A DNA stretch of 64,000 nt from Anseongella ginsenosidimutans (lineage in GTDB: Bacteria; Bacteroidota; Bacteroidia; Sphingobacteriales; Sphingobacteriaceae). The stretch is from positions 558,001 to 622,000 of the forward strand of contig NZ_CP042432.1 of the NCBI RefSeq assembly GCF_008033235.1, given 5' to 3'. Numbering within the stretch: position 1 is the stretch's first letter; every line of letters starts with the position of its first letter. A model generated the notes under the pieces. The model searched no databases and had not been told where the DNA came from. It worked only from the letters and a program-made list of their open reading frames with translations. Below are positions 1 to 64,000 of the stretch, piece by piece. The position numbers and the translations under genes are program-made.

Positions 1-133
1 CGCCGAATTTCTTGTCAATAATTACGTTACGCCCTTTAGGTCCCAGCGTAACCTTTACTGCATTTGCAAGTATATCCACGCCTCTTTTAAGAGCATCGCG
101 GGCTTCAACATTGTATTTTACCTGTTTAGCCAT
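1..133 (-). CDS. groL: Chaperonin GroEL, N-terminal fragment cut by the window edge
   Basis: Only the first 44 or so codons are present, starting at ATG 133-131 and running off the left edge. The translation begins [18 protein letters not shown] and contains the highly conserved GPKGRNV stretch of the equatorial ATP-binding region. It lies 38 bases after groES on the same strand, the usual groESL order, so both are probably co-transcribed. GroEL forms the double-ring cytosolic folding chamber that works with the GroES lid. Identity is secure despite the short length. Confidence 0.97.
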
Positions 134-171
134 GATTGTTTTTGTGTTTGAATTTTTGGAAATGAAATAAT

Positions 172-447
172 TTACAGGATAGCGTAAATATCAGACTCAC
201 GCATGATCAGATACTCCGCACCTTCATAGGAGAGTTCCGTACCGGCATATTTACCATACAGAACAGTATCGCCCACCTTAACAGTCAAGGGCTCGTCTTT
301 CTTGCCGTTGCCTACTGCAACTACTTTTCCTTTTTGAGGTTTTTCCTTAGCGGTATCAGGAATAATGATACCTCCGGCGGTCTTCTCTTCAGCAGGAGCA
401 GCCTCTACTACTACTCTGTCTGCAATTGGTTTAATGTTCAACGACAT
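172..447 (-). CDS. groES: Co-chaperonin GroES
   Basis: The 91-residue product has the usual GroES length and begins [18 protein letters not shown]. It contains the mobile loop with [14 protein letters not shown] (about residues 25-40), which docks on GroEL, followed by the glycine-rich [11 protein letters not shown] strand. The protein forms the heptameric lid of the GroEL chamber in the cytoplasm. The start is ATG 447-445. It precedes groEL by 38 bases. The 135-base gap back to secG holds two TGACA/TGTCA palindromes and a sigma54-like site, so groESL probably has its own promoter here rather than depending on secG. Confidence 0.97.
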
Positions 448-487
448 AGTATATACTTTTTATTTTTATTTACTTACAGCTTGCGAC

Positions 488-505
488 GATCACTTTCCAT
501 GCCAA
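488..505 (-). promoter_or_regulatory. Possible sigma54-like promoter of groESL
   Basis: On the minus strand this reads TTGGCATGGAAAGTGATC, which resembles the -24/-12 sigma54 consensus (TGGCAC-N5-TTGC). The GG of the -24 element is intact, but the -12 element has GA instead of GC at the right spacing. A start site about 12 bases downstream would leave a leader of roughly 30 bases before groES. The match is imperfect, so this is a suggestion only. It is strengthened by the two palindromes located where activator sites usually lie. Confidence 0.3.
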
Positions 506-527
506 ATGCCAGAAAACAACAGTTCTA

Positions 528-571
528 TGACAACCTTGTCATTTCCCGTGAAATTTTGACAGAAAATGTCA
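528..571. promoter_or_regulatory. Two TGACA-TGTCA palindromes upstream of groES
   Basis: Two inverted repeats with the same arms lie side by side: TGACA-ACCT-TGTCA at 528-541 and TGACA-GAAAA-TGTCA at 557-571. Their centres are about 30 bases apart, close to three helical turns. They are in the secG-groES gap, 80-125 bases upstream of the groES start. They do not match the CIRCE element of HrcA. A dimeric regulator bound at two in-phase sites is the natural reading, but which protein is unknown. Confidence 0.55.
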
Positions 572-582
572 GTCAATCCCTG

Positions 583-948
583 CTATTGGGCGGAAGTATC
601 GGAAGGCTGCGCGCTGCCGGAAGGTTCATCACCGCCTGCCGCGTCCGGAAGAAACGGGGACGCAGGTGCAGGCGCTGCCTGCCGGTCAATCTGTTCCTGT
701 ATCGCCGATTCACCCACGCTTCCGCCTTCGCCGATAAAGAACTTCGTGGAAAGGCTGATCGCAAGAAGGGTAATGGCAAATGCCCAGGTGGCCTTTTCCA
801 GGAAATCACCGGTTCGCTGCACGCCCATTACCTGGTTGGAACCGCCGAATGTAGAGGACAGCCCCCCGCCTTTGGGATTCTGAACCAGGATAACCACTAT
901 CAATAAAAGACAGGCAATTATTGCCAGAACAATCAAAAATGCATACAT
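583..948 (-). CDS. secG: Preprotein translocase subunit SecG
   Basis: The 121-residue protein has the SecG architecture. A first membrane segment spans about residues 3-20 (FLIVLAIIACLLLIVVILVQ), followed by the diagnostic QNPKGGGLSSTFGG cytoplasmic loop and a second membrane segment around residues 50-68. The tail is rich in A, P, G and S. SecG assists SecY/SecE in protein export at the inner membrane. It lies 13 bases downstream of the TPR protein gene on the same strand, so it is likely the last gene of the lptE-TPR-secG unit before the groESL regulatory gap. Confidence 0.95.
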   Translation of the reverse strand: MYAFLIVLAIIACLLLIVVILVQNPKGGGLSSTFGGSNQVMGVQRTGDFLEKATWAFAITLLAISLSTKFFIGEGGSVGESAIQEQIDRQAAPAPASPFLPDAAGGDEPSGSAQPSDTSAQ

Positions 949-961
949 GATATACAGAAAT

Positions 962-2218
962 TCATTTTTTCAATTTCTCAATAAGGCCAGCAAAGTACGC
1001 GCTTTTTTCCGGGAATTTCAAACTTAATTTCTCGTACATGCGGATGGCTTTGCCAGTGAGTTCCTGATCGATATAAATCTTTGCCAGGGTCTCGGAGATC
1101 ACTTCGTCATCCTCTTCCTGCCCGCCGGCCAGGTCAGCCGGCTGCTCCCTGGTCTGAATGCTCATTGCAGACTTGATCACCTGCGGATCTTCTTCAATAA
1201 ATTTCGCAATGATCCGGTCTTCTTTCTTTTCCAGGTCAAATTCAACCTTCACTGTATCAAGATATTGCTTTTCCGTGTTCCGGGTAATCAATTCCCTGTA
1301 GTAATTCTTCTCAAGCGGGTCAGAAAGGACTACGGAACGACCGGGATCTCCTTCGCCGGTCACCTGCCTGATGCGCCTGAGCCAGAAGGTAAATGTCCGC
1401 GGCAACTGGTCGTCGATATTCAGGGCAATGCCCCTCGGGCCGGCTTCCTTCTTTTCCAGGCTGGCGCCGGAAGGCGCGTTTTCCGCTTCAGTTCCGGCTT
1501 TTGCGGCAGACGATTCAGCTTCCGCTTCAAGGCCGGTAGCTTCCGCCGCAGATGTTTCCGGTTCAAGGTCAGGGGTTTTCGCCGCGGATGCCGCGCCTTC
1601 GACAGAAGGGTCTGGGGTTTCCGCCGCGGATGCCATGCCTTCGATAGATGGAACAGTAGTTTCTGCCGGGGGCATCGCAGTTTCCGGATCGCGTATTTCC
1701 TCAGGGCTGTCAGCTTCCGCGGAAACGGCTGCATTATCCTCCTCCGGCAATATCGTTTCACTTTCCCGGGCTCCGGTTTCGCCGGGGGGCAGGGTTTCCG
1801 CTGACACGCTTACGCCTTCCGGCTCCGGGGTTTCGACCTGTGAGGATACAGCCTCCATTCCGGGAGCAGCGGCTTCGGTTAAGGGCGGGGCGTCGGCGGA
1901 AGACTGAGCTTCGGTTAAGGGCCGGGTTTCGGCGGAAGGCCGCGTTTCTGCCGGGCTTGTCGCTTCATCCGGGGGCGCAGCGGCGCCGGGGCTATTCAGG
2001 AACAGGTATAAGCCTTCCCGGTCAGGCGAATAAGCAGCAGCTTTTTCGATAACGTCCTGCAGGCCGGTGCTTCCCTCGTTCTTATGCGCGCGGGCCAGGA
2101 GCAGGTACAACAATGAACAATAGGGATAGTTCCCGATCATTTCCTTTAATTCCGCACCGGATTTTCCGTCCAGGGCGGCGGGATGGGAAAGATAGTTTTG
2201 TATCTCCTGCCTGTTCAT
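962..2218 (-). CDS. Conserved hypothetical protein with low-complexity centre and TPR-like C-terminus
   Basis: I chose ATG 2218 (MNRQEIQNYLSHP) over a TTG four codons upstream, giving about 418 residues starting just after the lptE stop. Residues 1-75 are a conserved-looking helical region (KEMIGNYPYCSLLYLLLARA). About residues 80-260 are a low-complexity A/E/P/T/S stretch with near-tandem copies. The last 150 residues are ordered again and end in a TPR-like helix pair (KIYIDQELTGKAIRMYEKLSLKFPEKSAYF). No signal peptide is seen, so it is probably cytoplasmic. Its place between lptE and secG suggests a link to the envelope or secretion, but the function is unknown. Confidence 0.8.
   Translation of the reverse strand: MNRQEIQNYLSHPAALDGKSGAELKEMIGNYPYCSLLYLLLARAHKNEGSTGLQDVIEKAAAYSPDREGLYLFLNSPGAAAPPDEATSPAETRPSAETRPLTEAQSSADAPPLTEAAAPGMEAVSSQVETPEPEGVSVSAETLPPGETGARESETILPEEDNAAVSAEADSPEEIRDPETAMPPAETTVPSIEGMASAAETPDPSVEGAASAAKTPDLEPETSAAEATGLEAEAESSAAKAGTEAENAPSGASLEKKEAGPRGIALNIDDQLPRTFTFWLRRIRQVTGEGDPGRSVVLSDPLEKNYYRELITRNTEKQYLDTVKVEFDLEKKEDRIIAKFIEEDPQVIKSAMSIQTREQPADLAGGQEEDDEVISETLAKIYIDQELTGKAIRMYEKLSLKFPEKSAYFAGLIEKLKK
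1571..1940. repeat. Tandem-like coding repeats in the low-complexity centre
   Basis: Within the gene at 962-2218 the DNA itself is repetitive. A 42-base unit containing CGCCGCGGATGCC occurs at about 1572 and again at about 1614. A 36-base unit beginning GCTTCGGTTAAGGGC occurs at 1872 and 1908. Both periods are multiples of three, so the repeats add or remove 14 or 12 residues without changing frame. Such stretches are expected to vary in copy number between strains. Confidence 0.6.
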
Positions 2219-2223
2219 TCCAA

Positions 2224-2724
2224 TCACCAATTTACAAATGCCCGGTTAAAAATATCGTCCACCAGTTCCGGCATGATCTCTTCGATAAGCCCGTTCTGTA
2301 CGGTCTGCAGATTCTGGCCGGCAGGGAAATCCCTGTACCTGGTAAAGCTGGACTCAAAACTCTGTTTAGGGTCAAGCGCGTTCGTATATTTTACGGAAAT
2401 GGAAACATTAAGCCGGTTCAATTCGGCAGTTTCCCCGCCGGTAAGGGCCACAGGCTGCACTGTAAATCCCGTAACCGTCCCTTCAAAGACAGCATCTCCG
2501 CCTCCGTTGCTAAGACTGAGGGCAGTCTGGTTAATGATCTTTTGTTTCAGGGCTTCCGTCAGCTGGGAACTCAGGGACGGAGGTGCAAGAGGCGCCCGGC
2601 TTTGAAAAAGCAGTACCGAACACGTCTTCATATCCGGAGAAATGGAAGCTCCGCTGAAGGAATAACAGCCGTACATAAAGAACAGCGGCAGCAGTAGCAA
2701 ACAAGTATTTTTTATAAATTTCAT
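2224..2724 (-). CDS. lptE: LPS-assembly lipoprotein LptE-like
   Basis: The 166-residue protein starts MKFIKNTCLLLLPLFFMYGC, a lipoprotein signal peptide with the lipobox cysteine at residue 20 followed by YSFSGASI. The SFSGASI start, the alternating beta strands and the AELNRLNVSISVKYTN segment match the Bacteroidota LptE (lipopolysaccharide-assembly) family of about 165-180 residues. LptE plugs the LptD barrel and helps insert LPS into the outer membrane. It lies directly upstream of the TPR protein gene and downstream of the sigma54 activator, an order common in this phylum. The assignment rests on pattern and context, not on an alignment. Confidence 0.8.
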   Translation of the reverse strand: MKFIKNTCLLLLPLFFMYGCYSFSGASISPDMKTCSVLLFQSRAPLAPPSLSSQLTEALKQKIINQTALSLSNGGGDAVFEGTVTGFTVQPVALTGGETAELNRLNVSISVKYTNALDPKQSFESSFTRYRDFPAGQNLQTVQNGLIEEIMPELVDDIFNRAFVNW

Positions 2725-2775
2725 TTTTTGCGTATCGGAAGTTTACTTATGTCGTTAATTTCAGGTATCAGTGCC

Positions 2776-2894
2776 ACTGGCCAACCAGCGTTTAAGCGGG
2801 ATGGCCAGTAGCGGTTTGCGTTGCCCGCAGCGAGCGATGTTGATTCTTGCGGCCGTGCCGCAAGAATCGCCTGAGCGAGTCCGGGCAACGCAAA
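2776..2894. repeat. Nested palindromic element (REP-like) between lptE and the sigma54 activator gene
   Basis: The 223-base gap holds three inverted repeats. ACTGGCCA (2776-2783) pairs with TGGCCAGT (2802-2809). TTTGCGTTGCCCG (2815-2827) pairs perfectly over 13 bases with CGGGCAACGCAAA (2882-2894). Nested inside it GATTCTTGCGGC (2842-2853) pairs over 12 bases with GCCGCAAGAATC (2857-2868) around a 3-base loop. The whole could fold into an 80-base branched hairpin in DNA or RNA. It is GC-rich compared with other gaps. It could be a dispersed repeat (REP/BIME or MITE type) or a transcript-processing structure. Confidence 0.75.
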
Positions 2895-2947
2895 TCCCAC
2901 GGAGCGCGCCGGGTTTCGGCGCCTTGATACTCGCGTCATAATACCTT

Positions 2948-4183
2948 TTATAAGTTCAGTTCTTTAATTTTCCTGTACAATGTACGCTCCGAAATTCCCA
3001 GTTCGAATGCGGCGCTTTTACGCTTGCCGCCATGCTTTCGCAATGCTTTCCGGATCAGGTCAGCTTCCTGGTCTTCCAGCGAAAGCGATTCTTCCACTTC
3101 CTCCGCATCGTTGAAGGACTCATCACTTTCGAGTACCTTCGGATTATTCAGGTAAGGAGCGTGAAAATCAAAATCCTTTTCTTCTTCCTTGATATCCGGG
3201 TCATGATAAAGCCTGCTGACCAGGCTGGGGTCTGAAGCCGTTGCCTGCCGCAGATCGTTCGGATGCTGGATAATGTTGAATACCAGCTTCTTCAAATCCA
3301 CGAGATCCTTTTTCATATCGAAAAGCACCTTGTAAAGCAAGTCCCGTTCAGAAAACTCGCGTTCCGCCTCCGGCCGCTCCAGCCTCATTGGTAAATTTTG
3401 CTGCTCCCTCGGAAGGTAGCGTGCCAGAGTTTCCGGCCCGATTTCCCGTTCCCTTTCAAGAACGGCAATCTGTTCCGAAATATTTTTAAGCTGGCGTACA
3501 TTTCCCGGCCAGCTATAGTTTTCGAGCATCCGGCGCGCCTCTTCATTCAATTGAATATGAGGAGTCCGGTACTTTTCGCTGAAATCCACGATGAACTTCC
3601 GGAATAACAGGTAAATATCCTCCTTACGTTCTCTTAAAGCCGGAATATGCAGCGGCACCGTATTAAGGCGGTAGTATAAATCCTCACGGAACTTTCCCCG
3701 CTGCACGTTTTCCATTACGTCCTTATTGGTAGCGGCCACCACCCTCACATCGGTTTTAAAGACCTTGGAAGAACCGACCCGGATGTATTCCCCGCTTTCC
3801 AGCACCCTAAGCAGCCGGGCCTGGGTGGAGGGTGGCAATTCGGCAACTTCATCCATAAAAATAGTTCCCCCGTTCACTACTTCAAAATACCCCTTCCGGT
3901 CTTCGGTAGCATTCGTGAAAGAACCCTTTACATGACCGAACAGCTCGGAATCGACCGTGCCTTCGGGAATGGCCCCGCAGTTCACTGCAATGAACGGTCC
4001 ATGCTTACGGTGGCTGAGCTGATGAATAATATGCGAAAAGGCTTCCTTGCCGCTGCCGCTTTCGCCGGTAATAAGGACGGAGATATCCGTTGGAGAAACT
4101 TGCCTTGCCACCTCGATGGCCCGGTTCAGCAAGGGAGAATTCCCAATGATCCCAAACCTGTTTTTAATATCCTGCACGTCCAT
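2948..4183 (-). CDS. Sigma54-type AAA+ transcriptional activator with variant GAFTGA loop
   Basis: The 411-residue protein has no receiver or other sensor domain. It starts directly with the AAA+ domain: Walker A GESGSGKE (40-47), Walker B region GGTIFMDEVAEL, and the arginine-finger region YRLNTVPLHIPALRERKEDI. It ends in a Fis-type helix-turn-helix (RKSAAFELGISERTLYRKIKEL). The loop that contacts sigma54, normally GAFTGA, reads GSFTNA at residues 87-92. The other activator in this window, at 58476, has the canonical loop. The ATG overlaps the miaB stop as TAATG, so the two are translationally coupled. Whether it truly works with sigma54 is uncertain. Confidence 0.88.
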   Translation of the reverse strand: MDVQDIKNRFGIIGNSPLLNRAIEVARQVSPTDISVLITGESGSGKEAFSHIIHQLSHRKHGPFIAVNCGAIPEGTVDSELFGHVKGSFTNATEDRKGYFEVVNGGTIFMDEVAELPPSTQARLLRVLESGEYIRVGSSKVFKTDVRVVAATNKDVMENVQRGKFREDLYYRLNTVPLHIPALRERKEDIYLLFRKFIVDFSEKYRTPHIQLNEEARRMLENYSWPGNVRQLKNISEQIAVLEREREIGPETLARYLPREQQNLPMRLERPEAEREFSERDLLYKVLFDMKKDLVDLKKLVFNIIQHPNDLRQATASDPSLVSRLYHDPDIKEEEKDFDFHAPYLNNPKVLESDESFNDAEEVEESLSLEDQEADLIRKALRKHGGKRKSAAFELGISERTLYRKIKELNL

Positions 4184-5604
4184 TATTGCACTAACTTTCC
4201 GATTAAGGTAGCATTCGTACAGCGTTCCGCCAGGACATGAACATAATCGCCGGGCCGTATTCCTTCCTCGCGGGGAAACACGACCATCGCATTCTGGTCA
4301 TTCCGGCCGCAGAGGTCCTGATCGGACTTTTTTGAAGGCCCTTCCACAAGTACTTTCTGCACTTTACCCAGCTGCTGTTCCATCCGGAGCCGGGAATGCT
4401 GCTGCTGCTTTTCAATCACTTCCTTCAGGCGGCGCGATTTTACCTCTTCCGGCACATTGTCTTCGTACTTACGGGCCGCCAGGGTTCCCGGCCGCTCCGA
4501 ATACTTGAACATATAGGCAAAATCATATTTTACGTGATCCATCATGGAAAGCGTATCCTGATGCTCCTCTTCGGTTTCCGAACAAAAACCGCAGATAATA
4601 TCGGTGGATACCGCGCATCCGGGAATGATGCGCCGGATAGCTTCCACCCGGTTCATATACCAGGCTCGGTCATAGGTGCGGTTCATACGATCCAGTACCG
4701 CGCTGTTGCCTGACTGCACCGGGAGATGAATGTATTTGCAAATGTTTTCATGCCTGCTCATTACCTCCAGTACCTCATCGCTCATATCCTTAGGATGGGA
4801 TGTGGAAAAACGAACCCTCATCAAAGGGCTTACTTCCGCCACGTATTCCAGCAGGCCGGCAAAATTCATCGCCTCTGCACCGGTTTCGCTTGCCCATTTA
4901 TAGGAATCCACGTTCTGACCCAGCAGGGTCACTTCGCGGTAGCCGTTCTCAAGCAAGCCTTCCACTTCCCTTCGGATGGAATGCGGGTCGCGGCTTCGCT
5001 CCCGCCCCCGTGTAAATGGTACTACGCAGAAGGAACACATATTATCGCAGCCCCTCATAATGGACACGAAGGCAGAAACCCCGTTTCCTCCTAAACGTAC
5101 AGGCGCCACATCCGCATACGTTTCCTCCCGAGACAGCAGTACGTTCACCGCTTTTTCTCCTTCGTCCAGTCTGCCGATAAGATTGGGCAGGTCACGGTAG
5201 GCATCCGGCCCCACTACAACGTCCACGAGCTGCTCTTCTTCCAGGAACTTCGCTTTCAGGCGCTCGGCCATACAGCCCAGTACGCCGATCACCATTCCCG
5301 GCTTGCGAAGTTTACTCGCCCCGAATTCCTTCAGCCTGTTCCGAACCCGCTGCTCCGCATTTTCACGAATAGAACAGGTATTAATAAAGATCACATCCGC
5401 TTCTTTATAATTACCCGTGGTCGTAAAGCCCATATCCATCATAATGGACGCGACGATTTCCGAGTCGGAAAAGTTCATCTGGCAGCCGTAACTCTCAATA
5501 TAAAGAAGGCGTCCGGCGGCTGGTTTCCGACCCTCCTTTTCTATTATCAGGGCCTCGCCCTGCCGGTTCTCATCTATTTCTTTCCTTACTGCGGTTTCAA
5601 ACAT
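4183..5604 (-). CDS. miaB: tRNA-2-methylthio-N6-dimethylallyladenosine synthase MiaB
   Basis: The 473-residue product has all three parts of MiaB. The N-terminal UPF0004 domain carries the first cluster cysteines ([23 protein letters not shown]). The radical-SAM domain has the CxxxCxxC motif in [20 protein letters not shown], and a TRAM domain is at the C-terminus ([10 protein letters not shown] through LIGKLVQ). MiaB adds the 2-methylthio group to i6A37 in tRNAs that read codons starting with U. The start is ATG 5604; an extra 30 or so residues precede the family core. It is the first gene of the miaB-activator-lptE-TPR-secG run on the minus strand. Confidence 0.96.
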
Positions 5605-5626
5605 GGCAATTTATTTTGCGGGGCTA

Positions 5627-5634
5627 CAAAGTTA
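5627..5634 (-). promoter_or_regulatory. Candidate -7 box upstream of miaB
   Basis: On the minus strand this reads TAACTTTG, a full match to the Bacteroidota -7 consensus TAnnTTTG, 22 bases upstream of the miaB ATG. No well-placed -33 TTTG is visible at the expected 19-base spacing; a TTTG lies about 14 bases upstream. It would drive the miaB-led operon. Confidence 0.4.
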
Positions 5635-5721
5635 AAAATTTAAAATGACAAATTGACAGTTGAGCCAGCGCGGAGCCGGCATTGCCGTTAAAACGGTACA
5701 TTTGGTAAAATTCTGATCATT

Positions 5722-7199
5722 ATGCACCGGTTTTTGCTTTTTTTCCTTGTTTCCTGCTGCTTCCCGGCTAGTTCCTACGGACAGCAGCAAAAATCCCGGC
5801 CGAACATTTTATTTATTGCCGTCGATGACCTCCGGCCGGACCTGGGTTGTTACGGAAATGACCTGATCCATTCCCCTAATCTGGACCTGCTGGCTTCCCG
5901 CGCCGTAGTGTTCCGGAACCAGTTTGTGACTGTTCCCACCTGCGGGCCTTCACGGTTCAGCCTGCTGACAGGACGCCTGCCGCGTTCGCAGCAGGACCTC
6001 TCCAATGCGATCTTCGAGATCAGGAGAGAAGACAGCGCGGACACAGTCCGGCCGGAATCAATGGTGGAGCAGTTTCGCCGGAACGGGTATTATACCGTGG
6101 GGATCGGTAAGATCAGCCATTCGCCTGACGGCTATATTTATGGTTATACGGAGCCAAAAGGGAATGAACTGGAGTTGCCGGCAAGCTGGGATGAGATGCT
6201 GCTTGACGCAGGCAAATGGGGCACCGGCTGGAATGCTTTTTTTGGCTATGCGGACGGCTCGAACAGGAATGATCGCAAAAAGCAGGTGAAGCCTTACGAA
6301 AAGGGAGCGGTCAATGACCTGGGCTATCCGGACGGGCTTACCGCCAGCCTGGCCATAGAAAAACTACAGGAACTGGCCGGAAAGAAACAACCCTTTTTTC
6401 TGGGCATAGGATTTTTTAAGCCGCATCTTCCCTTTAACGCACCGCAAAAATACTGGGACTTGTATGAAGAAGCTAATATTCCGCTCACACCCTCTCCGGG
6501 AATTCCCGAAAATGTAAACATGGAAAGCCTGCATGGAAGCGCGGAGTTTAACCAATACCAGCTGGGCGAAGAAAGGGCTTCCTTATCCCAGCCTCTCTCA
6601 GACGGGTATGCCCGCAAACTGAAGCATGCTTATTTCGCCAGCGTGAGCTATGTGGATGCGCAGATAGGCAGGGTACTTGATCGCTTACACGAGCTGGACC
6701 TGGATAAAAATACGATTATCGTGGTATGGGGGACCACGGCTGGCACCTTGGCGATGACCGGGTTTGGGGGAAACACACGATTTTCGAATGGGCCTTAAGG
6801 AGCCCGCTGATCATAAAAACGCCGGAACGGCAAACCGGGGCGGCCCGCGACGAGATTATCAGTTCCATAGATATATATCCTACCCTGACAGAACTCTGCG
6901 GATTAAACCCGCCGGCCGGAACCGACGGCCGGAGTTTCGCCCGCTTGTTAGAGAAACCCCGAAACAAAAAGTGGGATAATGTCGCTTACAGCTATTTCAG
7001 GAGGGGAATTACGATGCGTACGCCCCGGTACCGCCTTAGCAGGTACTTCAGAAACGAGAAACCGGTCATCGAACTTTACGATCATCGTACAGATCCATAT
7101 GAAAACCACAACATTGCAGCTGAACACCCGGAACTGGTTGAAAAATTAATGCCTTTACTGGAAAAAGGGAATACCGGCCTTTACAAGTTGTCAGACTGA
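5722..7199 (+). CDS. Sulfatase, iduronate-2-sulfatase-like, with an apparent one-base frameshift
   Basis: Two frames together give a 492-residue sulfatase. The first runs from ATG 5722 into the break and the second continues to 7199. A signal peptide (MHRFLLFFLVSCCFPASSYG) is followed by the metal-binding VDDLRPDLGCYGN and by the CGPSR sulfatase motif, whose Cys74 would be converted to formylglycine. The break is at the five-G run 6728-6732: a sixth G restores VVWGDHGWHLGDDRVWGKH, the expected metal site. The protein would act in the periplasm or at the surface on sulfated sugars. No maturase or PUL partner is adjacent. It is probably intact in the organism; see the homopolymer finding. Confidence 0.85.
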
Positions 7200-7284
7200 A
7201 GCTCTTTGTGTTCCAGGCGATGTTATGAAATAAGAGTTCAGGAGTGGTTTTGTGAACGCACTTTTAAAGAAACAGGAAGTAAAG

Positions 7285-7357
7285 AGCGAGAAACGGGGCT
7301 CGAACCCGCGACCCTCAGCTTGGGAAGCTGATGCTCTACCAACTGAGCTACTCTCGC
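7285..7357 (-). tRNA. tRNA-Gly (anticodon CCC)
   Basis: Read on the minus strand, a 73-base cloverleaf is complete. The acceptor stem GCGAGAG pairs with TTCTCGC (one G-T pair) and is followed by discriminator T. The D-arm is GCTCAGTTGGTAGAGC. The anticodon stem TCAGC/GCTGA encloses the loop TTCCCAA with anticodon CCC, and the T-arm carries GGTTCGAGCC. The anticodon reads the glycine codon GGG. CCA is not encoded. It stands alone between the sulfatase gene and the AsmA-like gene. Confidence 0.95.
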
Positions 7358-7443
7358 TTATATCCCAAATATAACCGCTTATTTTTCAAAAATAAAAAAT
7401 TGTACAGGTTTAACGGAATGTTTTTTGCGTATATTAATACCAC

Positions 7444-9234
7444 ATGAGGTTAACGCGTAAATCAAAAAAGATCATGACGCTGTCCGCAGTTGTCGTCCTT
7501 TCTCTGTTCCTGCTTTTAATTATAGTCAATTCCATCATCATTCATTTCGCGAAACCCCGGCTTGTCGCGTATCTGAAAGAAACGGTGTACAAGGCAAGCG
7601 ATAGCTTATACACCCTTGACTTTGACAAGATCCGGATGAACCTTATCAGGGGGAGCGCCGACATTTCCGAGGTGTACCTCCGGCCCGATACCGCCCTGTA
7701 CGCTTCGCTTCGCAGCCGGGGCGCAGGGCCTCCGTTGCTTTTCGACCTTCATTCGGAACATCTGAAGATCAGGGGTGTCCATCTTTTTAAATTATGGCGA
7801 AGCAAGAAACTTGCTGTTGATCTGATAAGCATCGAAAAACCCGACATCGGTGTTCTGAAGCATGTCTTGCCTGAGGATACGCTGGCTAAACCCTTCGAGT
7901 TTGATCCCTACGGCATGATCGCTCCTGTACTGGCTTCCCTCCGGGTTGACCGGGTCCGGATATCGGACGGGAAGTTAAGGTATAAAAAAGAAGGCATACG
8001 GAACGGCCTCTCGCTGCACTTTAACAAGTTTTTTCTGGAAACCGACGGCCTTTATATTGATTCCATGAGCCGGAGCGATACCTCCGGCTCCTTTTATTCG
8101 GAAGATCTCCGGCTAAGCATCAAGGACTTTAAATTCCGCCTCCCCGACAGCCTGTATAATTTGCACCTGGGTACGGTCAGGCTTTCAAGCCGGGAATCTC
8201 GTTTAAGCATTGACTCCCTTTGGCTGGAGCCCCGCCATGGCGAGATGGAATTTCACAAGATCCAGGATAAGGAAACGGACCGCCTGGAATTAAAAACCGG
8301 CCTTATTACAGCCCGTGACTTTGACATACGGAGCTTCCTGAGGAATGAAGAACTGAAGGCGGGGGAGATCCTGATTGAGGATGCGGTCCTGGTGGATTTT
8401 CTCTATAATTTCAGGATGGATGACCGGCCATACCAGACACTACCGCACCTGGCACTGAAAAACGCGGGCATTACCCTGGATATAAGAAAGCTTGTGATTA
8501 AAAACAGTTCGGCCGTATACCGGGAACGCCTGGCAGGCAACAGCGAAACGGGGCAAGTAACGTTCAGAAACCTTAACGGTATAATAACCAATATCAGTAA
8601 TATACCGGAAAGGATCGCAGCGGATTCCGTCATTCATGCGAATATAGAAACCTCCCTTATGGACGTAGGTTCGCTGAATGTGAAATTCGATTTTTACATG
8701 GACCGGGATGACGGCTATTTTACCGTGAACGGATCGCTCGGCCGGATGCCTATGGAAGCGATCAACCCCATGCTGGAGGCGGCGGCCCGGTTAAAGATAA
8801 AAAGAGGGACGCTGCAGAAACTGCTCTTTACTCTTCATGGAGACAGTACCCGTTCCGCCGGCTCCATGAAGTTCTATTACAACAACCTGAACGTAGAACT
8901 GCTCGGAAAGGAAGACTCGGAAAGCAATATGAAGATCGCCTCCGCCCTCACCAATATGCTGCTGCTTTACAGCAATAACCCGCCGCCGGAAGGGCCGCTT
9001 CGCACAGGCGTCATTTCCTTTACGCGCCTGAAAAACAAATCCATTTTCAATTACCTGTGGAAATCATTGCTCACCGGCTTTAAATCAAGTGTTGGTATAA
9101 GCGCCGAAAAGGAATCCCAGCTTCGCGGAATGGCCGAAAAGTTTAAGGAGCGCAAGGAGCGCCGTGAAGAAAGAAAAGGAGCGCGCCAGGAAAGAAGGGC
9201 CGGGCGCAAAGCCGAACGGCAGGCGGATCAATAA
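7444..9234 (+). CDS. AsmA-like inner-membrane-anchored protein of unknown role
   Basis: The 596-residue protein begins with a basic N-terminus and one membrane segment (about residues 11-33, MTLSAVVVLSLFLLLIIVNSI). A long region of repeating beta strands follows, typical of AsmA/DUF748-like periplasmic proteins: LDFDKIRMNLIRGSADISEV, then repeated patterns of the kind LKIRGVHLFKLWRSKKLAVD. The last 40 residues are a very basic, charged tail (KERKERREERKGARQERRAG) that would lie in the periplasm if the anchor is N-in. Family members are thought to be large lipid-bridge or outer-membrane maintenance proteins. I infer an envelope role only. It is a single-gene unit, convergent with ilvE. Confidence 0.65.
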   Translation: MRLTRKSKKIMTLSAVVVLSLFLLLIIVNSIIIHFAKPRLVAYLKETVYKASDSLYTLDFDKIRMNLIRGSADISEVYLRPDTALYASLRSRGAGPPLLFDLHSEHLKIRGVHLFKLWRSKKLAVDLISIEKPDIGVLKHVLPEDTLAKPFEFDPYGMIAPVLASLRVDRVRISDGKLRYKKEGIRNGLSLHFNKFFLETDGLYIDSMSRSDTSGSFYSEDLRLSIKDFKFRLPDSLYNLHLGTVRLSSRESRLSIDSLWLEPRHGEMEFHKIQDKETDRLELKTGLITARDFDIRSFLRNEELKAGEILIEDAVLVDFLYNFRMDDRPYQTLPHLALKNAGITLDIRKLVIKNSSAVYRERLAGNSETGQVTFRNLNGIITNISNIPERIAADSVIHANIETSLMDVGSLNVKFDFYMDRDDGYFTVNGSLGRMPMEAINPMLEAAARLKIKRGTLQKLLFTLHGDSTRSAGSMKFYYNNLNVELLGKEDSESNMKIASALTNMLLLYSNNPPPEGPLRTGVISFTRLKNKSIFNYLWKSLLTGFKSSVGISAEKESQLRGMAEKFKERKERREERKGARQERRAGRKAERQADQ

Positions 9235-9253
9235 ATCGGGGACGCCCGCGGTC

Positions 9254-10324
9254 TTACACGCGTACTAACCAGCCAAATTCATCTTCAGCTTTGCCGCAGC
9301 GGATATTGTTCAGGGTCTTCAAAAGCTTAGGAGCTACTTCCCGTTTTTCAACCGCCGGCAGCGTATACACTTTGCCTTCGTGTCCTATTTCGCTGATGTG
9401 GGTGACAGTAGCGGCAGTTCCTACTGCGAAAGCCTCCTGCAGGCGGCCGGAGTGCATCGCTTCTACCAGTTCGCTTACCGATACTTCCCGCTCCTGTACG
9501 TCCATTCCCCAGCTGCGGGCAAGCGTAACCACGCTATCACGGGTAATGCCTTTCAGAATGGTATCTTTTACAGGAGGCGTAACCAGCGCATCGTTGATCA
9601 CGAACATGAAATTTGCGGTACCTGCTTCTTCAACGAACTCATGATTTGCCGCGTCGGTCCAGATGATCTGGTCAAAGCCTTCTTTTTGAGCCAGCTTGGT
9701 AGGCAGCAGGGATAAGCCATAATTGGCTGCGGCCTTTGCATAACCAATGCCTCCCCTGGCGGACCGGGTAAAATGACTTTCAATTTTCACCCTGAGCGGC
9801 TTGCTGTAATAAGCGCCGGCGGGGCTGCAAATGATGGAAAACCGGTAAGTATCCGAAGGACGTACGCCAAGGAACTGGTCGGTGGCGTACATAAACGGCC
9901 TGATGTACAGGGAATAATTATCAAGGGAAGGGATCCATTCGCGATCCATGTCAACCAGGCGCATAAGGCCATCCATAAATACTTCTTCGGTAGTTACCGG
10001 CATGCACATGCGCTCCGCGGAAATATTAAAGCGCTCAAAATTTGCCCTTGGACGGAAAAGCACTACTTCATTGTCCACGGTACGGAAGGCTTTCATTCCT
10101 TCGAAAATAGCCTGGCCGTAATGAAGCGCCATCAGGGCGGGTTCAAACTGTACGGGGCCGTAAGGCAGCAGCTGCAGATCAGTCCAGGAACCGCGGACAA
10201 AATCCGCCTGGAACATATGATCAGTAAATACTGTCCCAAAGGAAACTTTCGCAAAATCAACCTCCGGCAACCTTGAACGGAGGGCTTGATTCACCCTTAC
10301 ATTAGTTTGATGCACTTCAGCCAT
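9254..10324 (-). CDS. ilvE: Branched-chain amino acid aminotransferase
   Basis: The 356-residue protein matches the type II fold-IV branched-chain aminotransferases. Seen in order are YGQAIFEGMKAFR, RPRANFERFNISAERMCMP, SLYIRPFMYATDQFLGV, the region GGIGYAKAAANYG whose lysine would bind PLP, EEAGTANFMFVI, and GITRDSVVTLARSWGMDVQER. It transfers the amino group between glutamate and the branched-chain 2-oxo acids, the last step in Leu, Ile and Val synthesis. The start is ATG 10324. It is divergent from the TlpA-like gene with 63 bases between them. Confidence 0.95.
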   Translation of the reverse strand: MAEVHQTNVRVNQALRSRLPEVDFAKVSFGTVFTDHMFQADFVRGSWTDLQLLPYGPVQFEPALMALHYGQAIFEGMKAFRTVDNEVVLFRPRANFERFNISAERMCMPVTTEEVFMDGLMRLVDMDREWIPSLDNYSLYIRPFMYATDQFLGVRPSDTYRFSIICSPAGAYYSKPLRVKIESHFTRSARGGIGYAKAAANYGLSLLPTKLAQKEGFDQIIWTDAANHEFVEEAGTANFMFVINDALVTPPVKDTILKGITRDSVVTLARSWGMDVQEREVSVSELVEAMHSGRLQEAFAVGTAATVTHISEIGHEGKVYTLPAVEKREVAPKLLKTLNNIRCGKAEDEFGWLVRV

Positions 10325-10387
10325 AACATTGCAAGTTTAGTATTTTTTTTACAATATTCCGGCATTATTCTGGTTAGATTTGAAGTC

Positions 10388-11503
10388 ATGAGAAAACAGC
10401 TTTTAGTGATTGGATCAGCGCTATGTTTTTTTGGGGCAAGCGCTCAGGAACAGGAATTTACCCTGCGCGGAGAATTGGAGGGTATCCAAAACAATGAAGT
10501 ATATCTTCTTTTACGCACAGAAACCGGCACCGATACTCTTGCACGGTCGGCGGTAAACGGAAACAGCTTTGAGCTGAAAGGCCGTTTAGAAGAGCCGGCC
10601 CTCTGCCTTTTATCTACAGGTCCGGCGGAAGGAATCCGCTTATTTATGGAAAATACGGAGATGACCATTACGGGAAAACTTCCCGATACCGAAATTACGG
10701 GCTCAAAAAGCCATGAACAGCTGGAAAAGATGGCCACCCTTTCCCCTCGCCTGACCGAAATACAGCAAAAGCTGGGAGCGATCTCACAAGCTTACCGGGA
10801 AGCGGCAAGCAGCAACGATACCGCCCGGGGCGAGGACCTGCTGGAACAGGCAACCTCACTTATTGCAGACCGGGAGGCCGCCCGGCAGGATTACGAAGAC
10901 AGGCTTACCGAATATATCAGGACGCAGCCGGCCACTTTTGCCACACCCTATATTATCCTTTCCACCTTCCACCGGCCCGATCCCAATGCCTTTCTGCCTG
11001 CTTTCGAAAAGTTTCCGCCGGAAGTTCAGAACAGCATGCTGGGCAAGGTGCTGAAAGCCCGGCTGGATGAACTCGCGCCTACCGCGGTTGGGAAAAAAGC
11101 GCCTGAAATTACCGGGAAAACGCCTGAGGGCGAAGAAATTTCCCTTTCCGGCATGAAAGGAAAAATCACCCTTATCGATTTCTGGGCCTCCTGGTGCGGG
11201 CCCTGCCGGCGGGAGAATCCCAACGTGGTCAGGTTGTATGAGAAATATCATGCGAAAGGCTTTAACATTCTTGGGGTTTCCCTGGACAAGGACGCTGCCA
11301 GCTGGAAACAAGCCATTGCTGCCGACGGCCTGGAATGGTCCCATGTTTCCGACCTCAAGGAATGGGATTCAGAACTGATCAAACCTTATGCGGTAAGCGC
11401 CATTCCGCACACGGTACTCATCGACGAAAACGGGATCATTATTGCGGCCAACCTTCGTGGAAAAGCCCTGGAAGACAAGCTGGCCGAAGTATTGGGGGAT
11501 TAA
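10388..11503 (+). CDS. Thioredoxin-like (TlpA/ResA) protein with DUF4369 domain
   Basis: I chose ATG 10388 because it gives a clean signal peptide (MRKQLLVIGSALCFFGASAQ) and 371 residues; the open frame upstream lies in the ilvE promoter region. Residues 20-120 fit DUF4369 (FTLRGELEGIQNNEVYLLL). Helices follow, and then a TlpA/AhpC-type domain with the redox motif WASWCGPCRREN (Cys270 and Cys273) and the cis-proline segment SAIPHTVLID. Such proteins act as periplasmic disulfide oxidoreductases, possibly in cytochrome maturation or stress response. The specific partner is unknown. Confidence 0.9.
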   Translation: MRKQLLVIGSALCFFGASAQEQEFTLRGELEGIQNNEVYLLLRTETGTDTLARSAVNGNSFELKGRLEEPALCLLSTGPAEGIRLFMENTEMTITGKLPDTEITGSKSHEQLEKMATLSPRLTEIQQKLGAISQAYREAASSNDTARGEDLLEQATSLIADREAARQDYEDRLTEYIRTQPATFATPYIILSTFHRPDPNAFLPAFEKFPPEVQNSMLGKVLKARLDELAPTAVGKKAPEITGKTPEGEEISLSGMKGKITLIDFWASWCGPCRRENPNVVRLYEKYHAKGFNILGVSLDKDAASWKQAIAADGLEWSHVSDLKEWDSELIKPYAVSAIPHTVLIDENGIIIAANLRGKALEDKLAEVLGD

Positions 11504-11587
11504 TACGGCGTTACTAATTCCTTTGCCCCAGGGCGGGCTTTTTACCCCTCCCTGCGCAAAAAAGTTCAAATAGAACTCCGCTCTGAT

Positions 11588-13231
11588 TCATTTGTCGAGG
11601 GCTTTTATCCGGGAAACAATGGTATCCAGGACGTTTAACGGAAAGATCGCGGGCTGCCCGTACCAGAAAAAGGACCCGTCCCCTTCATAAGTATGCGAAC
11701 GAATATGCCAGTCCTGGGGAAGGTAACTGGAAACGTCGTTGCAATAACCGGCCACGCTCACCATTTTATCCGGCCATATGGCCCTGATAGCCGGCCCGTA
11801 CCCGGTCACAACTTCTCTTGAAAGCCCTACCAGCTTCCAGTTGCCGATATTGATCGTTTGTACATACACCGGTAAATTTTCCGGCATCGAACCTTCCCTG
11901 TAGTAGCCAAGCATGAGATCGGCCCACCGCAAATTCCGTTCTGCAGTCAGATCCCCCTCTTTACCTTCGTTCTCTTTCCGGAACTGGCGGATCTTTTCCT
12001 CCGGCCAGGGTGTTACGGGAAATAAAATGGTATCGAGGGAATAGGAAATGGCGCCGCGGAGGTCTTGCATTTCCCCATTCAGTATATCCAGCACATCGCC
12101 TGCCAGCTCCCTTCCCGTAACAGAATGGTCATCGCTCCTGGGATTGATATCCCCGGCGCACCCCTGGATAAACAAGGGGTTTTCCACGCCGGTTTCCGCT
12201 TTCAGAACCTGCCGGGCAACCCCGGGATAATTTGCGGAGATGGTGTAGCTTTCTTTTCCGGCATTCCTGAAAACAGGGTGGCATCCGGTTAAAAACAAGA
12301 GGCCTTCGGTTTTTCTTTTCCTTACTATTTTCAGAATGTCCAGGCTCTGGTCATAAGGCGTTTCGCGATCAGGAGAGGTCCTGTTATGACCAATGTTAGT
12401 TGTGCCCCTTCCAAAGTACAAAGCAGCTGATGACAGGTCGTCCAATGCTTTTTCAATACTTTCGATAAGTCCTTTTTTAACGATATTGTTCAGGTAGGCG
12501 CTGTCGGGAAGCTGCCCGTGCCCAAAAGCCGGGTATTTTTGCATGGAAGGCGCAAAATGGGTGTGGGAGCTATTGATCAGTACAGCTGCGGGCGGAATTC
12601 CTCTCCGGCGGAAGATCGCTTCCTTCACCCCGGCAGCCAGGGAATAATCGATACCGCAAAGGTCCGCGCTCACGATCACTGCCGTTTCACCGCCCTTTTT
12701 CACAGCAAGCGCTGTCACCGAAAGATTGCCGTCCGAACTATGCTCCGCCCTGTAAAGCTTACCGTCGCCCGCAAGGGCATAAAGCCTGTTTCCCATTACG
12801 GCTATACGTTTCACGTCAATAGTATAGGTAAACCCGTTACGCCAGCCTATTTTAAGCCAGGTACCCGCCGCAGTGTTCAGTTTCCGCTGCCAGAGCGTAT
12901 TATCCCCGCAAAGCGCGTAGCGCATTCCCTGATGATCCGCAGTGCTTAGCACACCTGCCGGAAGCCCGGGCAGGGATTTTTCCGTTACCGCTGTTTTTTT
13001 CATCCGGCCGGCCAGAGCTACCGCTCCGGGCGATTCAGCCGCCGGCTCCCAGGTGATACTGAAACGCCCTTCGCGCGGGGCGCCGTAGCCCGCAAGAGCA
13101 AGCGAAAAGACCGTGCTGTCCGGCTCTATACTTACCGTGGACGTACCTATCCGGTAACTTTGCTGTGCCTGCAAGCTATTAAAGCCGCAAACAGCTGAAA
13201 AGAGTAAAAGGAAAACTTTTCCGTATCTCAT
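11588..13231 (-). CDS. Neutral ceramidase-like exported protein with an inserted beta-propeller-like segment
   Basis: I chose ATG 13231, which gives the signal peptide MRYGKVFLLLFSAVCGFNSLQAQ and 547 residues; an ATG seven codons upstream overlaps murQ. The fold resembles the neutral/alkaline ceramidase N-terminal domain. It has VIVSADLCGIDYSLA, the NSSHTHFAPS motif (compare SHTHSGPG of ceramidases), LTGCHPV and IQGCAGDINPR. Between the usual AGYG start and this core lies an insertion of about 120 residues with repeats such as RYALCGDNTLWQRKL and RLYALAGDGKLYRAE, which look like tectonin or Kelch-type propeller blades. Substrate unknown. It follows murQ by 13 bases. Confidence 0.72.
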   Translation of the reverse strand: MRYGKVFLLLFSAVCGFNSLQAQQSYRIGTSTVSIEPDSTVFSLALAGYGAPREGRFSITWEPAAESPGAVALAGRMKKTAVTEKSLPGLPAGVLSTADHQGMRYALCGDNTLWQRKLNTAAGTWLKIGWRNGFTYTIDVKRIAVMGNRLYALAGDGKLYRAEHSSDGNLSVTALAVKKGGETAVIVSADLCGIDYSLAAGVKEAIFRRRGIPPAAVLINSSHTHFAPSMQKYPAFGHGQLPDSAYLNNIVKKGLIESIEKALDDLSSAALYFGRGTTNIGHNRTSPDRETPYDQSLDILKIVRKRKTEGLLFLTGCHPVFRNAGKESYTISANYPGVARQVLKAETGVENPLFIQGCAGDINPRSDDHSVTGRELAGDVLDILNGEMQDLRGAISYSLDTILFPVTPWPEEKIRQFRKENEGKEGDLTAERNLRWADLMLGYYREGSMPENLPVYVQTINIGNWKLVGLSREVVTGYGPAIRAIWPDKMVSVAGYCNDVSSYLPQDWHIRSHTYEGDGSFFWYGQPAIFPLNVLDTIVSRIKALDK

Positions 13232-13244
13232 GGAAGCGCGGTAT

Positions 13245-14066
13245 TCAACCATTTAAACTGCTTTGAAGGTAATCCAATGCCTTTTTCGCCCCTCCATGAG
13301 CCAGGACAAGCTTCCGGGCTTCCTCATAGTCGCTTAGTTCACCTTTTTCCATCAGGATCCTCACTGCGCGGTCCGTGATCTTTTCATTCAGCAGCAGCAC
13401 ATTCACCATCCGGTTATCTTCCACTCTTCCCAGCCGGATCATGACTGTTGTACTGATCATATCGAAGATCATTTTCTGGGCTGTACCGCATTTCATCCGG
13501 GTACTCCCGGTAATAAATTCAGGACCTGTAATAACTTCCACGGGAAAATCCGCCTGCCGGGCAATGGGAGAAGAGGGATTGCTCACAATGCAGCCGGTCG
13601 TAATGTGATGCTTTCGGCATTCCTCCAGCGAGGCAAGCACGAAGGGCGTGGTGCCGCTGGCCGAAATGCCTATTACGATATCCTTTTCATTAATGTCTTT
13701 TTCCCGGAGTTGCCGCCACCCTTCCCTGGTGTCGTCTTCCTTTTCCTCCGGCGCAAGGTAAAGGTTTTCAATCCCGCCGGCCAGTACCACATTAACCAGC
13801 CCTTTTTCTATACCGTAAGTGTTCGGAAGCTCAATGGCGTCCAGTACCGATAACCGCCCCCCGCTGCCCGCGCCCAGGTAAAACATGCGGCCTCCGGCCT
13901 GAATTTTGGAAACGATCGCATCAATAAGCCGGTTGACCTGCGGCAGTGAAGCTTCTATCGCACAGGCGACTGTTTTATCTTCCGCATTGATATGGGCGGT
14001 GATCTCTTCCACCGGCATTTTTTCCAGGTGCCTGTACTTCGACGGCTGCTCTGTTATTCTCATCAT
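13245..14066 (-). CDS. murQ: N-acetylmuramic acid 6-phosphate etherase
   Basis: The 273-residue SIS-domain protein has the MurQ signatures. These are GRMFYLGAGSGGRLSVLDAIELPNTYG, DIVIGISASGTTPFV and ITGSTRMKCGTAQKMIFDM. The enzyme cleaves the D-lactyl ether of MurNAc-6-phosphate to give GlcNAc-6-phosphate in peptidoglycan recycling. It overlaps the upstream aminotransferase gene by four bases (ATGA), so the two are co-translated. The three-gene unit ends with the ceramidase-like gene. The ADP-glucosamine-like chemistry of its neighbours is not obvious, so the unit may serve amino-sugar scavenging. Confidence 0.93.
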   Translation of the reverse strand: MMRITEQPSKYRHLEKMPVEEITAHINAEDKTVACAIEASLPQVNRLIDAIVSKIQAGGRMFYLGAGSGGRLSVLDAIELPNTYGIEKGLVNVVLAGGIENLYLAPEEKEDDTREGWRQLREKDINEKDIVIGISASGTTPFVLASLEECRKHHITTGCIVSNPSSPIARQADFPVEVITGPEFITGSTRMKCGTAQKMIFDMISTTVMIRLGRVEDNRMVNVLLLNEKITDRAVRILMEKGELSDYEEARKLVLAHGGAKKALDYLQSSLNG

Positions 14067-15406
14067 ATCGACAACTCTTTGGCATATTCTCGGATCTTGC
14101 GAATGGCGTCCGCTATTTGCTCCATGTCAGTTCTTTTCCCCAGGAGCATGGTTTGATAAAACCAGACGCCCTGCTCAGTGGTAAGCTTGTCATTCTGCGG
14201 GCATTGACTCCGCTCAAGCCACTGATTCATAACCTTTTCCCCGTAAATCCGGAGATAGTGTTTATTCTTTGCCAGGCCTGTTACATAATCCTGCCGGTTC
14301 ATGGGCCCATACCCGCTTGAACAGGGTACTCCTTCGGCATTCAGCGCTTCAATGAATTTTTCGCGGCTCAGGCCTGCAAAGTATTCCTTGTCATAACGGA
14401 ACATATAGAGATGCCAGGCGCTCCTGGTCGTACCTTCATAAAGTTTGGCCGGCATGATACCGGGGATCTCGTTCAGGAGTTCCGTCAGGTAGGACGCATT
14501 CTCATTCCGGCGCCTGGCCTGCTCCTCTGTGCGGGTCATCTGTGCGAGCAGCAGGCCGCCCTGGAATTCGGTCAGCCGAAGGTTGCTGGCGCGTGTACCC
14601 TCTCCGGGGTTAAAAGCGGCTGTTTGCCCGCCCTGCCCCTGGTTATGAAAACGGTAACAGGCCTGGACGAACTGTTCGCTATTCGTGGTAACCGCGCCGC
14701 CTTCTGCGGAATTGAGGTTCTTGGACGACTGAAAGCTAAACGCTCCCGCCAGACCGTAAGAACCCACCTTTTTTCCCTTCCACTCTGCCAGGTGCGCCTG
14801 ACAGGCATCTTCAATAAGAGGGATATTTCTTTTACCTGCAATTGCAAGCAGCGTATCCAGATCAGCCGGAGAGCCGCCGATATGTACCGGCATAATGGCC
14901 CTGGTCTGCGGGCTGATCGCTTCTTCTATTTTATTCGCGTCCACCTGGAAGCTCTCAATATCCGTGTCAGCAAAGATGGGCAGCGCATAATTCAGCACCA
15001 CCACGTTATAGGTGGCGATAAAAGTATATACCGGGATAACGACTTCATCCCCCGGACCCAGGTCCATGGCCCCGAGTATCGTATAAAGAGCGCTTGTGCC
15101 GCTTGATACGCCAAGGCAATGATTCACGCCAAAAACTTTACTGTATTCCTTCTCAAATGCAGCAACCACGCTGCCGCCCAGGCGTCCCCATGTTCCGCTG
15201 TCAAGCACATCCAGCAAAGCCTTTTCCTCCGTCTGGTCAAAGACCGGCCATCCGGGAAATTCGCCTGGATGGGCCTTTGGCCCGCCGAGAAGGGCCGGCT
15301 TGGGGCCGGCGGCGCCCGAACGGGCAACAGAGGGCAGGCTCACTGCCAGGCCGGCCCCGGCAATTACCGCTGTGCGTATGAACTGTCTTCGTGGTACTGT
15401 TTTCAT
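14063..15406 (-). CDS. DegT/DnrJ/EryC1-type PLP aminotransferase with a Tat signal
   Basis: The 447-residue protein begins MKTVPRRQFIRTAVIAGAGLAV, a twin-arginine export signal. It continues with a complete DegT-type aminotransferase domain: SGTSALYTILGAMDLGPGDEVV, FADTDIESFQVD, IEDACQAHLAEWKGKKVGSYG, and the PLP lysine in SFQSSKNLNSAEGG (Lys229). DegT enzymes normally make amino sugars in the cytoplasm. Export of a folded, cofactor-loaded form by Tat is what the leader implies. It is the first gene of the unit with murQ and the ceramidase-like gene, and is divergent from the DeoR regulator. Confidence 0.88.
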   Translation of the reverse strand: MKTVPRRQFIRTAVIAGAGLAVSLPSVARSGAAGPKPALLGGPKAHPGEFPGWPVFDQTEEKALLDVLDSGTWGRLGGSVVAAFEKEYSKVFGVNHCLGVSSGTSALYTILGAMDLGPGDEVVIPVYTFIATYNVVVLNYALPIFADTDIESFQVDANKIEEAISPQTRAIMPVHIGGSPADLDTLLAIAGKRNIPLIEDACQAHLAEWKGKKVGSYGLAGAFSFQSSKNLNSAEGGAVTTNSEQFVQACYRFHNQGQGGQTAAFNPGEGTRASNLRLTEFQGGLLLAQMTRTEEQARRRNENASYLTELLNEIPGIMPAKLYEGTTRSAWHLYMFRYDKEYFAGLSREKFIEALNAEGVPCSSGYGPMNRQDYVTGLAKNKHYLRIYGEKVMNQWLERSQCPQNDKLTTEQGVWFYQTMLLGKRTDMEQIADAIRKIREYAKELSI

Positions 15407-15458
15407 CGTTGCTTATGTTTAGGGTGTTGAAGGATGGTTTTCCTGCGGTTTATATGCG

Positions 15459-15474
15459 GTTTTGAAATCAAAAC
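15459..15474. promoter_or_regulatory. Palindrome between the aminotransferase and DeoR genes
   Basis: GTTTTGA-AA-TCAAAAC is a 7-base inverted repeat in the 131-base divergent gap. It lies between the aminotransferase start (15406) and the DeoR start (15538). Its position, and its length for a dimer, fit an operator of the DeoR protein controlling both directions. A TGCGGTTT direct repeat lies just beside it. Assignment to DeoR is inference. Confidence 0.45.
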
Positions 15475-15537
15475 TAAACGCAGAAATCAATAAATCCAAA
15501 TTTCCTGCAATCTTTTTATTTTTTGTACTTTCATGCC

Positions 15538-16287
15538 ATGTTAAAGGAGGAAAGACAAAAAACCATTATGCGGGAAATCAATCTGCATAACCGCGTATTA
15601 TCCGCAGACCTTTGCAATTTGCTGAACGTTTCCGACGATACCGTACGCCGGGACCTGAAGGATCTCGCCGATAGCGGAAAGATCATAAAAATACACGGGG
15701 GCGCCATGAGCAAATCCTTTGTATCTACATTTGAGACACAGGACGAGGTGTATGCGGTGCAGGCAAAACGGCAAATTGCCGCAAAGACGCTTTCCCTGTT
15801 TAAGCGGAACATGGTAGTCCTCACGGAAGGAGGCACGACTATTCTGGAATTTGCAAAAATGATCCCGGAAAAGCTTCCGGCTACGGTCTTTACGATCAGT
15901 CCGCAGGTAGCGATTACCCTTTCTGCTCATAGTAATTTAGAGGTAATCACCATTGGGGGGAAACTCAACAAGAACGCCAACCTGCATACCGGCTCCAGCG
16001 TCCTCAACCAGCTCTCTGAAATAAAAGTGGATCTCTGCCTTCTTGGAGCCAATGCCCTTTCAGTTCAGGACGGCCTGACGGATGTGGACTGGGAAGTGGT
16101 CCAGGTAAAGAAGGCGCTTATCCGCGCGGCCCGGAAAGTAGCTGTGCTGAGCATTTCCGAGAAGTTAAACACCGCGCAAAGACTGAAGATCTGCGACCTG
16201 AACCAAATCCATTACCTGGTCACCGAGCTATCGCCGGAAAGTCATTTCCTGGCCCCTTTCCGAAATAACGATCTGCAGCTTATTTAA
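15538..16287 (+). CDS. DeoR-family transcriptional regulator
   Basis: I chose ATG 15538 (MLKEERQKTIMREINLHNRV), which gives 249 residues and the usual DeoR start; the ATG five codons earlier adds residues unlike the family. The N-terminal winged helix has LCNLLNVSDDTVRRDLKDLADSGKI followed by IHGGA, both diagnostic. The C-terminal DeoRC domain (VVLTEGGTTILEFAKMI, TIGGKLNKNANLHTG, DLCLLGANAL) binds a phosphorylated sugar. It is divergent from the aminotransferase-murQ unit and convergent with the ADP-ribosylglycohydrolase gene, with stop codons overlapping by four bases. It could control either unit. Confidence 0.92.
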   Translation: MLKEERQKTIMREINLHNRVLSADLCNLLNVSDDTVRRDLKDLADSGKIIKIHGGAMSKSFVSTFETQDEVYAVQAKRQIAAKTLSLFKRNMVVLTEGGTTILEFAKMIPEKLPATVFTISPQVAITLSAHSNLEVITIGGKLNKNANLHTGSSVLNQLSEIKVDLCLLGANALSVQDGLTDVDWEVVQVKKALIRAARKVAVLSISEKLNTAQRLKICDLNQIHYLVTELSPESHFLAPFRNNDLQLI

Positions 16288-17936
16288 TACAGGTTTTTGG
16301 GATCTTTCCAAATCTCCGGATCATCGTAAAGTTCGCTATCGCTGTATTTTTTTGGCGGCGTTTTAAATCCCGCGGCCAGGAACTTTGCTTTCAGCCGGTC
16401 CAGGCCTTTAAAATCCCCTCCATGAAAAATATTGTCCATTACTTTCCAATAGCCGCTTAAAGCAAACGTTGCCTCCTTCCACTGCCGGGGATGCTTTTTG
16501 CTTAGCGAGTCATTCATGCCAAGACTGATAGCCATGTAAGCTGCACGGGCCTTTGCGTCTCTGTCTTGCTTTAGCAGATCGCTGAGTATCTTTTTTTCCT
16601 GTGCGTCGCTTAACAGTTCTTGCTGCCGCCGGGGAGAGGCCAGATGAATAACAGGCGCCGGCTTCTCAGCCGGGATCTCGTACACGAGGATATTGTTTTT
16701 GACCGTTTTCCGCCCGCCCTGCTCCTGGTTCACCAGCTCAAACAGTTCAATCAAACGGTCGGCAAAGCTGGTGATGGTTTCATTCACGGGCATGTTATCC
16801 CTGGTGGTATTCCTGTAGCGGTCAACGATCAACCATCCTCCGGATCCATTTCCGGTCAGCATATTACGATAACCGGTAGTAACTCCCAGGATCGTACCCA
16901 GCGTAGCCGCATTGCAGTCGGCATCCCAGCCTAAATTAAAGGCCAGTTTCAGGCTTTCGGCAAAATCTCCTTTCCCATAAAGCAAAGCCGTGATAATAGC
17001 GCCTGTATTCAGTTCGGATCCGTTGCTGTCTCTTGTATTTCCGCCTTCTACGCTGTATTTCTCCCGGAGCCTCCGCCGCGTCTCCTTCCAGTCCTTTGGA
17101 TTTTGCGCATGCCAGCGGCGGATGTCCCCGATAATATCCGCAATAACGCTTCCGGTATCCAGAGCGGCAATTCCCGCCTCCAGAACCTTGTTGATATCTT
17201 CTTCAATAAAAGCTGTTGCAATCATCGCGGTAAAGAGCTGGGTCGTTTGTGCCGGCTCCCCCGAAATGGCAGCAGTGGTATAATTCAGGCCAATTTTTGC
17301 TGCCGTCTGTGGCATGGCAGGAACGATGAGCCCGAACGTTTCTGACAGGAACTGGCCGGAAATATTGAATTCGCCCCAGGGGTTAAGTACCATCTTCCCG
17401 GTAAGCGGCGGCTGGATCCCCAGGTCCATAAGATAACGGGCATACCGGTTTGAACACCATATCCGGTCGTTGATCTTTTCTTTCCATAAAGAAGCGATGG
17501 CTTCAGGCGACAGGAACACATTCCTGCTTTTTTGCATTTCAATGATATAGACCCACTCAAAATCCGTATCATCATCCGTTCGGGCTCCTTCGGGAAGGGA
17601 AGGCGTATAGTCCTGAACATTGCCCGGTTCATCGTAATATTTGAATTCATGAGGAAGGCCGTTGAGATTACCAAGCATCTGTCCCAGCAGGCCTCCCCTG
17701 ATCTTGTCTGTAATGGTTTCCACCGGCACTTGTATAATTGTATTCCCGGGAGCTGGAGCAGCCGGGGGAGCGGGAGGAGCAGTTGCCGGGGCGACAGCGG
17801 CTGGCAAAGCAGGAGGAATAACTGCCTGGGCGGGAGCGGCAGCCGGAGCCGCCGCCGGAACGGCCCCTGCCGTTACCAAGAATAACAGGGCGGAAACAGC
17901 GATCAGCCCTGATCTTTCGGTGATATTTAAGATCAT
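16284..17936 (-). CDS. Exported ADP-ribosylglycohydrolase family protein (second of two)
   Basis: The 550-residue protein has a signal peptide (about residues 1-35) and an Ala/Pro-rich linker (to about residue 67). The ADP-ribosylglycohydrolase fold follows: IRGGLLGQMLGNLNGLPHEF, the metal-binding TDDDTDFEW, and the second metal motif LGWDADCNAATLGTILG. These are the Mg2+ ligands of the DraG/ARH family, which cleaves ADP-ribose or related N-glycosides. A C-terminal helical region of about 150 residues has no clear match. The start overlaps the preceding gene by four bases (ATGA). Acting outside the cytoplasm, it would release ribose for the SusC/SusD-permease-ribokinase genes upstream. Its exact substrate is unknown. 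Confidence 0.85.
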   Translation of the reverse strand: MILNITERSGLIAVSALLFLVTAGAVPAAAPAAAPAQAVIPPALPAAVAPATAPPAPPAAPAPGNTIIQVPVETITDKIRGGLLGQMLGNLNGLPHEFKYYDEPGNVQDYTPSLPEGARTDDDTDFEWVYIIEMQKSRNVFLSPEAIASLWKEKINDRIWCSNRYARYLMDLGIQPPLTGKMVLNPWGEFNISGQFLSETFGLIVPAMPQTAAKIGLNYTTAAISGEPAQTTQLFTAMIATAFIEEDINKVLEAGIAALDTGSVIADIIGDIRRWHAQNPKDWKETRRRLREKYSVEGGNTRDSNGSELNTGAIITALLYGKGDFAESLKLAFNLGWDADCNAATLGTILGVTTGYRNMLTGNGSGGWLIVDRYRNTTRDNMPVNETITSFADRLIELFELVNQEQGGRKTVKNNILVYEIPAEKPAPVIHLASPRRQQELLSDAQEKKILSDLLKQDRDAKARAAYMAISLGMNDSLSKKHPRQWKEATFALSGYWKVMDNIFHGGDFKGLDRLKAKFLAAGFKTPPKKYSDSELYDDPEIWKDPKNLY

Positions 17937-19474
17937 TGAATATATTGTTTGTCCTGAACAGGTACGTTTCCAAATACCAGCGCTTCGGTAACCTGGATCT
18001 TTACGCCCTCAGCAGGATTCTTCCACTCGAAAACAACGGTATGCCGTCCGTGGGGCAGATTAAATTTGAAACCTATTTCATCCCGCCGGGTGTTATGGTT
18101 GGCAGGCAGCTTTACTGATTCGGCCAGTTTTCCGTCAATGTACATGTCCACGAGCGCGACATACTCTTCCGGCCCGGTAACACTTCCTTTAAAGATGATC
18201 CCCTTTCCTTCAAAATCAAAGGAGCCTACCTGTTCGATGGTTTTTCGTATCCAGGCTTTCCTGGTAGGATAATGCCCTTCAAATCCGGCTTCCAGGCGAA
18301 CAGGCCGCGGCGCCTGGTAACTGATCTGCACAGCCGTGTCGCTCAGCTTCCCTTCATTTCTTTTAACCACCTCCAGCGCCTGCTCATAGCTCATCCTGTA
18401 CAGGTCATTGAGGGAAGCGTCCGTGTATGCAAAGTTCCTGTCTTCCACCGGCCGGAGCGCCTTGCGGTACTTTTCCGGGATATTGTCGTAGCCGATCATC
18501 GTTCCCAGTATTCCCGCCGCCGAAGCAGGGTTACAATCGGAATCCTGCCCGCAGCGCATGGCAATATCCATTGTTTTTGTAAAATCTCCTTCTCCGTATA
18601 AAAGACCAATAAGAATATAGGCCGAATTAAGGCTTGCATCTATATTGAACGGAACAAACACCCCGTCCGGGCAATACAGATCTTCGGACCAGTTACGTTC
18701 CACTTCAAACCATGCCTGTTTCCAATCGTCCGGGTATTTTTCATAGCTGGCGATCACGCTTTCCATGCAGCGTCTGTATTTACTTCCTTCCGGGATGCTC
18801 TTCAGCGCCTCCGTCACGACCCACTTCACATCATCTGAAACAAAGGCCAGGGAATACATGGCCGCCACATACACCCCGCCGTACCAGCCATCCCCGTAAT
18901 TCATAATATGGCCGATGCTGTCGCTGATCGTACTGGCGGTATTGGCCATTCCCGGCGACATGAGCCCCGCGAAATCCGCTTCGATCTGGAAATCTATGTC
19001 ATCCGCATGGGGGTTATTCATCCAGTGGCCCGATTGGGGAGGCCGGATCCCGTTAAGAATATTGAAGCGGGCGGCCTGGTTGGCATGCCAGAGCGGATAG
19101 GAAGCATTGGCAAAAGCATTAGCGAAAGAATCAACCGGGGCGTCCAGGCCGTATTCCTCGAAAACACGAACGAAGGTCAGGTCCATATATACGTCGTCGT
19201 AGAGCCCGGGAATGTTATCGTACCACCATTCTATACTGGTACTGTCCCACTCCACCGGCACATAGTCCTGTATCATGGTACCGTTGAACTTGAATTCGGT
19301 GTGACCTCCGTAGGTGACGCCGATCGTCTGCCCGGCCCAGCCTCCCTTTATCTTGTCCTGCAGCGTACGTTTATCCAGGCTAATCTGCGACTTATCCTGA
19401 ATGGAGGGCTTTTCAGGAGAGCAGGAAAATACCAGGCAAAGTGTTGCCAGTGCCGGAAGTAATATAGATTTCAT
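17933..19474 (-). CDS. ADP-ribosylglycohydrolase lipoprotein (first of two)
   Basis: The 513-residue protein begins MKSILLPALATLCLVFSC, a lipoprotein signal with the cysteine at residue 18. The catalytic domain has IKGGWAGQTIGVTYGGHTEF, a DD pair in GLYDDVYMDLTF in place of the classic TDDT motif, and MRCGQDSDCNPASAAGILG with the second metal-binding D-x-D. From about residue 395 it carries a beta-sandwich-like domain (FEGKGIIFKGSVTGPEEYVALVDMYIDG), possibly sugar-binding. Sequence and domain plan differ from the neighbour at 16284, so this is not a recent duplicate. It lies 41 bases after susD and is likely anchored in the outer membrane. Confidence 0.85.
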   Translation of the reverse strand: MKSILLPALATLCLVFSCSPEKPSIQDKSQISLDKRTLQDKIKGGWAGQTIGVTYGGHTEFKFNGTMIQDYVPVEWDSTSIEWWYDNIPGLYDDVYMDLTFVRVFEEYGLDAPVDSFANAFANASYPLWHANQAARFNILNGIRPPQSGHWMNNPHADDIDFQIEADFAGLMSPGMANTASTISDSIGHIMNYGDGWYGGVYVAAMYSLAFVSDDVKWVVTEALKSIPEGSKYRRCMESVIASYEKYPDDWKQAWFEVERNWSEDLYCPDGVFVPFNIDASLNSAYILIGLLYGEGDFTKTMDIAMRCGQDSDCNPASAAGILGTMIGYDNIPEKYRKALRPVEDRNFAYTDASLNDLYRMSYEQALEVVKRNEGKLSDTAVQISYQAPRPVRLEAGFEGHYPTRKAWIRKTIEQVGSFDFEGKGIIFKGSVTGPEEYVALVDMYIDGKLAESVKLPANHNTRRDEIGFKFNLPHGRHTVVFEWKNPAEGVKIQVTEALVFGNVPVQDKQYIQ

Positions 19475-19515
19475 CGTTGTTTTATTAAATGTTCGTGACA
19501 GGGCATTCCTCTTTA

Positions 19516-21090
19516 TCAGGGATTATAACCGGGATTCTGCGGAAAGTTTTCTTTTCCCATAATATTCAGCTCCGAATTAGGCAAGGGCCAGCGGATATTA
19601 TGTTCCTGGATATTTGTACGAGGCAGCAGGTAGTTTTCCGCCGTATAGGGATTTTCTTCGCCTGCATATTGCCTTACCTGGCTGATCAGCTTGCCGATTC
19701 GCTTCAGGAAGAACCAGCGATGCCCTTCCAGCCCAAGTTCACGGGCCTGTTCGTCCATGATCATTTGCTCCGTGATGGTTCCGGTTTCGGGAGCATTTCC
19801 TGCTCTTGTCCAGGTTTTATTGTAATATTTCAAGGCATTCGTATTATCGCCGTTCCGCATGTACGCTTCTGCGGCGAAGAGGTAGGTCTGTGCCAGGCGA
19901 TAGACCATAAAATCCTTATAAGACCAGCCATCATCAGGTGAGGATACGGTCCATTGATCCACAAATTTGGTGGTAGTCGGATGGAAAGCAGTATAGTAAA
20001 GGCTTTTATTTTCCTCGGTAACCTTTACCACGTCGCCAACTTTTGTACCCGCCGGCATGCCGGGAACAACCTTGGTAACAATGTATTCGGTTTTATAAAA
20101 TTGCTGGTAACGCTGATCATGTTCCTGGTCATACAGGCCGAACAAATAGGCATTCGGGTACATCCACCCCCATCCCCAACCGCCGTTCAGGAAACTCCGT
20201 TCACCGCATACTTTATCGTACCAAGGAATAAAATGCGACTGCATCCTGTTGGTGGCGACATCGTATCCGCCCTTGGCGCTTCGCAATATATAGAGTGATT
20301 CGCTGTGATCCAGTTTAGCGCCGGAGAACAATTGATCAAGCGGGACCAATGCATAGCCGGTATGCTTAAAGATCTCTTCGGTCTGCTTAATGGCTTCGGA
20401 CCAGTTTTCCTGCCACATGGCCACGTTAGCTTTGATATGGCGGGCAAGCGCTTCGGTTACCTTACCGGGATCGCGTATGCCTTTATCCAGGTTCTCAATG
20501 GCATAATCCAGGTCGGAATTCACCAGGGCATAGATCTCTTCCGGGGTCGCGGGACGGTAATCTCTTGGCTGGTTTACGTTTTCCGGAGTAGTAGGTTCGG
20601 TATTCAGCCAGATGCGGTCGTATTTCTTGAATAGCCAGAAATAAGAGTGCGCCCTGAAATACCTTGCCTGGGCGATGGTATTTTTCACTTCCGGGTTTGA
20701 TTCCGCCAGCTGCTCTCCATAGTAGATGATTTCATTGGCCTTGCCAATCACGGAATAGTGGTATTTCCAGATGGTGGAAGCTACGCCGTCCCCGTTCTGC
20801 ATCTCAATCTTATCGTATATCCGATAGCCGTTGGCAGGCCCTCCGTTCATTACCGTAATATCCGTACCGCCGATGATCGACAGTATCTCCGCTCCATCCC
20901 ACCACGCGCCGTCGCGTGGCCCGCGCTGCTCGAGTACGTACAAGCCGATCATGGCTTTTTCAAGCCCGGCTGGCGTCGAATATAGTTCTACCGAGGTCAG
21001 GCTGGTTTCGCTTTCCTCCATGAGCTGCTCCGTGCAGCTTGTCGCTGTAAGTGCGAACAGGGCGACAATTATTGTGAATAGCTTCTTCAT
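19516..21090 (-). CDS. SusD/RagB-family outer-membrane ligand-binding lipoprotein
   Basis: The 524-residue protein starts MKKLFTIIVALFALTATSC, a lipoprotein signal. It has typical SusD features: early TSVELYSTPAGLEKAMIGLY, the TPR-like stretch AQARYFRAHSYFWLFKKYDRIWLN followed by EIYALVNSDLDYAIENLD, and the C-terminal YRLAQTYLFAAEAYMRNGDNTNALKYYNKTWTRAGN with ERGHRW-like LGLEGHRWFFLKRIGKL. SusD proteins cap their SusC partner and capture the ligand at the cell surface. The adjacent susC lies 11 bases upstream. In this locus the ligand is probably ribose or a nucleoside/ADP-ribose compound rather than a polysaccharide. Confidence 0.95.
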   Translation of the reverse strand: MKKLFTIIVALFALTATSCTEQLMEESETSLTSVELYSTPAGLEKAMIGLYVLEQRGPRDGAWWDGAEILSIIGGTDITVMNGGPANGYRIYDKIEMQNGDGVASTIWKYHYSVIGKANEIIYYGEQLAESNPEVKNTIAQARYFRAHSYFWLFKKYDRIWLNTEPTTPENVNQPRDYRPATPEEIYALVNSDLDYAIENLDKGIRDPGKVTEALARHIKANVAMWQENWSEAIKQTEEIFKHTGYALVPLDQLFSGAKLDHSESLYILRSAKGGYDVATNRMQSHFIPWYDKVCGERSFLNGGWGWGWMYPNAYLFGLYDQEHDQRYQQFYKTEYIVTKVVPGMPAGTKVGDVVKVTEENKSLYYTAFHPTTTKFVDQWTVSSPDDGWSYKDFMVYRLAQTYLFAAEAYMRNGDNTNALKYYNKTWTRAGNAPETGTITEQMIMDEQARELGLEGHRWFFLKRIGKLISQVRQYAGEENPYTAENYLLPRTNIQEHNIRWPLPNSELNIMGKENFPQNPGYNP

Positions 21091-21101
21091 GATACGCAGT
21101 A

Positions 21102-24100
21102 TTAAAAGGTAATATCTAATCCGAATTGCACGACCCGGGCTTCAGGGTAGTCACCGGGGTTTGATTCGGGGCTATAGGATTGATAATCAGTGAACGTAAG
21201 GAAATTCTCCAGGCCGGCGTAGATCCGCAATGACTTCACAAAAGCCTGGCTGGCAAGAGAAGCGGGCAGCGTGTAGCCCAGGGTGACATTCCGTAAACGT
21301 ACATAGGACGCATCCTGATAGCCGGTGACATTCAGGTAAGGATTGTTCATGCCGGATTCCCTGGGCCGGGGCGCTGTGTTTGAGGGATTTTCCGGTGTCC
21401 AGTAGTCCACCTTTAAGCCATTGGTCAGCCCGGTCAGGGCGCCGCCTGAATTACTGTCAAACAGATAGTGGTTCAGTTTGTAAACCCCGTTTACCCAGTA
21501 AAGATCCCAATACAGGTCAAAACCCTTGAATTTAAACGAAGAATTGAGCGAGGCGATGAATTTGGGGTCTCTGTTGTAAAGTATTTTATCGTCTTCATTG
21601 ATCAGGTCATCATTGTTCAGGTCTTCCACACGAACATCTCCCGCCTGGGCGTTCAATGTCGGGTGTGCGTCCATAAAGGCCTGGTCAGAAGCCTGCCAGA
21701 TACCGGCGAATTTATAATCGAAATAGGAGTTAACGGATTCCCCGATGAACCAATTGTTCCTCAGGTCATTCAAGGGTTTCCCTTCTTCATCGGTCCTTCC
21801 GTCTATCTTTACCAGTTTGTTGACGTTCCTGGAAAACATCAGGCCCACGTTCCATTGCAAATCATTTTTCATGAGAGGTACCAGGTTCACCATGACCTCT
21901 ACCCCTGAATTCCGGACTTCGCCAAGGTTCACCGTTTGGGAAGTATAACCCAGGATATTGGGCAGGGACTTATTAACCAGCAAGTCAATCGTACGGGTAT
22001 TATAATACTCTATGGACCCGGAAATCCTGTTGTTCAATAAACCGAAATCCAGTCCTATATTGGAGGATAAGGAAGTTTCCCACTTGAGATCCGGGTTGTA
22101 TAAGGAAGAAGAAGGAAGAAAGCCGGAGGTAATGGCCGGAGTTCCCGCGTTATTCATGAGGATACCCTGATACAGGACGGTAACGCCCAGGGAATTATAA
22201 GGGGAAATTGCCTGGTTGCCTACCGCTCCGTAGCTGACGCGCAATTTCAAATCATCAAGCCAAAGGCTTTCTTTCAGGAATTCTTCCTGGGATACCCTCC
22301 ACATTAATGAACCGGAAGGAAAATATCCGAATTTATTATTGGCGCCGAATACGGAAGAACCGTCCGCCCGCATGGTAAAGGTAGCAAGGTATTTATCCAG
22401 CATACTGTATCGCAGGCGGCCCATAAAGGATAATATTTTGCGGTCAGAGATTCCGCGCGTGGGAATATTCGCTTCCTGCGCGCTTCCTATCCCGTCCGCC
22501 CCGAAAATATCGGAAGGAAAGTCGGTCGCTGAAGTCCCAATGGATTCGTAGCGGATCTTGTTGATACTTTGCACCAGGGTGACGTCCAGGCGATGGATAT
22601 CCATGTCTTTATTATAGGAAAGGATGTTTTCCAGCAGAAAGTCCGTGTTTTTCGATTCGGATACCGAACCGTTCCCATTGTAGATCCGACCGTTCTGATG
22701 AAGGCTTGTCTGGTAGAATTTGTTGGCGGAACCGTTGTTATTTACGCTTGTGTTCAACTTATAACTCAGGTCTTCCAGAATATCCCACTCGACAAACATA
22801 TTGGCCAGTAAATTATTATACCTGGAAACATTGGATGATTCCTGCGAATTCCAGAGCGGGTTCGTGCTGTTCGACTCCCCTATTATATAATTCAGGTTGC
22901 CGTTCTCATCATAGGGCGTAGCATAGGGCGGCGCCGTCAGATGACGGTAGAATCCATCCCAGGAGCCGTCTTCGAACGTTTGCTTGCCATAGGAATAAGC
23001 AATGTTCCCACCCAGGGTCAGGTTGCTCAGGAGCTGGTGATCCAGGTTCAGGCGAAAATTGGTCCTGTTATACCCCGCGTCCCTGGCCAGTCCCTGCTGG
23101 TCCATATTTGCCGCTGAAAACAACAAGCGGGTACGGTCTGTACCTGAACGTACGCTGGCGTTATAGTGCCGCTGCCAGGCGTCGCGGATCATCAGTTTCT
23201 CCCAATCCGCTGTTTGATTGTTTTTTATGGCCGACAAGATAGCGGCCGGAAAAGCTTGTTCATCAGTCGGGTATTCCCCGCCATTCTTGGTGCGTACGGC
23301 TTCCCGCCGAAGCTGAGCCCATTCGTCCGGCGAGTAAACATCAAAATTACGCTTAAGCTGATGCAGCGACTGCACCGTGCTTACGTCCACCTGGAACGTA
23401 TTGGCCTTCGCCCGTTTGGTGGTTACCAGGACCACGCCGTTGGCCGCCCGGGCGCCGTAAATGGCCGTTGACGCCGCGTCCTTCAGCACCTCGATCGTGG
23501 CAATGTCATTGATGTTCACATTATCAACATCCGAAACCGGAACTCCGTCAAGTACAAACAAGGGGCTGTTCCCGCCATTCAGCGACCGTGTACCGCGAAT
23601 GGTAATGTTTGACCATCCTCCCGGACGGGCGTTACCCTGCGTAATATACACGCCTGATGCCTTGCCGCGAAGAAGCTCGGAGATGCTGGTGGAGGATTGC
23701 TGCGCCAGGTCATCCGCATCAATAGACACAATGGAACCGGATATATCGCTTTTTTTCTGGACACCATAACCGACCACGACCACTTCTTCCAGGTTGATAT
23801 AATCAGGAACAAGAAGGATATCAAGGCTGGTTTCTCCATTCAGGGGGATTACCTGGCTTTGATACCCGACAAACGAGACTTCTAGCAAAGCTTCGGCGGA
23901 AGAAAGTTGAATGGAATATTCTCCGTTCTCATTGGTTACCACGCCGTTTGCCTGCCCAGGCTCCCTTACACTCGCACTTTCCAGGGGAGTTCCGGTGATA
24001 CTGTCGGTTATTCGCCCTGTTACCCGTACCTGCGCGATCACAAACTGGCTGAACAGCACAAACATGGCGATCGTAAACACAGTTTTAGTCAATTTTCCTT

Positions 24101-24104
24101 TCAT
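21102..24104 (-). CDS. SusC/RagA-family TonB-dependent outer-membrane transporter
   Basis: The 1000-residue protein has a signal peptide (about residues 1-24) and a carboxypeptidase-like domain (VRVTGRITDSITGTPLESASV). The SusC plug signature follows: EEVVVVGYGVQKKSDISGSI, SISELLRGKASGV, VLDGVPVSDVDNVNINDIATIEVLKDAAS, IYGARAANGVVLVTTK. A long beta-barrel ends in the aromatic terminus VVQFGLDITF. There is no N-terminal STN domain, so no sign of anti-sigma signalling. It imports the SusD-captured ligand using TonB energy. It is followed by susD and preceded by the sugar permease gene. Confidence 0.96.
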   Translation of the reverse strand: MKGKLTKTVFTIAMFVLFSQFVIAQVRVTGRITDSITGTPLESASVREPGQANGVVTNENGEYSIQLSSAEALLEVSFVGYQSQVIPLNGETSLDILLVPDYINLEEVVVVGYGVQKKSDISGSIVSIDADDLAQQSSTSISELLRGKASGVYITQGNARPGGWSNITIRGTRSLNGGNSPLFVLDGVPVSDVDNVNINDIATIEVLKDAASTAIYGARAANGVVLVTTKRAKANTFQVDVSTVQSLHQLKRNFDVYSPDEWAQLRREAVRTKNGGEYPTDEQAFPAAILSAIKNNQTADWEKLMIRDAWQRHYNASVRSGTDRTRLLFSAANMDQQGLARDAGYNRTNFRLNLDHQLLSNLTLGGNIAYSYGKQTFEDGSWDGFYRHLTAPPYATPYDENGNLNYIIGESNSTNPLWNSQESSNVSRYNNLLANMFVEWDILEDLSYKLNTSVNNNGSANKFYQTSLHQNGRIYNGNGSVSESKNTDFLLENILSYNKDMDIHRLDVTLVQSINKIRYESIGTSATDFPSDIFGADGIGSAQEANIPTRGISDRKILSFMGRLRYSMLDKYLATFTMRADGSSVFGANNKFGYFPSGSLMWRVSQEEFLKESLWLDDLKLRVSYGAVGNQAISPYNSLGVTVLYQGILMNNAGTPAITSGFLPSSSLYNPDLKWETSLSSNIGLDFGLLNNRISGSIEYYNTRTIDLLVNKSLPNILGYTSQTVNLGEVRNSGVEVMVNLVPLMKNDLQWNVGLMFSRNVNKLVKIDGRTDEEGKPLNDLRNNWFIGESVNSYFDYKFAGIWQASDQAFMDAHPTLNAQAGDVRVEDLNNDDLINEDDKILYNRDPKFIASLNSSFKFKGFDLYWDLYWVNGVYKLNHYLFDSNSGGALTGLTNGLKVDYWTPENPSNTAPRPRESGMNNPYLNVTGYQDASYVRLRNVTLGYTLPASLASQAFVKSLRIYAGLENFLTFTDYQSYSPESNPGDYPEARVVQFGLDITF

Positions 24105-24144
24105 GTATTTTGGTATTTTGGTTATGTTATTCTAAAAGCTAAGA

Positions 24145-25149
24145 TCATTTTCCGGCGGCGATGATGAGGCCTAGCCCCAGCACGAACAGGAGGAACATGC
24201 CTGCAATGAGTTGGTTGACACTTTTGGAAGCGCCTTTAAATTCTTTCCAGATAAGGACTCCCCAGAGAGCAGCTACAAGTGTGGCTCCTTGTCCGAGCCC
24301 ATAGGAAATGGCCGGGCCGGCCTTTCCCGCTGCAATCAGGTTGAACAAATTTCCAAGCCCCCAGATGCATCCTCCAAGTATCCCGACAAAATGCAATCCC
24401 AGGCGGCCTTTGAAATAGGCCGCATAGCTGATGGGCGCGCCTTCAAGAGGCTTGCGCATTAATACGGTATTGAACACAAGATTGCTCGCAACAATTCCGG
24501 CGGCAAATATTACGAAAGCAGTATAAGGCGTCATTTTACCCGCAGCAGGCTCCCTAAAATTTTCCAGCTCCATGCCGGCTGCAATAAACGGATAGAAAGT
24601 AGACATCAGCCCGCCCGCAACGATCGCGATCAGGATCCACTTGCCGACCTCCTTTTTCCCGGCCTTGCCGGAATGTTTGCTATAGGCGACAGCATTCAGG
24701 ATAATTGCCAATACCACAAGCGCCACGCCTGCAAATAATAACAGCGGATCTCCTTTGCTGGCCAGGTAATAGTTCAGTACCACGCCTATTACCAGGGCCA
24801 GGCCAATCCCGATGGGGAAGGCGACTGCCATACCGGCTCCCGCGATGGCCGCGGTGAGGAGAATATTGGCAAGGTTGAACACCACCCCTCCGATAACGGC
24901 GGTTCGGATATTATCCGGATGGGCTTGCGCGATATCCTCAAGAAAAGGGCGGCCGGATTCACCGGTACTGCCTAATGTAAAGGCTCCGATAATGGCAAGG
25001 AGCAGGATTCCCAGTACATAATCCCAATAGAATAGCTCAAACCGCCATTCCTTTCCCACCAACTTCTGCGTGTTGGCCCAGGAGCCCCAGCAGAGCATCG
25101 TGATCAGGCAGCATATAACTGCAAGGGCATAATTTTCTACAATGAACAT
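24145..25149 (-). CDS. GRP/RhaT-like sugar permease
   Basis: The 334-residue protein is almost entirely hydrophobic, with about ten membrane helices. It begins with ALAVICCLITMLCWGSWANTQKL, the start typical of the GRP (glucose/ribose porter) part of the drug/metabolite transporter superfamily. GMAVAFPIGIGLALVIGVVLNYY and a conserved second half, LGLHFVGILGGCIWGLGNLFNL, follow. It lies between the ribokinase gene and susC and is therefore the likely inner-membrane ribose importer of this locus. The substrate is inferred from context. Confidence 0.88.
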   Translation of the reverse strand: MFIVENYALAVICCLITMLCWGSWANTQKLVGKEWRFELFYWDYVLGILLLAIIGAFTLGSTGESGRPFLEDIAQAHPDNIRTAVIGGVVFNLANILLTAAIAGAGMAVAFPIGIGLALVIGVVLNYYLASKGDPLLLFAGVALVVLAIILNAVAYSKHSGKAGKKEVGKWILIAIVAGGLMSTFYPFIAAGMELENFREPAAGKMTPYTAFVIFAAGIVASNLVFNTVLMRKPLEGAPISYAAYFKGRLGLHFVGILGGCIWGLGNLFNLIAAGKAGPAISYGLGQGATLVAALWGVLIWKEFKGASKSVNQLIAGMFLLFVLGLGLIIAAGK

Positions 25150-25161
25150 ATGATTCAGGTT

Positions 25162-26087
25162 CTATTTTACAGCATGCAATAACACTTCATTCCTGTAGGG
25201 GATGGACGACTGCGCTCCGAACCGGGTAACGGCAATAGCCGCCGCCCGGCAGGCAAATGAAACTGCCTCCACCAGGGTTTTCCCTTCGGCCAGCGCCGTG
25301 ACCAGCGCACCGTTAAAAACATCCCCGGCGGCGGTCGTATCCACCGTTTCTACCTCCGGGGCGGGTATATGATGGAAGGCGCCATTGTCCATCACTACCG
25401 CTCCTCGTTTTCCCAGCGTGATGATCACGCTTTTAACGCCCTGGCGGATGATATTTTCGGCCGCCTCCCGGGCGCTGGCAATATCTTTTATTTCAATACC
25501 GGATAACATTTCGGCTTCGTTCTCATTTGGTGTGATCACGTCAATGAGGTGGAAAAGCTCCGGGATCAGGTTATTGGCCGGGGCCGGGTTAAGAACAACC
25601 ATAAGTCCCCGCTCCCTGGCATAGCGGGCCGCAAATTCCACGGTTTCCATGGGAATTTCCAGCTGAATAAGCAGGATGGTACCGTCGGAATGTTTATCCA
25701 GGGCTTCGGCTACATTCTCAGGCTGCAGGTTGGCATTGGCTCCGGGAGCGACGACAATACTGTTTTCACCTGCCTGGTCCACCGTGATCATCGCGATCCC
25801 TGAGGGGGCGCCGGGATCCGAGAACACGCCTGTAATATCAACACCTTCCTGATCGAACAGCTGCGCAGACTGCTTTCCGAAGATATCATCGCCTATCTTC
25901 CCGATAAATGTTGCATGTCCCCCAGGCGGGCGACAGCAACTGCCTGGTTTGCACCTTTTCCGCCGGGGTTCATAAAGAATTCTCCCCCCAGCACCGTTTC
26001 CCCGGGCTTTGGTATGTGATCTGTTTTCACGACCATGTCCATATTTATACTTCCTACCACCAGAATTTTTCTGTCACGCATATACAT
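25162..26087 (-). CDS. rbsK: Ribokinase, with an apparent one-base frameshift
   Basis: Two frames give a 308-residue PfkB-family kinase, the usual ribokinase length. The first starts at ATG 26087 (an ATG two codons on is possible) and has [10 protein letters not shown] and [17 protein letters not shown]. The second has [18 protein letters not shown], the anion hole and catalytic base in [13 protein letters not shown], and a monovalent-cation region near the end. The break is the five-C run 25919-25923 (G on the coding strand); a sixth base restores [19 protein letters not shown]. Ribokinase makes ribose-5-phosphate from ribose. It leads the locus and sets its likely substrate. It is probably intact in the organism. 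Confidence 0.88.
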
Positions 26088-26136
26088 TGATTAGGGGAAA
26101 AGCCCCGGTTAAGATTAAAATGTGAGTCGCTCTAGC

Positions 26137-26144
26137 CAAATATA
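26137..26144 (-). promoter_or_regulatory. Candidate -7 box of the ribose locus
   Basis: On the minus strand this reads TATATTTG, a match to TAnnTTTG, 50 bases upstream of the ribokinase ATG in the 203-base divergent gap. The -33 element is weak (TTTC at about 17 bases). The gap also holds the promoter of the divergent gene at 26291 and is strongly AT-rich on that side. Confidence 0.4.
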
Positions 26145-26290
26145 GGGGACAATACAGACGGGAAATAGCCATATTTTCGTATTTTCATGAATTACAATCT
26201 CTAAAACCACGCAGCAATTTGTACATAAAGTATTATTTATCAATATATTACAGATAAATTTATTCAGGATTATATTAAATTTACAGGGCT

Positions 26291-27760
26291 ATGCATGAAC
26301 TGGAGACCTTGATAAGCTCGCTTTCCTCTGCCGAGAAGAAAAGCTTTAAAATATACTCCCGCAGGTATGAGGGGGATAAAGATTATTTGTTATTGTTCGA
26401 TATCCTGAGCAAGGGAAAATCGGAGAACTTAGCCGGGGCAGAAGCTATTTTCAACAGCAAATCGCCTACGGGGTCTTTTGACAATGCTGCGAACTACCTG
26501 TTCCGGGTCCTTACCGATCAACTGGTTTCGGTACGCATCAGCCAGGACAAATGGTTCATGCGCCATCATTCTTTTATGAAAGCCCGCCTTTGCTTTGAGC
26601 GGTCGCTTCCGGAAAAAGGTTTGCAGGAACTAAGAAAAACACAAAAACTGGCCGAACAGGCGCAGGATCATATGCTGTATTATCAATCCATCCGCGAAGA
26701 ACTGAATTGGCTGGCGGATGCCGGGTTTGCCAACCTTAGCGAACAGGAACTCGTAAACCGGCAGATGAAATCCAAGCATTCTTTAAAACTGCTGCACCAG
26801 ATACATGAACATTATTCTTTGTATGAATTGCTGAAACACCGGATATTAAATGAACAGATAGGCCTGGATCAGAATAAAAAAACAATCAATGACCTGATCC
26901 TCGGCGAATTAGGCATCATCACAACGGGCGCCCGCTTCCAGTTTGAATCCAGGAAGATACATCTGCTGTTCCAGTCCTTTTTCCTGATTTACACGAAGCA
27001 ATATATTTCCGCGCTGGAGGTTTTCAAGGAATTGAATAACTTATTCGAGGAAAATGAAAATCTTTGGAACTATCCTCCTTATGACAATCTTTCTGCATTG
27101 GAAGGAATCCTGAATAACCTGCGAAGTATAAAATATTATGCGGAAATGGATTATTATATCCGGAAACTTGAGCAGCTCGGCTGCCGCCCATACCCCGAGC
27201 ATTTCAGAAATGCCGTATACCAAACCCTTTGCCTGTATCGTCTGAATAGGTCACTTGGCTTAAAACAATATAAATCAGCATTGCAGCAGATAAGGAGCAT
27301 CGATCTGAATAAGGCGGATAAACAGCTGGAACTGCTTTTATTTTCAGCATTGGCGTATTTTCATAACCAGCAATACCAGCAGGCGAATAAATACATTTCC
27401 CAGGCATTAAATGACAATAAACCGGTCCGGTCATCAAGTATTTACCGGGTATGCCGCCTGATGCACATCATCATTCATTACGAACTGGGCAACATAGATT
27501 ACCTGGATTACGAGATACGTGCTTATAAACGGTTCCGAAGCCAGCAGGGCAGATCATTTAAGATCGAAAAGCTGATCTTCTACCTGATAAAAGTCAATCC
27601 GAAGAAATGCAGCACAGCCAAAAAAAGAATTGCATTCAAAAAGATAAAGAGGGACATTGAAGAGATCAACAACAGCAAACAGGAAGAAGCCATTCAAAAA
27701 TACTTCGACTTCTGTGAATGGATTGTCAAATTCTTTAAAACTGAAACTGCGCTTAACTGA
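26291..27760 (+). CDS. Helical-repeat protein divergent from the ribose locus, possible regulator
   Basis: The 489-residue protein is all-helical by eye, with no signal peptide, membrane segment or recognised catalytic motif. The first 60 residues (LISSLSSAEKKSFKIYSRRY, then DKDYLLLFDILSKG) could include a small DNA-binding domain. The rest looks like degenerate TPR/HEAT pairs (LLFSALAYFHNQQYQQANKYISQAL). The last 60 residues are lysine-rich. It is more AT-rich than its neighbours. Divergent placement at the head of the ribokinase-permease-susCD operon suggests a dedicated regulator; rus loci of Bacteroides carry an atypical regulator gene at one edge. That link is inference. Confidence 0.6.
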   Translation: MHELETLISSLSSAEKKSFKIYSRRYEGDKDYLLLFDILSKGKSENLAGAEAIFNSKSPTGSFDNAANYLFRVLTDQLVSVRISQDKWFMRHHSFMKARLCFERSLPEKGLQELRKTQKLAEQAQDHMLYYQSIREELNWLADAGFANLSEQELVNRQMKSKHSLKLLHQIHEHYSLYELLKHRILNEQIGLDQNKKTINDLILGELGIITTGARFQFESRKIHLLFQSFFLIYTKQYISALEVFKELNNLFEENENLWNYPPYDNLSALEGILNNLRSIKYYAEMDYYIRKLEQLGCRPYPEHFRNAVYQTLCLYRLNRSLGLKQYKSALQQIRSIDLNKADKQLELLLFSALAYFHNQQYQQANKYISQALNDNKPVRSSSIYRVCRLMHIIIHYELGNIDYLDYEIRAYKRFRSQQGRSFKIEKLIFYLIKVNPKKCSTAKKRIAFKKIKRDIEEINNSKQEEAIQKYFDFCEWIVKFFKTETALN

Positions 27761-27768
27761 AACTGCGT

Positions 27769-28928
27769 TTATTTAATTCGCTCAAAAAAGAATACGCCTT
27801 TTTTATTGGCGATGAGAATATCTTTCTGTCCATCCCCGGTGATATCTTCGACCACATTGTTCAGGCCGACACCCGAGTCGCGGTCTATTTCATGGAGGGT
27901 CCAGGATGGTTCGTTACCTGGTTTGAATTCAAACCAAACCAGCAGCGGGTCATTCTGCTCACCGGGGTCCTTGCCAAGGTGAGCAAAATAGCGCATTCCG
28001 GTTACCAGGTCGGGATAGCCGTCTCCGTTGAGGTCGGTCAGGGAAGTGGCATGGGTTTGGGATAGGGCTTTACTGATCTCGTGGGTTTCCCAGGTGCCTT
28101 CCCCTGAAGCCCCTGCTCATGCCACCAGACGCCGAAGCGATGGGCGGACGTGCTGATCACGTCCAGGTCGCCGTCCTTGTCAAAATCATAGGTGTACATC
28201 TGTGAACAATCCTCTCCAAAATTTGCCTCGTGGAATTTCCAGCCGGGCTGCCTGGGATCCGCGGGGGATTCCCACCAGCCTTCCTTGATCAGGACATCTT
28301 TTCTGCCGTCGCCGTTTACGTCATCAAAACCCAGTCCGTGTGAAAAAATATGGGTACCGGGCGCGTTGCTGCCGCTGATGGTATATCGCTGCCAGGTTGT
28401 TTCGCCCTTTTCCGAGGGGGCGCGCAGCCAGATCATTTCCTTTGCCTTTGAATCTGCGCAGATAAGGTCTGGCCGGCCGTCGCCGTCCACGTCTTCGAAC
28501 CGGGGCGATTCATTGCCTACGGTCTCAAAAATAGTATGCACCTTCCAATGGCCCTCCTTATTCCGGGGGTTCTCATGCCAGTAAGCCGCCTTGCCCGGAA
28601 AATCGATGCGTATCTGGTCAATCCACCCGTCCTGGTTCACATCCATGCTGAAATTGAGCATGGAATTGCTGTAGCCTTTATCCACCGAAAAGGTTTGCGG
28701 CGCGGAAATCTCGTGAGCTTTCCAGGAAGGGGCCTCAAACCAGAAGGCTCCGGCCATAATGTCTGTTTGGCCATCCTGGTTGACATCCCCGGCAGCTATG
28801 CCTTCGGAAATAAATTCGCTGCTCAGCGTATGTTTTTTAAATTCAGGCTCTACGCCCGATTGGGCATGACAGGCGCCGCCTCCCAGCAGGCAGGCCGCAA
28901 ATGGTACTAAAATAGCTCCTTTATTCAT
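27769..28928 (-). CDS. FG-GAP/VCBS-repeat exported protein, with an apparent one-base frameshift
   Basis: Two frames give a 386-residue protein. The signal peptide (MNKGAILVPFAACLLGGGACHA) may be a lipoprotein type. At least five calcium-binding FG-GAP/VCBS repeats follow: AGDVNQDGQTDIMAG, MDVNQDGWIDQIRID, EDVDGDGRPDLICAD, DDVNGDGRKDVLIKE, YDFDKDGDLDVISTS, and after the break NGDGYPDLVTG and TGDGQKDILIAN. The break is the four-C run 28101-28104; a fifth base restores GLQGEGTWETHEIS. The fold is a beta-propeller of unknown ligand. The start overlaps crcB by four bases. Confidence 0.82.
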
Positions 28929-29302
28929 ATCGGTCGGTTATTTGCCAGGTACATACCAAGAATGATCGCAGCTACACAAAGTATAAAATTTCCGGCAATA
29001 TTCAATAGAACCAGCCAGGCCATGCCCTGCTTGTAAAGTTCCATGCTTTCCAGGGTAAAAGTAGAGAAGGTACTCAGCCCGCCGCAAAAGCCGGTGACAA
29101 AAAGCAGCCGGAGCAGCTGGTTCTGCCCGCTTTTGAGGGCCAGCCAGCCGATCACGAAACCCAGCAGCAGGCAGCTCAGCACATTTGCCAGGAGGGTGGC
29201 ATAAGGAAACTGCGCCTGAACCGTTCCGAAATACCGGTTGATCAGGTATCTCAGCAGGGCCCCCAGGCCGCCGCCGCCGAATACGATCAATGCTTCCTTC
29301 AT
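28925..29302 (-). CDS. crcB: Fluoride channel CrcB/Fluc
   Basis: The 125-residue protein has four membrane helices and the Fluc hallmarks: GGGLGALLRYLINR at the N-terminus, ATLLANVLSCLLLGF with the conserved Asn, and GFCGGLSTFSTFTLE, the selectivity TFST motif. Fluc proteins form antiparallel dimers that export fluoride passively. The gene overlaps the next one by four bases (ATGA). The 40-base gap upstream is too short for a fluoride riboswitch. Confidence 0.95.
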   Translation of the reverse strand: MKEALIVFGGGGLGALLRYLINRYFGTVQAQFPYATLLANVLSCLLLGFVIGWLALKSGQNQLLRLLFVTGFCGGLSTFSTFTLESMELYKQGMAWLVLLNIAGNFILCVAAIILGMYLANNRPI

Positions 29303-29342
29303 ATCCGCTATTGTATTTGTCCGCCGGAATCTTTGCTCTGCG

Positions 29343-30638
29343 TTAATAAAGCATTCTGAATTTCACTGTATGCGGTATTTTTTTCAGGTCATTGATGACC
29401 GTCTTATCGTATTCTTCATTCACATCCGTGATCACATAACCGATCTGATCGTTGGTTTTCAGGTACTGGGCGAGGATATTGATATGGTGGCGGGCAAATA
29501 CTTCGTTGATCTTTGCCATGATGCCGGGTTTATTCTCGTGAATATGAATAAACCGGTGGGCGCCGGCTAACTCAAACAGCTGAATATCCGGGAAGTTCAC
29601 ACTGAAGCCGGTAGATCCGGTATTAACGAAATCGATCACCCGTTTAGGGATGAACTGGCTGCTATAGCGGTTATTGCGCTTGTCATCCAGGATCACGATG
29701 CCCCTACGGGCGCAGTACTCATGGTCAACCTGCCCCTTGCTGTTGCCCAGGTAACCGATGACCTTGAGGCGGGTGCATTTTTCTATCCATTTATTGGTTA
29801 GCTTTTCTCCGCCGCCGGCTACGAGTATGCCCATATCCTTCAGGTACTTTTCTTCGACTTCGGCCTTTTTATGACGAATGGAATAGCCTTCAGCTTTTAA
29901 GATATCAATTGTTTCCGCCGGCACTTCTCCCAGCACCAGGCATTTTATGCGGTTCTTGGGATATGAAATGGCCATTGGCAGCTTGTTTACGTAAAGAAAC
30001 TCGTCAAAGCTGGGCGTCACATGATCCGCTTTTTCAGCTACCGCGGCGCGTTCGATATTCTCGGTAAAGGCGTAGAATTTTTTTACGATCCCGGCTTCCT
30101 TCAACTGGAAATCGGAATAACCATCGCCGATCACAAAGACATCATCCTTCCAGTTCAGCTGGCGAAGCAGTTTCACTTTCCCCCCTTCTTCAGAGAGCGG
30201 ATTGCTCTTATCATAACCGGCTATATTACCGTCAAAGTCAAAGAGAAAGGTGTTCGCAAAAATATTTTCGGGAGGAATATGATAGGCAGCTACCACCGGC
30301 GTAATAAATTCCTTAAAGCCGCCGGAAACAATGAATATTTGGTCGCTGTGTTTTTTAAAGAAATTACTGTTGCGGGAAAATGACTGGGATACCTTTTTCT
30401 TCAGTACTTTTACCAGCTGCCCCAGGTGTTTCTTATTGGCATGCAGAAGCTTTACCCTTCTTTCGAGGCTTTCTGTAAAAGAAAGGCGCCCTTCCATCGC
30501 GGCGTTGGTAAGGGATTCGATCTCTTTAACGATCTTTTCCTTTTCCGGATGGTTTTCCAGCGAAATGCGGACCAGCTCGTCCAGGGCTTCTACCTGGGTA
30601 AAAGTGCTGTCAAAATCAATGATGTACTTCATGCTCAT
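29343..30638 (-). CDS. serB: Phosphoserine phosphatase fused to a shortened SerA remnant and ACT domain
   Basis: The 431-residue protein starts with a complete HAD-type SerB domain: nucleophile motif DFDSTFTQ, IVSGGFKEFI, and VIGDGYSDFQLKEAG. From about residue 235 it continues like the Bacteroidota SerB-SerA fusion: a half substrate-binding domain (CLVLGEVPAETIDILKAEGY), then YCARRGIVILDD, jumping to FIPKRVIDFVNTGSTGFSVNFP and a C-terminal ACT domain (GIMAKINEVFARHHINIL). The NAD-binding Rossmann domain that should lie between is absent, so phosphoglycerate dehydrogenase activity is not expected. SerB makes serine from phosphoserine; the ACT domain may sense serine. The start could also be two codons later. 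Confidence 0.82.
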   Translation of the reverse strand: MSMKYIIDFDSTFTQVEALDELVRISLENHPEKEKIVKEIESLTNAAMEGRLSFTESLERRVKLLHANKKHLGQLVKVLKKKVSQSFSRNSNFFKKHSDQIFIVSGGFKEFITPVVAAYHIPPENIFANTFLFDFDGNIAGYDKSNPLSEEGGKVKLLRQLNWKDDVFVIGDGYSDFQLKEAGIVKKFYAFTENIERAAVAEKADHVTPSFDEFLYVNKLPMAISYPKNRIKCLVLGEVPAETIDILKAEGYSIRHKKAEVEEKYLKDMGILVAGGGEKLTNKWIEKCTRLKVIGYLGNSKGQVDHEYCARRGIVILDDKRNNRYSSQFIPKRVIDFVNTGSTGFSVNFPDIQLFELAGAHRFIHIHENKPGIMAKINEVFARHHINILAQYLKTNDQIGYVITDVNEEYDKTVINDLKKIPHTVKFRMLY

Positions 30639-31587
30639 TTACGATATCTCTGATAGTTTGTTCCAGCGGAATGAAATGTATTCCTGTGGCTTTTTTGATC
30701 TTTTCATTGGAATAGCGCGTTTCCCGGAAACCGGCCTTTACCGCGTCTTTGCTGATAAGCGGCTCCTTTCCCGTGATCAATGCGTATACCAGGTTGGCCC
30801 GCCAGGCGATCTCCAGCATCCAGCGTTTCAGCTGAAAGGAAGGCTGCGGCTTCCCAAGGGCGCCGGCGATCGCTGAAAACACCTCGCGGTAGGAGCGGTT
30901 TTCGGCATTGATAATAAAGCGTTCACCGGAGGCGCCGTTCTCCATCAGGGCGATAAGGCAGCTGGAAACATCCCTTACATCCACGTAACCGTTGGCGCCG
31001 GGAGTATAAAAACGCATCCCTTTCTTCACCACCCCAAACATGCGGCCGCTGCCCTGGCTCCAGTCCTTATCGGCAAGTACGATCGTGGGGTTTATGACCA
31101 CCGCGTTCAGACCCTCAGCCACGCCCCGCCACACCTCGCATTCACTTTCATATTTGCTGATGCCATAGGCCCAGTTCTGTTCATCGTAATCAAACAGGGT
31201 TTTTTCGGTAATGAATTTACCGTCCTTCTCCCGGCCAAGCCCGGCCACTGAACTCACATGCGCCAGCTTTTCGACACCAAGCGCCAGGCAAAGATTTACC
31301 ACATTCGCCGTACCCTGGATGTTTACCCGGTACATCTGCCGCCGCTCCCGGTTAGCAAGGGAAACCATGGCAGCACAGTGATAAACCTTCTGCGCGCCTT
31401 GCATCGCCTCTTCCAGGGCGCCCACGTGAAGCACATCCCCTTCTACCCATTCAATATTTCTATCGCGAAGAAAAGAAGGAATAACAGATGTCTTTCTTTT
31501 AAGCGCCCTTACCGGCTTGCCGCCTTCCGTGAGGTCGAACAACAAACGGGACCCGATAAAACCTGTTCCTCCTGTGACGAAGATCAT
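30616..31587 (-). CDS. NAD-dependent epimerase/dehydratase family protein (extended SDR)
   Basis: The 323-residue protein has the extended SDR signature: the nucleotide-binding FVTGGTGFIGSRLL at residues 3-16, VEGDVLHVGALEEAMQGAQKVYHCAA, and the active-site YGISK with the upstream serine in HVSSVAG. The pattern is closest to dihydroflavonol-4-reductase or 3-beta-hydroxysteroid dehydrogenase-like SDRs, whose substrates cannot be told from sequence alone. It overlaps the following serB start by about 20 bases, suggesting co-translation. It is 64 bases downstream of dnaG. Confidence 0.85.
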   Translation of the reverse strand: MIFVTGGTGFIGSRLLFDLTEGGKPVRALKRKTSVIPSFLRDRNIEWVEGDVLHVGALEEAMQGAQKVYHCAAMVSLANRERRQMYRVNIQGTANVVNLCLALGVEKLAHVSSVAGLGREKDGKFITEKTLFDYDEQNWAYGISKYESECEVWRGVAEGLNAVVINPTIVLADKDWSQGSGRMFGVVKKGMRFYTPGANGYVDVRDVSSCLIALMENGASGERFIINAENRSYREVFSAIAGALGKPQPSFQLKRWMLEIAWRANLVYALITGKEPLISKDAVKAGFRETRYSNEKIKKATGIHFIPLEQTIRDIVNEHEVHH

Positions 31588-31651
31588 AGGGCACGAATTT
31601 CAGCAAATTAATTCTGGCAATCAAGATGCCGCCGAATTTGAAAAACGGCGC

Positions 31652-33666
31652 TCATTTCAGGATCACGGTTCCGAGTTCTTTGGAAAGTTCCCGCTTGATA
31701 TTGGACAGGCGGATATGTTCGAGTTGCAGAGCCATTTGTTCTTCGGTATCGGTTACCTCTTTAAGCTTCAGCTGGTTCCCGGCGATCATACGCATTACTT
31801 TCCGCATTTTCAGGTGAAAGATCGCGCTCAGCACGGCCTGGGCAAGTAATTCCGTTTCAGAAGGCACATAAATTCCATGCATGTTCTCCCAGTTCTCACT
31901 GATCACGTAGGGATTGGAAAGCAGCGCCACGGCTAGCTGCCGGACATCTTCCTGCGAATGACGCGTAAATTCCAGGGGATTGAATTCCTTCTCCTGCTTC
32001 AGGGCATCCTTTATTTCATCCAGGATCTGTTTAACAGGCGTGTTGCCAAATTCCACATCCTCCAGGTTGGAAACCAGGAACTGGTTGATGGAAAGACCTT
32101 CGTTCAATTCTTCATGGCCATAGTTCAGCATCAGGCGGACAATCTCCCTTTCCTGGGCATCGTCATTATCCGAAAGGACGGCCGGTTCAATGCTTTCAGC
32201 GCCCGCTGCCTGCCATGCTTCCTCCCCGGGATGCGCTTCCCCGCCGGAAGCCGCGCCCTGTCCCGGATAAGCGCCCGTTTGCCCGGCGCCCCCCCTTTCT
32301 GAACCGCTTCCCGGAAATGCCGGGGCCCCGCCCCTGAAGGCCGCTTCCGCTCCTGCTTTAGCTGTTTCATCCGCAGCTTATTCAGCTCCGTAAGCAGCGC
32401 GCGTTCGTCTATCTGGAGTATGCGGCTGGCCTCGGCGACAAATACCGACGCTTTAATGCTGTCCGGTATTTTTGAAATGCTTTCCACAATCTCACTAATA
32501 GCCGTCGCCCGCTTTATGGGATCATTCGCCGTTTCCGCCAGTAACAGATCCGCCTTAAAAAGAATAAAATCCTTCTGATTCGCTTTGATGTATTCCCGGC
32601 AGGCCGCGCCACCCGATTTTCGCACAAAAGAATCCGGATCATGCCCTTCCGGGAACAAGACTACCTTTACGTTCATCCCCTCTTCAAGGATCATATCAAT
32701 TCCGCGCAGAGAAGCCTTGATCCCCGCCGGATCGCCATCGTAAAGAATGGTAATATTTTTTGTGTAACGGCTGATCAGCCGTATCTGGCCGGCAGTAAGG
32801 GAAGTGCCCGAGGAAGCCACCACATTTTCAATCCCCGACTGGTGCAAAGAAATAACGTCTGTATAGCCTTCCACCAGTAAACAGCTGTCTTCTTCCCTGA
32901 TCTTATTGCGGCCGTAAAATATCCCGTAGAGCGTATCGCTCTTGTGATAAATCAGCGATTCCGGGGAATTTACATATTTGGCCGTTTTCGCCCCCGTCCG
33001 CAGTACCCGGCCCCCGAAACCGATCACCCGCCCGGTAAGGTTGTGAATAGGGAACAATACCCTTCCCCGGAAACGGTCATAAAGGCTTCCCTTTTCCGCG
33101 TTTTTCACTGAGAGCCCGGTACCGATGAGGTACTCTTCGCGAAAACCTTCAGCGAGCGCTTTCCGAGTAAGTGGTTCCCACTCGTCCGGGGAATAGCCCA
33201 GCTGGAATTTCTTAATGGTTTCATCGCGGAAGCCGCGTTCCCTGAAATAGGCCAGGCCAATGTCGCGGCCCTCCTCCGTTTCAAACAGGGTTTCACCAAA
33301 ATAAGCCCGGGCATACTCATTTAGGGCAAAAAGATTTTCCCGCTCATCTTTTTGGACAGGGTCTTCGGCTGGCCCCGTCTCATCCAGCTCAATGCCATAC
33401 TTTTTCGCCAGGTAGCGAATGGCTTCCGGGTAAGAATATTTTTCGTGTTCAATCACGAAATCCACCGCGTTTCCCCCCTTGCCGCAGCCAAAGCACTTGA
33501 AAATGCCCCGCGCAGGGTTCACGTTAAAAGAAGGCGTTTTCTCGTTATGAAAGGGACACAGGCCAATGTAATTACTTCCCCGCTTTTTCAGGGTCACAAA
33601 ATCGCCCACCACCTCAACAATGTCGGCGGTAGCGAATATCTGCTCTATGGAACCCGGGGAAATCAT
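31652..33666 (-). CDS. dnaG: DNA primase DnaG, with an apparent one-base frameshift
   Basis: Two frames give a 671-residue primase. The first frame has the zinc-binding domain (LCPFHNEKTPSF, FKCFGCGKGG), the RNA-polymerase domain, and the TOPRIM acidic residues (VEGYTDVISLHQ, LYDGDPAG). The second frame carries the C-terminal DnaB-interaction helices (MLNYGHEELNEG, NIKRELSKELG). The break is the seven-C run 32289-32295; an eighth base joins the frames through KGGGAGQTGAYPGQG and ESIEPAVLSDNDDAQE. DnaG makes the primers for replication and is essential, so a true null allele is not credible. Start ATG 33666. Confidence 0.92.
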
Positions 33667-33673
33667 GGAAAGT

Positions 33674-33681
33674 CAAAGTTA
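33674..33681 (-). promoter_or_regulatory. Candidate -7 box of dnaG
   Basis: On the minus strand this reads TAACTTTG, the same string as the candidate box of miaB, only 7 bases upstream of the dnaG ATG. A transcript started from it would be leaderless or nearly so. No clear -33 element is seen. Confidence 0.35.
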
Positions 33682-33773
33682 AGTCTTTTCCCCCGAAATG
33701 GCCCATTCGGTTCCGCGAAAAGACCCCTTCAGTTTTAAAACAGCGACACAGGGTTTATCTTCAGAAATTCCTC

Positions 33774-34494
33774 TCAGGGAAGCCCGCGGCTGCCGATCAA
33801 AAGGGATTTGTGAACGCCGAATTGTTTTTCAAAGGCACTTATTCCCGGCGCAGCCTGCTCGTTATTACTTTTTACTTCCAGGCAAATGATCTTTCCTCTT
33901 CGCTCCAGCACAAAATCCACTTCCTGGTTTCCGTATCGCCAGTAATATACCTTATAACCTTCGGAAAAGGAGCAATTTAACAGATGTGCGCCAATGGAGG
34001 ATTCAACGACATGCCCCCAGACTGACAGCTGCGACCGTACCTCCATAAATAACTCGCTTCGTTGAGCGCTTATCAGGGCATTATTATGTACCTGAAATTT
34101 AGGGCTGGAAGACCGCTTCCTAACCACATCCGCTGCATATTTTTCGATGCCTCCGAGCAAGCCAACAGTATCCAGCAGAACCAGGTAATGGGATAACGTA
34201 GTCGTGTTACCAGCATCCTGCAATTGCCCCAATATTTTTGTAAAAGAAAGGATTCGTCCAGAATAAAGACATCCCAATTCAAACAATCGCTTTAGAAGGG
34301 CCGGTTTATCCACCCTGGTCAACATCAGAATGTCCTTGGAAATACTGGTTTCAATAAGCGAATTACTGACGTATTGCTTCCAGCGCTCTTCGTCCTTTAT
34401 AAGCGGGGCGGACCCGGGATAACCTCCACTGAATAAAGCGACGGGGCTCTCTAGCTCTATCTATAAGGCCCTGTAAATAAGGGCGTTGGAACAT
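33774..34494 (-). pseudogene. AAA ATPase/DUF4143 gene remnant with an internal deletion
   Basis: The C-terminal two thirds of a DUF4143-type ATP-binding protein is open from 34460 to 33774: FSGGYPGSAPLIKDEERW, ILMLTRVDKPALLKRLFELG, NTTTLSHYLVLLDTVGLL, and the nuclease-like EVDFVLERRGKIICLEVKS. In another frame the true N-terminus is still present at ATG 34494, reading MFQRPYLQGLIDRAREP and then RRFIQ. In intact relatives this leads to a GPRQVGKTT Walker A loop, which is missing here with the rest of the AAA core. The two pieces meet at about 34420-34435 in different frames. So this is an internal, out-of-frame deletion of roughly 150-200 codons. Its operator at 34505-34546 is retained. Confidence 0.82.
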
Positions 34495-34504
34495 ATTCGA
34501 TTAT

Positions 34505-34546
34505 TTACTCAATACGTTGAGTAAAATTACTCAATACACTGAGTAA
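34505..34546. promoter_or_regulatory. Tandem 20-base palindromes upstream of the ATPase remnant
   Basis: TTACTCAATACGTTGAGTAA (34505-34524) and TTACTCAATACACTGAGTAA (34527-34546) are two near-identical palindromes. They start exactly 22 bases apart, so both faces lie on the same side of the helix. They end 11 bases before the remnant's original ATG at 34494. This is the form of an autoregulatory operator bound by two dimers. The bound protein is not known. Confidence 0.75.
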
Positions 34547-34613
34547 AACAAATATAAAGACTATTTCAAATTGGCAGGTAATTTGTTTCATTCCCGGAGT
34601 GAAGAAAAATTAT

Positions 34614-35327
34614 ATGAAAATAATTCAGCAATCCGGTTTTGGCATACTAGCTTCCCTCCTTCTTTTCTCCTGCAATCCGGGAAGAGAAAATACTGAGAAC
34701 AATGCCGGAACACAGCCGGACACGGTGACATTAAAAGGTATTTATACATACAGTCCTAAGCTAAGCAGCTTTATGGAATGTGGTGACGACAGTACAACGT
34801 ATTGGCTTTCCGATCCGGACAGCCTCCTGGGAATACGGGCCCGGGAATTTCAGTTCTTTCCTTCTGACCGGAATTCCGTCTTCGCCGAACTGGAAGCGGT
34901 AAAACTGCCGCCGCAAGACAGAGGCACGGGCGCGGAATACGATAGCCTGCTGAAAGTGGTAAAGGTTCTCAACGTGAGCGCCAAGAATTTCAGGACCGAT
35001 TGTTTTCCCTATGATTTCTGGTGCCTGGGCAACGAGCCTTTCTGGTCGGTGGAAATTTCAGGAGGCGAGAACCTTATCCGCCTGACGGACATGGGTACGG
35101 AATCCGCATATTATTACCAGTACACCGAACCTGTTATTGAGGGAGACAATTATACCTATGATGTCCCCGCCGAAGCCGGGCAGCCCTCCCTGAAGATCAT
35201 CGTAAAAAAGGAAGAATGCTCCGACGGCATGTCGGACCGAAATTACGATTACAGCGTAACGGTTCATGCCGGCGACCGAACCTTAACAGGCTGCGCTATT
35301 TCGGGTAAAGGAGTTTCCAGTTTTTAG
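34614..35327 (+). CDS. Lipoprotein with a COG3650-like C-terminal domain
   Basis: I chose ATG 34614 over an upstream GTG, giving 237 residues with a lipoprotein signal (LASLLLFSC). The middle holds KGIYTYSPKLSSFMECGDDSTTYWL, reminiscent of NlpE-type lipoproteins with a disulfide. The second half has GNEPFWSVEI, the signature of the COG3650 (membrane-bound HslJ-related) family, and ends in TVHAGDRTLTGCAISG. Four cysteines remain after export and may form two disulfides. It may sense or buffer envelope stress as NlpE does, but this is inference. It stands alone. Confidence 0.72.
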   Translation: MKIIQQSGFGILASLLLFSCNPGRENTENNAGTQPDTVTLKGIYTYSPKLSSFMECGDDSTTYWLSDPDSLLGIRAREFQFFPSDRNSVFAELEAVKLPPQDRGTGAEYDSLLKVVKVLNVSAKNFRTDCFPYDFWCLGNEPFWSVEISGGENLIRLTDMGTESAYYYQYTEPVIEGDNYTYDVPAEAGQPSLKIIVKKEECSDGMSDRNYDYSVTVHAGDRTLTGCAISGKGVSSF

Positions 35328-35664
35328 TCCGACATGTTCAGAAAATTGACAAAAATGTACACGTTATCAAAACATGTCGTTAATAAACTGGACGCGTCAT
35401 GAAGACTTTCGATATCAATGACGACCTCGTTCGCAAATTAGGGAATTAAGCTCATCCTGTACATATCGAAGTTGCTTCGCAACAGTTTATAGTTTTTGGT
35501 TTGTAGTTTTTAGTTAAAAGAGGCTTCGCAACCATGCGGCGAACTTTGTATTTAAAACTTGAAACTCGCCGAACAGCGCTCCCACCTCTAAAAACTATAA
35601 ACTAAAAACTTGAAACTCACCCCCCACTCTACAAACTATAAACTATAAACTAAAAAAGTTTAAA
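35328..35664. other. 337-base repeat-rich spacer without a supported gene
   Basis: No credible gene is present. From the left it holds an inverted repeat CGACATGTT (35330-35338)/AACATGTCG (35371-35379), then a 16-codon open frame from ATG 35399 (MKTFDINDDLVRKLGN) that looks like the start of a lost small gene. Next comes a GTTGC-TTC-GCAAC hairpin (35471-35483). From about 35487 there are AT-rich AAACTATAAACTAAAAAC-type repeats in both orientations, ending 8 bases before the pntB stop. The latter type is frequent in Bacteroidota spacers. Confidence 0.6.
35487..35657. repeat. AT-rich direct and inverted repeats before pntB
   Basis: The motif AAACTATAAACTAAAAA occurs at about 35591-35607 and 35634-35656. 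Its partial reverse complement occurs at about 35487-35514 (TTTATAGTTTTTGGTTTG). The string AAAACTTGAAACTC is present twice between 35555 and 35617. Spacing is irregular, so this is not a CRISPR array. Confidence 0.6.
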
Positions 35665-37080
35665 CTATTCAAGGCTTTTTAATTCGGTAACGAGTTGTGT
35701 AATGGCGGTTTTGGCGTCTGCGAACAGCATGGAGCAATTATCGTAACCGAACAGCTCGTTGTCGATGCCGGCGTAACCGGTGTTCATGCTTCGTTTAACG
35801 ACGATCACATTCCGGGCTTCTTCCACGTTCAGTACAGGCATTCCGAAAATCGGGCTGGAAGGATCGCTTTTGGCGGCCGGATTTACTACGTCGTTGGCGC
35901 CTACTACCAGCACGACATCCGTAGTGGGGAATTCCGGGTTAACTTCCTCCATTTCCGAGAGCTTTTCATAGGCCACGTTTGCCTCAGCAAGCAGTACGTT
36001 CATATGACCCGGCATACGGCCAGCCACGGGATGAATAGCGTATTTTACTTCTACGCCTTTAGCTTCCAGAATGGATTCCATGTCATGAATAGCGTGCTGC
36101 GCCTGCGCAACAGCCAGTCCATATCCGGGTACGACGATCACCTTTTGCGCATAATTCAAAAGAATGGCCACGTCCGATATGCTGGTCGCCTTCACATTGC
36201 CACCTTCCTTTGCGCTGCCTTCCGCGGCTTTTGCGCCTGAACCAAATCCGCCGAAGATCACGTTGGTGAGAGAGCGGTTCATGGCGCGGCACATAACAAT
36301 GGTCAGCAGGGTACCGGCCGAACCTACCAGGATACCGCCTGTAAGCATTACCTGGTTATCATAGAGGAAGCCTCCAAAGGCCGCCGCTACCCCGGTAAAG
36401 GAGTTCAGCAGGGAAATCACCACCGGCATATCGGCTCCCCCGATGGGGATTACGAAAAGAATCCCGTACAGCAGGGACAGGGCAAAAAGACCATAAAAAT
36501 ATGGATACGGGTCAGCGGGGATCTGCCGGATGATGATGAAGGAAATCACCACGATCCCGATCATTATCAGGATATTAATAATATTGTAAAGCGGAAAGCG
36601 GATATTTTTCTTCATAATGCCCTGCAGTTTTGCAAAGGCGATCATGCTTCCGGAAAAGGAAACGCTCCCGATCACCAGGCCTGCGACCATTGTAAGTAAA
36701 ATACCAGCGGTAGCGCTGCCGGCGGACATGTGCATCAGGTGGTCGAACTCCGAAATAGAAATAAGGGCCGCACAGGCGCCTCCCATCCCGTTGAACAGGC
36801 TCACCATCTGCGGCATGGCCGTCATTTTTACTTTAACGGCCGAAAGCCATCCGGCAATGGTGCCAATCACCAATCCGCCGATGATCCAGCCGTAATTCCC
36901 AATTCGTTCTCCCGCCTCGTTCTTGTGAAAGGCCATCGTGGCCAGGATAGCCAGGCCCATTCCCAGGGCGGCAAGTATATTTCCCCGCCTGGCTGTTTTG
37001 GGATCGCCAAGCATTTTCAGCCCGAAAATAAAAAGAACGGATGCTATCAGGTAGGTAATTGCGAGTATGTACTGCTCCAT
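35665..37080 (-). CDS. pntB: NAD(P) transhydrogenase beta subunit
   Basis: The 471-residue protein has about nine membrane helices in its first 280 residues (YLIASVLFIFGLKMLGDPKTARRGN, LVIGSVSFSGSMIAFAKLQG). The soluble NADP-binding domain III follows, with VPGYGLAVAQAQHAI, HPVAGRMPGHMNVLLAEA, VVGANDVVNPAA and KRSMNTGYAGIDN. Together with the two alpha subunits it uses the proton gradient to make NADPH from NADH. It is the third gene of the pnt operon on the minus strand. The family length is about 465, so the gene is complete. Confidence 0.96.
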   Translation of the reverse strand: MEQYILAITYLIASVLFIFGLKMLGDPKTARRGNILAALGMGLAILATMAFHKNEAGERIGNYGWIIGGLVIGTIAGWLSAVKVKMTAMPQMVSLFNGMGGACAALISISEFDHLMHMSAGSATAGILLTMVAGLVIGSVSFSGSMIAFAKLQGIMKKNIRFPLYNIINILIMIGIVVISFIIIRQIPADPYPYFYGLFALSLLYGILFVIPIGGADMPVVISLLNSFTGVAAAFGGFLYDNQVMLTGGILVGSAGTLLTIVMCRAMNRSLTNVIFGGFGSGAKAAEGSAKEGGNVKATSISDVAILLNYAQKVIVVPGYGLAVAQAQHAIHDMESILEAKGVEVKYAIHPVAGRMPGHMNVLLAEANVAYEKLSEMEEVNPEFPTTDVVLVVGANDVVNPAAKSDPSSPIFGMPVLNVEEARNVIVVKRSMNTGYAGIDNELFGYDNCSMLFADAKTAITQLVTELKSLE

Positions 37081-37098
37081 ATATATTCAGTAGGGAAA

Positions 37099-37407
37099 TT
37101 ATTTCTTTTTCTTAAACATTTCCAGCATGCGGTCGGTCACAACAAAACCTCCCACTACGTTTAACGTTCCCAGCACCACGGCCAGGAAGCCGAGTATCAG
37201 CGCCGCTATATTTCCGGGATCGGCATGGCCCATGACAATAATAGCTCCGATGATCACGACGCCGTGAATGGCGTTCGCACCGGACATCAGGGGCGTATGC
37301 AAGGCGGAGGGCACTTTGGAGATCACCTCCACACCCACAAATATGGAAAGGATAATGATATAGATCATTTCCATATGATCACCTATAAATGAAAGGATTG
37401 ATTCCAT
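37099..37407 (-). CDS. pntA2: NAD(P) transhydrogenase small alpha subunit (alpha-2)
   Basis: The 102-residue protein has three membrane helices and the conserved SKVPSALHTPLMSGANAIHGVVIIGA of the PntA C-terminal membrane domain. In enterobacteria this domain is fused to PntA; here, as in Rhodospirillum and most Bacteroidota, it is a separate gene. It ends in a lysine-rich tail. It lies 11 bases after pntA1 and 18 bases before pntB. Confidence 0.95.
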   Translation of the reverse strand: MESILSFIGDHMEMIYIIILSIFVGVEVISKVPSALHTPLMSGANAIHGVVIIGAIIVMGHADPGNIAALILGFLAVVLGTLNVVGGFVVTDRMLEMFKKKK

Positions 37408-37418
37408 GATGGTCAGAA

Positions 37419-38567
37419 TTAGGCGCTTTGCGCGGCGTTATTTAACAGTTGTTTTGTAGATTCATGCACCAGCTGCCCGTCGTGAGTAATAAGACAGCCT
37501 TTGGTGATCTCTTCTTCCCTATCCAGTTTGAATCCTTCTCCATTTCCAAGGTGAAGCAGCAATGTAGAAATATTTTTAGCGAATAGTTCACTGGCGTTTA
37601 CCGGAAGCAGCGAGGGAAGGTTGGTTTGCCCCACGATCTTCACACCGTGGTTCACGACGGTTTTTCCGGCTTCGCTCAGCGAGCAATTCCCGCCTTGTTC
37701 CACGGCCATATCCACGATGACCGAACCGGGTTTCATCAGCCTCACCATATCTTCGGTGATGAGTACGGGCGCCTTTCTTCCGAAAACCTGAGCGGTGGTA
37801 ATCACCAGGTCGGCCTGTGCGATATGTTTTTCCACCAGTTCCTTTTGCTTACGGAGAAAATCTTCCGAGACTTCGCGGGCATACCCGCCTTCGGTTTTAA
37901 TCCCTTCAGCGGAGTCAACCACCAGGAATTTACCGCCAAGGGATTCCACCTGTTCTTTTGTTTCCGGCCGGACGTCCGTCACTTCCACTACGGCTCCCAG
38001 CCGCTTGGCCGTAGCTACAGCCTGCAGGCCCGCTACCCCTGCGCCAAAGATCAGCACTTTGGAAGGGGTGATGGTCCCGGCCGCCGTCATTAAAAGCGGG
38101 AAGATCTTTCCCATTTCATTTGCCCCGATGATCACGGCTTTATACCCGGCAAGATTTGCCTGGGAACTCAGAACGTCCATTTTTTGGGCGCGTGAGATCC
38201 GCGGTACGGCGTCAAGCGCAAACGACGTCACCCCTTGCCTGGAACAGGCCTCCACAAGGGCCGGGTTGGAGAATGCATACATCATTGAGATCAGCACGGC
38301 TCCTTTCTTCATCTGAGCAACCTCATCCGGAGAAGGAGGATTCACTTTCAGCACCACATCCGCTGCGGCCCAGGCGGCGCTTTGACCGGCAATTAACGCC
38401 CCGGCGCCCTGGTATGCTTCATCGCTGAAGCCCGCTCCGCTGCCCGCGTCCGGTTCAATATAACATTCGAACCCTTCGGCAATCAATTGTTTGACTACGG
38501 AAGGTGTTAAAGCCACGCGGTTTTCACCGGAACGGCTTTCTTTAGGAACATATATTTTTAAACCCAT
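37419..38567 (-). CDS. pntA1: NAD(P) transhydrogenase large alpha subunit (alpha-1)
   Basis: I chose ATG 38567 because the family starts MGLKIYVPKESRSGENRVAL, giving 382 residues; the open frame upstream adds ten unrelated codons. It has the alanine dehydrogenase/PNT fold: YKAVIIGANEMGKIFPLLMTAAGTI, the NAD-binding LIFGAGVAGLQAVATAKRLGA, VITTAQVFGRKAPVLIT, and GSVIVDMAVEQGGNC. This subunit binds NAD(H). It leads the three-gene pnt operon. Confidence 0.96.
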   Translation of the reverse strand: MGLKIYVPKESRSGENRVALTPSVVKQLIAEGFECYIEPDAGSGAGFSDEAYQGAGALIAGQSAAWAAADVVLKVNPPSPDEVAQMKKGAVLISMMYAFSNPALVEACSRQGVTSFALDAVPRISRAQKMDVLSSQANLAGYKAVIIGANEMGKIFPLLMTAAGTITPSKVLIFGAGVAGLQAVATAKRLGAVVEVTDVRPETKEQVESLGGKFLVVDSAEGIKTEGGYAREVSEDFLRKQKELVEKHIAQADLVITTAQVFGRKAPVLITEDMVRLMKPGSVIVDMAVEQGGNCSLSEAGKTVVNHGVKIVGQTNLPSLLPVNASELFAKNISTLLLHLGNGEGFKLDREEEITKGCLITHDGQLVHESTKQLLNNAAQSA

Positions 38568-38687
38568 AGATTTTGGCGCTAAAATACAACTTTGCAATAA
38601 AAAACCGCCTCAAATTTATTATTTTGACGGGTGCAGCAATCATGCTGTCAATATTCATGATCTTATATACGGGAAATACCGGCGGTT

Positions 38688-39875
38688 TCAGTTCCCGAGT
38701 TCTTTAAGGGCCAGGAAAGCCATTAAACCGGGGCCGGTTTCCAGGGCGGTTTCATCTATATCAAAAGTTGGAGTATGCACACCTGAAATAATGCCCTTAC
38801 TTTCATTCCGGATGCCTAATCGGTAAAAGCACGCCGGGGTCACCTGCGAATAAAATGCAAAGTCTTCGGCAGCCATCCAGATATCCAGGTCCAGTACGTT
38901 TTCCTTTCCAAGGTACTCTTCCGCATAACGGCGGGCGGACGCGGTCAGTTTTTCCTCATTCACCAGGAAAGGGTAACCTTTACGGACCTCAAATTCGCAG
39001 CTCCCTCCCATTCCTTCCGCAATGCTTTCGGCCATCTTTTTCATCTTTAAATGCGCGTCGCTGCGCCAGGCCTCGTCCAGCGTACGAAATGTTCCTTCCA
39101 TCTTTACTTCAACCGGTATGACATTCGTGGCGCCCGCGGCGGTCACTTTTCCGAAGGATAATACCGAAGGTACAAGCGGGTTAGCGTTCCGGCTAACGAT
39201 CTGCTGAAGCGCAACCACGATATGCGAAGCGATCAGCACCGGGTCAATATTCAGATGAGGCATGGCTCCATGGCCGCCCTTTCCGCGGACAGTCACATAG
39301 ATCTCGTCCGTGCTGGCCATGTACTTTCCGGAGCGGAAGCCCACCTTACCCGCGTCGATCAGGGGCATTACGTGCTGCCCGAGTACTCCCTGGGGAACGG
39401 GGTTTTCCAGCACGCCTTCTTTGATCATCAGGCTCGCCCCTCCCGGAAGTTTTTCTTCACCGGGCTGAAAAATTAATTTAATTGTTCCGGAAAATTCCTG
39501 TTTTAGCTCCGAAAGGATTTTCGCGGTGCCCAGCAGCGAAGACGTATGCACATCATGCCCGCAGGCATGCATCACTCCTTCGTTCTTTGACTTGTATTCG
39601 GCAGTATTTGCTTCCACTATCGGCAAAGCATCCATGTCCGCCCGCAAGGCGATCACTTTTTCCGGACCCTTCTTCTCCCCTTTTAATAAGGCTGCCAGGC
39701 CGGTATTTGCTTTCTTTTCAAATGGAATACCCAGTGCGGACAGCTTTTCGGCCACAAACGCCGATGTATTATGTTCTTCAAATGATAATTCGGGATGCAT
39801 GTGCAGGTGCCGCCGGTTCAGCACCGTTTCGTTGTGCAGATCGCTCGCTAACTGCCGGATTTTTTCTTTAAGCAT
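38688..39875 (-). CDS. M20-family amidohydrolase (aminoacylase/hippurate hydrolase-like)
   Basis: I chose ATG 39875 (MLKEKIRQLASDLHNETVLN), giving 395 residues; the longer frame adds 40 arginine- and serine-rich codons unlike the family. Metal and catalytic motifs of the M20D peptidases are present: RRHLHMHPELSFEEHNT, ALRADMDALPIVE, MHACGHDVHTSSLLG, FQPGEEKLPGGA, and the dimerisation-domain RGKGGHGAMPHLNIDPV. Enzymes of this group remove acyl groups from amino acids or related amides. No signal peptide is seen with this start, so it is cytoplasmic. Confidence 0.92.
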   Translation of the reverse strand: MLKEKIRQLASDLHNETVLNRRHLHMHPELSFEEHNTSAFVAEKLSALGIPFEKKANTGLAALLKGEKKGPEKVIALRADMDALPIVEANTAEYKSKNEGVMHACGHDVHTSSLLGTAKILSELKQEFSGTIKLIFQPGEEKLPGGASLMIKEGVLENPVPQGVLGQHVMPLIDAGKVGFRSGKYMASTDEIYVTVRGKGGHGAMPHLNIDPVLIASHIVVALQQIVSRNANPLVPSVLSFGKVTAAGATNVIPVEVKMEGTFRTLDEAWRSDAHLKMKKMAESIAEGMGGSCEFEVRKGYPFLVNEEKLTASARRYAEEYLGKENVLDLDIWMAAEDFAFYSQVTPACFYRLGIRNESKGIISGVHTPTFDIDETALETGPGLMAFLALKELGN

Positions 39876-39939
39876 TTGAGGTAAAGATAGGGGTTTGCTT
39901 TGAAAGACAGGAGATCCAAACGTCCGGCAATTACTCCTG

Positions 39940-40341
39940 TTACTGGTCCCCGCCGTTGACCGTGATCGTAGCTTCCACGACCCTGGCATCTTCAAAGTCC
40001 CCGAGCAGTTTATCCCTTAGCCGGTTAGCTTCGGCAAGCGTGCGGCAGTCGCCAACCTCCAGGCTAAATTGAGGAGCCTCGTAATGCAGGTGTGAGGTCC
40101 CGTCAGGGTACAGCAAGCGATACCTGTTCCTCATTTCTATATAGGTTTCCCGCTCGGAGCCGCGGTATAGCTGCACGCGGTAGCCCTTAACTTTCCGGGG
40201 GCGTGCATATAGTTCAGCTCTTTTGGCTGTCAGCGCATCAATTTCGGGGTCCTTGATCTCTTCTATCTTCCCCCGTTCCTGCGCGAAGAGGCTTCCCGCC
40301 GCAAGCAGCAGAACAGTTATTGATAAGAGTATTTTTTTCAT
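39940..40341 (-). CDS. SPOR-domain-like exported protein
   Basis: I chose ATG 40341 (MKKILLSITVLLLAAGSLFAQ), which gives a signal peptide cut after SLFA and a 133-residue precursor. The mature part ends in a SPOR-like domain: GYRVQLYRGSERETYIEMRNRY, then PQFSLEVGDCRTLAEANRLRDKL and VVEATI. SPOR domains bind denuded peptidoglycan at division sites. It lies 23 bases downstream of secA on the same strand, probably as a read-through partner. Confidence 0.75.
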   Translation of the reverse strand: MKKILLSITVLLLAAGSLFAQERGKIEEIKDPEIDALTAKRAELYARPRKVKGYRVQLYRGSERETYIEMRNRYRLLYPDGTSHLHYEAPQFSLEVGDCRTLAEANRLRDKLLGDFEDARVVEATITVNGGDQ

Positions 40342-40364
40342 ATCCCAAAAATTTACCAAAGACC

Positions 40365-43300
40365 TTACTTACCGTGGCAATTCTTATATTTCTTTCCGCT
40401 GCCGCAGGGACAGGGATCGTTTCTGCCAACCTTTTCACCCACTCTGACCGGCTGGGTCTTCACCTCTGTTTCTACAGGCATGCCGCCGCCCGCGGAGGCT
40501 ACCCTGGAAGCAGCCCCGGCTGAAACATATTCCGGGTGATTTGTCCGGAGCCGGCTGGTATCGGGCCGCGGCTGCTGCCGGGCCTCTCTCACCTGCTCAG
40601 GCTGCTGAAGCGGAATGCTTCCTTTGAACAGGAAGCTGATCACTTCCCTGTTCACCCTGGAGATCATCTGCTTGAATAGCTCGAACGACTCAAATTTATA
40701 AATAAGCAGGGGATCTTTCTGTTCATATACGGCATTCTGGACAGACTGGCGCAAATCATCCATATCGCGCAAATGCTCTTTCCAGGATTCGTCAATGATA
40801 CTCAGCGTTACCATCTTTTCAAATGCCTTGATGATTTCCTTTCCCCTGGTCTCATGGGCTTTTTCAAGGTTCACCTGTACCTGCAGGCCCCGCACTCCGT
40901 CAGTAAAGGGAACGGCGATGTTCCGGAACGTTTCGCCCCGGGTTTCGTACACCTCCTTGATCACAGGGTAAGCCATTTCAGCTATCTGTTCGCTCTTGCG
41001 GCGGTACAGGTCGGTTAAGGCCTGATGCATTAACTGCAGCAGATCGGCTGGCTTCTTCTCCTGGAACTCCTGTTCGCTGAGTTCAATATTATAGGAGAAT
41101 ACGCGGAGCATTTCCAGTTTGAAGCCTTCGTAGTTCTGCCCCTGGCTGTATTCGGCAACGATCTCCTCGATAAGATCGAACAGCATATTATCCAGGTCTA
41201 CTTCCAGGCGTTCGCCGAAAAGGGCATTGTGCCGCTTGGAGTAAATCACTGTCCGCTGGGAATTCATTACGTCATCGTATTCCAGCAGCCGCTTCCTGAT
41301 CCCGAAGTTATTTTCTTCCACTTTCCGCTGGGCGCGTTCAATGGAACGGGTGATCATGGAATGCTGGATTACCTCATCTTCCTTCAGCCCCATTTTGTCC
41401 ATCAGGTTGTAAACACGGTCTGAAGTAAACAGGCGCATAAGATCATCCTGCAGGGATACGAAGAACTGGCTGGCGCCGGGATCGCCCTGGCGTCCGGCAC
41501 GTCCGCGCAGCTGCCGGTCTACCCGCCTTGACTCATGCCGCTCAGTACCGATAATGGCCAGGCCGCCGGCGTCCTTTACCCCTGGGCCCAGTTTAATGTC
41601 GGTACCACGTCCGGCCATGTTGGTAGCAATCGTCACCGTACCTCCGATACCGGCTTCCGCAACAATGTCCGCTTCTTTTTGATGCAGCTTCGCGTTCAGC
41701 ACATTATGCCTGATCCCGCGTAGTTTCAGCATCCGGCTAAGCAATTCGGAGATCTCTACAGAGGTGGTTCCCACGAGTACCGGGCGGCCTTCTCCCGTCA
41801 GCTTTGCAATTTCTTCAATCACCGCATTGTACTTGGCCCGCTGGGTTTTATATACCAGGTCCTGGCGATCATCGCGAACCAGGGGTTTGTTGGTGGGGAT
41901 CTCCACCACATCCAGTTTATAGATCTCCCACAATTCCCCGGCCTCCGTACTGGCCGTCCCGGTCATCCCGGCCAGCTTATGGTACATTCTGAAATAATTC
42001 TGAAGGGTAACCGTGGCAAATGTCTGGGTGGCGTCTTCCACCTTTACATTTTCCTTTGCTTCAATGGCCTGGTGCAGCCCGTCCGAATAACGGCGGCCTT
42101 CCATCACGCGGCCCGTCTGCTCATCAACTATTTTTATCTTGCTGTTGTCAATGATGTATTCCACATCCTTTTCAAACAGGGTATAGGCTTTCAGAAGCTG
42201 GTTGACCGAATGAATACGCTCGGATTTAACGCCGTAATCGCGCATCAGCTCGTCTTTCTTCTTGACTTTCTCTTCTTCGGGAAGATCCGAACGTTCTATC
42301 TCAGCCACTTCGCTGCCCATATCAGGCATGATAAAGAAACTGGCGTCTTCACCGGAGGCGGTAATAAGTTCAATGCCTTTTTCAGTGAGTTCCACGCTGT
42401 TGTTCTTTTCGTCAATCACGAAGAACAATTCCGCATCCGCCTTATGCATTTCGCGCTGCTGATCCTGGAGGTAATGGTTCTCCGTTTTCTGCAGGATCTG
42501 CTTTATTCCCGGCTCGCTCAGGAACTTGATAAGGGCTTTATTTTTAGGCAGCCCGCGGTGAGCCCTCAAAAGAGCCAGGCCGCCTTCCTCGGTATTTCCC
42601 TCGGCTATTTGCTTCTTCGCAGCATTCAGCGCCGCGTTAAGGTAATTTTTTTGAGCGGTCACCAGCCTTTCGATCCGGGGCTTCAGGTCATAAAACTCAT
42701 GCTGGTCGCCTTTTGGAACCGGTCCGGAAATAATAAGCGGCGTACGCGCATCGTCAATAAGCACTGAATCCACTTCGTCCACCATTGCATAATGCAGCTT
42801 TCCCTGAACAAGGTCTTCGGGGCTGCGCGCCATATTATCACGGAGGTAGTCAAAACCGTATTCATTATTGGTTCCGTAAATGATGTCCGCCTGGTAAGCC
42901 TTCCGGCGGTTAGGGGAATTGGGCTGATGTTTGTCTATGCAATCCACCCTGAGTCCGTGGAATTCAAACAAGGGGCCCATCCATTCGGAGTCGCGGCGGG
43001 CCAGGTAATCGTTTACGGTAACAATATGTACGCCAAGCCCTCCCAGGGCGTTCAGGTAAGCCGGGCAAGTTGCCACCAGCGTTTTTCCTTCACCGGTAGC
43101 CATTTCCGAGATCTTCCCCTGGTGCAATACGATCCCCCCGATCAGCTGTACATCATAATGCAGCATATCCCAGACGATCTCATTCCCGGAGGCCAGCCAC
43201 CTGTTCTGATACCGCGCCTTATCCCCTGCGATCTCCACGTGCCCGCGGGTAGCCGCCAGGTCGCGGTCCATTTCTGTTGCAGTTACTTCAAGTATTTCAT

Positions 43301-43670
43301 TCTCCTTAAAACGCCGGGCAGTTTCCTTCATAACGGCAAAGGCTTCCGGAAGAATCTCCCATAATATTTCTTCCAGCGATTTATTCCGTTCCTTTTCCAG
43401 CTTATCCACCCGGTCATACAGGGTAACTTTCTCATGCACCTGTATGCCTTCCGCTTCGCCCTGCTTCTTCAACTCAGCTATTTCACCGTCGATCTTTTGA
43501 AGATATTCTGCAATGCGCTGTTTGAATTCAGTGGTCTTATCCCGGAGTCCGTCATTGCTCAAAGACTGCAGCTTATCGTATTCCTCATTGATCTTCTGCA
43601 CAAGCGGCAGAAGGCCCTTTACATCTTTATCCGATTTGGTTCCGAAGAGTTTCGTGAAAATATTCAGCAT
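40365..43670 (-). CDS. secA: Preprotein translocase ATPase SecA
   Basis: The 1101-residue protein has Walker A ([11 protein letters not shown]), the [12 protein letters not shown] helicase motif, and the Bacteroidota-specific insertion of about 150 residues after [18 protein letters not shown]. The second helicase half ([50 protein letters not shown]) and the C-terminal zinc-binding SecB motif ([15 protein letters not shown]) follow. SecA drives preproteins through SecYEG. Its length is normal for the phylum, which is longer than the 901 residues of E. coli. Start ATG 43670. Confidence 0.98.
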
Positions 43671-43851
43671 TTTACCTCATTTTTATTGCCGGCCTGGTTC
43701 CGGGCAACTACCCTTTATAAACAACATTTACGCCAGTATTGATTGATTGCCAAAATGGCAGTATCACCACCTTCCGCGCATGCTATCAGCCTATCAATCT
43801 GGTAAAAGTAAGAATTATTTGGCGCGATCAATCTGCTAGGGCAGGTTTTTT

Positions 43852-43859
43852 TATCTTTG
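43852..43859 (+). promoter_or_regulatory. Candidate -7 box of purD
   Basis: TATCTTTG matches the TAnnTTTG consensus, 30 bases before the chosen purD ATG at 43890. It lies in the 219-base divergent gap to secA. A good -33 partner is not seen at the standard distance. Confidence 0.4.
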
Positions 43860-43889
43860 CCGGCATCATGCGCCATAAACAAATATAAA

Positions 43890-45167
43890 ATGAACGTATT
43901 ACTGATCGGATCCGGCGGCCGCGAGCATGCTTTTGCCTGGAAAATAGCCCAAAGCCCCCGTTGTGACAAATTATACATCGCCCCCGGTAACGCGGGTACT
44001 TCGGCCTGCGGAGAAAACGTTGCCATCGACCCGCTGGATTTCGAAGGCATCTCTCAATTTGCGCTGGAGAAGAAAATAGACCTTGTACTGGTAGGGCCTG
44101 AGGAGCCGCTTGTAAAAGGGGTCAGCGATTATTTTATGGCCAGTGATACCCACCGCCACATTCCGGTTATCGGCCCCGGGAAAGCGGGGGCGCAATTGGA
44201 AGGAAGCAAGGATTTTTCGAAGCAGTTTATGGAACGGCACGGCATACCCACCGCGGCCTATGCCAGCTTCACCGGCACCGGCATAACAGCCGCGCTGGAA
44301 TACCTTGAAAACCAACCCCTTCCCATCGTATTAAAAGCAGACGGCCTGGCAGCAGGAAAAGGAGTGCTTATTTGCGAAACGCGGGAACAGGCCAGACAGG
44401 AACTGGAAGAAATGCTGCTGAACGCTAAATTTGGTGCGGCCAGCGAAAAAGTAGTAGTGGAACAATTCCTGGAAGGCATTGAGCTGTCCGTATTTGTCCT
44501 CACGGACGGAAATTCCTATAAAATATTACCCGAGGCTAAAGATTATAAACGTATCGGCGAAGGAGATACGGGATTGAATACAGGCGGCATGGGATCCGTT
44601 TCACCGGTTCCCTTTGCGGATAAGGAATTCATGGAAAAAGTCGAAAAGCGCATCGTGATACCTACTATCGAGGGGTTGAAAAAAGACGGCATTCCTTATA
44701 AAGGCTTTATTTTCGTTGGCCTGATGAATATGGATGGAGAACCTTACGTGATCGAATACAATGTGCGCATGGGCGATCCCGAAACAGAAAGCGTTCTGCC
44801 AAGGATCCAGTCTGACCTGCTCGAATTATTGCAGGCAACCGCGGAGAATAAACTGGAAGAACAGGAATTGCTTATTGACCCTCGCCAGGCGGCCACGGTA
44901 GTCCTCGTTTCCGGCGGCTACCCGGGCAGTTACGAAAAAGGGAAGCGTATCGGGGGCCTTGACGAAGTCGAAAACAGCCTTCTCTTCCACGCAGGGACCA
45001 GCCTGAACGAGGAGGGCCATTGTGTTACCGCGGGAGGGCGCGTACTGGCGGTAACTTCCCTGTCGGAAAAGGCCGAAGACGCTCTCCGGACCTCGATTAA
45101 AAATGCGGGAAGCCTAAACTTTGATGGAAAATACTTTCGAAGCGATATAGGTTTTGATTTATTTTAA
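43890..45167 (+). CDS. purD: Phosphoribosylamine-glycine ligase
   Basis: I chose ATG 43890 (MNVLLIGSGGREHAFAWKIA), the standard GARS start, giving 425 residues. An ATG 11 codons earlier would sit inside the candidate promoter transcript start. Seen are the ATP-grasp motifs VLKADGLAAGKGV, VVEQFLEGIELSVFVLTDG, TGLNTGGMGSVSP and EYNVRMGDPETE, and the C-terminal VLVSGGYPGSYEKGK. It catalyses the second step of purine synthesis in the cytoplasm. It is divergent from secA. Confidence 0.97.
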   Translation: MNVLLIGSGGREHAFAWKIAQSPRCDKLYIAPGNAGTSACGENVAIDPLDFEGISQFALEKKIDLVLVGPEEPLVKGVSDYFMASDTHRHIPVIGPGKAGAQLEGSKDFSKQFMERHGIPTAAYASFTGTGITAALEYLENQPLPIVLKADGLAAGKGVLICETREQARQELEEMLLNAKFGAASEKVVVEQFLEGIELSVFVLTDGNSYKILPEAKDYKRIGEGDTGLNTGGMGSVSPVPFADKEFMEKVEKRIVIPTIEGLKKDGIPYKGFIFVGLMNMDGEPYVIEYNVRMGDPETESVLPRIQSDLLELLQATAENKLEEQELLIDPRQAATVVLVSGGYPGSYEKGKRIGGLDEVENSLLFHAGTSLNEEGHCVTAGGRVLAVTSLSEKAEDALRTSIKNAGSLNFDGKYFRSDIGFDLF

Positions 45168-45237
45168 GAATCTGCCTTAAACTTTGGGGAATCACGATTA
45201 TTATTTACTATTTTTAGAGTACGTAAAAATTATTCTC

Positions 45238-45872
45238 ATGAGAAATCTCAACCTATCCTCCCTAAAAGTACCTGCCTTACTGATTACCATGCTTTTACTG
45301 GCTGCTTCCTGCGCCCGCTCTCCTTATAATTTCGTGAAGGTGCAGCCTAAAAAACCGTTTGATCGCGTAGCTCCGGCAGCCGCTTTCAGTCCGGGCACCC
45401 CGGCAGTGATTAACAGCACCGCCCTTTCGCAACGGCCGCAGGCAGATTTCAAAGCGCCCGTTATCAACAACAGCCGGTCATTTAGCCGTCCGGCCGCCCC
45501 CGTGAAACAACGTCCGCACGTATTGAATCCCGGCAAAGTGAGCGGCAGCTGAAACGGCAGCAAGCCAGGGAAAAGAAGGAGCAGACCCACAAAATAGTCC
45601 GCCGCGAACTTAAAAACTCCTCCGCCTTCGGCGCCCTGTCCGCTAAACAACTGGAAAAAGTAGAAAAGATCATCAGCAAACAGGCTAGTCGCATTGCGGA
45701 GAAAAAAGCAGCGTCCCCTGCTTCACCCATTGGCTTTAATCAATGGATGAAGATTGGCGTGATCCTGCTGCTGATTGGTTTGGTAGTAGGCATCGCATTC
45801 GCAGACCTGGGTTACCTGGTTGCCGTTATCGGCATCGTATTCCTGGTTCTGGGCCTGATACAGCAATTATAA
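45238..45872 (+). CDS. Small lipoprotein/membrane protein, with an apparent one-base frameshift
   Basis: ATG 45238 gives a lipoprotein signal (LLITMLLLAASC). The first frame ends at 45552 after PHVLNPG. A second frame, open from about 45530 to 45872, continues without a start: SERQLKRQQAREKKEQTHK, ASPIGFNQWMKIGVILLLIG, and a hydrophobic pair ending GIVFLVLGLIQQL. Adding one base near 45521-45526, next to the CCCGG string, joins them as a 211-residue protein with a C-terminal two-helix membrane hairpin. Small proteins with this two-helix end are common in Bacteroidota, but I do not recognise a function. Exact break position is uncertain. Confidence 0.65.
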
Positions 45873-45878
45873 AAGCAT

Positions 45879-47048
45879 TTAAACCAGTTTCTGGTAGGTT
45901 TTCCACCAGCGGTCGGGCATTTCGCCATTGCTCGCCTGCTGGTAATCTTTGTAGGAACAGGGAACCAGGTGAAACCGGTCGTTTTTAGAATGGTTTTCGG
46001 GATATGGGATCTGCATCCACCAGCGGCCGCTCCGGTTACTTTTATAGAAGATCACCTCGTGCCCGCCTTCGCCTTCCAGGAAAGCCCTGTACTTGGTAAA
46101 ATCCGGATGAGTCCCAAAGGGGTAATCTGCCTGGCGCGCAAAAAATCCATCTATGAAATACCAGATCATCTGCGCCAGCAGGCCGGCTGTCTGACCATTC
46201 CGGTCGTAGGCAGGATTAAACTCATAAAATCCGGCGGACAATAAACGGCCGTTAATACCCGCGTACCGGCACAAATGACAAGCCTGTTCTCCGTACAAAC
46301 CGTTAGGCGAAGCATTCCCGTTCCCGGGCGCATCGGGGCTCCGGATCGCAGAAATATCAAAGCTCAGCATATTGCCGTTCCTGATCACCGGCTCGGTCTC
46401 CTGCAGATCCTCCGTTACCTGTCCCAGCCGGTGTACATCAAAGTACATTTTATCCATCAGCCGAAGACTGTTCTGCGTGACAAAATAGGATTGGTAAGCC
46501 AGGTTGCTGTAATTAAAAAGCCAGTTGGGCTCGTGAAGAATAATTTTATTCAGGTAAGAATCGGATGAGGGCTTTGCCACCTCCACTTCCATTTCATCCA
46601 GGTCGAACCGGCTGTCCACCGCTACCATCTCCACTTTCTGCTCCGCCAGCCCGTACGCGAGGTATTGCGCAAAAGCAAGATCATTACTTCCTCCAATGAT
46701 CACCGGCATAATATCCTGCTTGATAAGCTCCGACACCACCGTCTTTACCGCAAAATAGGTATCTTCTACCGTAGCCCCTTGTTTAATAGTACCAAGGTCA
46801 GCCACTTTCGACGCGTCAAAAGTTCCTTCGAACAAGCGGTAAAGATGCGGCCTTAACGCCTCCATCCCACCGGCGCAACCCTCGTTGGAAACCGCCTGCC
46901 GGTCTTCCTCCACCCCGAATAATGCGAGAGAAACCTTTTCGAGGTCGGGAAAAGACCGTTGGTGGGACTGTATACGCGCTCCCAGCTGCGCCGGATGCAG
47001 ATCCGCGTCCGGACTGCTCACTGGAGAAAAAAAATCAGCTACTGACAT
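45879..47048 (-). CDS. Ureohydrolase-family (formimidoylglutamase-like) protein with altered metal motifs
   Basis: I chose ATG 47048 (MSVADFFSPVSSPDADLHP), giving 389 residues; an ATG 23 codons upstream adds an aromatic-rich stretch that does not look like the family. The arginase fold is visible as SLALFGVEEDRQAVSNEGC, DIMPVIIGGSNDLAFAQ, MVAVDSRFDL and NMLSFDISAIRSPDAPG. In active enzymes these are GGDHS, SFDAHxD and SFDxDxxDP. Here histidine and several aspartate ligands are replaced, so Mn-dependent hydrolysis is doubtful. It is a conserved Bacteroidota variant by look; role unknown. Confidence 0.75.
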   Translation of the reverse strand: MSVADFFSPVSSPDADLHPAQLGARIQSHQRSFPDLEKVSLALFGVEEDRQAVSNEGCAGGMEALRPHLYRLFEGTFDASKVADLGTIKQGATVEDTYFAVKTVVSELIKQDIMPVIIGGSNDLAFAQYLAYGLAEQKVEMVAVDSRFDLDEMEVEVAKPSSDSYLNKIILHEPNWLFNYSNLAYQSYFVTQNSLRLMDKMYFDVHRLGQVTEDLQETEPVIRNGNMLSFDISAIRSPDAPGNGNASPNGLYGEQACHLCRYAGINGRLLSAGFYEFNPAYDRNGQTAGLLAQMIWYFIDGFFARQADYPFGTHPDFTKYRAFLEGEGGHEVIFYKSNRSGRWWMQIPYPENHSKNDRFHLVPCSYKDYQQASNGEMPDRWWKTYQKLV

Positions 47049-47210
47049 GCGGAGGCTAAAATAGCGCAACCAGTGAGAAAATACAAATGCGCCGGTGGCT
47101 TCGGGCTTTAGGCTCATATAATCCTTACAATACTCCCTTTGGGTTCGCTAATCAAGAAAATTGTGAATAAACAATATGCATGCTTATATTTAATACCAAA
47201 TACAAGTTTT

Positions 47211-48580
47211 ATGAGTCAATACGCTGTAAACCGCCGCCATTTTTTAAAGGGAGCCGCCGCCTCGCTTGCTTTTACCACCTTTGAAGCCAGGGCCATGAAT
47301 TTTCTGAATCCTCAAAAATCCTACCGCGTAGGCTTGATCGGAACAGGCTGGTATGGAAAAAGCGACCTGTTCAGGCTGATCCAGGTATCCCTGTGAACGT
47401 GGTCGCATTATGCGATGTGGACAAGAACCTGCTAAACCAGGCGGGAGACATGGTGAGTAAACGGCAGAAATCCGGGAAAGTACCTCGTTTGTATAATGAC
47501 TATCGTAAAATGCTGGCGGAAAACGAACTGGATATCGTTCTGATTGGCACACCCGACCATTGGCACGCCCTCCAGGCCATAACGGCCATGAAAGCCGGGG
47601 CGCATGTCTATGTGCAAAAGCCCATCAGCGTGGATGTGATCGAGGGAGAAGCCATGGTCGCAGCTGCGCGAAAATACAAGCGGGTGGTGCAAGTGGGCAC
47701 ACAGCGAAAAAGCACCCCGCACCTGATAGATGCCAAGAAAAACATCGTCGATGCCGGCTTGCTAGGGAAAATATCCCACGTAGAAATGTGCTGCTACTAC
47801 CATATGCGGGCAAACGGGAATCCTCCGGAAGAACCGGTACCTGACTTCCTGGATTACGAGATGTGGACCGGCCCCGCCCCTCTTCGCCCCTACGACGGCT
47901 TGCCCCACAGGCGTTGGTGGCGCACTTTCATGGAATACGGGAACGGGATCACCGGAGATATGTGCATCCACATGTTCGACACCGTACGCTGGATGCTTGA
48001 CCTGGGATGGCCCAAGCGCATTAGCTCCACCGGGGGAATTTACGTTCAAAAAGACGGAAAATCCAACATTTCCGATACCCAATCGGCGATTTTTGAATAC
48101 GAGGGGCTGAACTGCCTCTGGCAACACCGCACCTGGGGAACCCCGGCGGATCCTGAATACCCCTGGTCGTTCAAATTGTACGGTGAAAAGGGGACGCTGG
48201 CGGCCAGCACCATGCAATATGACTTTAGCCCTCAGGGCAAAAACGGCAAAGCAATACATAAGGACGTGGTTTTTGAGAAAGAAAAATATCCCGAAGACCT
48301 GACCGAACCGGATATCGAGCTGAACGCCGCCCCCGCCACCCGCCTGCATATGATCGACTTCCTTCATGCCATTGAAACAGGCGGCCGCCCGGTAGCCGAT
48401 ATCGAAGAAGGCCATATTTCAACCGCCAGCTGTATCCTGGCAAACCTCTCCATGGGAACCGGCCGGCCCCTGGTCTACGATCCCGCAAAACGTATTGTAA
48501 AAGGGGATCCCGAAGCCACGGAACTTCTCAGGCGGGCATACCGGGAAGGCTGGGAGCATCCGGAACCGGCGAAGGTTTAA
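47211..48580 (+). CDS. Gfo/Idh/MocA-family oxidoreductase with Tat signal, apparent one-base frameshift
   Basis: Two frames give a 456-residue protein. The first frame starts at ATG 47211 with a twin-arginine leader (NRRHFLKGAAASLAF) and then the nucleotide-binding YRVGLIGTGWYGKSDLFRL. The second has VVALCDVDKNLLNQAG, LIGTPDHWHALQAITAMKAGAHVYVQKP and GDMCIHMFDTVRWMLDLGWP. The break is the three-C run 47389-47391; a fourth C gives QVSPVNVVALCDVD. Exported members of this family oxidise or isomerise sugars with a tightly bound NAD(P). The substrate is unknown, and no sugar PUL is adjacent. Probably intact in the organism. Confidence 0.88.
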
Positions 48581-48628
48581 CAATGACCTGAATTTCCGGA
48601 TTGATGCTAATCAAGTGCTGGAAAAAAA

Positions 48629-48706
48629 TCTACAAAAAGCCCGTAAAAATTGAAAATTTTCTACATTTTTGACTATGCCCACGCGAAGGATAGAAAATAT
48701 TCTACA
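48629..48706. promoter_or_regulatory. Three TTCTACA-type repeats at the fic promoter
   Basis: The core TCTACA preceded by an A-rich tract occurs at 48629-48634, 48660-48665 and 48701-48706. The second and third share GAAAATNTTCTACA. Spacings are 31 and 41 bases, close to three and four helical turns. The last copy is inside the reading frame (ATG at 48675). The palindrome GAAAATTTTC lies at 48652-48661. This looks like an operator array through which the winged-helix domain of the encoded protein could repress its own gene. Confidence 0.5.
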
Positions 48707-50171
48707 AAATTCAGTTGATGAAATCCTGTTCGGAAGCTCCGACAAAGCGGTCTCTCAACAAATCAGCCGTTTGGAAAAAGCCGGGAAACTGAAAAAGATA
48801 GCTCCCAGGGTCTATACTTCTAATATAGCAGAATCGCCCCAGGTTCTGTTCAAAAGAAACTGGTACAAGATTCTTGCACATCTATACCCTGGGGCATTGT
48901 TGAGCCACCGCAGTGCGCTTGAATTCAAACCAACCTCCACGGAAGAAATCTTCATTACGTACAAATACACTAAAAATATTTCCCTGCCAGGACTCCTTGT
49001 TAGAGCATTAAAGGGTATCGGACCAATTGATGGCGACTCCTCTTTTTTTAAAGAATTATACGTTTCACAAGAGCCCCGCGCCTTTTTGGAAAATTTTCAG
49101 ACATCTGCGGCGAAAAACAAGACATTAAAAACGCTACCAAGGGAAACTATTGAAAACAAACTGGATACAATTATTCGTACGAGGGGCGAGGAAGGGCTCA
49201 ACTTGCTACGCGATCAAGCACGATCAATAGCCCCCAGGTTGAATATGGAAAGGGAATTCGGCCAATTGGACAGGGTGATCAGCGCATTGCTATCAACCGG
49301 AAATACAAAATCACTCTCCTCTCCCGTTACGAAGGCGCGACTTTCTGGTTTTCCTTATGATCCAGCCCGTATTGATTTATTCAATCATTTGTACGAGTAC
49401 CTGGCCGGCCGTGATTATCCTTCCTTCGAAGAACGGAATCAATCACCCGTTGCATACCAGAATTTCGCCTTCTTCGAAAGTTATTTCTCCAACTATATAG
49501 AAGGAACCCGGTTTGAAGTTGAAGAAGCAAAAGAAATCATCCGTACGGCAACTCCTCTTCCAACAAGGGACGAAGATTCCCACGATATTCTCGGAACTTA
49601 CCAGATAGTAGCCGACAAAAAAGAGATGAGCCGCACTCCAGCTACTGCAGACCAACTGCTGGAAATTCTAAAGTACCGCCATGCTGTTTTACTAAGCGCA
49701 AGGCCGTCCAAGACGCCCGGCTGGTTTAAAAACAAGAACAATCGGGCGGGGAATACGGTGTTTGTAGATTGGAAGCTTGTCGCAGGCACCTTGAAGAAAG
49801 GGTTCGAGTTCTATTCACTCTTAAGGAATCCATTTAGCAAAGCAGCTTATATAATGTTCCTTGTCAGTGAGGTCCATCCCTTTCTGGATGGAAACGGAAG
49901 GATCGCACGTGTGATGATGAATGCCGAATTATCATCGAGGGGATTGTCCAAGATAATAATTCCTACCGTTTATCGGGAAGACTATATGGGCGCGCTGAGA
50001 CTGCTGACGCGACAGGGAGATCCCGCTCCATATATTCGCATGTTATCCCGCGCATATGAATTCAGCAATAGTGTGCATGATGAAGATATGGATAGTATGC
50101 AGTCCTATCTTAACGCCTGCAATGCCTTTAAAGAGCCGGAAGCGGGTAAGTTGAAATACCATGCCGTTTAA
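48675..50171 (+). CDS. Fic-family AMP-transferase-like protein fused to an AbiEi-like winged helix
   Basis: I chose ATG 48675, giving 498 residues; the TTG two codons upstream is less likely. Residues 1-200 resemble AbiEi-type antitoxin/transcription regulators: a winged helix (AVSQQISRLEKAGKLKKIAPRVY) and then the LAHLYPGALLSHRSALEF core. From about residue 220 comes a Fic protein with the N-terminal inhibitory helix motif SNYIEG (Ser272-Gly277) and the full catalytic motif HPFLDGNGRIAR (His401). So it is a class II Fic enzyme, capable in principle of AMP transfer and self-inhibited. Its own binding sites lie upstream. It is more AT-rich than its neighbours. Confidence 0.87.
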   Translation: MPTRRIENILQNSVDEILFGSSDKAVSQQISRLEKAGKLKKIAPRVYTSNIAESPQVLFKRNWYKILAHLYPGALLSHRSALEFKPTSTEEIFITYKYTKNISLPGLLVRALKGIGPIDGDSSFFKELYVSQEPRAFLENFQTSAAKNKTLKTLPRETIENKLDTIIRTRGEEGLNLLRDQARSIAPRLNMEREFGQLDRVISALLSTGNTKSLSSPVTKARLSGFPYDPARIDLFNHLYEYLAGRDYPSFEERNQSPVAYQNFAFFESYFSNYIEGTRFEVEEAKEIIRTATPLPTRDEDSHDILGTYQIVADKKEMSRTPATADQLLEILKYRHAVLLSARPSKTPGWFKNKNNRAGNTVFVDWKLVAGTLKKGFEFYSLLRNPFSKAAYIMFLVSEVHPFLDGNGRIARVMMNAELSSRGLSKIIIPTVYREDYMGALRLLTRQGDPAPYIRMLSRAYEFSNSVHDEDMDSMQSYLNACNAFKEPEAGKLKYHAV

Positions 50172-50431
50172 TTTCCGGCTCAAGGCTAGCCATCACATAC
50201 CGGTCATCTTTATATCACCGGCAGTAAAATCCACGCCGTGTACCGGCGCCCTGCAAAGTTTTTCGGGTTATAACCATAAAAACTTTATAATTCGGGACCG
50301 TTTTTCGGGTTATAACTCTAAAAACGCCTTATTTTCCCGGCAAGTTTACTCCCTCCAGCACAAATTTCATTTGAACGGCTACTTGGACCTTAATCTTTTC
50401 AAATTCGATGGCTGGCAATTTCTCCTTCATT
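50172..50431. other. Spacer between the Fic and TPR genes
   Basis: No secure gene is present. It carries the two 26-base palindromic repeats listed separately. It also holds a 33-codon open frame on the minus strand (50430-50329) that starts MKEKLPAIEFEKIKVQVAVQ and looks coding-like in composition. I do not recognise it. It may be the end of a decayed gene. Confidence 0.4.
50258..50325. repeat. Two 26-base palindromic direct repeats
   Basis: GTTTTTCGGGTTATAAC followed by CATAAAAAC (50258-50283) recurs as GTTTTTCGGGTTATAAC followed by TCTAAAAAC (50300-50325). Each unit is itself roughly palindromic around GTTATAAC with GTTTTT/AAAAAC ends. The copies start 42 bases apart, four helical turns. 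They are shaped like an operator but sit between convergent genes, with no intact gene to control. They may be left from a lost gene. Confidence 0.7.
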
Positions 50432-51020
50432 TTAACACCTGAGCTGTGTATCCACTACTTCAATACAGGGTCCGTTCGCCACATCGTTTGTCTGGGTTCG
50501 CCCTTCAAGAGATGTTAGCATAAGCGCAGGCAAGAGTATCAGATATTTCGCTGCTGAGCCAATAAGCCTTAGGGCGGCTTTTGCTATACCACTGTCCGGA
50601 AATTCCTGCAGGGTTCTTTCAATATCCCCTGGCCATGATCCCGTCTCCCGCTTGCCCAGAGCAAAAAGCAATATTTATAAGTGCCATTTCGCGGTAGCTT
50701 AGCCTCCCTGAACTCAGCAGGGCCAGGTAACGATATTTATCCATCCAGGTATGACGGGTAAAGAACTCATAGCTTTTTTCAAAATGCTGAATCGCCTCCG
50801 TGAATCGCTCCTTTTTAGTTAACTTCATACCAGCTCTGTGTTCCTGAAGCAGCAGCGATCGCAAGCAGAATGACAAGAGAAGATAGCTCATGGAGCCCCA
50901 TAAATATGGGTACGGGATCCCTGACTTATACCAAATAAACATTAAAAAAGCCATCACAGTCAGTTGCCGAACCAGGGAAATCCAGGCTACCGGGCGGAAC
51001 ACAGGGATTGCTGTACCCAT
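50432..51020 (-). CDS. TPR-like membrane protein, with a frameshift near its end
   Basis: The first frame (from ATG 51020) gives two membrane helices (LVRQLTVMAFLMFIWYKSG, YLWGSMSYLLLSFCLRSLLL). A cytosolic TPR pair follows: ERFTEAIQHFEKSYEFFTRH, DKYRYLALLSSGRLSYREMALINIAFCSGQ, ending soon after GDGIMARGY. The expected second helix continues in another frame as IERTLQEFPDSGIAKAALRLI. The switch is at about 50619-50635 and needs one base removed or two added (an AT pair in ATATT or a G). This differs from the other frameshifts in the window, so it may be real. The segment after RLI has no family look. It is 4 bases after the cytochrome gene. Confidence 0.65.
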
Positions 51021-51024
51021 AGCG

Positions 51025-54000
51025 TTATTCTTTTAACGTGGCCAGGAAGCTTACCAGATCGCGGATCTCCCGTTTGCTTAAAATGTCCTTCATCACGGGC
51101 ATGCTGGAGGGGGCATTAGTGCGGCGGACCACCTGCTTTTTGTAGATCAGGGTGTCGGGTTCATCGCCGACCTTGAGGGTGAGGCTGTTGTCGTTTTCCC
51201 TTTGAAGCACACCTGTCAGGGATTTTCCGCCCTCGAGTTCTACCGTCACAAAACCGTAGCCAGGAGTAATCCTCGCGCTGGGCGCGATCAGGGATTCCAG
51301 CAGCTGTTCCCTGGTGTTCCGGCTGGCTACGCCGTTGAGGTTGGGAGCGATATTGGCCCCGTAGTCATCGATGGAGTGGCAGCGCATGCATTGTGCGGTT
51401 TGGTTGGAAAAGAGGATGGACCGGCCTTTTCCCACATCGCCGCCAAATAACAGCCCGGCATAGGCGGCCATACTGGTATCGGGAGCCAGCCCGGCGTTTA
51501 TGGCTTGCAGTTTTTCGGTGAGTTCCGCAGAATGTGTGCTGTCGATGGCTTCGGCCAGCTCGAGGCGGATCTCCGGGGCGATTTTTCCGGCAGCAAGCTG
51601 TTCCAGCAGCCGGTCGAAGGCGGGCCGGGTGCTTTCCGCCGACAGGTTGCCAAGTGTTAGCAAGGCCGCCTGTTTTTCACCGGAGGTTTTAGTGGCAATC
51701 ACCCCGGAAAGGAGGGAGACCTTCTGCTCTGCAGGTAGGTTCATTTCGGGGAGCAGGTCCAGGCCGGCGATACGCACGCTCTTTTCCGGGTCGGAAAGTG
51801 CCCGGGCAATGGCTTCGCCAATTTGCTCGTACTCCAGCAGGGCCAGCGCCTCCAGGGCAGCCACCCGGACTTCGGACGCCTGATCGTTTTCAAGACGCAC
51901 AAGCAGGTCGGGGGCGCCGCGGCTTATTTTCAATTTGCCAAGGGCGTTTGCGGCGCTGAGCCGCAAGCCGGTTTCTTCATCGCTGAGCAAACGGAGAAGG
52001 GCTTCGGCCGATCGCTCCTGAACAAGAGCCGGGTCCCTTTCCACCTCTCCGCGGTAGCGTCCGGTAACACGGTCCAGCACGGAAGGCCGCGCCCAGGTGC
52101 TGAGGGCATCAACGGCTTCGGCGCGCATGGCTGCCGGAGCGTCTTCCCGAAGCGCGTAATCAATCAGGTTTTGCATGCTTGCTTCGGTTCCCGTCCAAAG
52201 GCAGGCATTGATGGCCCGCCTGATCAGGGCTTCTTCACGGAAACGGTCCTCATTCAGCACATTTGCCAGCGCCGGCAACGCTTCCTTAATAAAATGATCG
52301 TCGTTAATGGCGCGGGCGGCCTCGGTGACGATGAATTCATCCTGATCGCTCAGGAAACGGGCAAGTTCCGGGCTTTTCATTCGCCGCAAAGCCACTACCG
52401 CGGCAATGCGAACCGCGCGGGAGGGATGTGAAGCCAGCGCTGCCAGAGGCTCCGTCTTTCTTATCCGCGCCAGGGCCAGGCTTCCCGCATGCCGGATATA
52501 CACATCTTTCCCGTCGTTTGCGGCAAGAAGTGAAATAATGGGCTGAATGGCCGGTTCATAAGCAATCCTGCCCAGTGCCTCGGCGGCAAAGAAACGGGCG
52601 CGTGCAGAGGTATCTTCCAGGAGAGGGATCAGCGCCGCTCCTGCTTCCGCGAAACGAATATCCCCCAGCCATTTAGCCGCCTGAGCCCGGATCTCGGGAT
52701 CGCTATCGTTCAGCAGGGGCAGTAATAAGCGCCCGTGCTGCGAGTCTTCCCGTGCCATTTGGCTGATCCCCCATATGCCGTGGATCCGCGCAAGCTGGTT
52801 CCCGGTCCGGGAAATGCTTTCGCGGAAAACAGCCACTCCGTCCCTGCCGCGCTTAGCCAGTTCAAACTGTGCTTTTTGCCTTACGCGCATATCAGGGTTC
52901 GCTAATAACCCGGCAAGCTTGGCGGGTTCAAACCGGGCGAAATCTGCTCCCAGCAGGGCCTTGGTTTCCCGGCGCTCCGCCCGGTCGGCGCCGCTTTCCG
53001 CGTCCATTTTCCAGATGCGGCCATAGTTTTTCGTGTTCCAGCCATCTATCCAGTCCCCGATATACAAGGCCCCGTCCGGGCCAAAATCAATTCCCGTGGC
53101 CAGGATCCCTTTCATCACCGTTTGTGTCCCGGCCAGCTCAAAACCGGCGCCGGAAGGCTTCAGGCGGAAGGAATGAATCGCTGACCGCGCCGGGTTACCC
53201 ACGAATTCGGAAATAAAGAAGGTATTCTTCCATTCGGGGCCAAGGGCCGTTCCGGGGTTATAAACCATGCCGGCCGGCCCGCTTATATAGTTGGAAATGG
53301 GAGGCACGATGTAAGCCGCCTGCCCTTCAAACCGCGGTTTGAACATCTGTTCGTCCATCCACACCTTATAGGTATTATTATCCGGATCGCGGTATTTTCC
53401 AAATTGCCAGTTAATACGCCAGCCGGCGTCGGAACCGTTAACAATATACACGAGTCGCTCCTTCTCCCCGGGATGGTCCCCATCATTGTCCACACTGATC
53501 AGGTTTCCATATTCGTCAAAAACAAACTCATGCGTATTCCGCAGGCCGGCTGCAAAGACTTCAAAATCACTGCCGTCCGGGTTGGCCCGCACGATCACCC
53601 CCTGGTTCGGGTATTTCCATTTTTTGCCGTCGGGGCCCACGCCGTTAAACCCGATATCGCCGATACCCCAGTAGATCCGCCCGTCCGGTCCTTTCGCCAG
53701 TCCTGACATCCCATGCCCCCCGAACCCGATGTGTACGCCGTAACCGTGCGAGATGGATTCTTTTGAATCGGCCAGCCCGTCCCCGTTCCGGTCTTTCATT
53801 CGCCACATATCCGGACCAACACCTACATAAAGATCCTCGCCGTCGGAAAGTACCGCACCCGCTACATCGGTCACTTCCTCATGGAAGTCTTCCACTACCA
53901 GCTGAGAAAAGTCGGCCACCCCGTCGCCGGAACGATCTTCAAGGCGGTAAACATGTTCTTTTTCAACCGTCATATCCCGCCAGTCATGAGAACTGTCGGC

Positions 54001-54417
54001 ATTCAGGTCTTCCAGCCACTGGTTTTGAGCGCTGTTTTCCGGCGCCAGCACCTTATGCAGGAATGCCCGCTTATCTTCTACCGTTTCCAGCGCAATGGAA
54101 GCAATTTCCCAGTCCCGGTGCCCGCGGATATCAAATTCCGAATGTTTCTGCCGGTTTGTCCGGGTGTACCAAAGGCGTCCCCGGTCATCGACATGAATGG
54201 CTACGGGATCGGCTACCAGGGAATCAACTCCCCATAAGCTGATGGAAAGGCCTTCGGCCAGCTCGGGTTTCACCCGGGATTCGATCAGTCTGGCCATGCT
54301 ATCGGCCGCGGCCGGCGCCATTTCAACTATTCTTTTATCGGCAGGGCCTCTGTTACATGCAGCCGCCAGGAAGAGCGGCAAACCTAACGCGAAAAATAAG
54401 TTTTTGTATTTCAGCAT
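51025..54417 (-). CDS. PVC-type membrane-bound dehydrogenase with HEAT repeats and cytochrome c domain
   Basis: I chose ATG 54417, which gives a lipoprotein signal (LGLPLFLAAAC), 1130 residues, and no overlap with the next gene. Residues 30-470 are a sorbosone/glucose dehydrogenase-like beta-propeller: DLYVGVGPDMWRMKDRNGDG, FVFDEYGNLISVDNDGDHPG, GIDFGPDGALYIGDWIDGWN. About residues 480-930 are at least ten HEAT repeats (DPEIRAQAAKWLGDIRFAEAG). The end is a cytochrome c domain with CMRCH (His1014). Such proteins are thought to oxidise sugars or related compounds at the outer membrane or periplasm and pass electrons to the haem. Substrate unknown. Confidence 0.88.
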   Translation of the reverse strand: MLKYKNLFFALGLPLFLAAACNRGPADKRIVEMAPAAADSMARLIESRVKPELAEGLSISLWGVDSLVADPVAIHVDDRGRLWYTRTNRQKHSEFDIRGHRDWEIASIALETVEDKRAFLHKVLAPENSAQNQWLEDLNADSSHDWRDMTVEKEHVYRLEDRSGDGVADFSQLVVEDFHEEVTDVAGAVLSDGEDLYVGVGPDMWRMKDRNGDGLADSKESISHGYGVHIGFGGHGMSGLAKGPDGRIYWGIGDIGFNGVGPDGKKWKYPNQGVIVRANPDGSDFEVFAAGLRNTHEFVFDEYGNLISVDNDGDHPGEKERLVYIVNGSDAGWRINWQFGKYRDPDNNTYKVWMDEQMFKPRFEGQAAYIVPPISNYISGPAGMVYNPGTALGPEWKNTFFISEFVGNPARSAIHSFRLKPSGAGFELAGTQTVMKGILATGIDFGPDGALYIGDWIDGWNTKNYGRIWKMDAESGADRAERRETKALLGADFARFEPAKLAGLLANPDMRVRQKAQFELAKRGRDGVAVFRESISRTGNQLARIHGIWGISQMAREDSQHGRLLLPLLNDSDPEIRAQAAKWLGDIRFAEAGAALIPLLEDTSARARFFAAEALGRIAYEPAIQPIISLLAANDGKDVYIRHAGSLALARIRKTEPLAALASHPSRAVRIAAVVALRRMKSPELARFLSDQDEFIVTEAARAINDDHFIKEALPALANVLNEDRFREEALIRRAINACLWTGTEASMQNLIDYALREDAPAAMRAEAVDALSTWARPSVLDRVTGRYRGEVERDPALVQERSAEALLRLLSDEETGLRLSAANALGKLKISRGAPDLLVRLENDQASEVRVAALEALALLEYEQIGEAIARALSDPEKSVRIAGLDLLPEMNLPAEQKVSLLSGVIATKTSGEKQAALLTLGNLSAESTRPAFDRLLEQLAAGKIAPEIRLELAEAIDSTHSAELTEKLQAINAGLAPDTSMAAYAGLLFGGDVGKGRSILFSNQTAQCMRCHSIDDYGANIAPNLNGVASRNTREQLLESLIAPSARITPGYGFVTVELEGGKSLTGVLQRENDNSLTLKVGDEPDTLIYKKQVVRRTNAPSSMPVMKDILSKREIRDLVSFLATLKE

Positions 54418-54427
54418 ATGATTTAGA

Positions 54428-55096
54428 TTAATAACACCAGGCCAGCATATAGCCTTCAAATTCCCTGTAGCAGGCATTCATTTCCCTCCATTGCCCGTCC
54501 AGCAGTACTTTAGCCCTCACGCATCCCTCCTTTTCCAGCGGGAAAGGCTGCAGGATGATCCCGCCCTGAAAGGCAAGCCCTCCTTTTCCGTACCATTTAT
54601 AGATTGCTTCCTTGACGCTCCAGCAGGCATACAGATGATGCAGCCTGGCCTCCCCGTCTGCGATTCCGGCGCATGCTGTCTTTTCAGCAATAAAGGAAAG
54701 TTCTTCCGGCAGCAGGAAACGAAAAGCCACTTTTTCGATCTTAGGGCTGATCTCTTCAATATCTACTCCTACGGGTCCGTTGAGGCTCACCATTACAGCG
54801 GCAAAATCATGTGAATGGCTAATGGACACCTGGTGAGGCAAATTAGCCAGGTAAGGCTTGCGGTACTCGTCTATTTTCAGATTAATATATTTATCTGTGT
54901 TCAGGAGAGTGCGCAGTAACACCCTGCTGCCCAGCCAATGCAGGCTGCGCTTGTGCTGGTTTTTAAAGGAATCAAAAACCGCCCGCTCCCGTTCATCCAG
55001 CTGAAGCTTGCTATATAACTGGTCGGCGCTTTCAGCTATCCGCCAAATGCTCAGTTCTGTACCCTCTGCAATGTTTTTCCTGAAAACGATGGGCAT
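54428..55096 (-). CDS. 4'-phosphopantetheinyl transferase (Sfp/AcpT type)
   Basis: The 222-residue protein has the Sfp-type motifs: VSISHSHDFAAVMVS, GVDIEEISPKIEKVAFRFL and CWSVKEAIYKWYGKGGL, including the Mg2+ ligands D and E of the GVDIE and the WSVKEA box. It transfers phosphopantetheine from CoA to carrier proteins. No polyketide or peptide synthetase is nearby, so it may serve the primary acyl carrier protein or a distant cluster. It is upstream of the cytochrome gene (11 bases) and divergent from dcd. Confidence 0.9.
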   Translation of the reverse strand: MPIVFRKNIAEGTELSIWRIAESADQLYSKLQLDERERAVFDSFKNQHKRSLHWLGSRVLLRTLLNTDKYINLKIDEYRKPYLANLPHQVSISHSHDFAAVMVSLNGPVGVDIEEISPKIEKVAFRFLLPEELSFIAEKTACAGIADGEARLHHLYACWSVKEAIYKWYGKGGLAFQGGIILQPFPLEKEGCVRAKVLLDGQWREMNACYREFEGYMLAWCY

Positions 55097-55152
55097 CCCG
55101 GTGATTAGTTACGAAATTTAGGCCTATATTAGTCAAATTTTTCTTCATCCAC

Positions 55153-55698
55153 ATGATCTTATCCGATAAACGTATCCTCGAAGAAATAGAAAATGGGTCC
55201 ATCGTAATTGAACCCTTTGACCTGAAATACCTCGGTACCAATTCCTACGATGTCCATCTTGGAAAATACCTGGCCTGTTACCGGCAGCGGGTGCTTGATG
55301 CCCGCATTCATAATGAAGTGGAACATTTTGAAATTCCCGCCGAAGGTTTTGTCCTGCAGCCCGGCACCCTCTACCTGGGAGTGACCATGGAATACACGGA
55401 AACACACCGGCATGTTCCATTCCTGGAAGGGAAATCCAGTACGGGACGCCTTGGAATTGATATCCATGCCACCGCCGGGAAAGGGGATGTAGGCTTTTGC
55501 AATACTTGGACGCTGGAAATCTCATGTGCGCAACCCGTGCGTATTTATGCCGGAATGCCTATTGGCCAGCTGATCTATTTCGTGGTGGAAGGCGAAATCG
55601 CCACCCTGTACAATGAAAAAAGCTCGGCCAAATATAACCTGCGCAGCACCTTACCGGTGGAATCCATGATGTGGAAAAATGATTTCATGAAGCCATAA
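55153..55698 (+). CDS. dcd: dCTP deaminase
   Basis: The 181-residue protein matches the Dcd/Dut trimer family. It has MILSDKRILEEIENGSIVIEP at the start, LGTNSYDVHLG, and the catalytic region FLEGKSSTGRLGIDIHATAGKGDVGF with the conserved Arg and Glu. IGQLIYF and the C-terminal GE...YN segment that closes over the nucleotide follow. It deaminates dCTP to dUTP for dTTP synthesis. Length is typical (about 178-193). It is followed after 20 bases by the MG2-plug gene. Confidence 0.96.
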   Translation: MILSDKRILEEIENGSIVIEPFDLKYLGTNSYDVHLGKYLACYRQRVLDARIHNEVEHFEIPAEGFVLQPGTLYLGVTMEYTETHRHVPFLEGKSSTGRLGIDIHATAGKGDVGFCNTWTLEISCAQPVRIYAGMPIGQLIYFVVEGEIATLYNEKSSAKYNLRSTLPVESMMWKNDFMKP

Positions 55699-55718
55699 AA
55701 AAGACGTAACTTTACGAT

Positions 55719-58445
55719 GTGAAGTTGCTCATTTACAATGCGTTTATACTTTTCATCGCAGCGGCTTCCACCGCTTCCGCACAAGTAAGCGACAGTTCCG
55801 GAACGCTGCCGGAAAAAGCAATTACGGGCACCCCGCTGGAAAAAGCGGTAAAGGTGCTGGAACAACAACTTAGTCAACGCCCGCAGGAAAAAGTCTACCT
55901 TCATTTCGACAAACCTTATTATGCTGCCGGGGACGATATCTGGTTCCGGGCCTACCTCGTAAATGCCGCCACACATGTACCTTCAGATCTCAGCAGGATC
56001 ATATACGTGGAACTCATCGGGCCCGCCGACACCATTGTGCAAAGGCTGGCGCTCAAAAAAGACCAGGGAAATTTTAACGGCAGTTTTCAGCTTTCAGACG
56101 CCCTCCCGGGCGGACATTACCGTGTGAGGGCCTATACAAGCTGGATGCGCAATTTCGGGGAAGAGTTTTTCTTCCGGAAAAATATCATGATTGGCAACAG
56201 TCTTTTATCCAACCTGCAAGCCCGCATTGAATACGAGGTGGACCGGGACAGCAGCCCGCCGGAAATAACCGCACTGATCCGGTTCCTTGACGGAAACGGA
56301 AAGCCGGCAGCCGGCAGGGAGGTAAGCTATGAACATGTGCTGATCGGCAAACCAAAGTCGCTGAAAACCGCCACTACCAATGAACAGGGGATCATCCGCA
56401 TATCCGTTCCATATAATGAAAGTTCCTTGTATCCCAATAAATATATCCGTACCAGCATTAACTTTGACGGACTTCCCTTTGTGAAAGACTTTTTTCTGCC
56501 TTCTTTTAAAGTAGATACTGACCTGCGTTTCTTCCCGGAAGGAGGCGAGCTGATCGCCGGCGTTCCCAATATTGTTGCCTTCAAAGCCATTGATGCCAGC
56601 GGCCTGGGAGTCGGGGTAAAGGGGGTGATCCGGGATGAAGAAGGCAAAAAGATCACGGAATTTGAAAGCGTTCACCGCGGAATGGGAAAGTTCGTACTCA
56701 CTCCACTGCCGGGTCAAGACTACACAGCGGGCATTTCTCTTCCCGGCGGCGGAACCCGGGAATATCCGCTGCCGGAAGTTCAGGAAGAGGGGTACTTGCT
56801 GACCATCCGGCCCGCTGACAGCGTTATCCGGGTAAGCATTGCCGCATCTTCCGCCAGGCTGCGTAACAGGCCGGTCTTTCTGCTGGGGGAAAGCCGGGGC
56901 CAGCCTTACTATGCCGCGCAGGCCGTACTGGAAAAATCCCTTTACCAGGCCAGTGTTCCCATCGCGGACTTTCCCGGCGGAATTGCCCGGTTCACCCTAT
57001 TCGACATGGCTGGAATACCGGTAGCTGAACGGCTTGTGTTTATTCCGCCCCGGGATCAGCTGGACATCAGCATCCGCCCTGATCAGGCCGTTTACGGAGC
57101 CAGGGAAAAGGTACAGCTGCAGGTACAGGTGAAAGACGCCTCGGGGAAGCCGGTAAAAGGGGAGTTTTCCATCAGCATTACCGATGCTTCCGTTGTGGAT
57201 TCAAACACCGTTCCCGGCATCCTGGCCGGGCTGCTGCTTAACGGGGATCTCAAAGGTTATATTGAGGACCCCGCCTGGTACTTTAACCCGGCCAGCGGGG
57301 AAAGGCAAGCCGCCCTGGACCTGCTGATGCTAACGCAGGGATGGCGTCGTTTTGAATGGAAAAACATATTGGATGGCCGGCTTCAGGAAATCGCCTATCC
57401 CCTTGAGCTGGGGTTTGAAACCTTGGGAAGAGTATATTCCGACTCCGGCGATCCCCTGCCTCATGCCCGGGTGATCATGCTTGCAGGTGACCGGAAAGAA
57501 GGTTTTGCCGCCGAAGACACCGCGGATGCGGCCGGGCGGTTCCGTTTCTCCGGCTACGAGTTTCCCGACAGTACGAGAGTGCTTATCCAGGCAAGAAATG
57601 AAAAAGGACGCCGGTTCGGGGAAATTGAAATACAGGAAGACTGGCCCCGCGTTCACTTTCAGCGGGAGCGTTTTCCGCCGAATATCCGGGACAGCATGGA
57701 CGCCTACCTGGCGCTAAGTAAGGAGGCATTTACTATTGAAAGGGAAAAATTGGGATTAACGAGCATCCTGCTTGATCCTGTGGAAGTGGTAGCCCAGGAA
57801 AAAGCGCCGAATTCCACGGGACTGCATTCCTATGCAGACAATATCATTACCGCCGAAGACATCACCCGCATGGGAAGCCCTTCCAGCATCTATGATATTC
57901 TCCGGGGCCGCGTTCCGGGGCTGCAAGTAATCGGCAACCGGATCGTGATCAGGGGCATCAATACTTTTTACGGCAATACCGACCCCCTGGTTGTAGTAGA
58001 CGGCGTCAGAAGCATGGATGCCGGCATCCTGGGGATGATCAATCCCTATGATGTGGCCTCCATTGAAATCCTTAAAGGCCCTAATGCCGCCATATATGGC
58101 ATGGGGGCCGCCAACGGCGTTATCGTAATCAATACAAAAAGAGGGGAATATGAGCCCAGGGGAGCGTACGAACGCAGAGGCGTCATCTCCTTTTTCCCGC
58201 AGGGCTACCATGTGGCGCGCGAGTTCTATGTACCCAAATACAATGTTCCTAAGAACCTCCGGGATAAAACACCTGACCTGAGAAGCACCATTTATTGGAA
58301 CGGCGACGTACGTACCGGCAGCGACGGTTCGGCTAGCCTGAGCTTTTACGCGGCGGACCGCCCAGCTCCTTATATGGTCATCATGGAGGGCATTTCCGCG
58401 GACGGAAAACCGGGGCAGGTAAAAACTTTCCTGAAAAGGGAATAA
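55719..58445 (+). CDS. MG2-domain protein with a TonB-receptor plug-like domain but no barrel
   Basis: The start is GTG 55719 (MKLLIYNAFILFIAAASTASA), the only start giving a signal peptide in frame; an ATG two bases upstream runs straight into a stop. The 908-residue protein has alpha2-macroglobulin MG domains (QEKVYLHFDKPYYAAGDDIWFRAYLVN, then repeated beta-sandwiches) and a carboxypeptidase-like segment (ETLGRVYSDSGDPLPHARV). A plug-like domain follows (SPSSIYDILRGRVPGL, LVVVDGVRSMDAG, ASIEILKGPNAAIYGMGAANGVIVI). After the plug only about 100 residues remain, so there is no transport barrel. Common in Bacteroidota; role unknown, perhaps in surface defence or ligand handling. Confidence 0.85.
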   Translation: MKLLIYNAFILFIAAASTASAQVSDSSGTLPEKAITGTPLEKAVKVLEQQLSQRPQEKVYLHFDKPYYAAGDDIWFRAYLVNAATHVPSDLSRIIYVELIGPADTIVQRLALKKDQGNFNGSFQLSDALPGGHYRVRAYTSWMRNFGEEFFFRKNIMIGNSLLSNLQARIEYEVDRDSSPPEITALIRFLDGNGKPAAGREVSYEHVLIGKPKSLKTATTNEQGIIRISVPYNESSLYPNKYIRTSINFDGLPFVKDFFLPSFKVDTDLRFFPEGGELIAGVPNIVAFKAIDASGLGVGVKGVIRDEEGKKITEFESVHRGMGKFVLTPLPGQDYTAGISLPGGGTREYPLPEVQEEGYLLTIRPADSVIRVSIAASSARLRNRPVFLLGESRGQPYYAAQAVLEKSLYQASVPIADFPGGIARFTLFDMAGIPVAERLVFIPPRDQLDISIRPDQAVYGAREKVQLQVQVKDASGKPVKGEFSISITDASVVDSNTVPGILAGLLLNGDLKGYIEDPAWYFNPASGERQAALDLLMLTQGWRRFEWKNILDGRLQEIAYPLELGFETLGRVYSDSGDPLPHARVIMLAGDRKEGFAAEDTADAAGRFRFSGYEFPDSTRVLIQARNEKGRRFGEIEIQEDWPRVHFQRERFPPNIRDSMDAYLALSKEAFTIEREKLGLTSILLDPVEVVAQEKAPNSTGLHSYADNIITAEDITRMGSPSSIYDILRGRVPGLQVIGNRIVIRGINTFYGNTDPLVVVDGVRSMDAGILGMINPYDVASIEILKGPNAAIYGMGAANGVIVINTKRGEYEPRGAYERRGVISFFPQGYHVAREFYVPKYNVPKNLRDKTPDLRSTIYWNGDVRTGSDGSASLSFYAADRPAPYMVIMEGISADGKPGQVKTFLKRE

Positions 58446-58475
58446 TGGTATTTTTTTTGCTGAAACCCATACCCT

Positions 58476-59819
58476 ATGGCCACAATTTTGCTCGTTGAGG
58501 ATGATACCACATTTTCTCAGCTACTGGAAGGCTTCCTGAAAAAACATGATCATCATGTGGAAGTCAAAAACACCGTAAAACAGGGAATTTCCGCCCTTGA
58601 AAAGAATACATACGAGCTGCTCCTGCTTGATTACCGTCTGCCGGACGGGAACGGCCTGGAAGTGCTGAAAGCAGCGCGTGAAAAAGACCCTCCCCCTCCT
58701 GCCATCATTATGACCAGCTTTAATGATGTCCGGACAGCCGTTAAGGCCATTCGCATGGGCGCTTTTGATTATATTACCAAACCGGTGAACCCCGAGGAAT
58801 TATTGCTGGTATTGAATGAGGCCCTCCGGAAAAAAGAACAGCGGGAGCCTACCGGAAGGGCCGCATCCTTTGACTTTATCCGGGGAAAAGGCGCCGTATC
58901 CAACAAATTATACGAATACCTGGAGCTGGTGGCCCCTACCGATATCGCTGTCATACTGCAGGGAGAAAGCGGGACCGGAAAAGAATATGCGGCACGCACC
59001 ATACACATGCTGAGCAAACGGGCCGGTAAACCATTTATCGCCATAGACTGCGGAGCCCTGTCAAAAGAACTAGCCTCCAGTGAGCTGTTCGGCCATGTGA
59101 AAGGCGCCTTTACCGGCGCGCTGCAGGATAAAAAGGGGCAGTTTGAGGCCGCCTCCGGCGGAACCCTGTTCCTGGATGAGGTAGGGAACCTGAGTTACGA
59201 GGTCCAGGTAAAGCTCTTACGCGCCCTGCAGGAAAAAATAATTCAGCCCGTAGGCGGCAATACTCCCGTAAGAACTGACGTCCGCATTATTGCCGCTACC
59301 AATGATGACCTGCTGCAAAACGTGGAAAAAGGGACGTTCCGGGAAGATCTTTATCACCGGTTGAACGAGTTCAAAATAGACGTCCCTTCACTAAGGGAAC
59401 GGGGCGGCAGCGATCTTACTCTCTTTAGCAATCATTTTACCGCTCAGGCGGCCGCGGAACTCGGCAAGGAAATCAAAGGGCTGTCGGAAGAAGTAAGGGA
59501 GATCTTCAGCCATTACGACTGGCCGGGAAATCTCCGGGAATTAAGGAACGTTACCAGGAGAATGGTCCTGCTGGCAAGCGGCGAAATAGCCGGCAGGGAA
59601 ACGCTCCCCGAGGAAATGACCATTCAGCCGGATCAGCATCAGTCTCACCTCCCGCCCGTGGGAACAGATCTGAAAAGCCTGAAAGAAGCCAACGAAAAGG
59701 AACACATCCTGAAAGTGCTGGAAGAAACCAGGTACAATAAAAGCCTGGCAGCAAAAATGCTGAACATAGACCGCACCACGCTCTATAACAAAATGGCCAA
59801 ATACGGGATCTCGCTTTAA
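58476..59819 (+). CDS. Sigma54-dependent response regulator (NtrC family)
   Basis: The 447-residue protein has a receiver domain with phosphorylation site Asp52 (LLLLDYRLPDG) and acidic DD at residues 9-10. The AAA+ domain has Walker A GESGTGKE, a canonical sigma54 loop GAFTGA, Walker B GGTLFLDEVGNL and the arginine finger region YHRLNEFKIDVPSLRERG. A Fis-type helix-turn-helix ends the protein (NKSLAAKMLNIDRTTLYNKMAKYG). It is convergent with the hybrid kinase gene, one base between the stops, which makes the pair a likely two-component system. Target genes are not evident here. Confidence 0.95.
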   Translation: MATILLVEDDTTFSQLLEGFLKKHDHHVEVKNTVKQGISALEKNTYELLLLDYRLPDGNGLEVLKAAREKDPPPPAIIMTSFNDVRTAVKAIRMGAFDYITKPVNPEELLLVLNEALRKKEQREPTGRAASFDFIRGKGAVSNKLYEYLELVAPTDIAVILQGESGTGKEYAARTIHMLSKRAGKPFIAIDCGALSKELASSELFGHVKGAFTGALQDKKGQFEAASGGTLFLDEVGNLSYEVQVKLLRALQEKIIQPVGGNTPVRTDVRIIAATNDDLLQNVEKGTFREDLYHRLNEFKIDVPSLRERGGSDLTLFSNHFTAQAAAELGKEIKGLSEEVREIFSHYDWPGNLRELRNVTRRMVLLASGEIAGRETLPEEMTIQPDQHQSHLPPVGTDLKSLKEANEKEHILKVLEETRYNKSLAAKMLNIDRTTLYNKMAKYGISL

Positions 59820-59820
59820 A

Positions 59821-62355
59821 TTAATTAAGCGGTATATTTTTCACCAGGGCGGTCATCTCCTGCATTAAGGAACTGATCTCCTTCTTATGCGCATCTTCCA
59901 GCGAGCTTTTCGCCCGCAGTGATATCTCCGTGATCCTGAATTGCGCCGCCAAATTCTTTGCCCCGATCTGGGCGGTACGGCCGGCCATCCGGTGCAGCAG
60001 CAACAGTAATTTTTCTTTGTCGGATAGTTCTATGGAATGATAGATCTGGCTGATATCCTTGCCTGTGTCCTCCACAAAACGGTCGAGGATCTTCCGGATT
60101 TCCTCCTTGTCGCCAAAGGTCATTGCTTCCAGGGAAGAAAGGTCCATGAACGGTTCCCCGGCCTGCACAGCCGGAGCTATTGTTTGTTCCCCTTCCAGCA
60201 GTTTCAGCAAGTCTGCTTCCCGGAAAGGTTTCATAAGGACTCCGTCAAAGCCCTGCTGCAGGACAGTTTCCTGCTCGTCGGGCAGTGCCTGTGCAGTCAG
60301 GGCAAAGATCTTCACATTCTCCGGGATCCTTTCCCTTAGCCGCCGGCATAATTCGGGGCCGTCGATCACCGGCATGCGGATATCCACCAGGACAATATCC
60401 ACCTCCTTATCCCAGGCAGCATGCAATACTTCCTGCGGAAGGTTGAAACAGTGGTGCCTGACCCCGTGTTTTTTAAACACCGCCCTGCACCATTCCAGGA
60501 TAAGCTGGTCGTCATCTACTACCCATACCTTGCCGCGATATCCCGTAGAAGGGGCTTTCTTCTCGCTTGTATCCGGTAGGATCGTACCGGCAACTTCAAA
60601 TTTCAGGTTAAGGGTAAACACAGAACCTTTTCCCGGCTCGCTGTTGACCAGGATAGTCCCTCCCATCTTACCTGCAAGAATGCTCACAATATGCAGTCCC
60701 AGGCCCGTGCCTGGTTGTTTCGAAACGCCGCCTCCCTGCTCGTACTGCTGGAAGATCCGGCTTAGGTCTTCTTTCGGGATACCAACTCCCGTATCCGCCA
60801 CCCTGAACGTAAGCCGGCTCTTCCTCCCCAGCGGCTCATCGGTAACGGTAAGGCTTACCTGGCCCTCATCGGTGAACTTGACCGCATTGCCCAGCAGGTT
60901 GTATAAGATCTGTTTCAGGCGGAAAGGGTCGGCAAGGATCAGTCCGGGCCCTCTTAAATCTATATTCGACAAGAGGCGGAGCGATTTGCCGGCCGCCTGG
61001 CTGCGTATCACAGCGATCACTTCCTCCAGCAATTCCCGCAGATTGACCACCTCGTTGCGGAACGTAAAATTCCCTGAAATGATCCTGTTATAATCAAGCA
61101 CCTCGTTTACCACCTGGAGCAAATGCCCCGAAGACCTGTAAATGGCTTCCACATCGCTTTTATCGGGACGTTCCTGCTGCCGAAGCAGGTCCGCATAGCC
61201 AATAATGGATTGAAGGGGGGTCCTGAGTTCATGGCTCATATTGGAAAGGAAGCGCTGCTTCGCCATGCTATGGTATTCCGCTTCTTCCTTTGCCGCCTCC
61301 AGCTGCTCCTGGTAGGTGCTGCTTTTGGCGATATCAGTAAGAATAAGATAAACCAGTACGCCGGTGATCAGGAAGAACACCAGCATGGTGATCACCACCC
61401 TGCGGATACTGTCATGAATAACCTGCCGGGCCTGGGCATTGCTGAGTTCGGTTTGCTGAAGCGCCTCCTGTTCCATCTCCTGGAGGATGCCCAGCATTTC
61501 GTTTACGAGTACGTTACCGGCATTCAGCAATTCAATTTCCCTGTTTACAAAGCGTGCGCTCCGGATGCGCTGATCCTCCCGGATATCGTTCATCAGCTCT
61601 TCGACGGCCTGGATCAGGCTGTCCTGCTTGGCCAGCGCAAGGGTATCAATTTTAATATTGATCACCTCGTCTATGATCTTCCTGGGTTGAAGGGCCGTAT
61701 CCGCCTCCCCGCTCCTGCCGGACATCGCTTCTTCCACTTCTTTTTTCTTGCCGAAGATCCTGCCCAGCAAGCCGGTAGGCTCGCGCGGAGCTGCCTGCAG
61801 GGAATCTGTGGGATAAACGGTCGTGGTAGACACTTTCTTTTCTGTCGTGATGACCGTGCTGTCTATCTGCGAAGCTGTGTTATTAATGAGGCCGGAAAGC
61901 GACTGCATCTGGTCGGCCAGTACTTCTCCGCTGATCAGGCCGCTCCGTACTTTTACATAATTGATAAATAGACGATCCCGCTCACGCAAAATGTCCTTCA
62001 TGGAGTCGATCCGGTGTACCTGCCCGGGGTTGTTTATATAAAATTGGCGCAGCGAATCCAGCTTGGCGATCAGCGGTTCCGATTCATCAGAAATGGCCTT
62101 CAGGGAGGTTTTATGTTCCAGCAAAGCCTGCATTCTCTGCGACTGGCTCAACTGGGTAATGTCCAGGAAGAGATCGTTCACCATGCGAAGGCGTTCATCC
62201 GGCGACGAAAGTTGTTCCACCCGTTTCATCATTTCCCGGAAAGCAACCCGGCTGAATCCCCAGGCAAGCCCCAGGGCAATACAGCCCACGAGAAAGGCAA
62301 TAATTACCTTTCCTTTTACCGAACGAATAAACGTGCTGCTTTCTGGATAAGCCAT
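59821..62355 (-). CDS. Hybrid sensor histidine kinase with receiver and HPt domains
   Basis: The 844-residue membrane protein has a first membrane helix (about 18-37), then a periplasmic helical sensor of about 280 residues with a flexible stretch (KKKEVEEAMSGRSGEADTALQP). A second helix (VVITMLVFFLITGVLVYLI) follows. The kinase core has His375 in NMSHELRTPLQ, the N box LYNLLGNAVKFTDEG, DTGVGIP and GTGLGLHI. Then come a receiver (Asp658 in LVDIRMPV) and a C-terminal HPt domain (His788 in LLHRMAGRTAQIGA). This gives a full His-Asp-His chain, with the final Asp likely in the convergent regulator at 58476. No HAMP domain is seen. Signal unknown. Confidence 0.93.
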   Translation of the reverse strand: MAYPESSTFIRSVKGKVIIAFLVGCIALGLAWGFSRVAFREMMKRVEQLSSPDERLRMVNDLFLDITQLSQSQRMQALLEHKTSLKAISDESEPLIAKLDSLRQFYINNPGQVHRIDSMKDILRERDRLFINYVKVRSGLISGEVLADQMQSLSGLINNTASQIDSTVITTEKKVSTTTVYPTDSLQAAPREPTGLLGRIFGKKKEVEEAMSGRSGEADTALQPRKIIDEVINIKIDTLALAKQDSLIQAVEELMNDIREDQRIRSARFVNREIELLNAGNVLVNEMLGILQEMEQEALQQTELSNAQARQVIHDSIRRVVITMLVFFLITGVLVYLILTDIAKSSTYQEQLEAAKEEAEYHSMAKQRFLSNMSHELRTPLQSIIGYADLLRQQERPDKSDVEAIYRSSGHLLQVVNEVLDYNRIISGNFTFRNEVVNLRELLEEVIAVIRSQAAGKSLRLLSNIDLRGPGLILADPFRLKQILYNLLGNAVKFTDEGQVSLTVTDEPLGRKSRLTFRVADTGVGIPKEDLSRIFQQYEQGGGVSKQPGTGLGLHIVSILAGKMGGTILVNSEPGKGSVFTLNLKFEVAGTILPDTSEKKAPSTGYRGKVWVVDDDQLILEWCRAVFKKHGVRHHCFNLPQEVLHAAWDKEVDIVLVDIRMPVIDGPELCRRLRERIPENVKIFALTAQALPDEQETVLQQGFDGVLMKPFREADLLKLLEGEQTIAPAVQAGEPFMDLSSLEAMTFGDKEEIRKILDRFVEDTGKDISQIYHSIELSDKEKLLLLLHRMAGRTAQIGAKNLAAQFRITEISLRAKSSLEDAHKKEISSLMQEMTALVKNIPLN

Positions 62356-62483
62356 TGATTACTAAAGCATAAAAACCGCCATTTTGTTTGCGCCGCCGGG
62401 CCTTCTCTTATTAACGCAGGAAAGCTTCCCAGCGTATAGTTAATAATTGCAGCCCCTGAAACTGCAGCCGGGGGCACAAGGTG

Positions 62484-64000
62484 CTACCTGATATCAACAC
62501 CGACATTCTGAAAGAAAAAGGCCCACTTATCGGCTTGCTCTTCTATGATTTTGGAGGTTGGCTTGCCTGCGCCATGACCGGCTTTTGTTTCTATCCGGAT
62601 CAGGACCGGATCTTCGCCGGAATGGTATTCCTGGAGGCGGGCGGCAAATTTGAAGGAATGGGCCGGCACCACGCGGTCGTCATGTTCGGCGGTGGTTACA
62701 AGGGTTGCCGGGTAATCCGTACCGGGGCGCAGGTTGTGATAGGGGAATAGCCGTAGAGGTATTCAAACATTTCTTTCGAATCGCCGGCGGTCCCGTAATC
62801 GTAGGCCCAGCCCGCGCCCGCGGTAAATTCATGGTAACGCAGCATATCCAGTACGCCCACGGCGGGGAAAGCCACTTTGAACAATTCCGGGCGCTGGGTC
62901 ATACATGCGCCAACCAGCAGGCCGCCATTGGACCCGCCGGCGATGGCCAGGCGTTCGGAAGAAGTATACTTATGCTCGATGAGGTATTCGGCCGCGGCAA
63001 TGAAATCATCGAATACATTCTGTTTATTCATCTTTGTGCCGGCCAGGTGCCAGTCTTCGCCGTATTCTCCTCCTCCCCGGATATTGGGCACCGCGTAAAT
63101 GCCCCCGTTTTCCAGTAAAATAATGTTGGAGACGCTAAACCCAGGGGTAAGGCTAATGTTAAATCCACCGTAGCCATATAGCATAGCCGGGTTGGATCCG
63201 TCTTTTTCAAGGCCCTTTTTATAAGTAATGATCATGGGTATCCGGGTGCCGTCCTTTGAGGTATAGAACACCTGTTCGGATACGTAGGCCTCAGGGTCAA
63301 ACTGCACTTCGGCTTTCCGGTAAACTTCCGATGTTCCGCTGTCCGGGTGGTAACTGAAAATAGTGGGCGGGTAAATATAAGAAGTGAAGGTATAGTAAAG
63401 CGTGTCCTGGCCCTCCTTGCCGCTGAAGCCGCCCGCGCTGCCAAGCCCGGGGAGATCAATGGTCCGTTCCAGCTTTCCGTCCATATCATATTGCTGCACC
63501 AGCGAGGTGGCGTCTTTCAGGTACCGGGCAAATAGCTTTCCTCCGCCGGTACTGACTCCAAGGACGTTTTCCGTCTCGGGGATAAGTACATTCCAGTTAT
63601 CCGGCTGGTGAGCGCCGGCAACGGCGGTTACCAGCTGCTGATTGGGGGCGTCCAGGTTGGTAAGAATATAAAGGAGGCTGTCCTGGTTTGCAACAATCGT
63701 ATGTTCGTTTTCCATGTTCCGGACTACAGGTATAATGTCGCCGCCCGCCTGCTGCAGGTCCCGGATATATAATTCATTACCCGTTGTAGTATTGGCAGCT
63801 GTGATCACCAGGTAGCGCTCATCTTCGGTCAGGTAAGCGCCTATGTACCGGCGCGGCGTTTCATCGCCGCCAAATACCAGCCGGTCGCTGGCCTGCGATG
63901 TGCCCAGGCGATGGTAGTAAAGTTTATGCCTGTCCGTCATTGCCGACAAGCGGCTGCCTTCCGATGGCTTGTCATAGCTGCTGTAATAAAACCCTTCATT
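62484..64000 (-). CDS. Prolyl oligopeptidase (S9A), N-terminus outside the window, apparent one-base frameshift
   Basis: The gene runs in from beyond base 64000. The frame is open through the propeller ([24 protein letters not shown]) into the alpha/beta-hydrolase domain. The nucleophile is in GGSNGGLLV, after [11 protein letters not shown]. The first frame ends near 62696; a second carries the rest: AEHDDRV with the catalytic Asp region, [12 protein letters not shown], and [12 protein letters not shown] with the catalytic His. The break is the four-G run 62742-62745; a fifth base restores [19 protein letters not shown]. It cuts peptides after proline, probably in the periplasm. Probably intact in the organism. 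Confidence 0.9.

Follow-up and report, generated by a model that had tools for sequence, protein, structure and literature searches.

The window analyzed here, a 64,000-nucleotide stretch of Anseongella ginsenosidimutans DNA, contains a run of six genes that we read, with a probability of roughly 0.6, as a rus-type ribose-scavenging operon whose two proteins of the ADP-ribosylglycohydrolase family, ADPRG_A and ADPRG_B, would be exported riboside hydrolases feeding ribose uptake. The ribose assignment is well supported because of synteny, and the altered active sites of the two proteins suggest that their substrates are simpler than the family name implies. A first-pass annotation of the window had proposed scavenging of both ribose and ADP-ribose. 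The ribose part stood, as homologs of the ribokinase (RbsK), the permease (RbsU) and a divergent gene recur with the hydrolases; the ADP-ribose part found no backing beyond family and fold.

Layout of the locus and its Bacteroides counterpart

The genes for ribokinase, permease, SusC, SusD, ADPRG_B and ADPRG_A lie in this order in one minus-strand run (Table 1), with spacings of 12, 40, 11, 41, and −4 bases, the last being an overlap. The order, the single strand, the gaps below 45 bases and the terminal overlap had all been described in the first-pass annotation and were borne out, as was its statement that the run has no polysaccharide-type glycoside hydrolase (none by profile search). It had, however, overlooked the divergent gene, and the ribokinase is frame-broken. 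The label RusT-like for the permease comes from its PF07168 and PF06800 profile matches, both over cutoff; a match to RhaT/GlcU is weak. A DeoR gene is convergent to ADPRG_A with a 4-base overlap, and DegT-, MurQ-, and ceramidase-like genes lie farther out; as operon members, these downstream genes are unsupported by the layout.

Table 1. Features of the ribose locus (positions within the window)
Feature	Position	Strand	Basis
ADPRG_A, exported ARH-fold hydrolase (predicted), 550 aa	16284..17936	-	PF03747, 81.2 bits; AlphaFold core versus ARH3
ADPRG_B, ARH-fold hydrolase lipoprotein (predicted), 513 aa	17933..19474	-	PF03747, 122.4 bits; AlphaFold model
SusD-family lipoprotein	19516..21090	-	PF07980, 99.1 bits
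SusC-family TonB-dependent outer membrane transporter	21102..24104	-	TIGR04056, 812 bits (cutoff, 368)
RusT-like sugar permease (Ureide_permease, Sugar_transport)	24145..25149	-	PF07168, 96.7 bits; PF06800, 40.1 bits
Ribokinase (RusK-like), frame broken	25162..26087	-	TIGR02152 in two frames, 74.3 + 289.7 bits
Probable promoter region upstream of ribokinase	26137..26192	-	Seen by eye, two upstream regions
Divergent gene, 489 aa, candidate regulator at the RusR position	26291..27760	+	Synteny

Positions 1 to 51 and 50 to 296 of the TIGR02152 model fall in two different frames of the ribokinase, which meet at a run of five G (25919 to 25923). The second-best match to this model in the genome reaches 71 bits, and the intact ribokinase homologs in the two relatives tested, Chitinophaga chungangae (L042) and L015, pass its cutoff. 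The break is probably an assembly indel, because dnaG in the same window also looks split: its match to eight relatives ends at about residue 439 to 449 of 511, and the open frames of dnaG in these relatives span 639 to 704 amino acids. A true inactivation of the ribokinase is on the same grounds not favored, although the broken frame in this assembly has to be counted against the ribose-operon reading.

According to excerpts of two papers, BT2803-09 of Bacteroides thetaiotaomicron is activated by ribose (PMC12548429), and the RusR iModulon corresponds to the Rus PUL, in which RusT was proposed as the carrier of free ribose (PMC12596196). Our locus shares with this PUL the ribokinase, SusC/SusD, a DMT/RhaT-like permease and, by synteny in relatives, a regulator-type gene beside the operon. 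It differs from the B. thetaiotaomicron locus, for which an excerpt of a third paper lists a DUF4969 gene and a nucleoside hydrolase (PMC10434189), in that it lacks a nucleoside hydrolase and encodes two hydrolases of ADPRG fold. In 80 loci with close relatives of ADPRG_B (close B loci), a nucleoside hydrolase is near the B gene in only 23, and we therefore treat it as a variable part of rus-type loci. Some rus-type loci reportedly carry ADP-ribosylglycohydrolases, a finding ascribed to Glowacki et al. in 2020, and our locus would resemble those variants in this hydrolase family.

The protein encoded by the divergent gene has no Pfam match. It is 60% identical to that of the divergent gene of C. 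chungangae and 28 to 38% identical to 21 others of its cluster; a homolog lies within 10 kb in 23 of the 80 close B loci, and the one other strong match found for it in 198 genomes likewise diverges from rbsK-rbsU. We regard it as the likely regulator of the operon and a candidate in the place of RusR. The −7 consensus of Bacteroidota promoters is TAnnTTTG. Upstream of the ribokinase, TATATTTG is found at 26137 to 26144, and a stretch at about 26161 to 26192 recurs, as seen by eye, before the C. chungangae ribokinase; we regard the whole as a probable promoter region, although visual inspection of L147, L148, and L250 did not reveal its features there. The inverted repeat GGGG-CTTTT-CCCC that precedes the start of the ribokinase was rejected as a conserved element, with no counterpart (GGG, 3 to 8 bases, CCC) before four related ribokinases.

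Recurrence with ribokinase and ribose permease

The synteny search suggested in the first-pass annotation was carried out and found the same gene order in C. chungangae, with identities of 77, 76, 75, 81, 69, and 58%. Within 5 kb and on the same strand, 46 of the 80 close B loci have RbsK and 48 have RbsU; at least one of the two is present in 56 and both in 38. For comparison with the 46 observed, the chance of meeting a ribokinase in an 11.5-kb span of a 4.3-Mb genome with one ribokinase is about 0.3%. RbsU and RbsK occur together in 1 of 13 C-clade loci (L157); one locus in each set (L086 of the 80 and L160 of the 13) has no usable focal ORF and was counted as a miss. Neither gene appears in the ORF listings (8.5 to 15.5 kb) of 20 control stretches around other strong PF03747 genes, 13 with the canonical motif and the other 7 taken as strong PF03747 matches. 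In all four A loci found (the window, C. chungangae, L147, and L148), RbsK and RbsU are present together with the divergent gene, and the tandem of ADPRG_A and ADPRG_B was seen in the window and C. chungangae. The pair did not arise by recent tandem duplication, as the two proteins fall in separate groups of a quick tree and are about 26 to 27% identical. Relatives of ADPRG_B are encoded in at least 582 stretches in one scan; in a set of 41 genomes (own and relatives), matches were found in three, namely, its own, G004 (55%), and G018 (27%).

Part of the distribution speaks against the ribose-operon reading. L147 and L148 have A with RbsK and RbsU but no match to B, SusC, or SusD in the fetched stretch, and B is missing from the single congeneric genome besides its own (92% complete). 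SusC and SusD recur with these hydrolases less regularly than RbsK, RbsU, and the divergent gene, and are about 25 to 30% and 22 to 27% like those of most other B-containing loci, respectively, a few short partial matches being higher. The link of B to RbsK and RbsU is not universal, because loci with more distant B relatives are often in other surroundings: of 20 such loci retrieved with flanks, 5 have RbsK or RbsU, as do 11 of 29 when short flanks are included, the 20 having been hand-picked from the 29 B-type places in a way that lowered this share. Six of the nine unpicked loci show RbsK or RbsU in short flanks (L106, L113, L114, L116, L117, and L125; L113 shares a stretch with an already counted locus). 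Other distant B loci adjoin GH3, GH92, AGE-type epimerase, or unrelated genes.

Such neighbors would fit a quite improbable alternative, in which ADPRG_A and ADPRG_B cut another furanoside or glycan, the kinase and permease handle another sugar, instead of or besides ribose, and the clades diversified with their PULs. In L147, moreover, the permease and A are separated by a GH127-like gene (beta-L-arabinofuranosidase family), and a protein of similar size occupies that place in L148. Against this stand the retention of RbsK or RbsU in the majority of close B loci and the passing of the ribokinase model by the kinase in both intact relatives tested.

Predicted fold and active sites of the hydrolases

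ADPRG_A and ADPRG_B both score over the PF03747 gathering cutoff of 26.2, with one further, weak match far away in the genome, and they are indeed two unlike members of the ADP-ribosylglycohydrolase family, as had been claimed. Among the matches listed for the predicted models, ARH3 is the best: the AlphaFold core of ADPRG_A (residues 70 to 403) aligns to it with Z 27.5 and 3.0 Å over 296 residues, and the ARH3-like domain of ADPRG_B (pLDDT of the model, 90.6) with Z 32.8 and 2.4 Å over 297. ADPRG_B has a well-modeled C-terminal beta-sandwich (residues ~381 to 502) resembling the N-domain of acetyl xylan esterase (Z 9.0, 2.3 Å over 96), and the C-terminal part of ADPRG_A is modeled at low confidence, so that the different extra domains noted before hold for ADPRG_B. 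Judged by eye, the starts are lipobox-like in ADPRG_B and signal-peptide-like in ADPRG_A, in agreement with the two exported copies annotated earlier. Both proteins belong to the ARH/DraG fold as distant members and share with ARH3, ARH1, and DraG the predicted fold, the metal aspartates, and the Glu-flap glutamate; unlike these enzymes, they would be exported, going by their starts, and have extra C-terminal regions.

The metal motif of ADP-ribosyl hydrolases is E ... [T/S]DDT ... DxD[T/S] (PMC6309922). ADPRG_A reads TDDDTDFEW ... GWDADCNAAT and ADPRG_B reads GLYDDVYMDLTF ... GQDSDCNPASAAG, so the earlier spellings DDvyMD and TDDDTD were both right, and neither protein has the full motif. The Asp residues of the metal site and the Glu of the Glu flap are retained. 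At the end of the last motif, Cys replaces the Thr/Ser of the consensus (DADC in ADPRG_A, DSDC in ADPRG_B), in contrast to the Thr of ARH3, ARH1, and DraG; the Thr of the first motif is changed in ADPRG_B (YDDV), and in ADPRG_A (TDDDTD), where the register is ambiguous, an extra Asp shifts its position.

Both Asp pairs are invariant across 36 B rows (alignment A2), D121, D338, and D340 of ADPRG_A are invariant over 20 rows (alignment A1), and the Glu-flap Glu is invariant in both. The 36 rows, picked by similarity, are the independent evidence for B. We also compared motif-chosen groups (B, first motif; A, first motif plus Cys; A-prime, first motif without Cys; canonical, both motifs), in which invariance of the group-defining letters is by construction because the groups were picked by motif; the Cys of the B group, the Asn of the C group, and the His column are not fixed by this choice. 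The invariant residues make it very unlikely that ADPRG_A or ADPRG_B is a noncatalytic, ligand-binding protein of ARH fold, an idea to which the changed Thr positions of ADPRG_B and, among the structural matches, a subunit of a chloroplast motor and a factor for mitoribosome assembly (both presumably nonenzymatic) would lend themselves.

The column of the diphosphate-contacting His of ARH1 and ARH3, tied to hARH1 His163 by counting in the profile match, holds I224 in ADPRG_A and N192 in ADPRG_B; for ADPRG_B, which has an invariant His189 three residues upstream, the column is uncertain. The contact therefore appears lost in ADPRG_A and uncertain in ADPRG_B, which weighs against the two proteins freeing ADP-ribose from proteins, NAD, or O-acetyl-ADP-ribose, with ribose recovered downstream. 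Family membership, the match to ARH3, and the retained metal Asp and Glu residues favor this explanation. Profile search found no Nudix, phosphatase, or nucleosidase match within the locus, however, and the genome's one nucleoside hydrolase match lies far from it, at 3.26 Mb. A simple riboside offers a shorter route, because ADP-ribose release needs phosphatase/nucleosidase steps that are absent here. We rank ADP-ribose scavenging below the riboside reading, as less favored and on the whole unlikely.

Proposed route of ribose

In the ribose-scavenging operon that we favor, SusC and SusD would bind and import a ribose-bearing compound, whose ribosyl bond would be cleaved by ADPRG_B on the outer membrane or the cell surface and by ADPRG_A in the periplasm. 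Free ribose would then cross the inner membrane through the RusT-like permease and be converted by the ribokinase to ribose-5-phosphate, with the divergent gene probably regulating the operon. Both hydrolases would be metal-dependent ARH-fold enzymes cutting simple ribosides rather than ADP-ribosyl groups, perhaps at an alpha linkage, as for ARH1 and ARH3. More tentatively, and at somewhat less than even odds, ADPRG_A and ADPRG_B may stand for whole exported ARH-fold clades of simple ribosidases, whose binuclear metal site contains a Cys, that recur with ribokinase and ribose permease in Bacteroidota. Among the literature matches listed (title and abstract opening, subscription papers falling mostly outside), no paper was found on ADPRG genes in ribose PULs. 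If the members are ribosidases, the name ADP-ribosylglycohydrolase misleads for a large and widespread exported family, and one would have an easily assayed enzyme that liberates ribose from ribosides in an extracytoplasmic location.

Gene run and the ribokinase frame break

The first-pass annotation had described a single minus-strand run with gaps below 45 bases and a terminal overlap, and measurement bore this out, with spacings of 12, 40, 11 and 41 bases and a 4-base overlap between B and A. The two exported ADP-ribosylglycohydrolases that it proposed both match PF03747, with starts of the kinds listed in the table. The permease resembles ureide-permease and sugar-transport proteins. The genome is a single contig of 4.32 Mb with an estimated completeness of 99.67%; apart from A and B, none of its genes passes the PF03747 cut-off.

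Features of the six-gene run and its divergent neighbor
Feature	Position	Strand	Description
Six-gene run	16284-26087	-	Ribokinase, permease, SusC, SusD, B, A
B, PF03747 protein	17933-19474	-	Lipoprotein-like start, read from sequence
A, PF03747 protein	16284-17936	-	Start like that of a Sec-exported protein, read from sequence
Divergent gene	26291-27760	+	No match in a Pfam search of the protein

The ribokinase claimed for the run does match TIGR02152, but not as one open frame. Model positions 1-51 fall in one frame (74.3 bits) and 50-296 in another (289.7 bits), and the two join at a run of five G (25919-25923); the second-best TIGR02152 gene of the genome scores 71 bits, and the ribokinase homologs in L042 (Chitinophaga chungangae) and L015, stretches fetched from other genomes, exceed the cut-off. 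In the same window, dnaG (31652-33666) also seems split: its 511-aa frame matches eight relatives only up to about residue 439-449, and the open frames of these relatives are 639-704 aa long, which points to indel errors in the assembly. Because dnaG looks interrupted too, an assembly indel is the simpler, if unproven, reading of the ribokinase break. The inverted repeat GGGGCTTTTCCCC lies just upstream of the ribokinase start (26094-26106), and four related ribokinases examined have no counterpart before them.

Several observations concern the surroundings. Positions 11588-16287 hold the gene of a DeoR-type regulator, which is convergent to A, followed by genes for a DegT/DnrJ/EryC1-type protein, whose exported start is twin-arginine-like, and for N-acetylmuramic acid 6-phosphate etherase-like and weakly ceramidase-like proteins. 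The 4.3-Mb genome is very rich in SusC/D-type loci, with 64 SusD-family matches, some of which are fragments of the same gene.

Folds, active-site residues and relationships of the two hydrolases

In the predicted model of B (pLDDT 90.6), residues 33-370 superpose on ARH3 with a Z score of 32.8 (2.4 Å over 297 residues); a beta-sandwich made up of residues 402-502 bears a modest likeness to the N-terminal part of an acetyl xylan esterase (Z 9.0, 2.3 Å over 96 residues). The predicted model of A is weaker overall (68.6); its core, residues 70-403, superposes on ARH3 with a Z score of 27.5 (3.0 Å over 296 residues).

The metal motifs are given as E...SDDT...DSDS for ARH1 and E...[T/S]DDT...DTDT for ARH3, which have a diphosphate-contacting His in common (Rack et al. 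2018, PMC6309922). Across 36 B sequences selected by similarity, E60, D93, D94, D311, D313 and C314 do not vary; nor do E97, D121, D338 and D340 (A numbering) in a 20-row alignment of A and B together. A profile match aligns the invariant Glu of A and B with the Glu of MJ1187, 6DRE and DraG. The register of the first motif of A, TDDDTD, varies between alignments.

We compared 81 proteins chosen by motif: B by the first motif, A by the first motif plus Cys, A-prime by the first motif without Cys, and canonical proteins by both motifs. The last-motif Thr is replaced by Cys in all 37 B proteins and by Asn in all 14 C proteins; the position is Cys in 3/3 A and Asn in 4/4 A-prime proteins, that Cys itself having defined A versus A-prime. 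The canonical His column, which is residue 163 of human ARH1 when counted along the profile-match range assuming no gap, holds His in 14 of the 17 canonical proteins, Ile in A (3/3), Asn in A-prime (4/4) and B (36/37), and Ala in C (14/14). Three residues before this column, B has an invariant His, so any loss of the diphosphate-contacting His in B is tentative.

In a quick tree built without bootstrap and carrying long-branch warnings, each of the five sets (A, B, C, A-prime and canonical) forms one group, and A sits closer to A-prime and C, with B farther off (SH-aLRT 94, short of the tool's star). Being in separate groups, A and B are not recent copies of one another, and we infer that they joined ribose operons separately.

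Conservation of the locus and the divergent gene

In Chitinophaga chungangae, all six genes are present in identical order, with identities of 77% (RbsK), 76% (RbsU), 75% (SusC), 81% (SusD), 69% (B) and 58% (A). In most of the other B loci that have SusC/D, the SusC and SusD proteins are only about 25-30% and 22-27% like the window pair, so the outer-membrane pair has been swapped. Of the 80 close B loci, 56 carry RbsK or RbsU on the same strand within 5 kb of B, 38 carry both, and 23 carry a nucleoside hydrolase; among close loci with 5 kb on either side, 29/42 carry RbsK or RbsU. Neither gene occurs in 20 stretches around other strong PF03747 genes (canonical motif displayed for 13), and the pair is found at one of 13 C-clade loci (L157).

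Among B loci less closely related to the window B, 20 were fetched together with flanking DNA, and 5 of these have RbsK or RbsU; the count is 11 of 29 distant B-type places when the short flanks of nine left out of the fetched set are included. Some others adjoin GH3, GH92, an AGE-type epimerase or no related gene. As the two genes become scarcer, the association fades with distance from the window B, and judged by these neighborhoods the B clade overall need not be ribose-specific. Two Parabacteroides loci (L053:4615-9414 and L059:8381-13194) have three tandem B genes after one ribokinase.

A near-relative search covering 41 genomes matched B in 3 of them; the second genome from this genus gave no match. 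A is an uncommon gene, carried by 3 of 201 genomes of the order. RbsK, RbsU and the divergent gene accompany it at all four A loci found (window, L042, L147 and L148), but the fetched stretches of L147 and L148 contain no match to B, SusC or SusD, and in L148 the A frame is short (174 aa). By family match, a GH127-like gene lies between RbsU and A in L147 (10011-12614), and L148 encodes a protein of similar size at the same place (5909-8563), which suggests a furanosidase that may act together with A.

The divergent gene, overlooked in the first-pass annotation, shares 60% identity with the gene at the same place in L042 and 28-38% with 21 other members of a single cluster, and a homolog lies within 10 kb in 23/80 close B loci. 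Among 198 genomes of the phylum, only one other gene matches strongly (38% identity, E 8e-96), and it too stands divergent to rbsK-rbsU; of 28 loci fetched for weaker matches, none has RbsK or RbsU in its short flanks. The gene is probably the regulator and would take the place of RusR.

Relation to rus and candidate substrates

A 2020 rus paper by Glowacki et al. reportedly described variants carrying ADP-ribosylglycohydrolases. The members named for the rus locus of Bacteroides thetaiotaomicron are a ribokinase, a TonB receptor, SusD, a DUF4969 protein, a nucleoside hydrolase and a DMT permease (PMC10434189); the locus is activated by ribose (PMC12548429) and is reported as the RusR iModulon (PMC12596196). 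The window locus differs from it in its hydrolase set and is a rus variant with different hydrolases.

In the route that we propose, SusC/D would capture a compound to be cut outside by B and in the periplasm by A, both putative hydrolases, and the permease and ribokinase would then take in and phosphorylate the ribose. The locus encodes none of the phosphatase or nucleosidase steps required downstream of ADP-ribose, and the only nucleoside hydrolase match of the genome is far away, at 3.26 Mb, which favors simple ribosides as the substrate of A and B. Since ARH1 and ARH3 are described as cleaving alpha linkages only (PMC6309922), alpha-ribosides would be a reasonable first guess.
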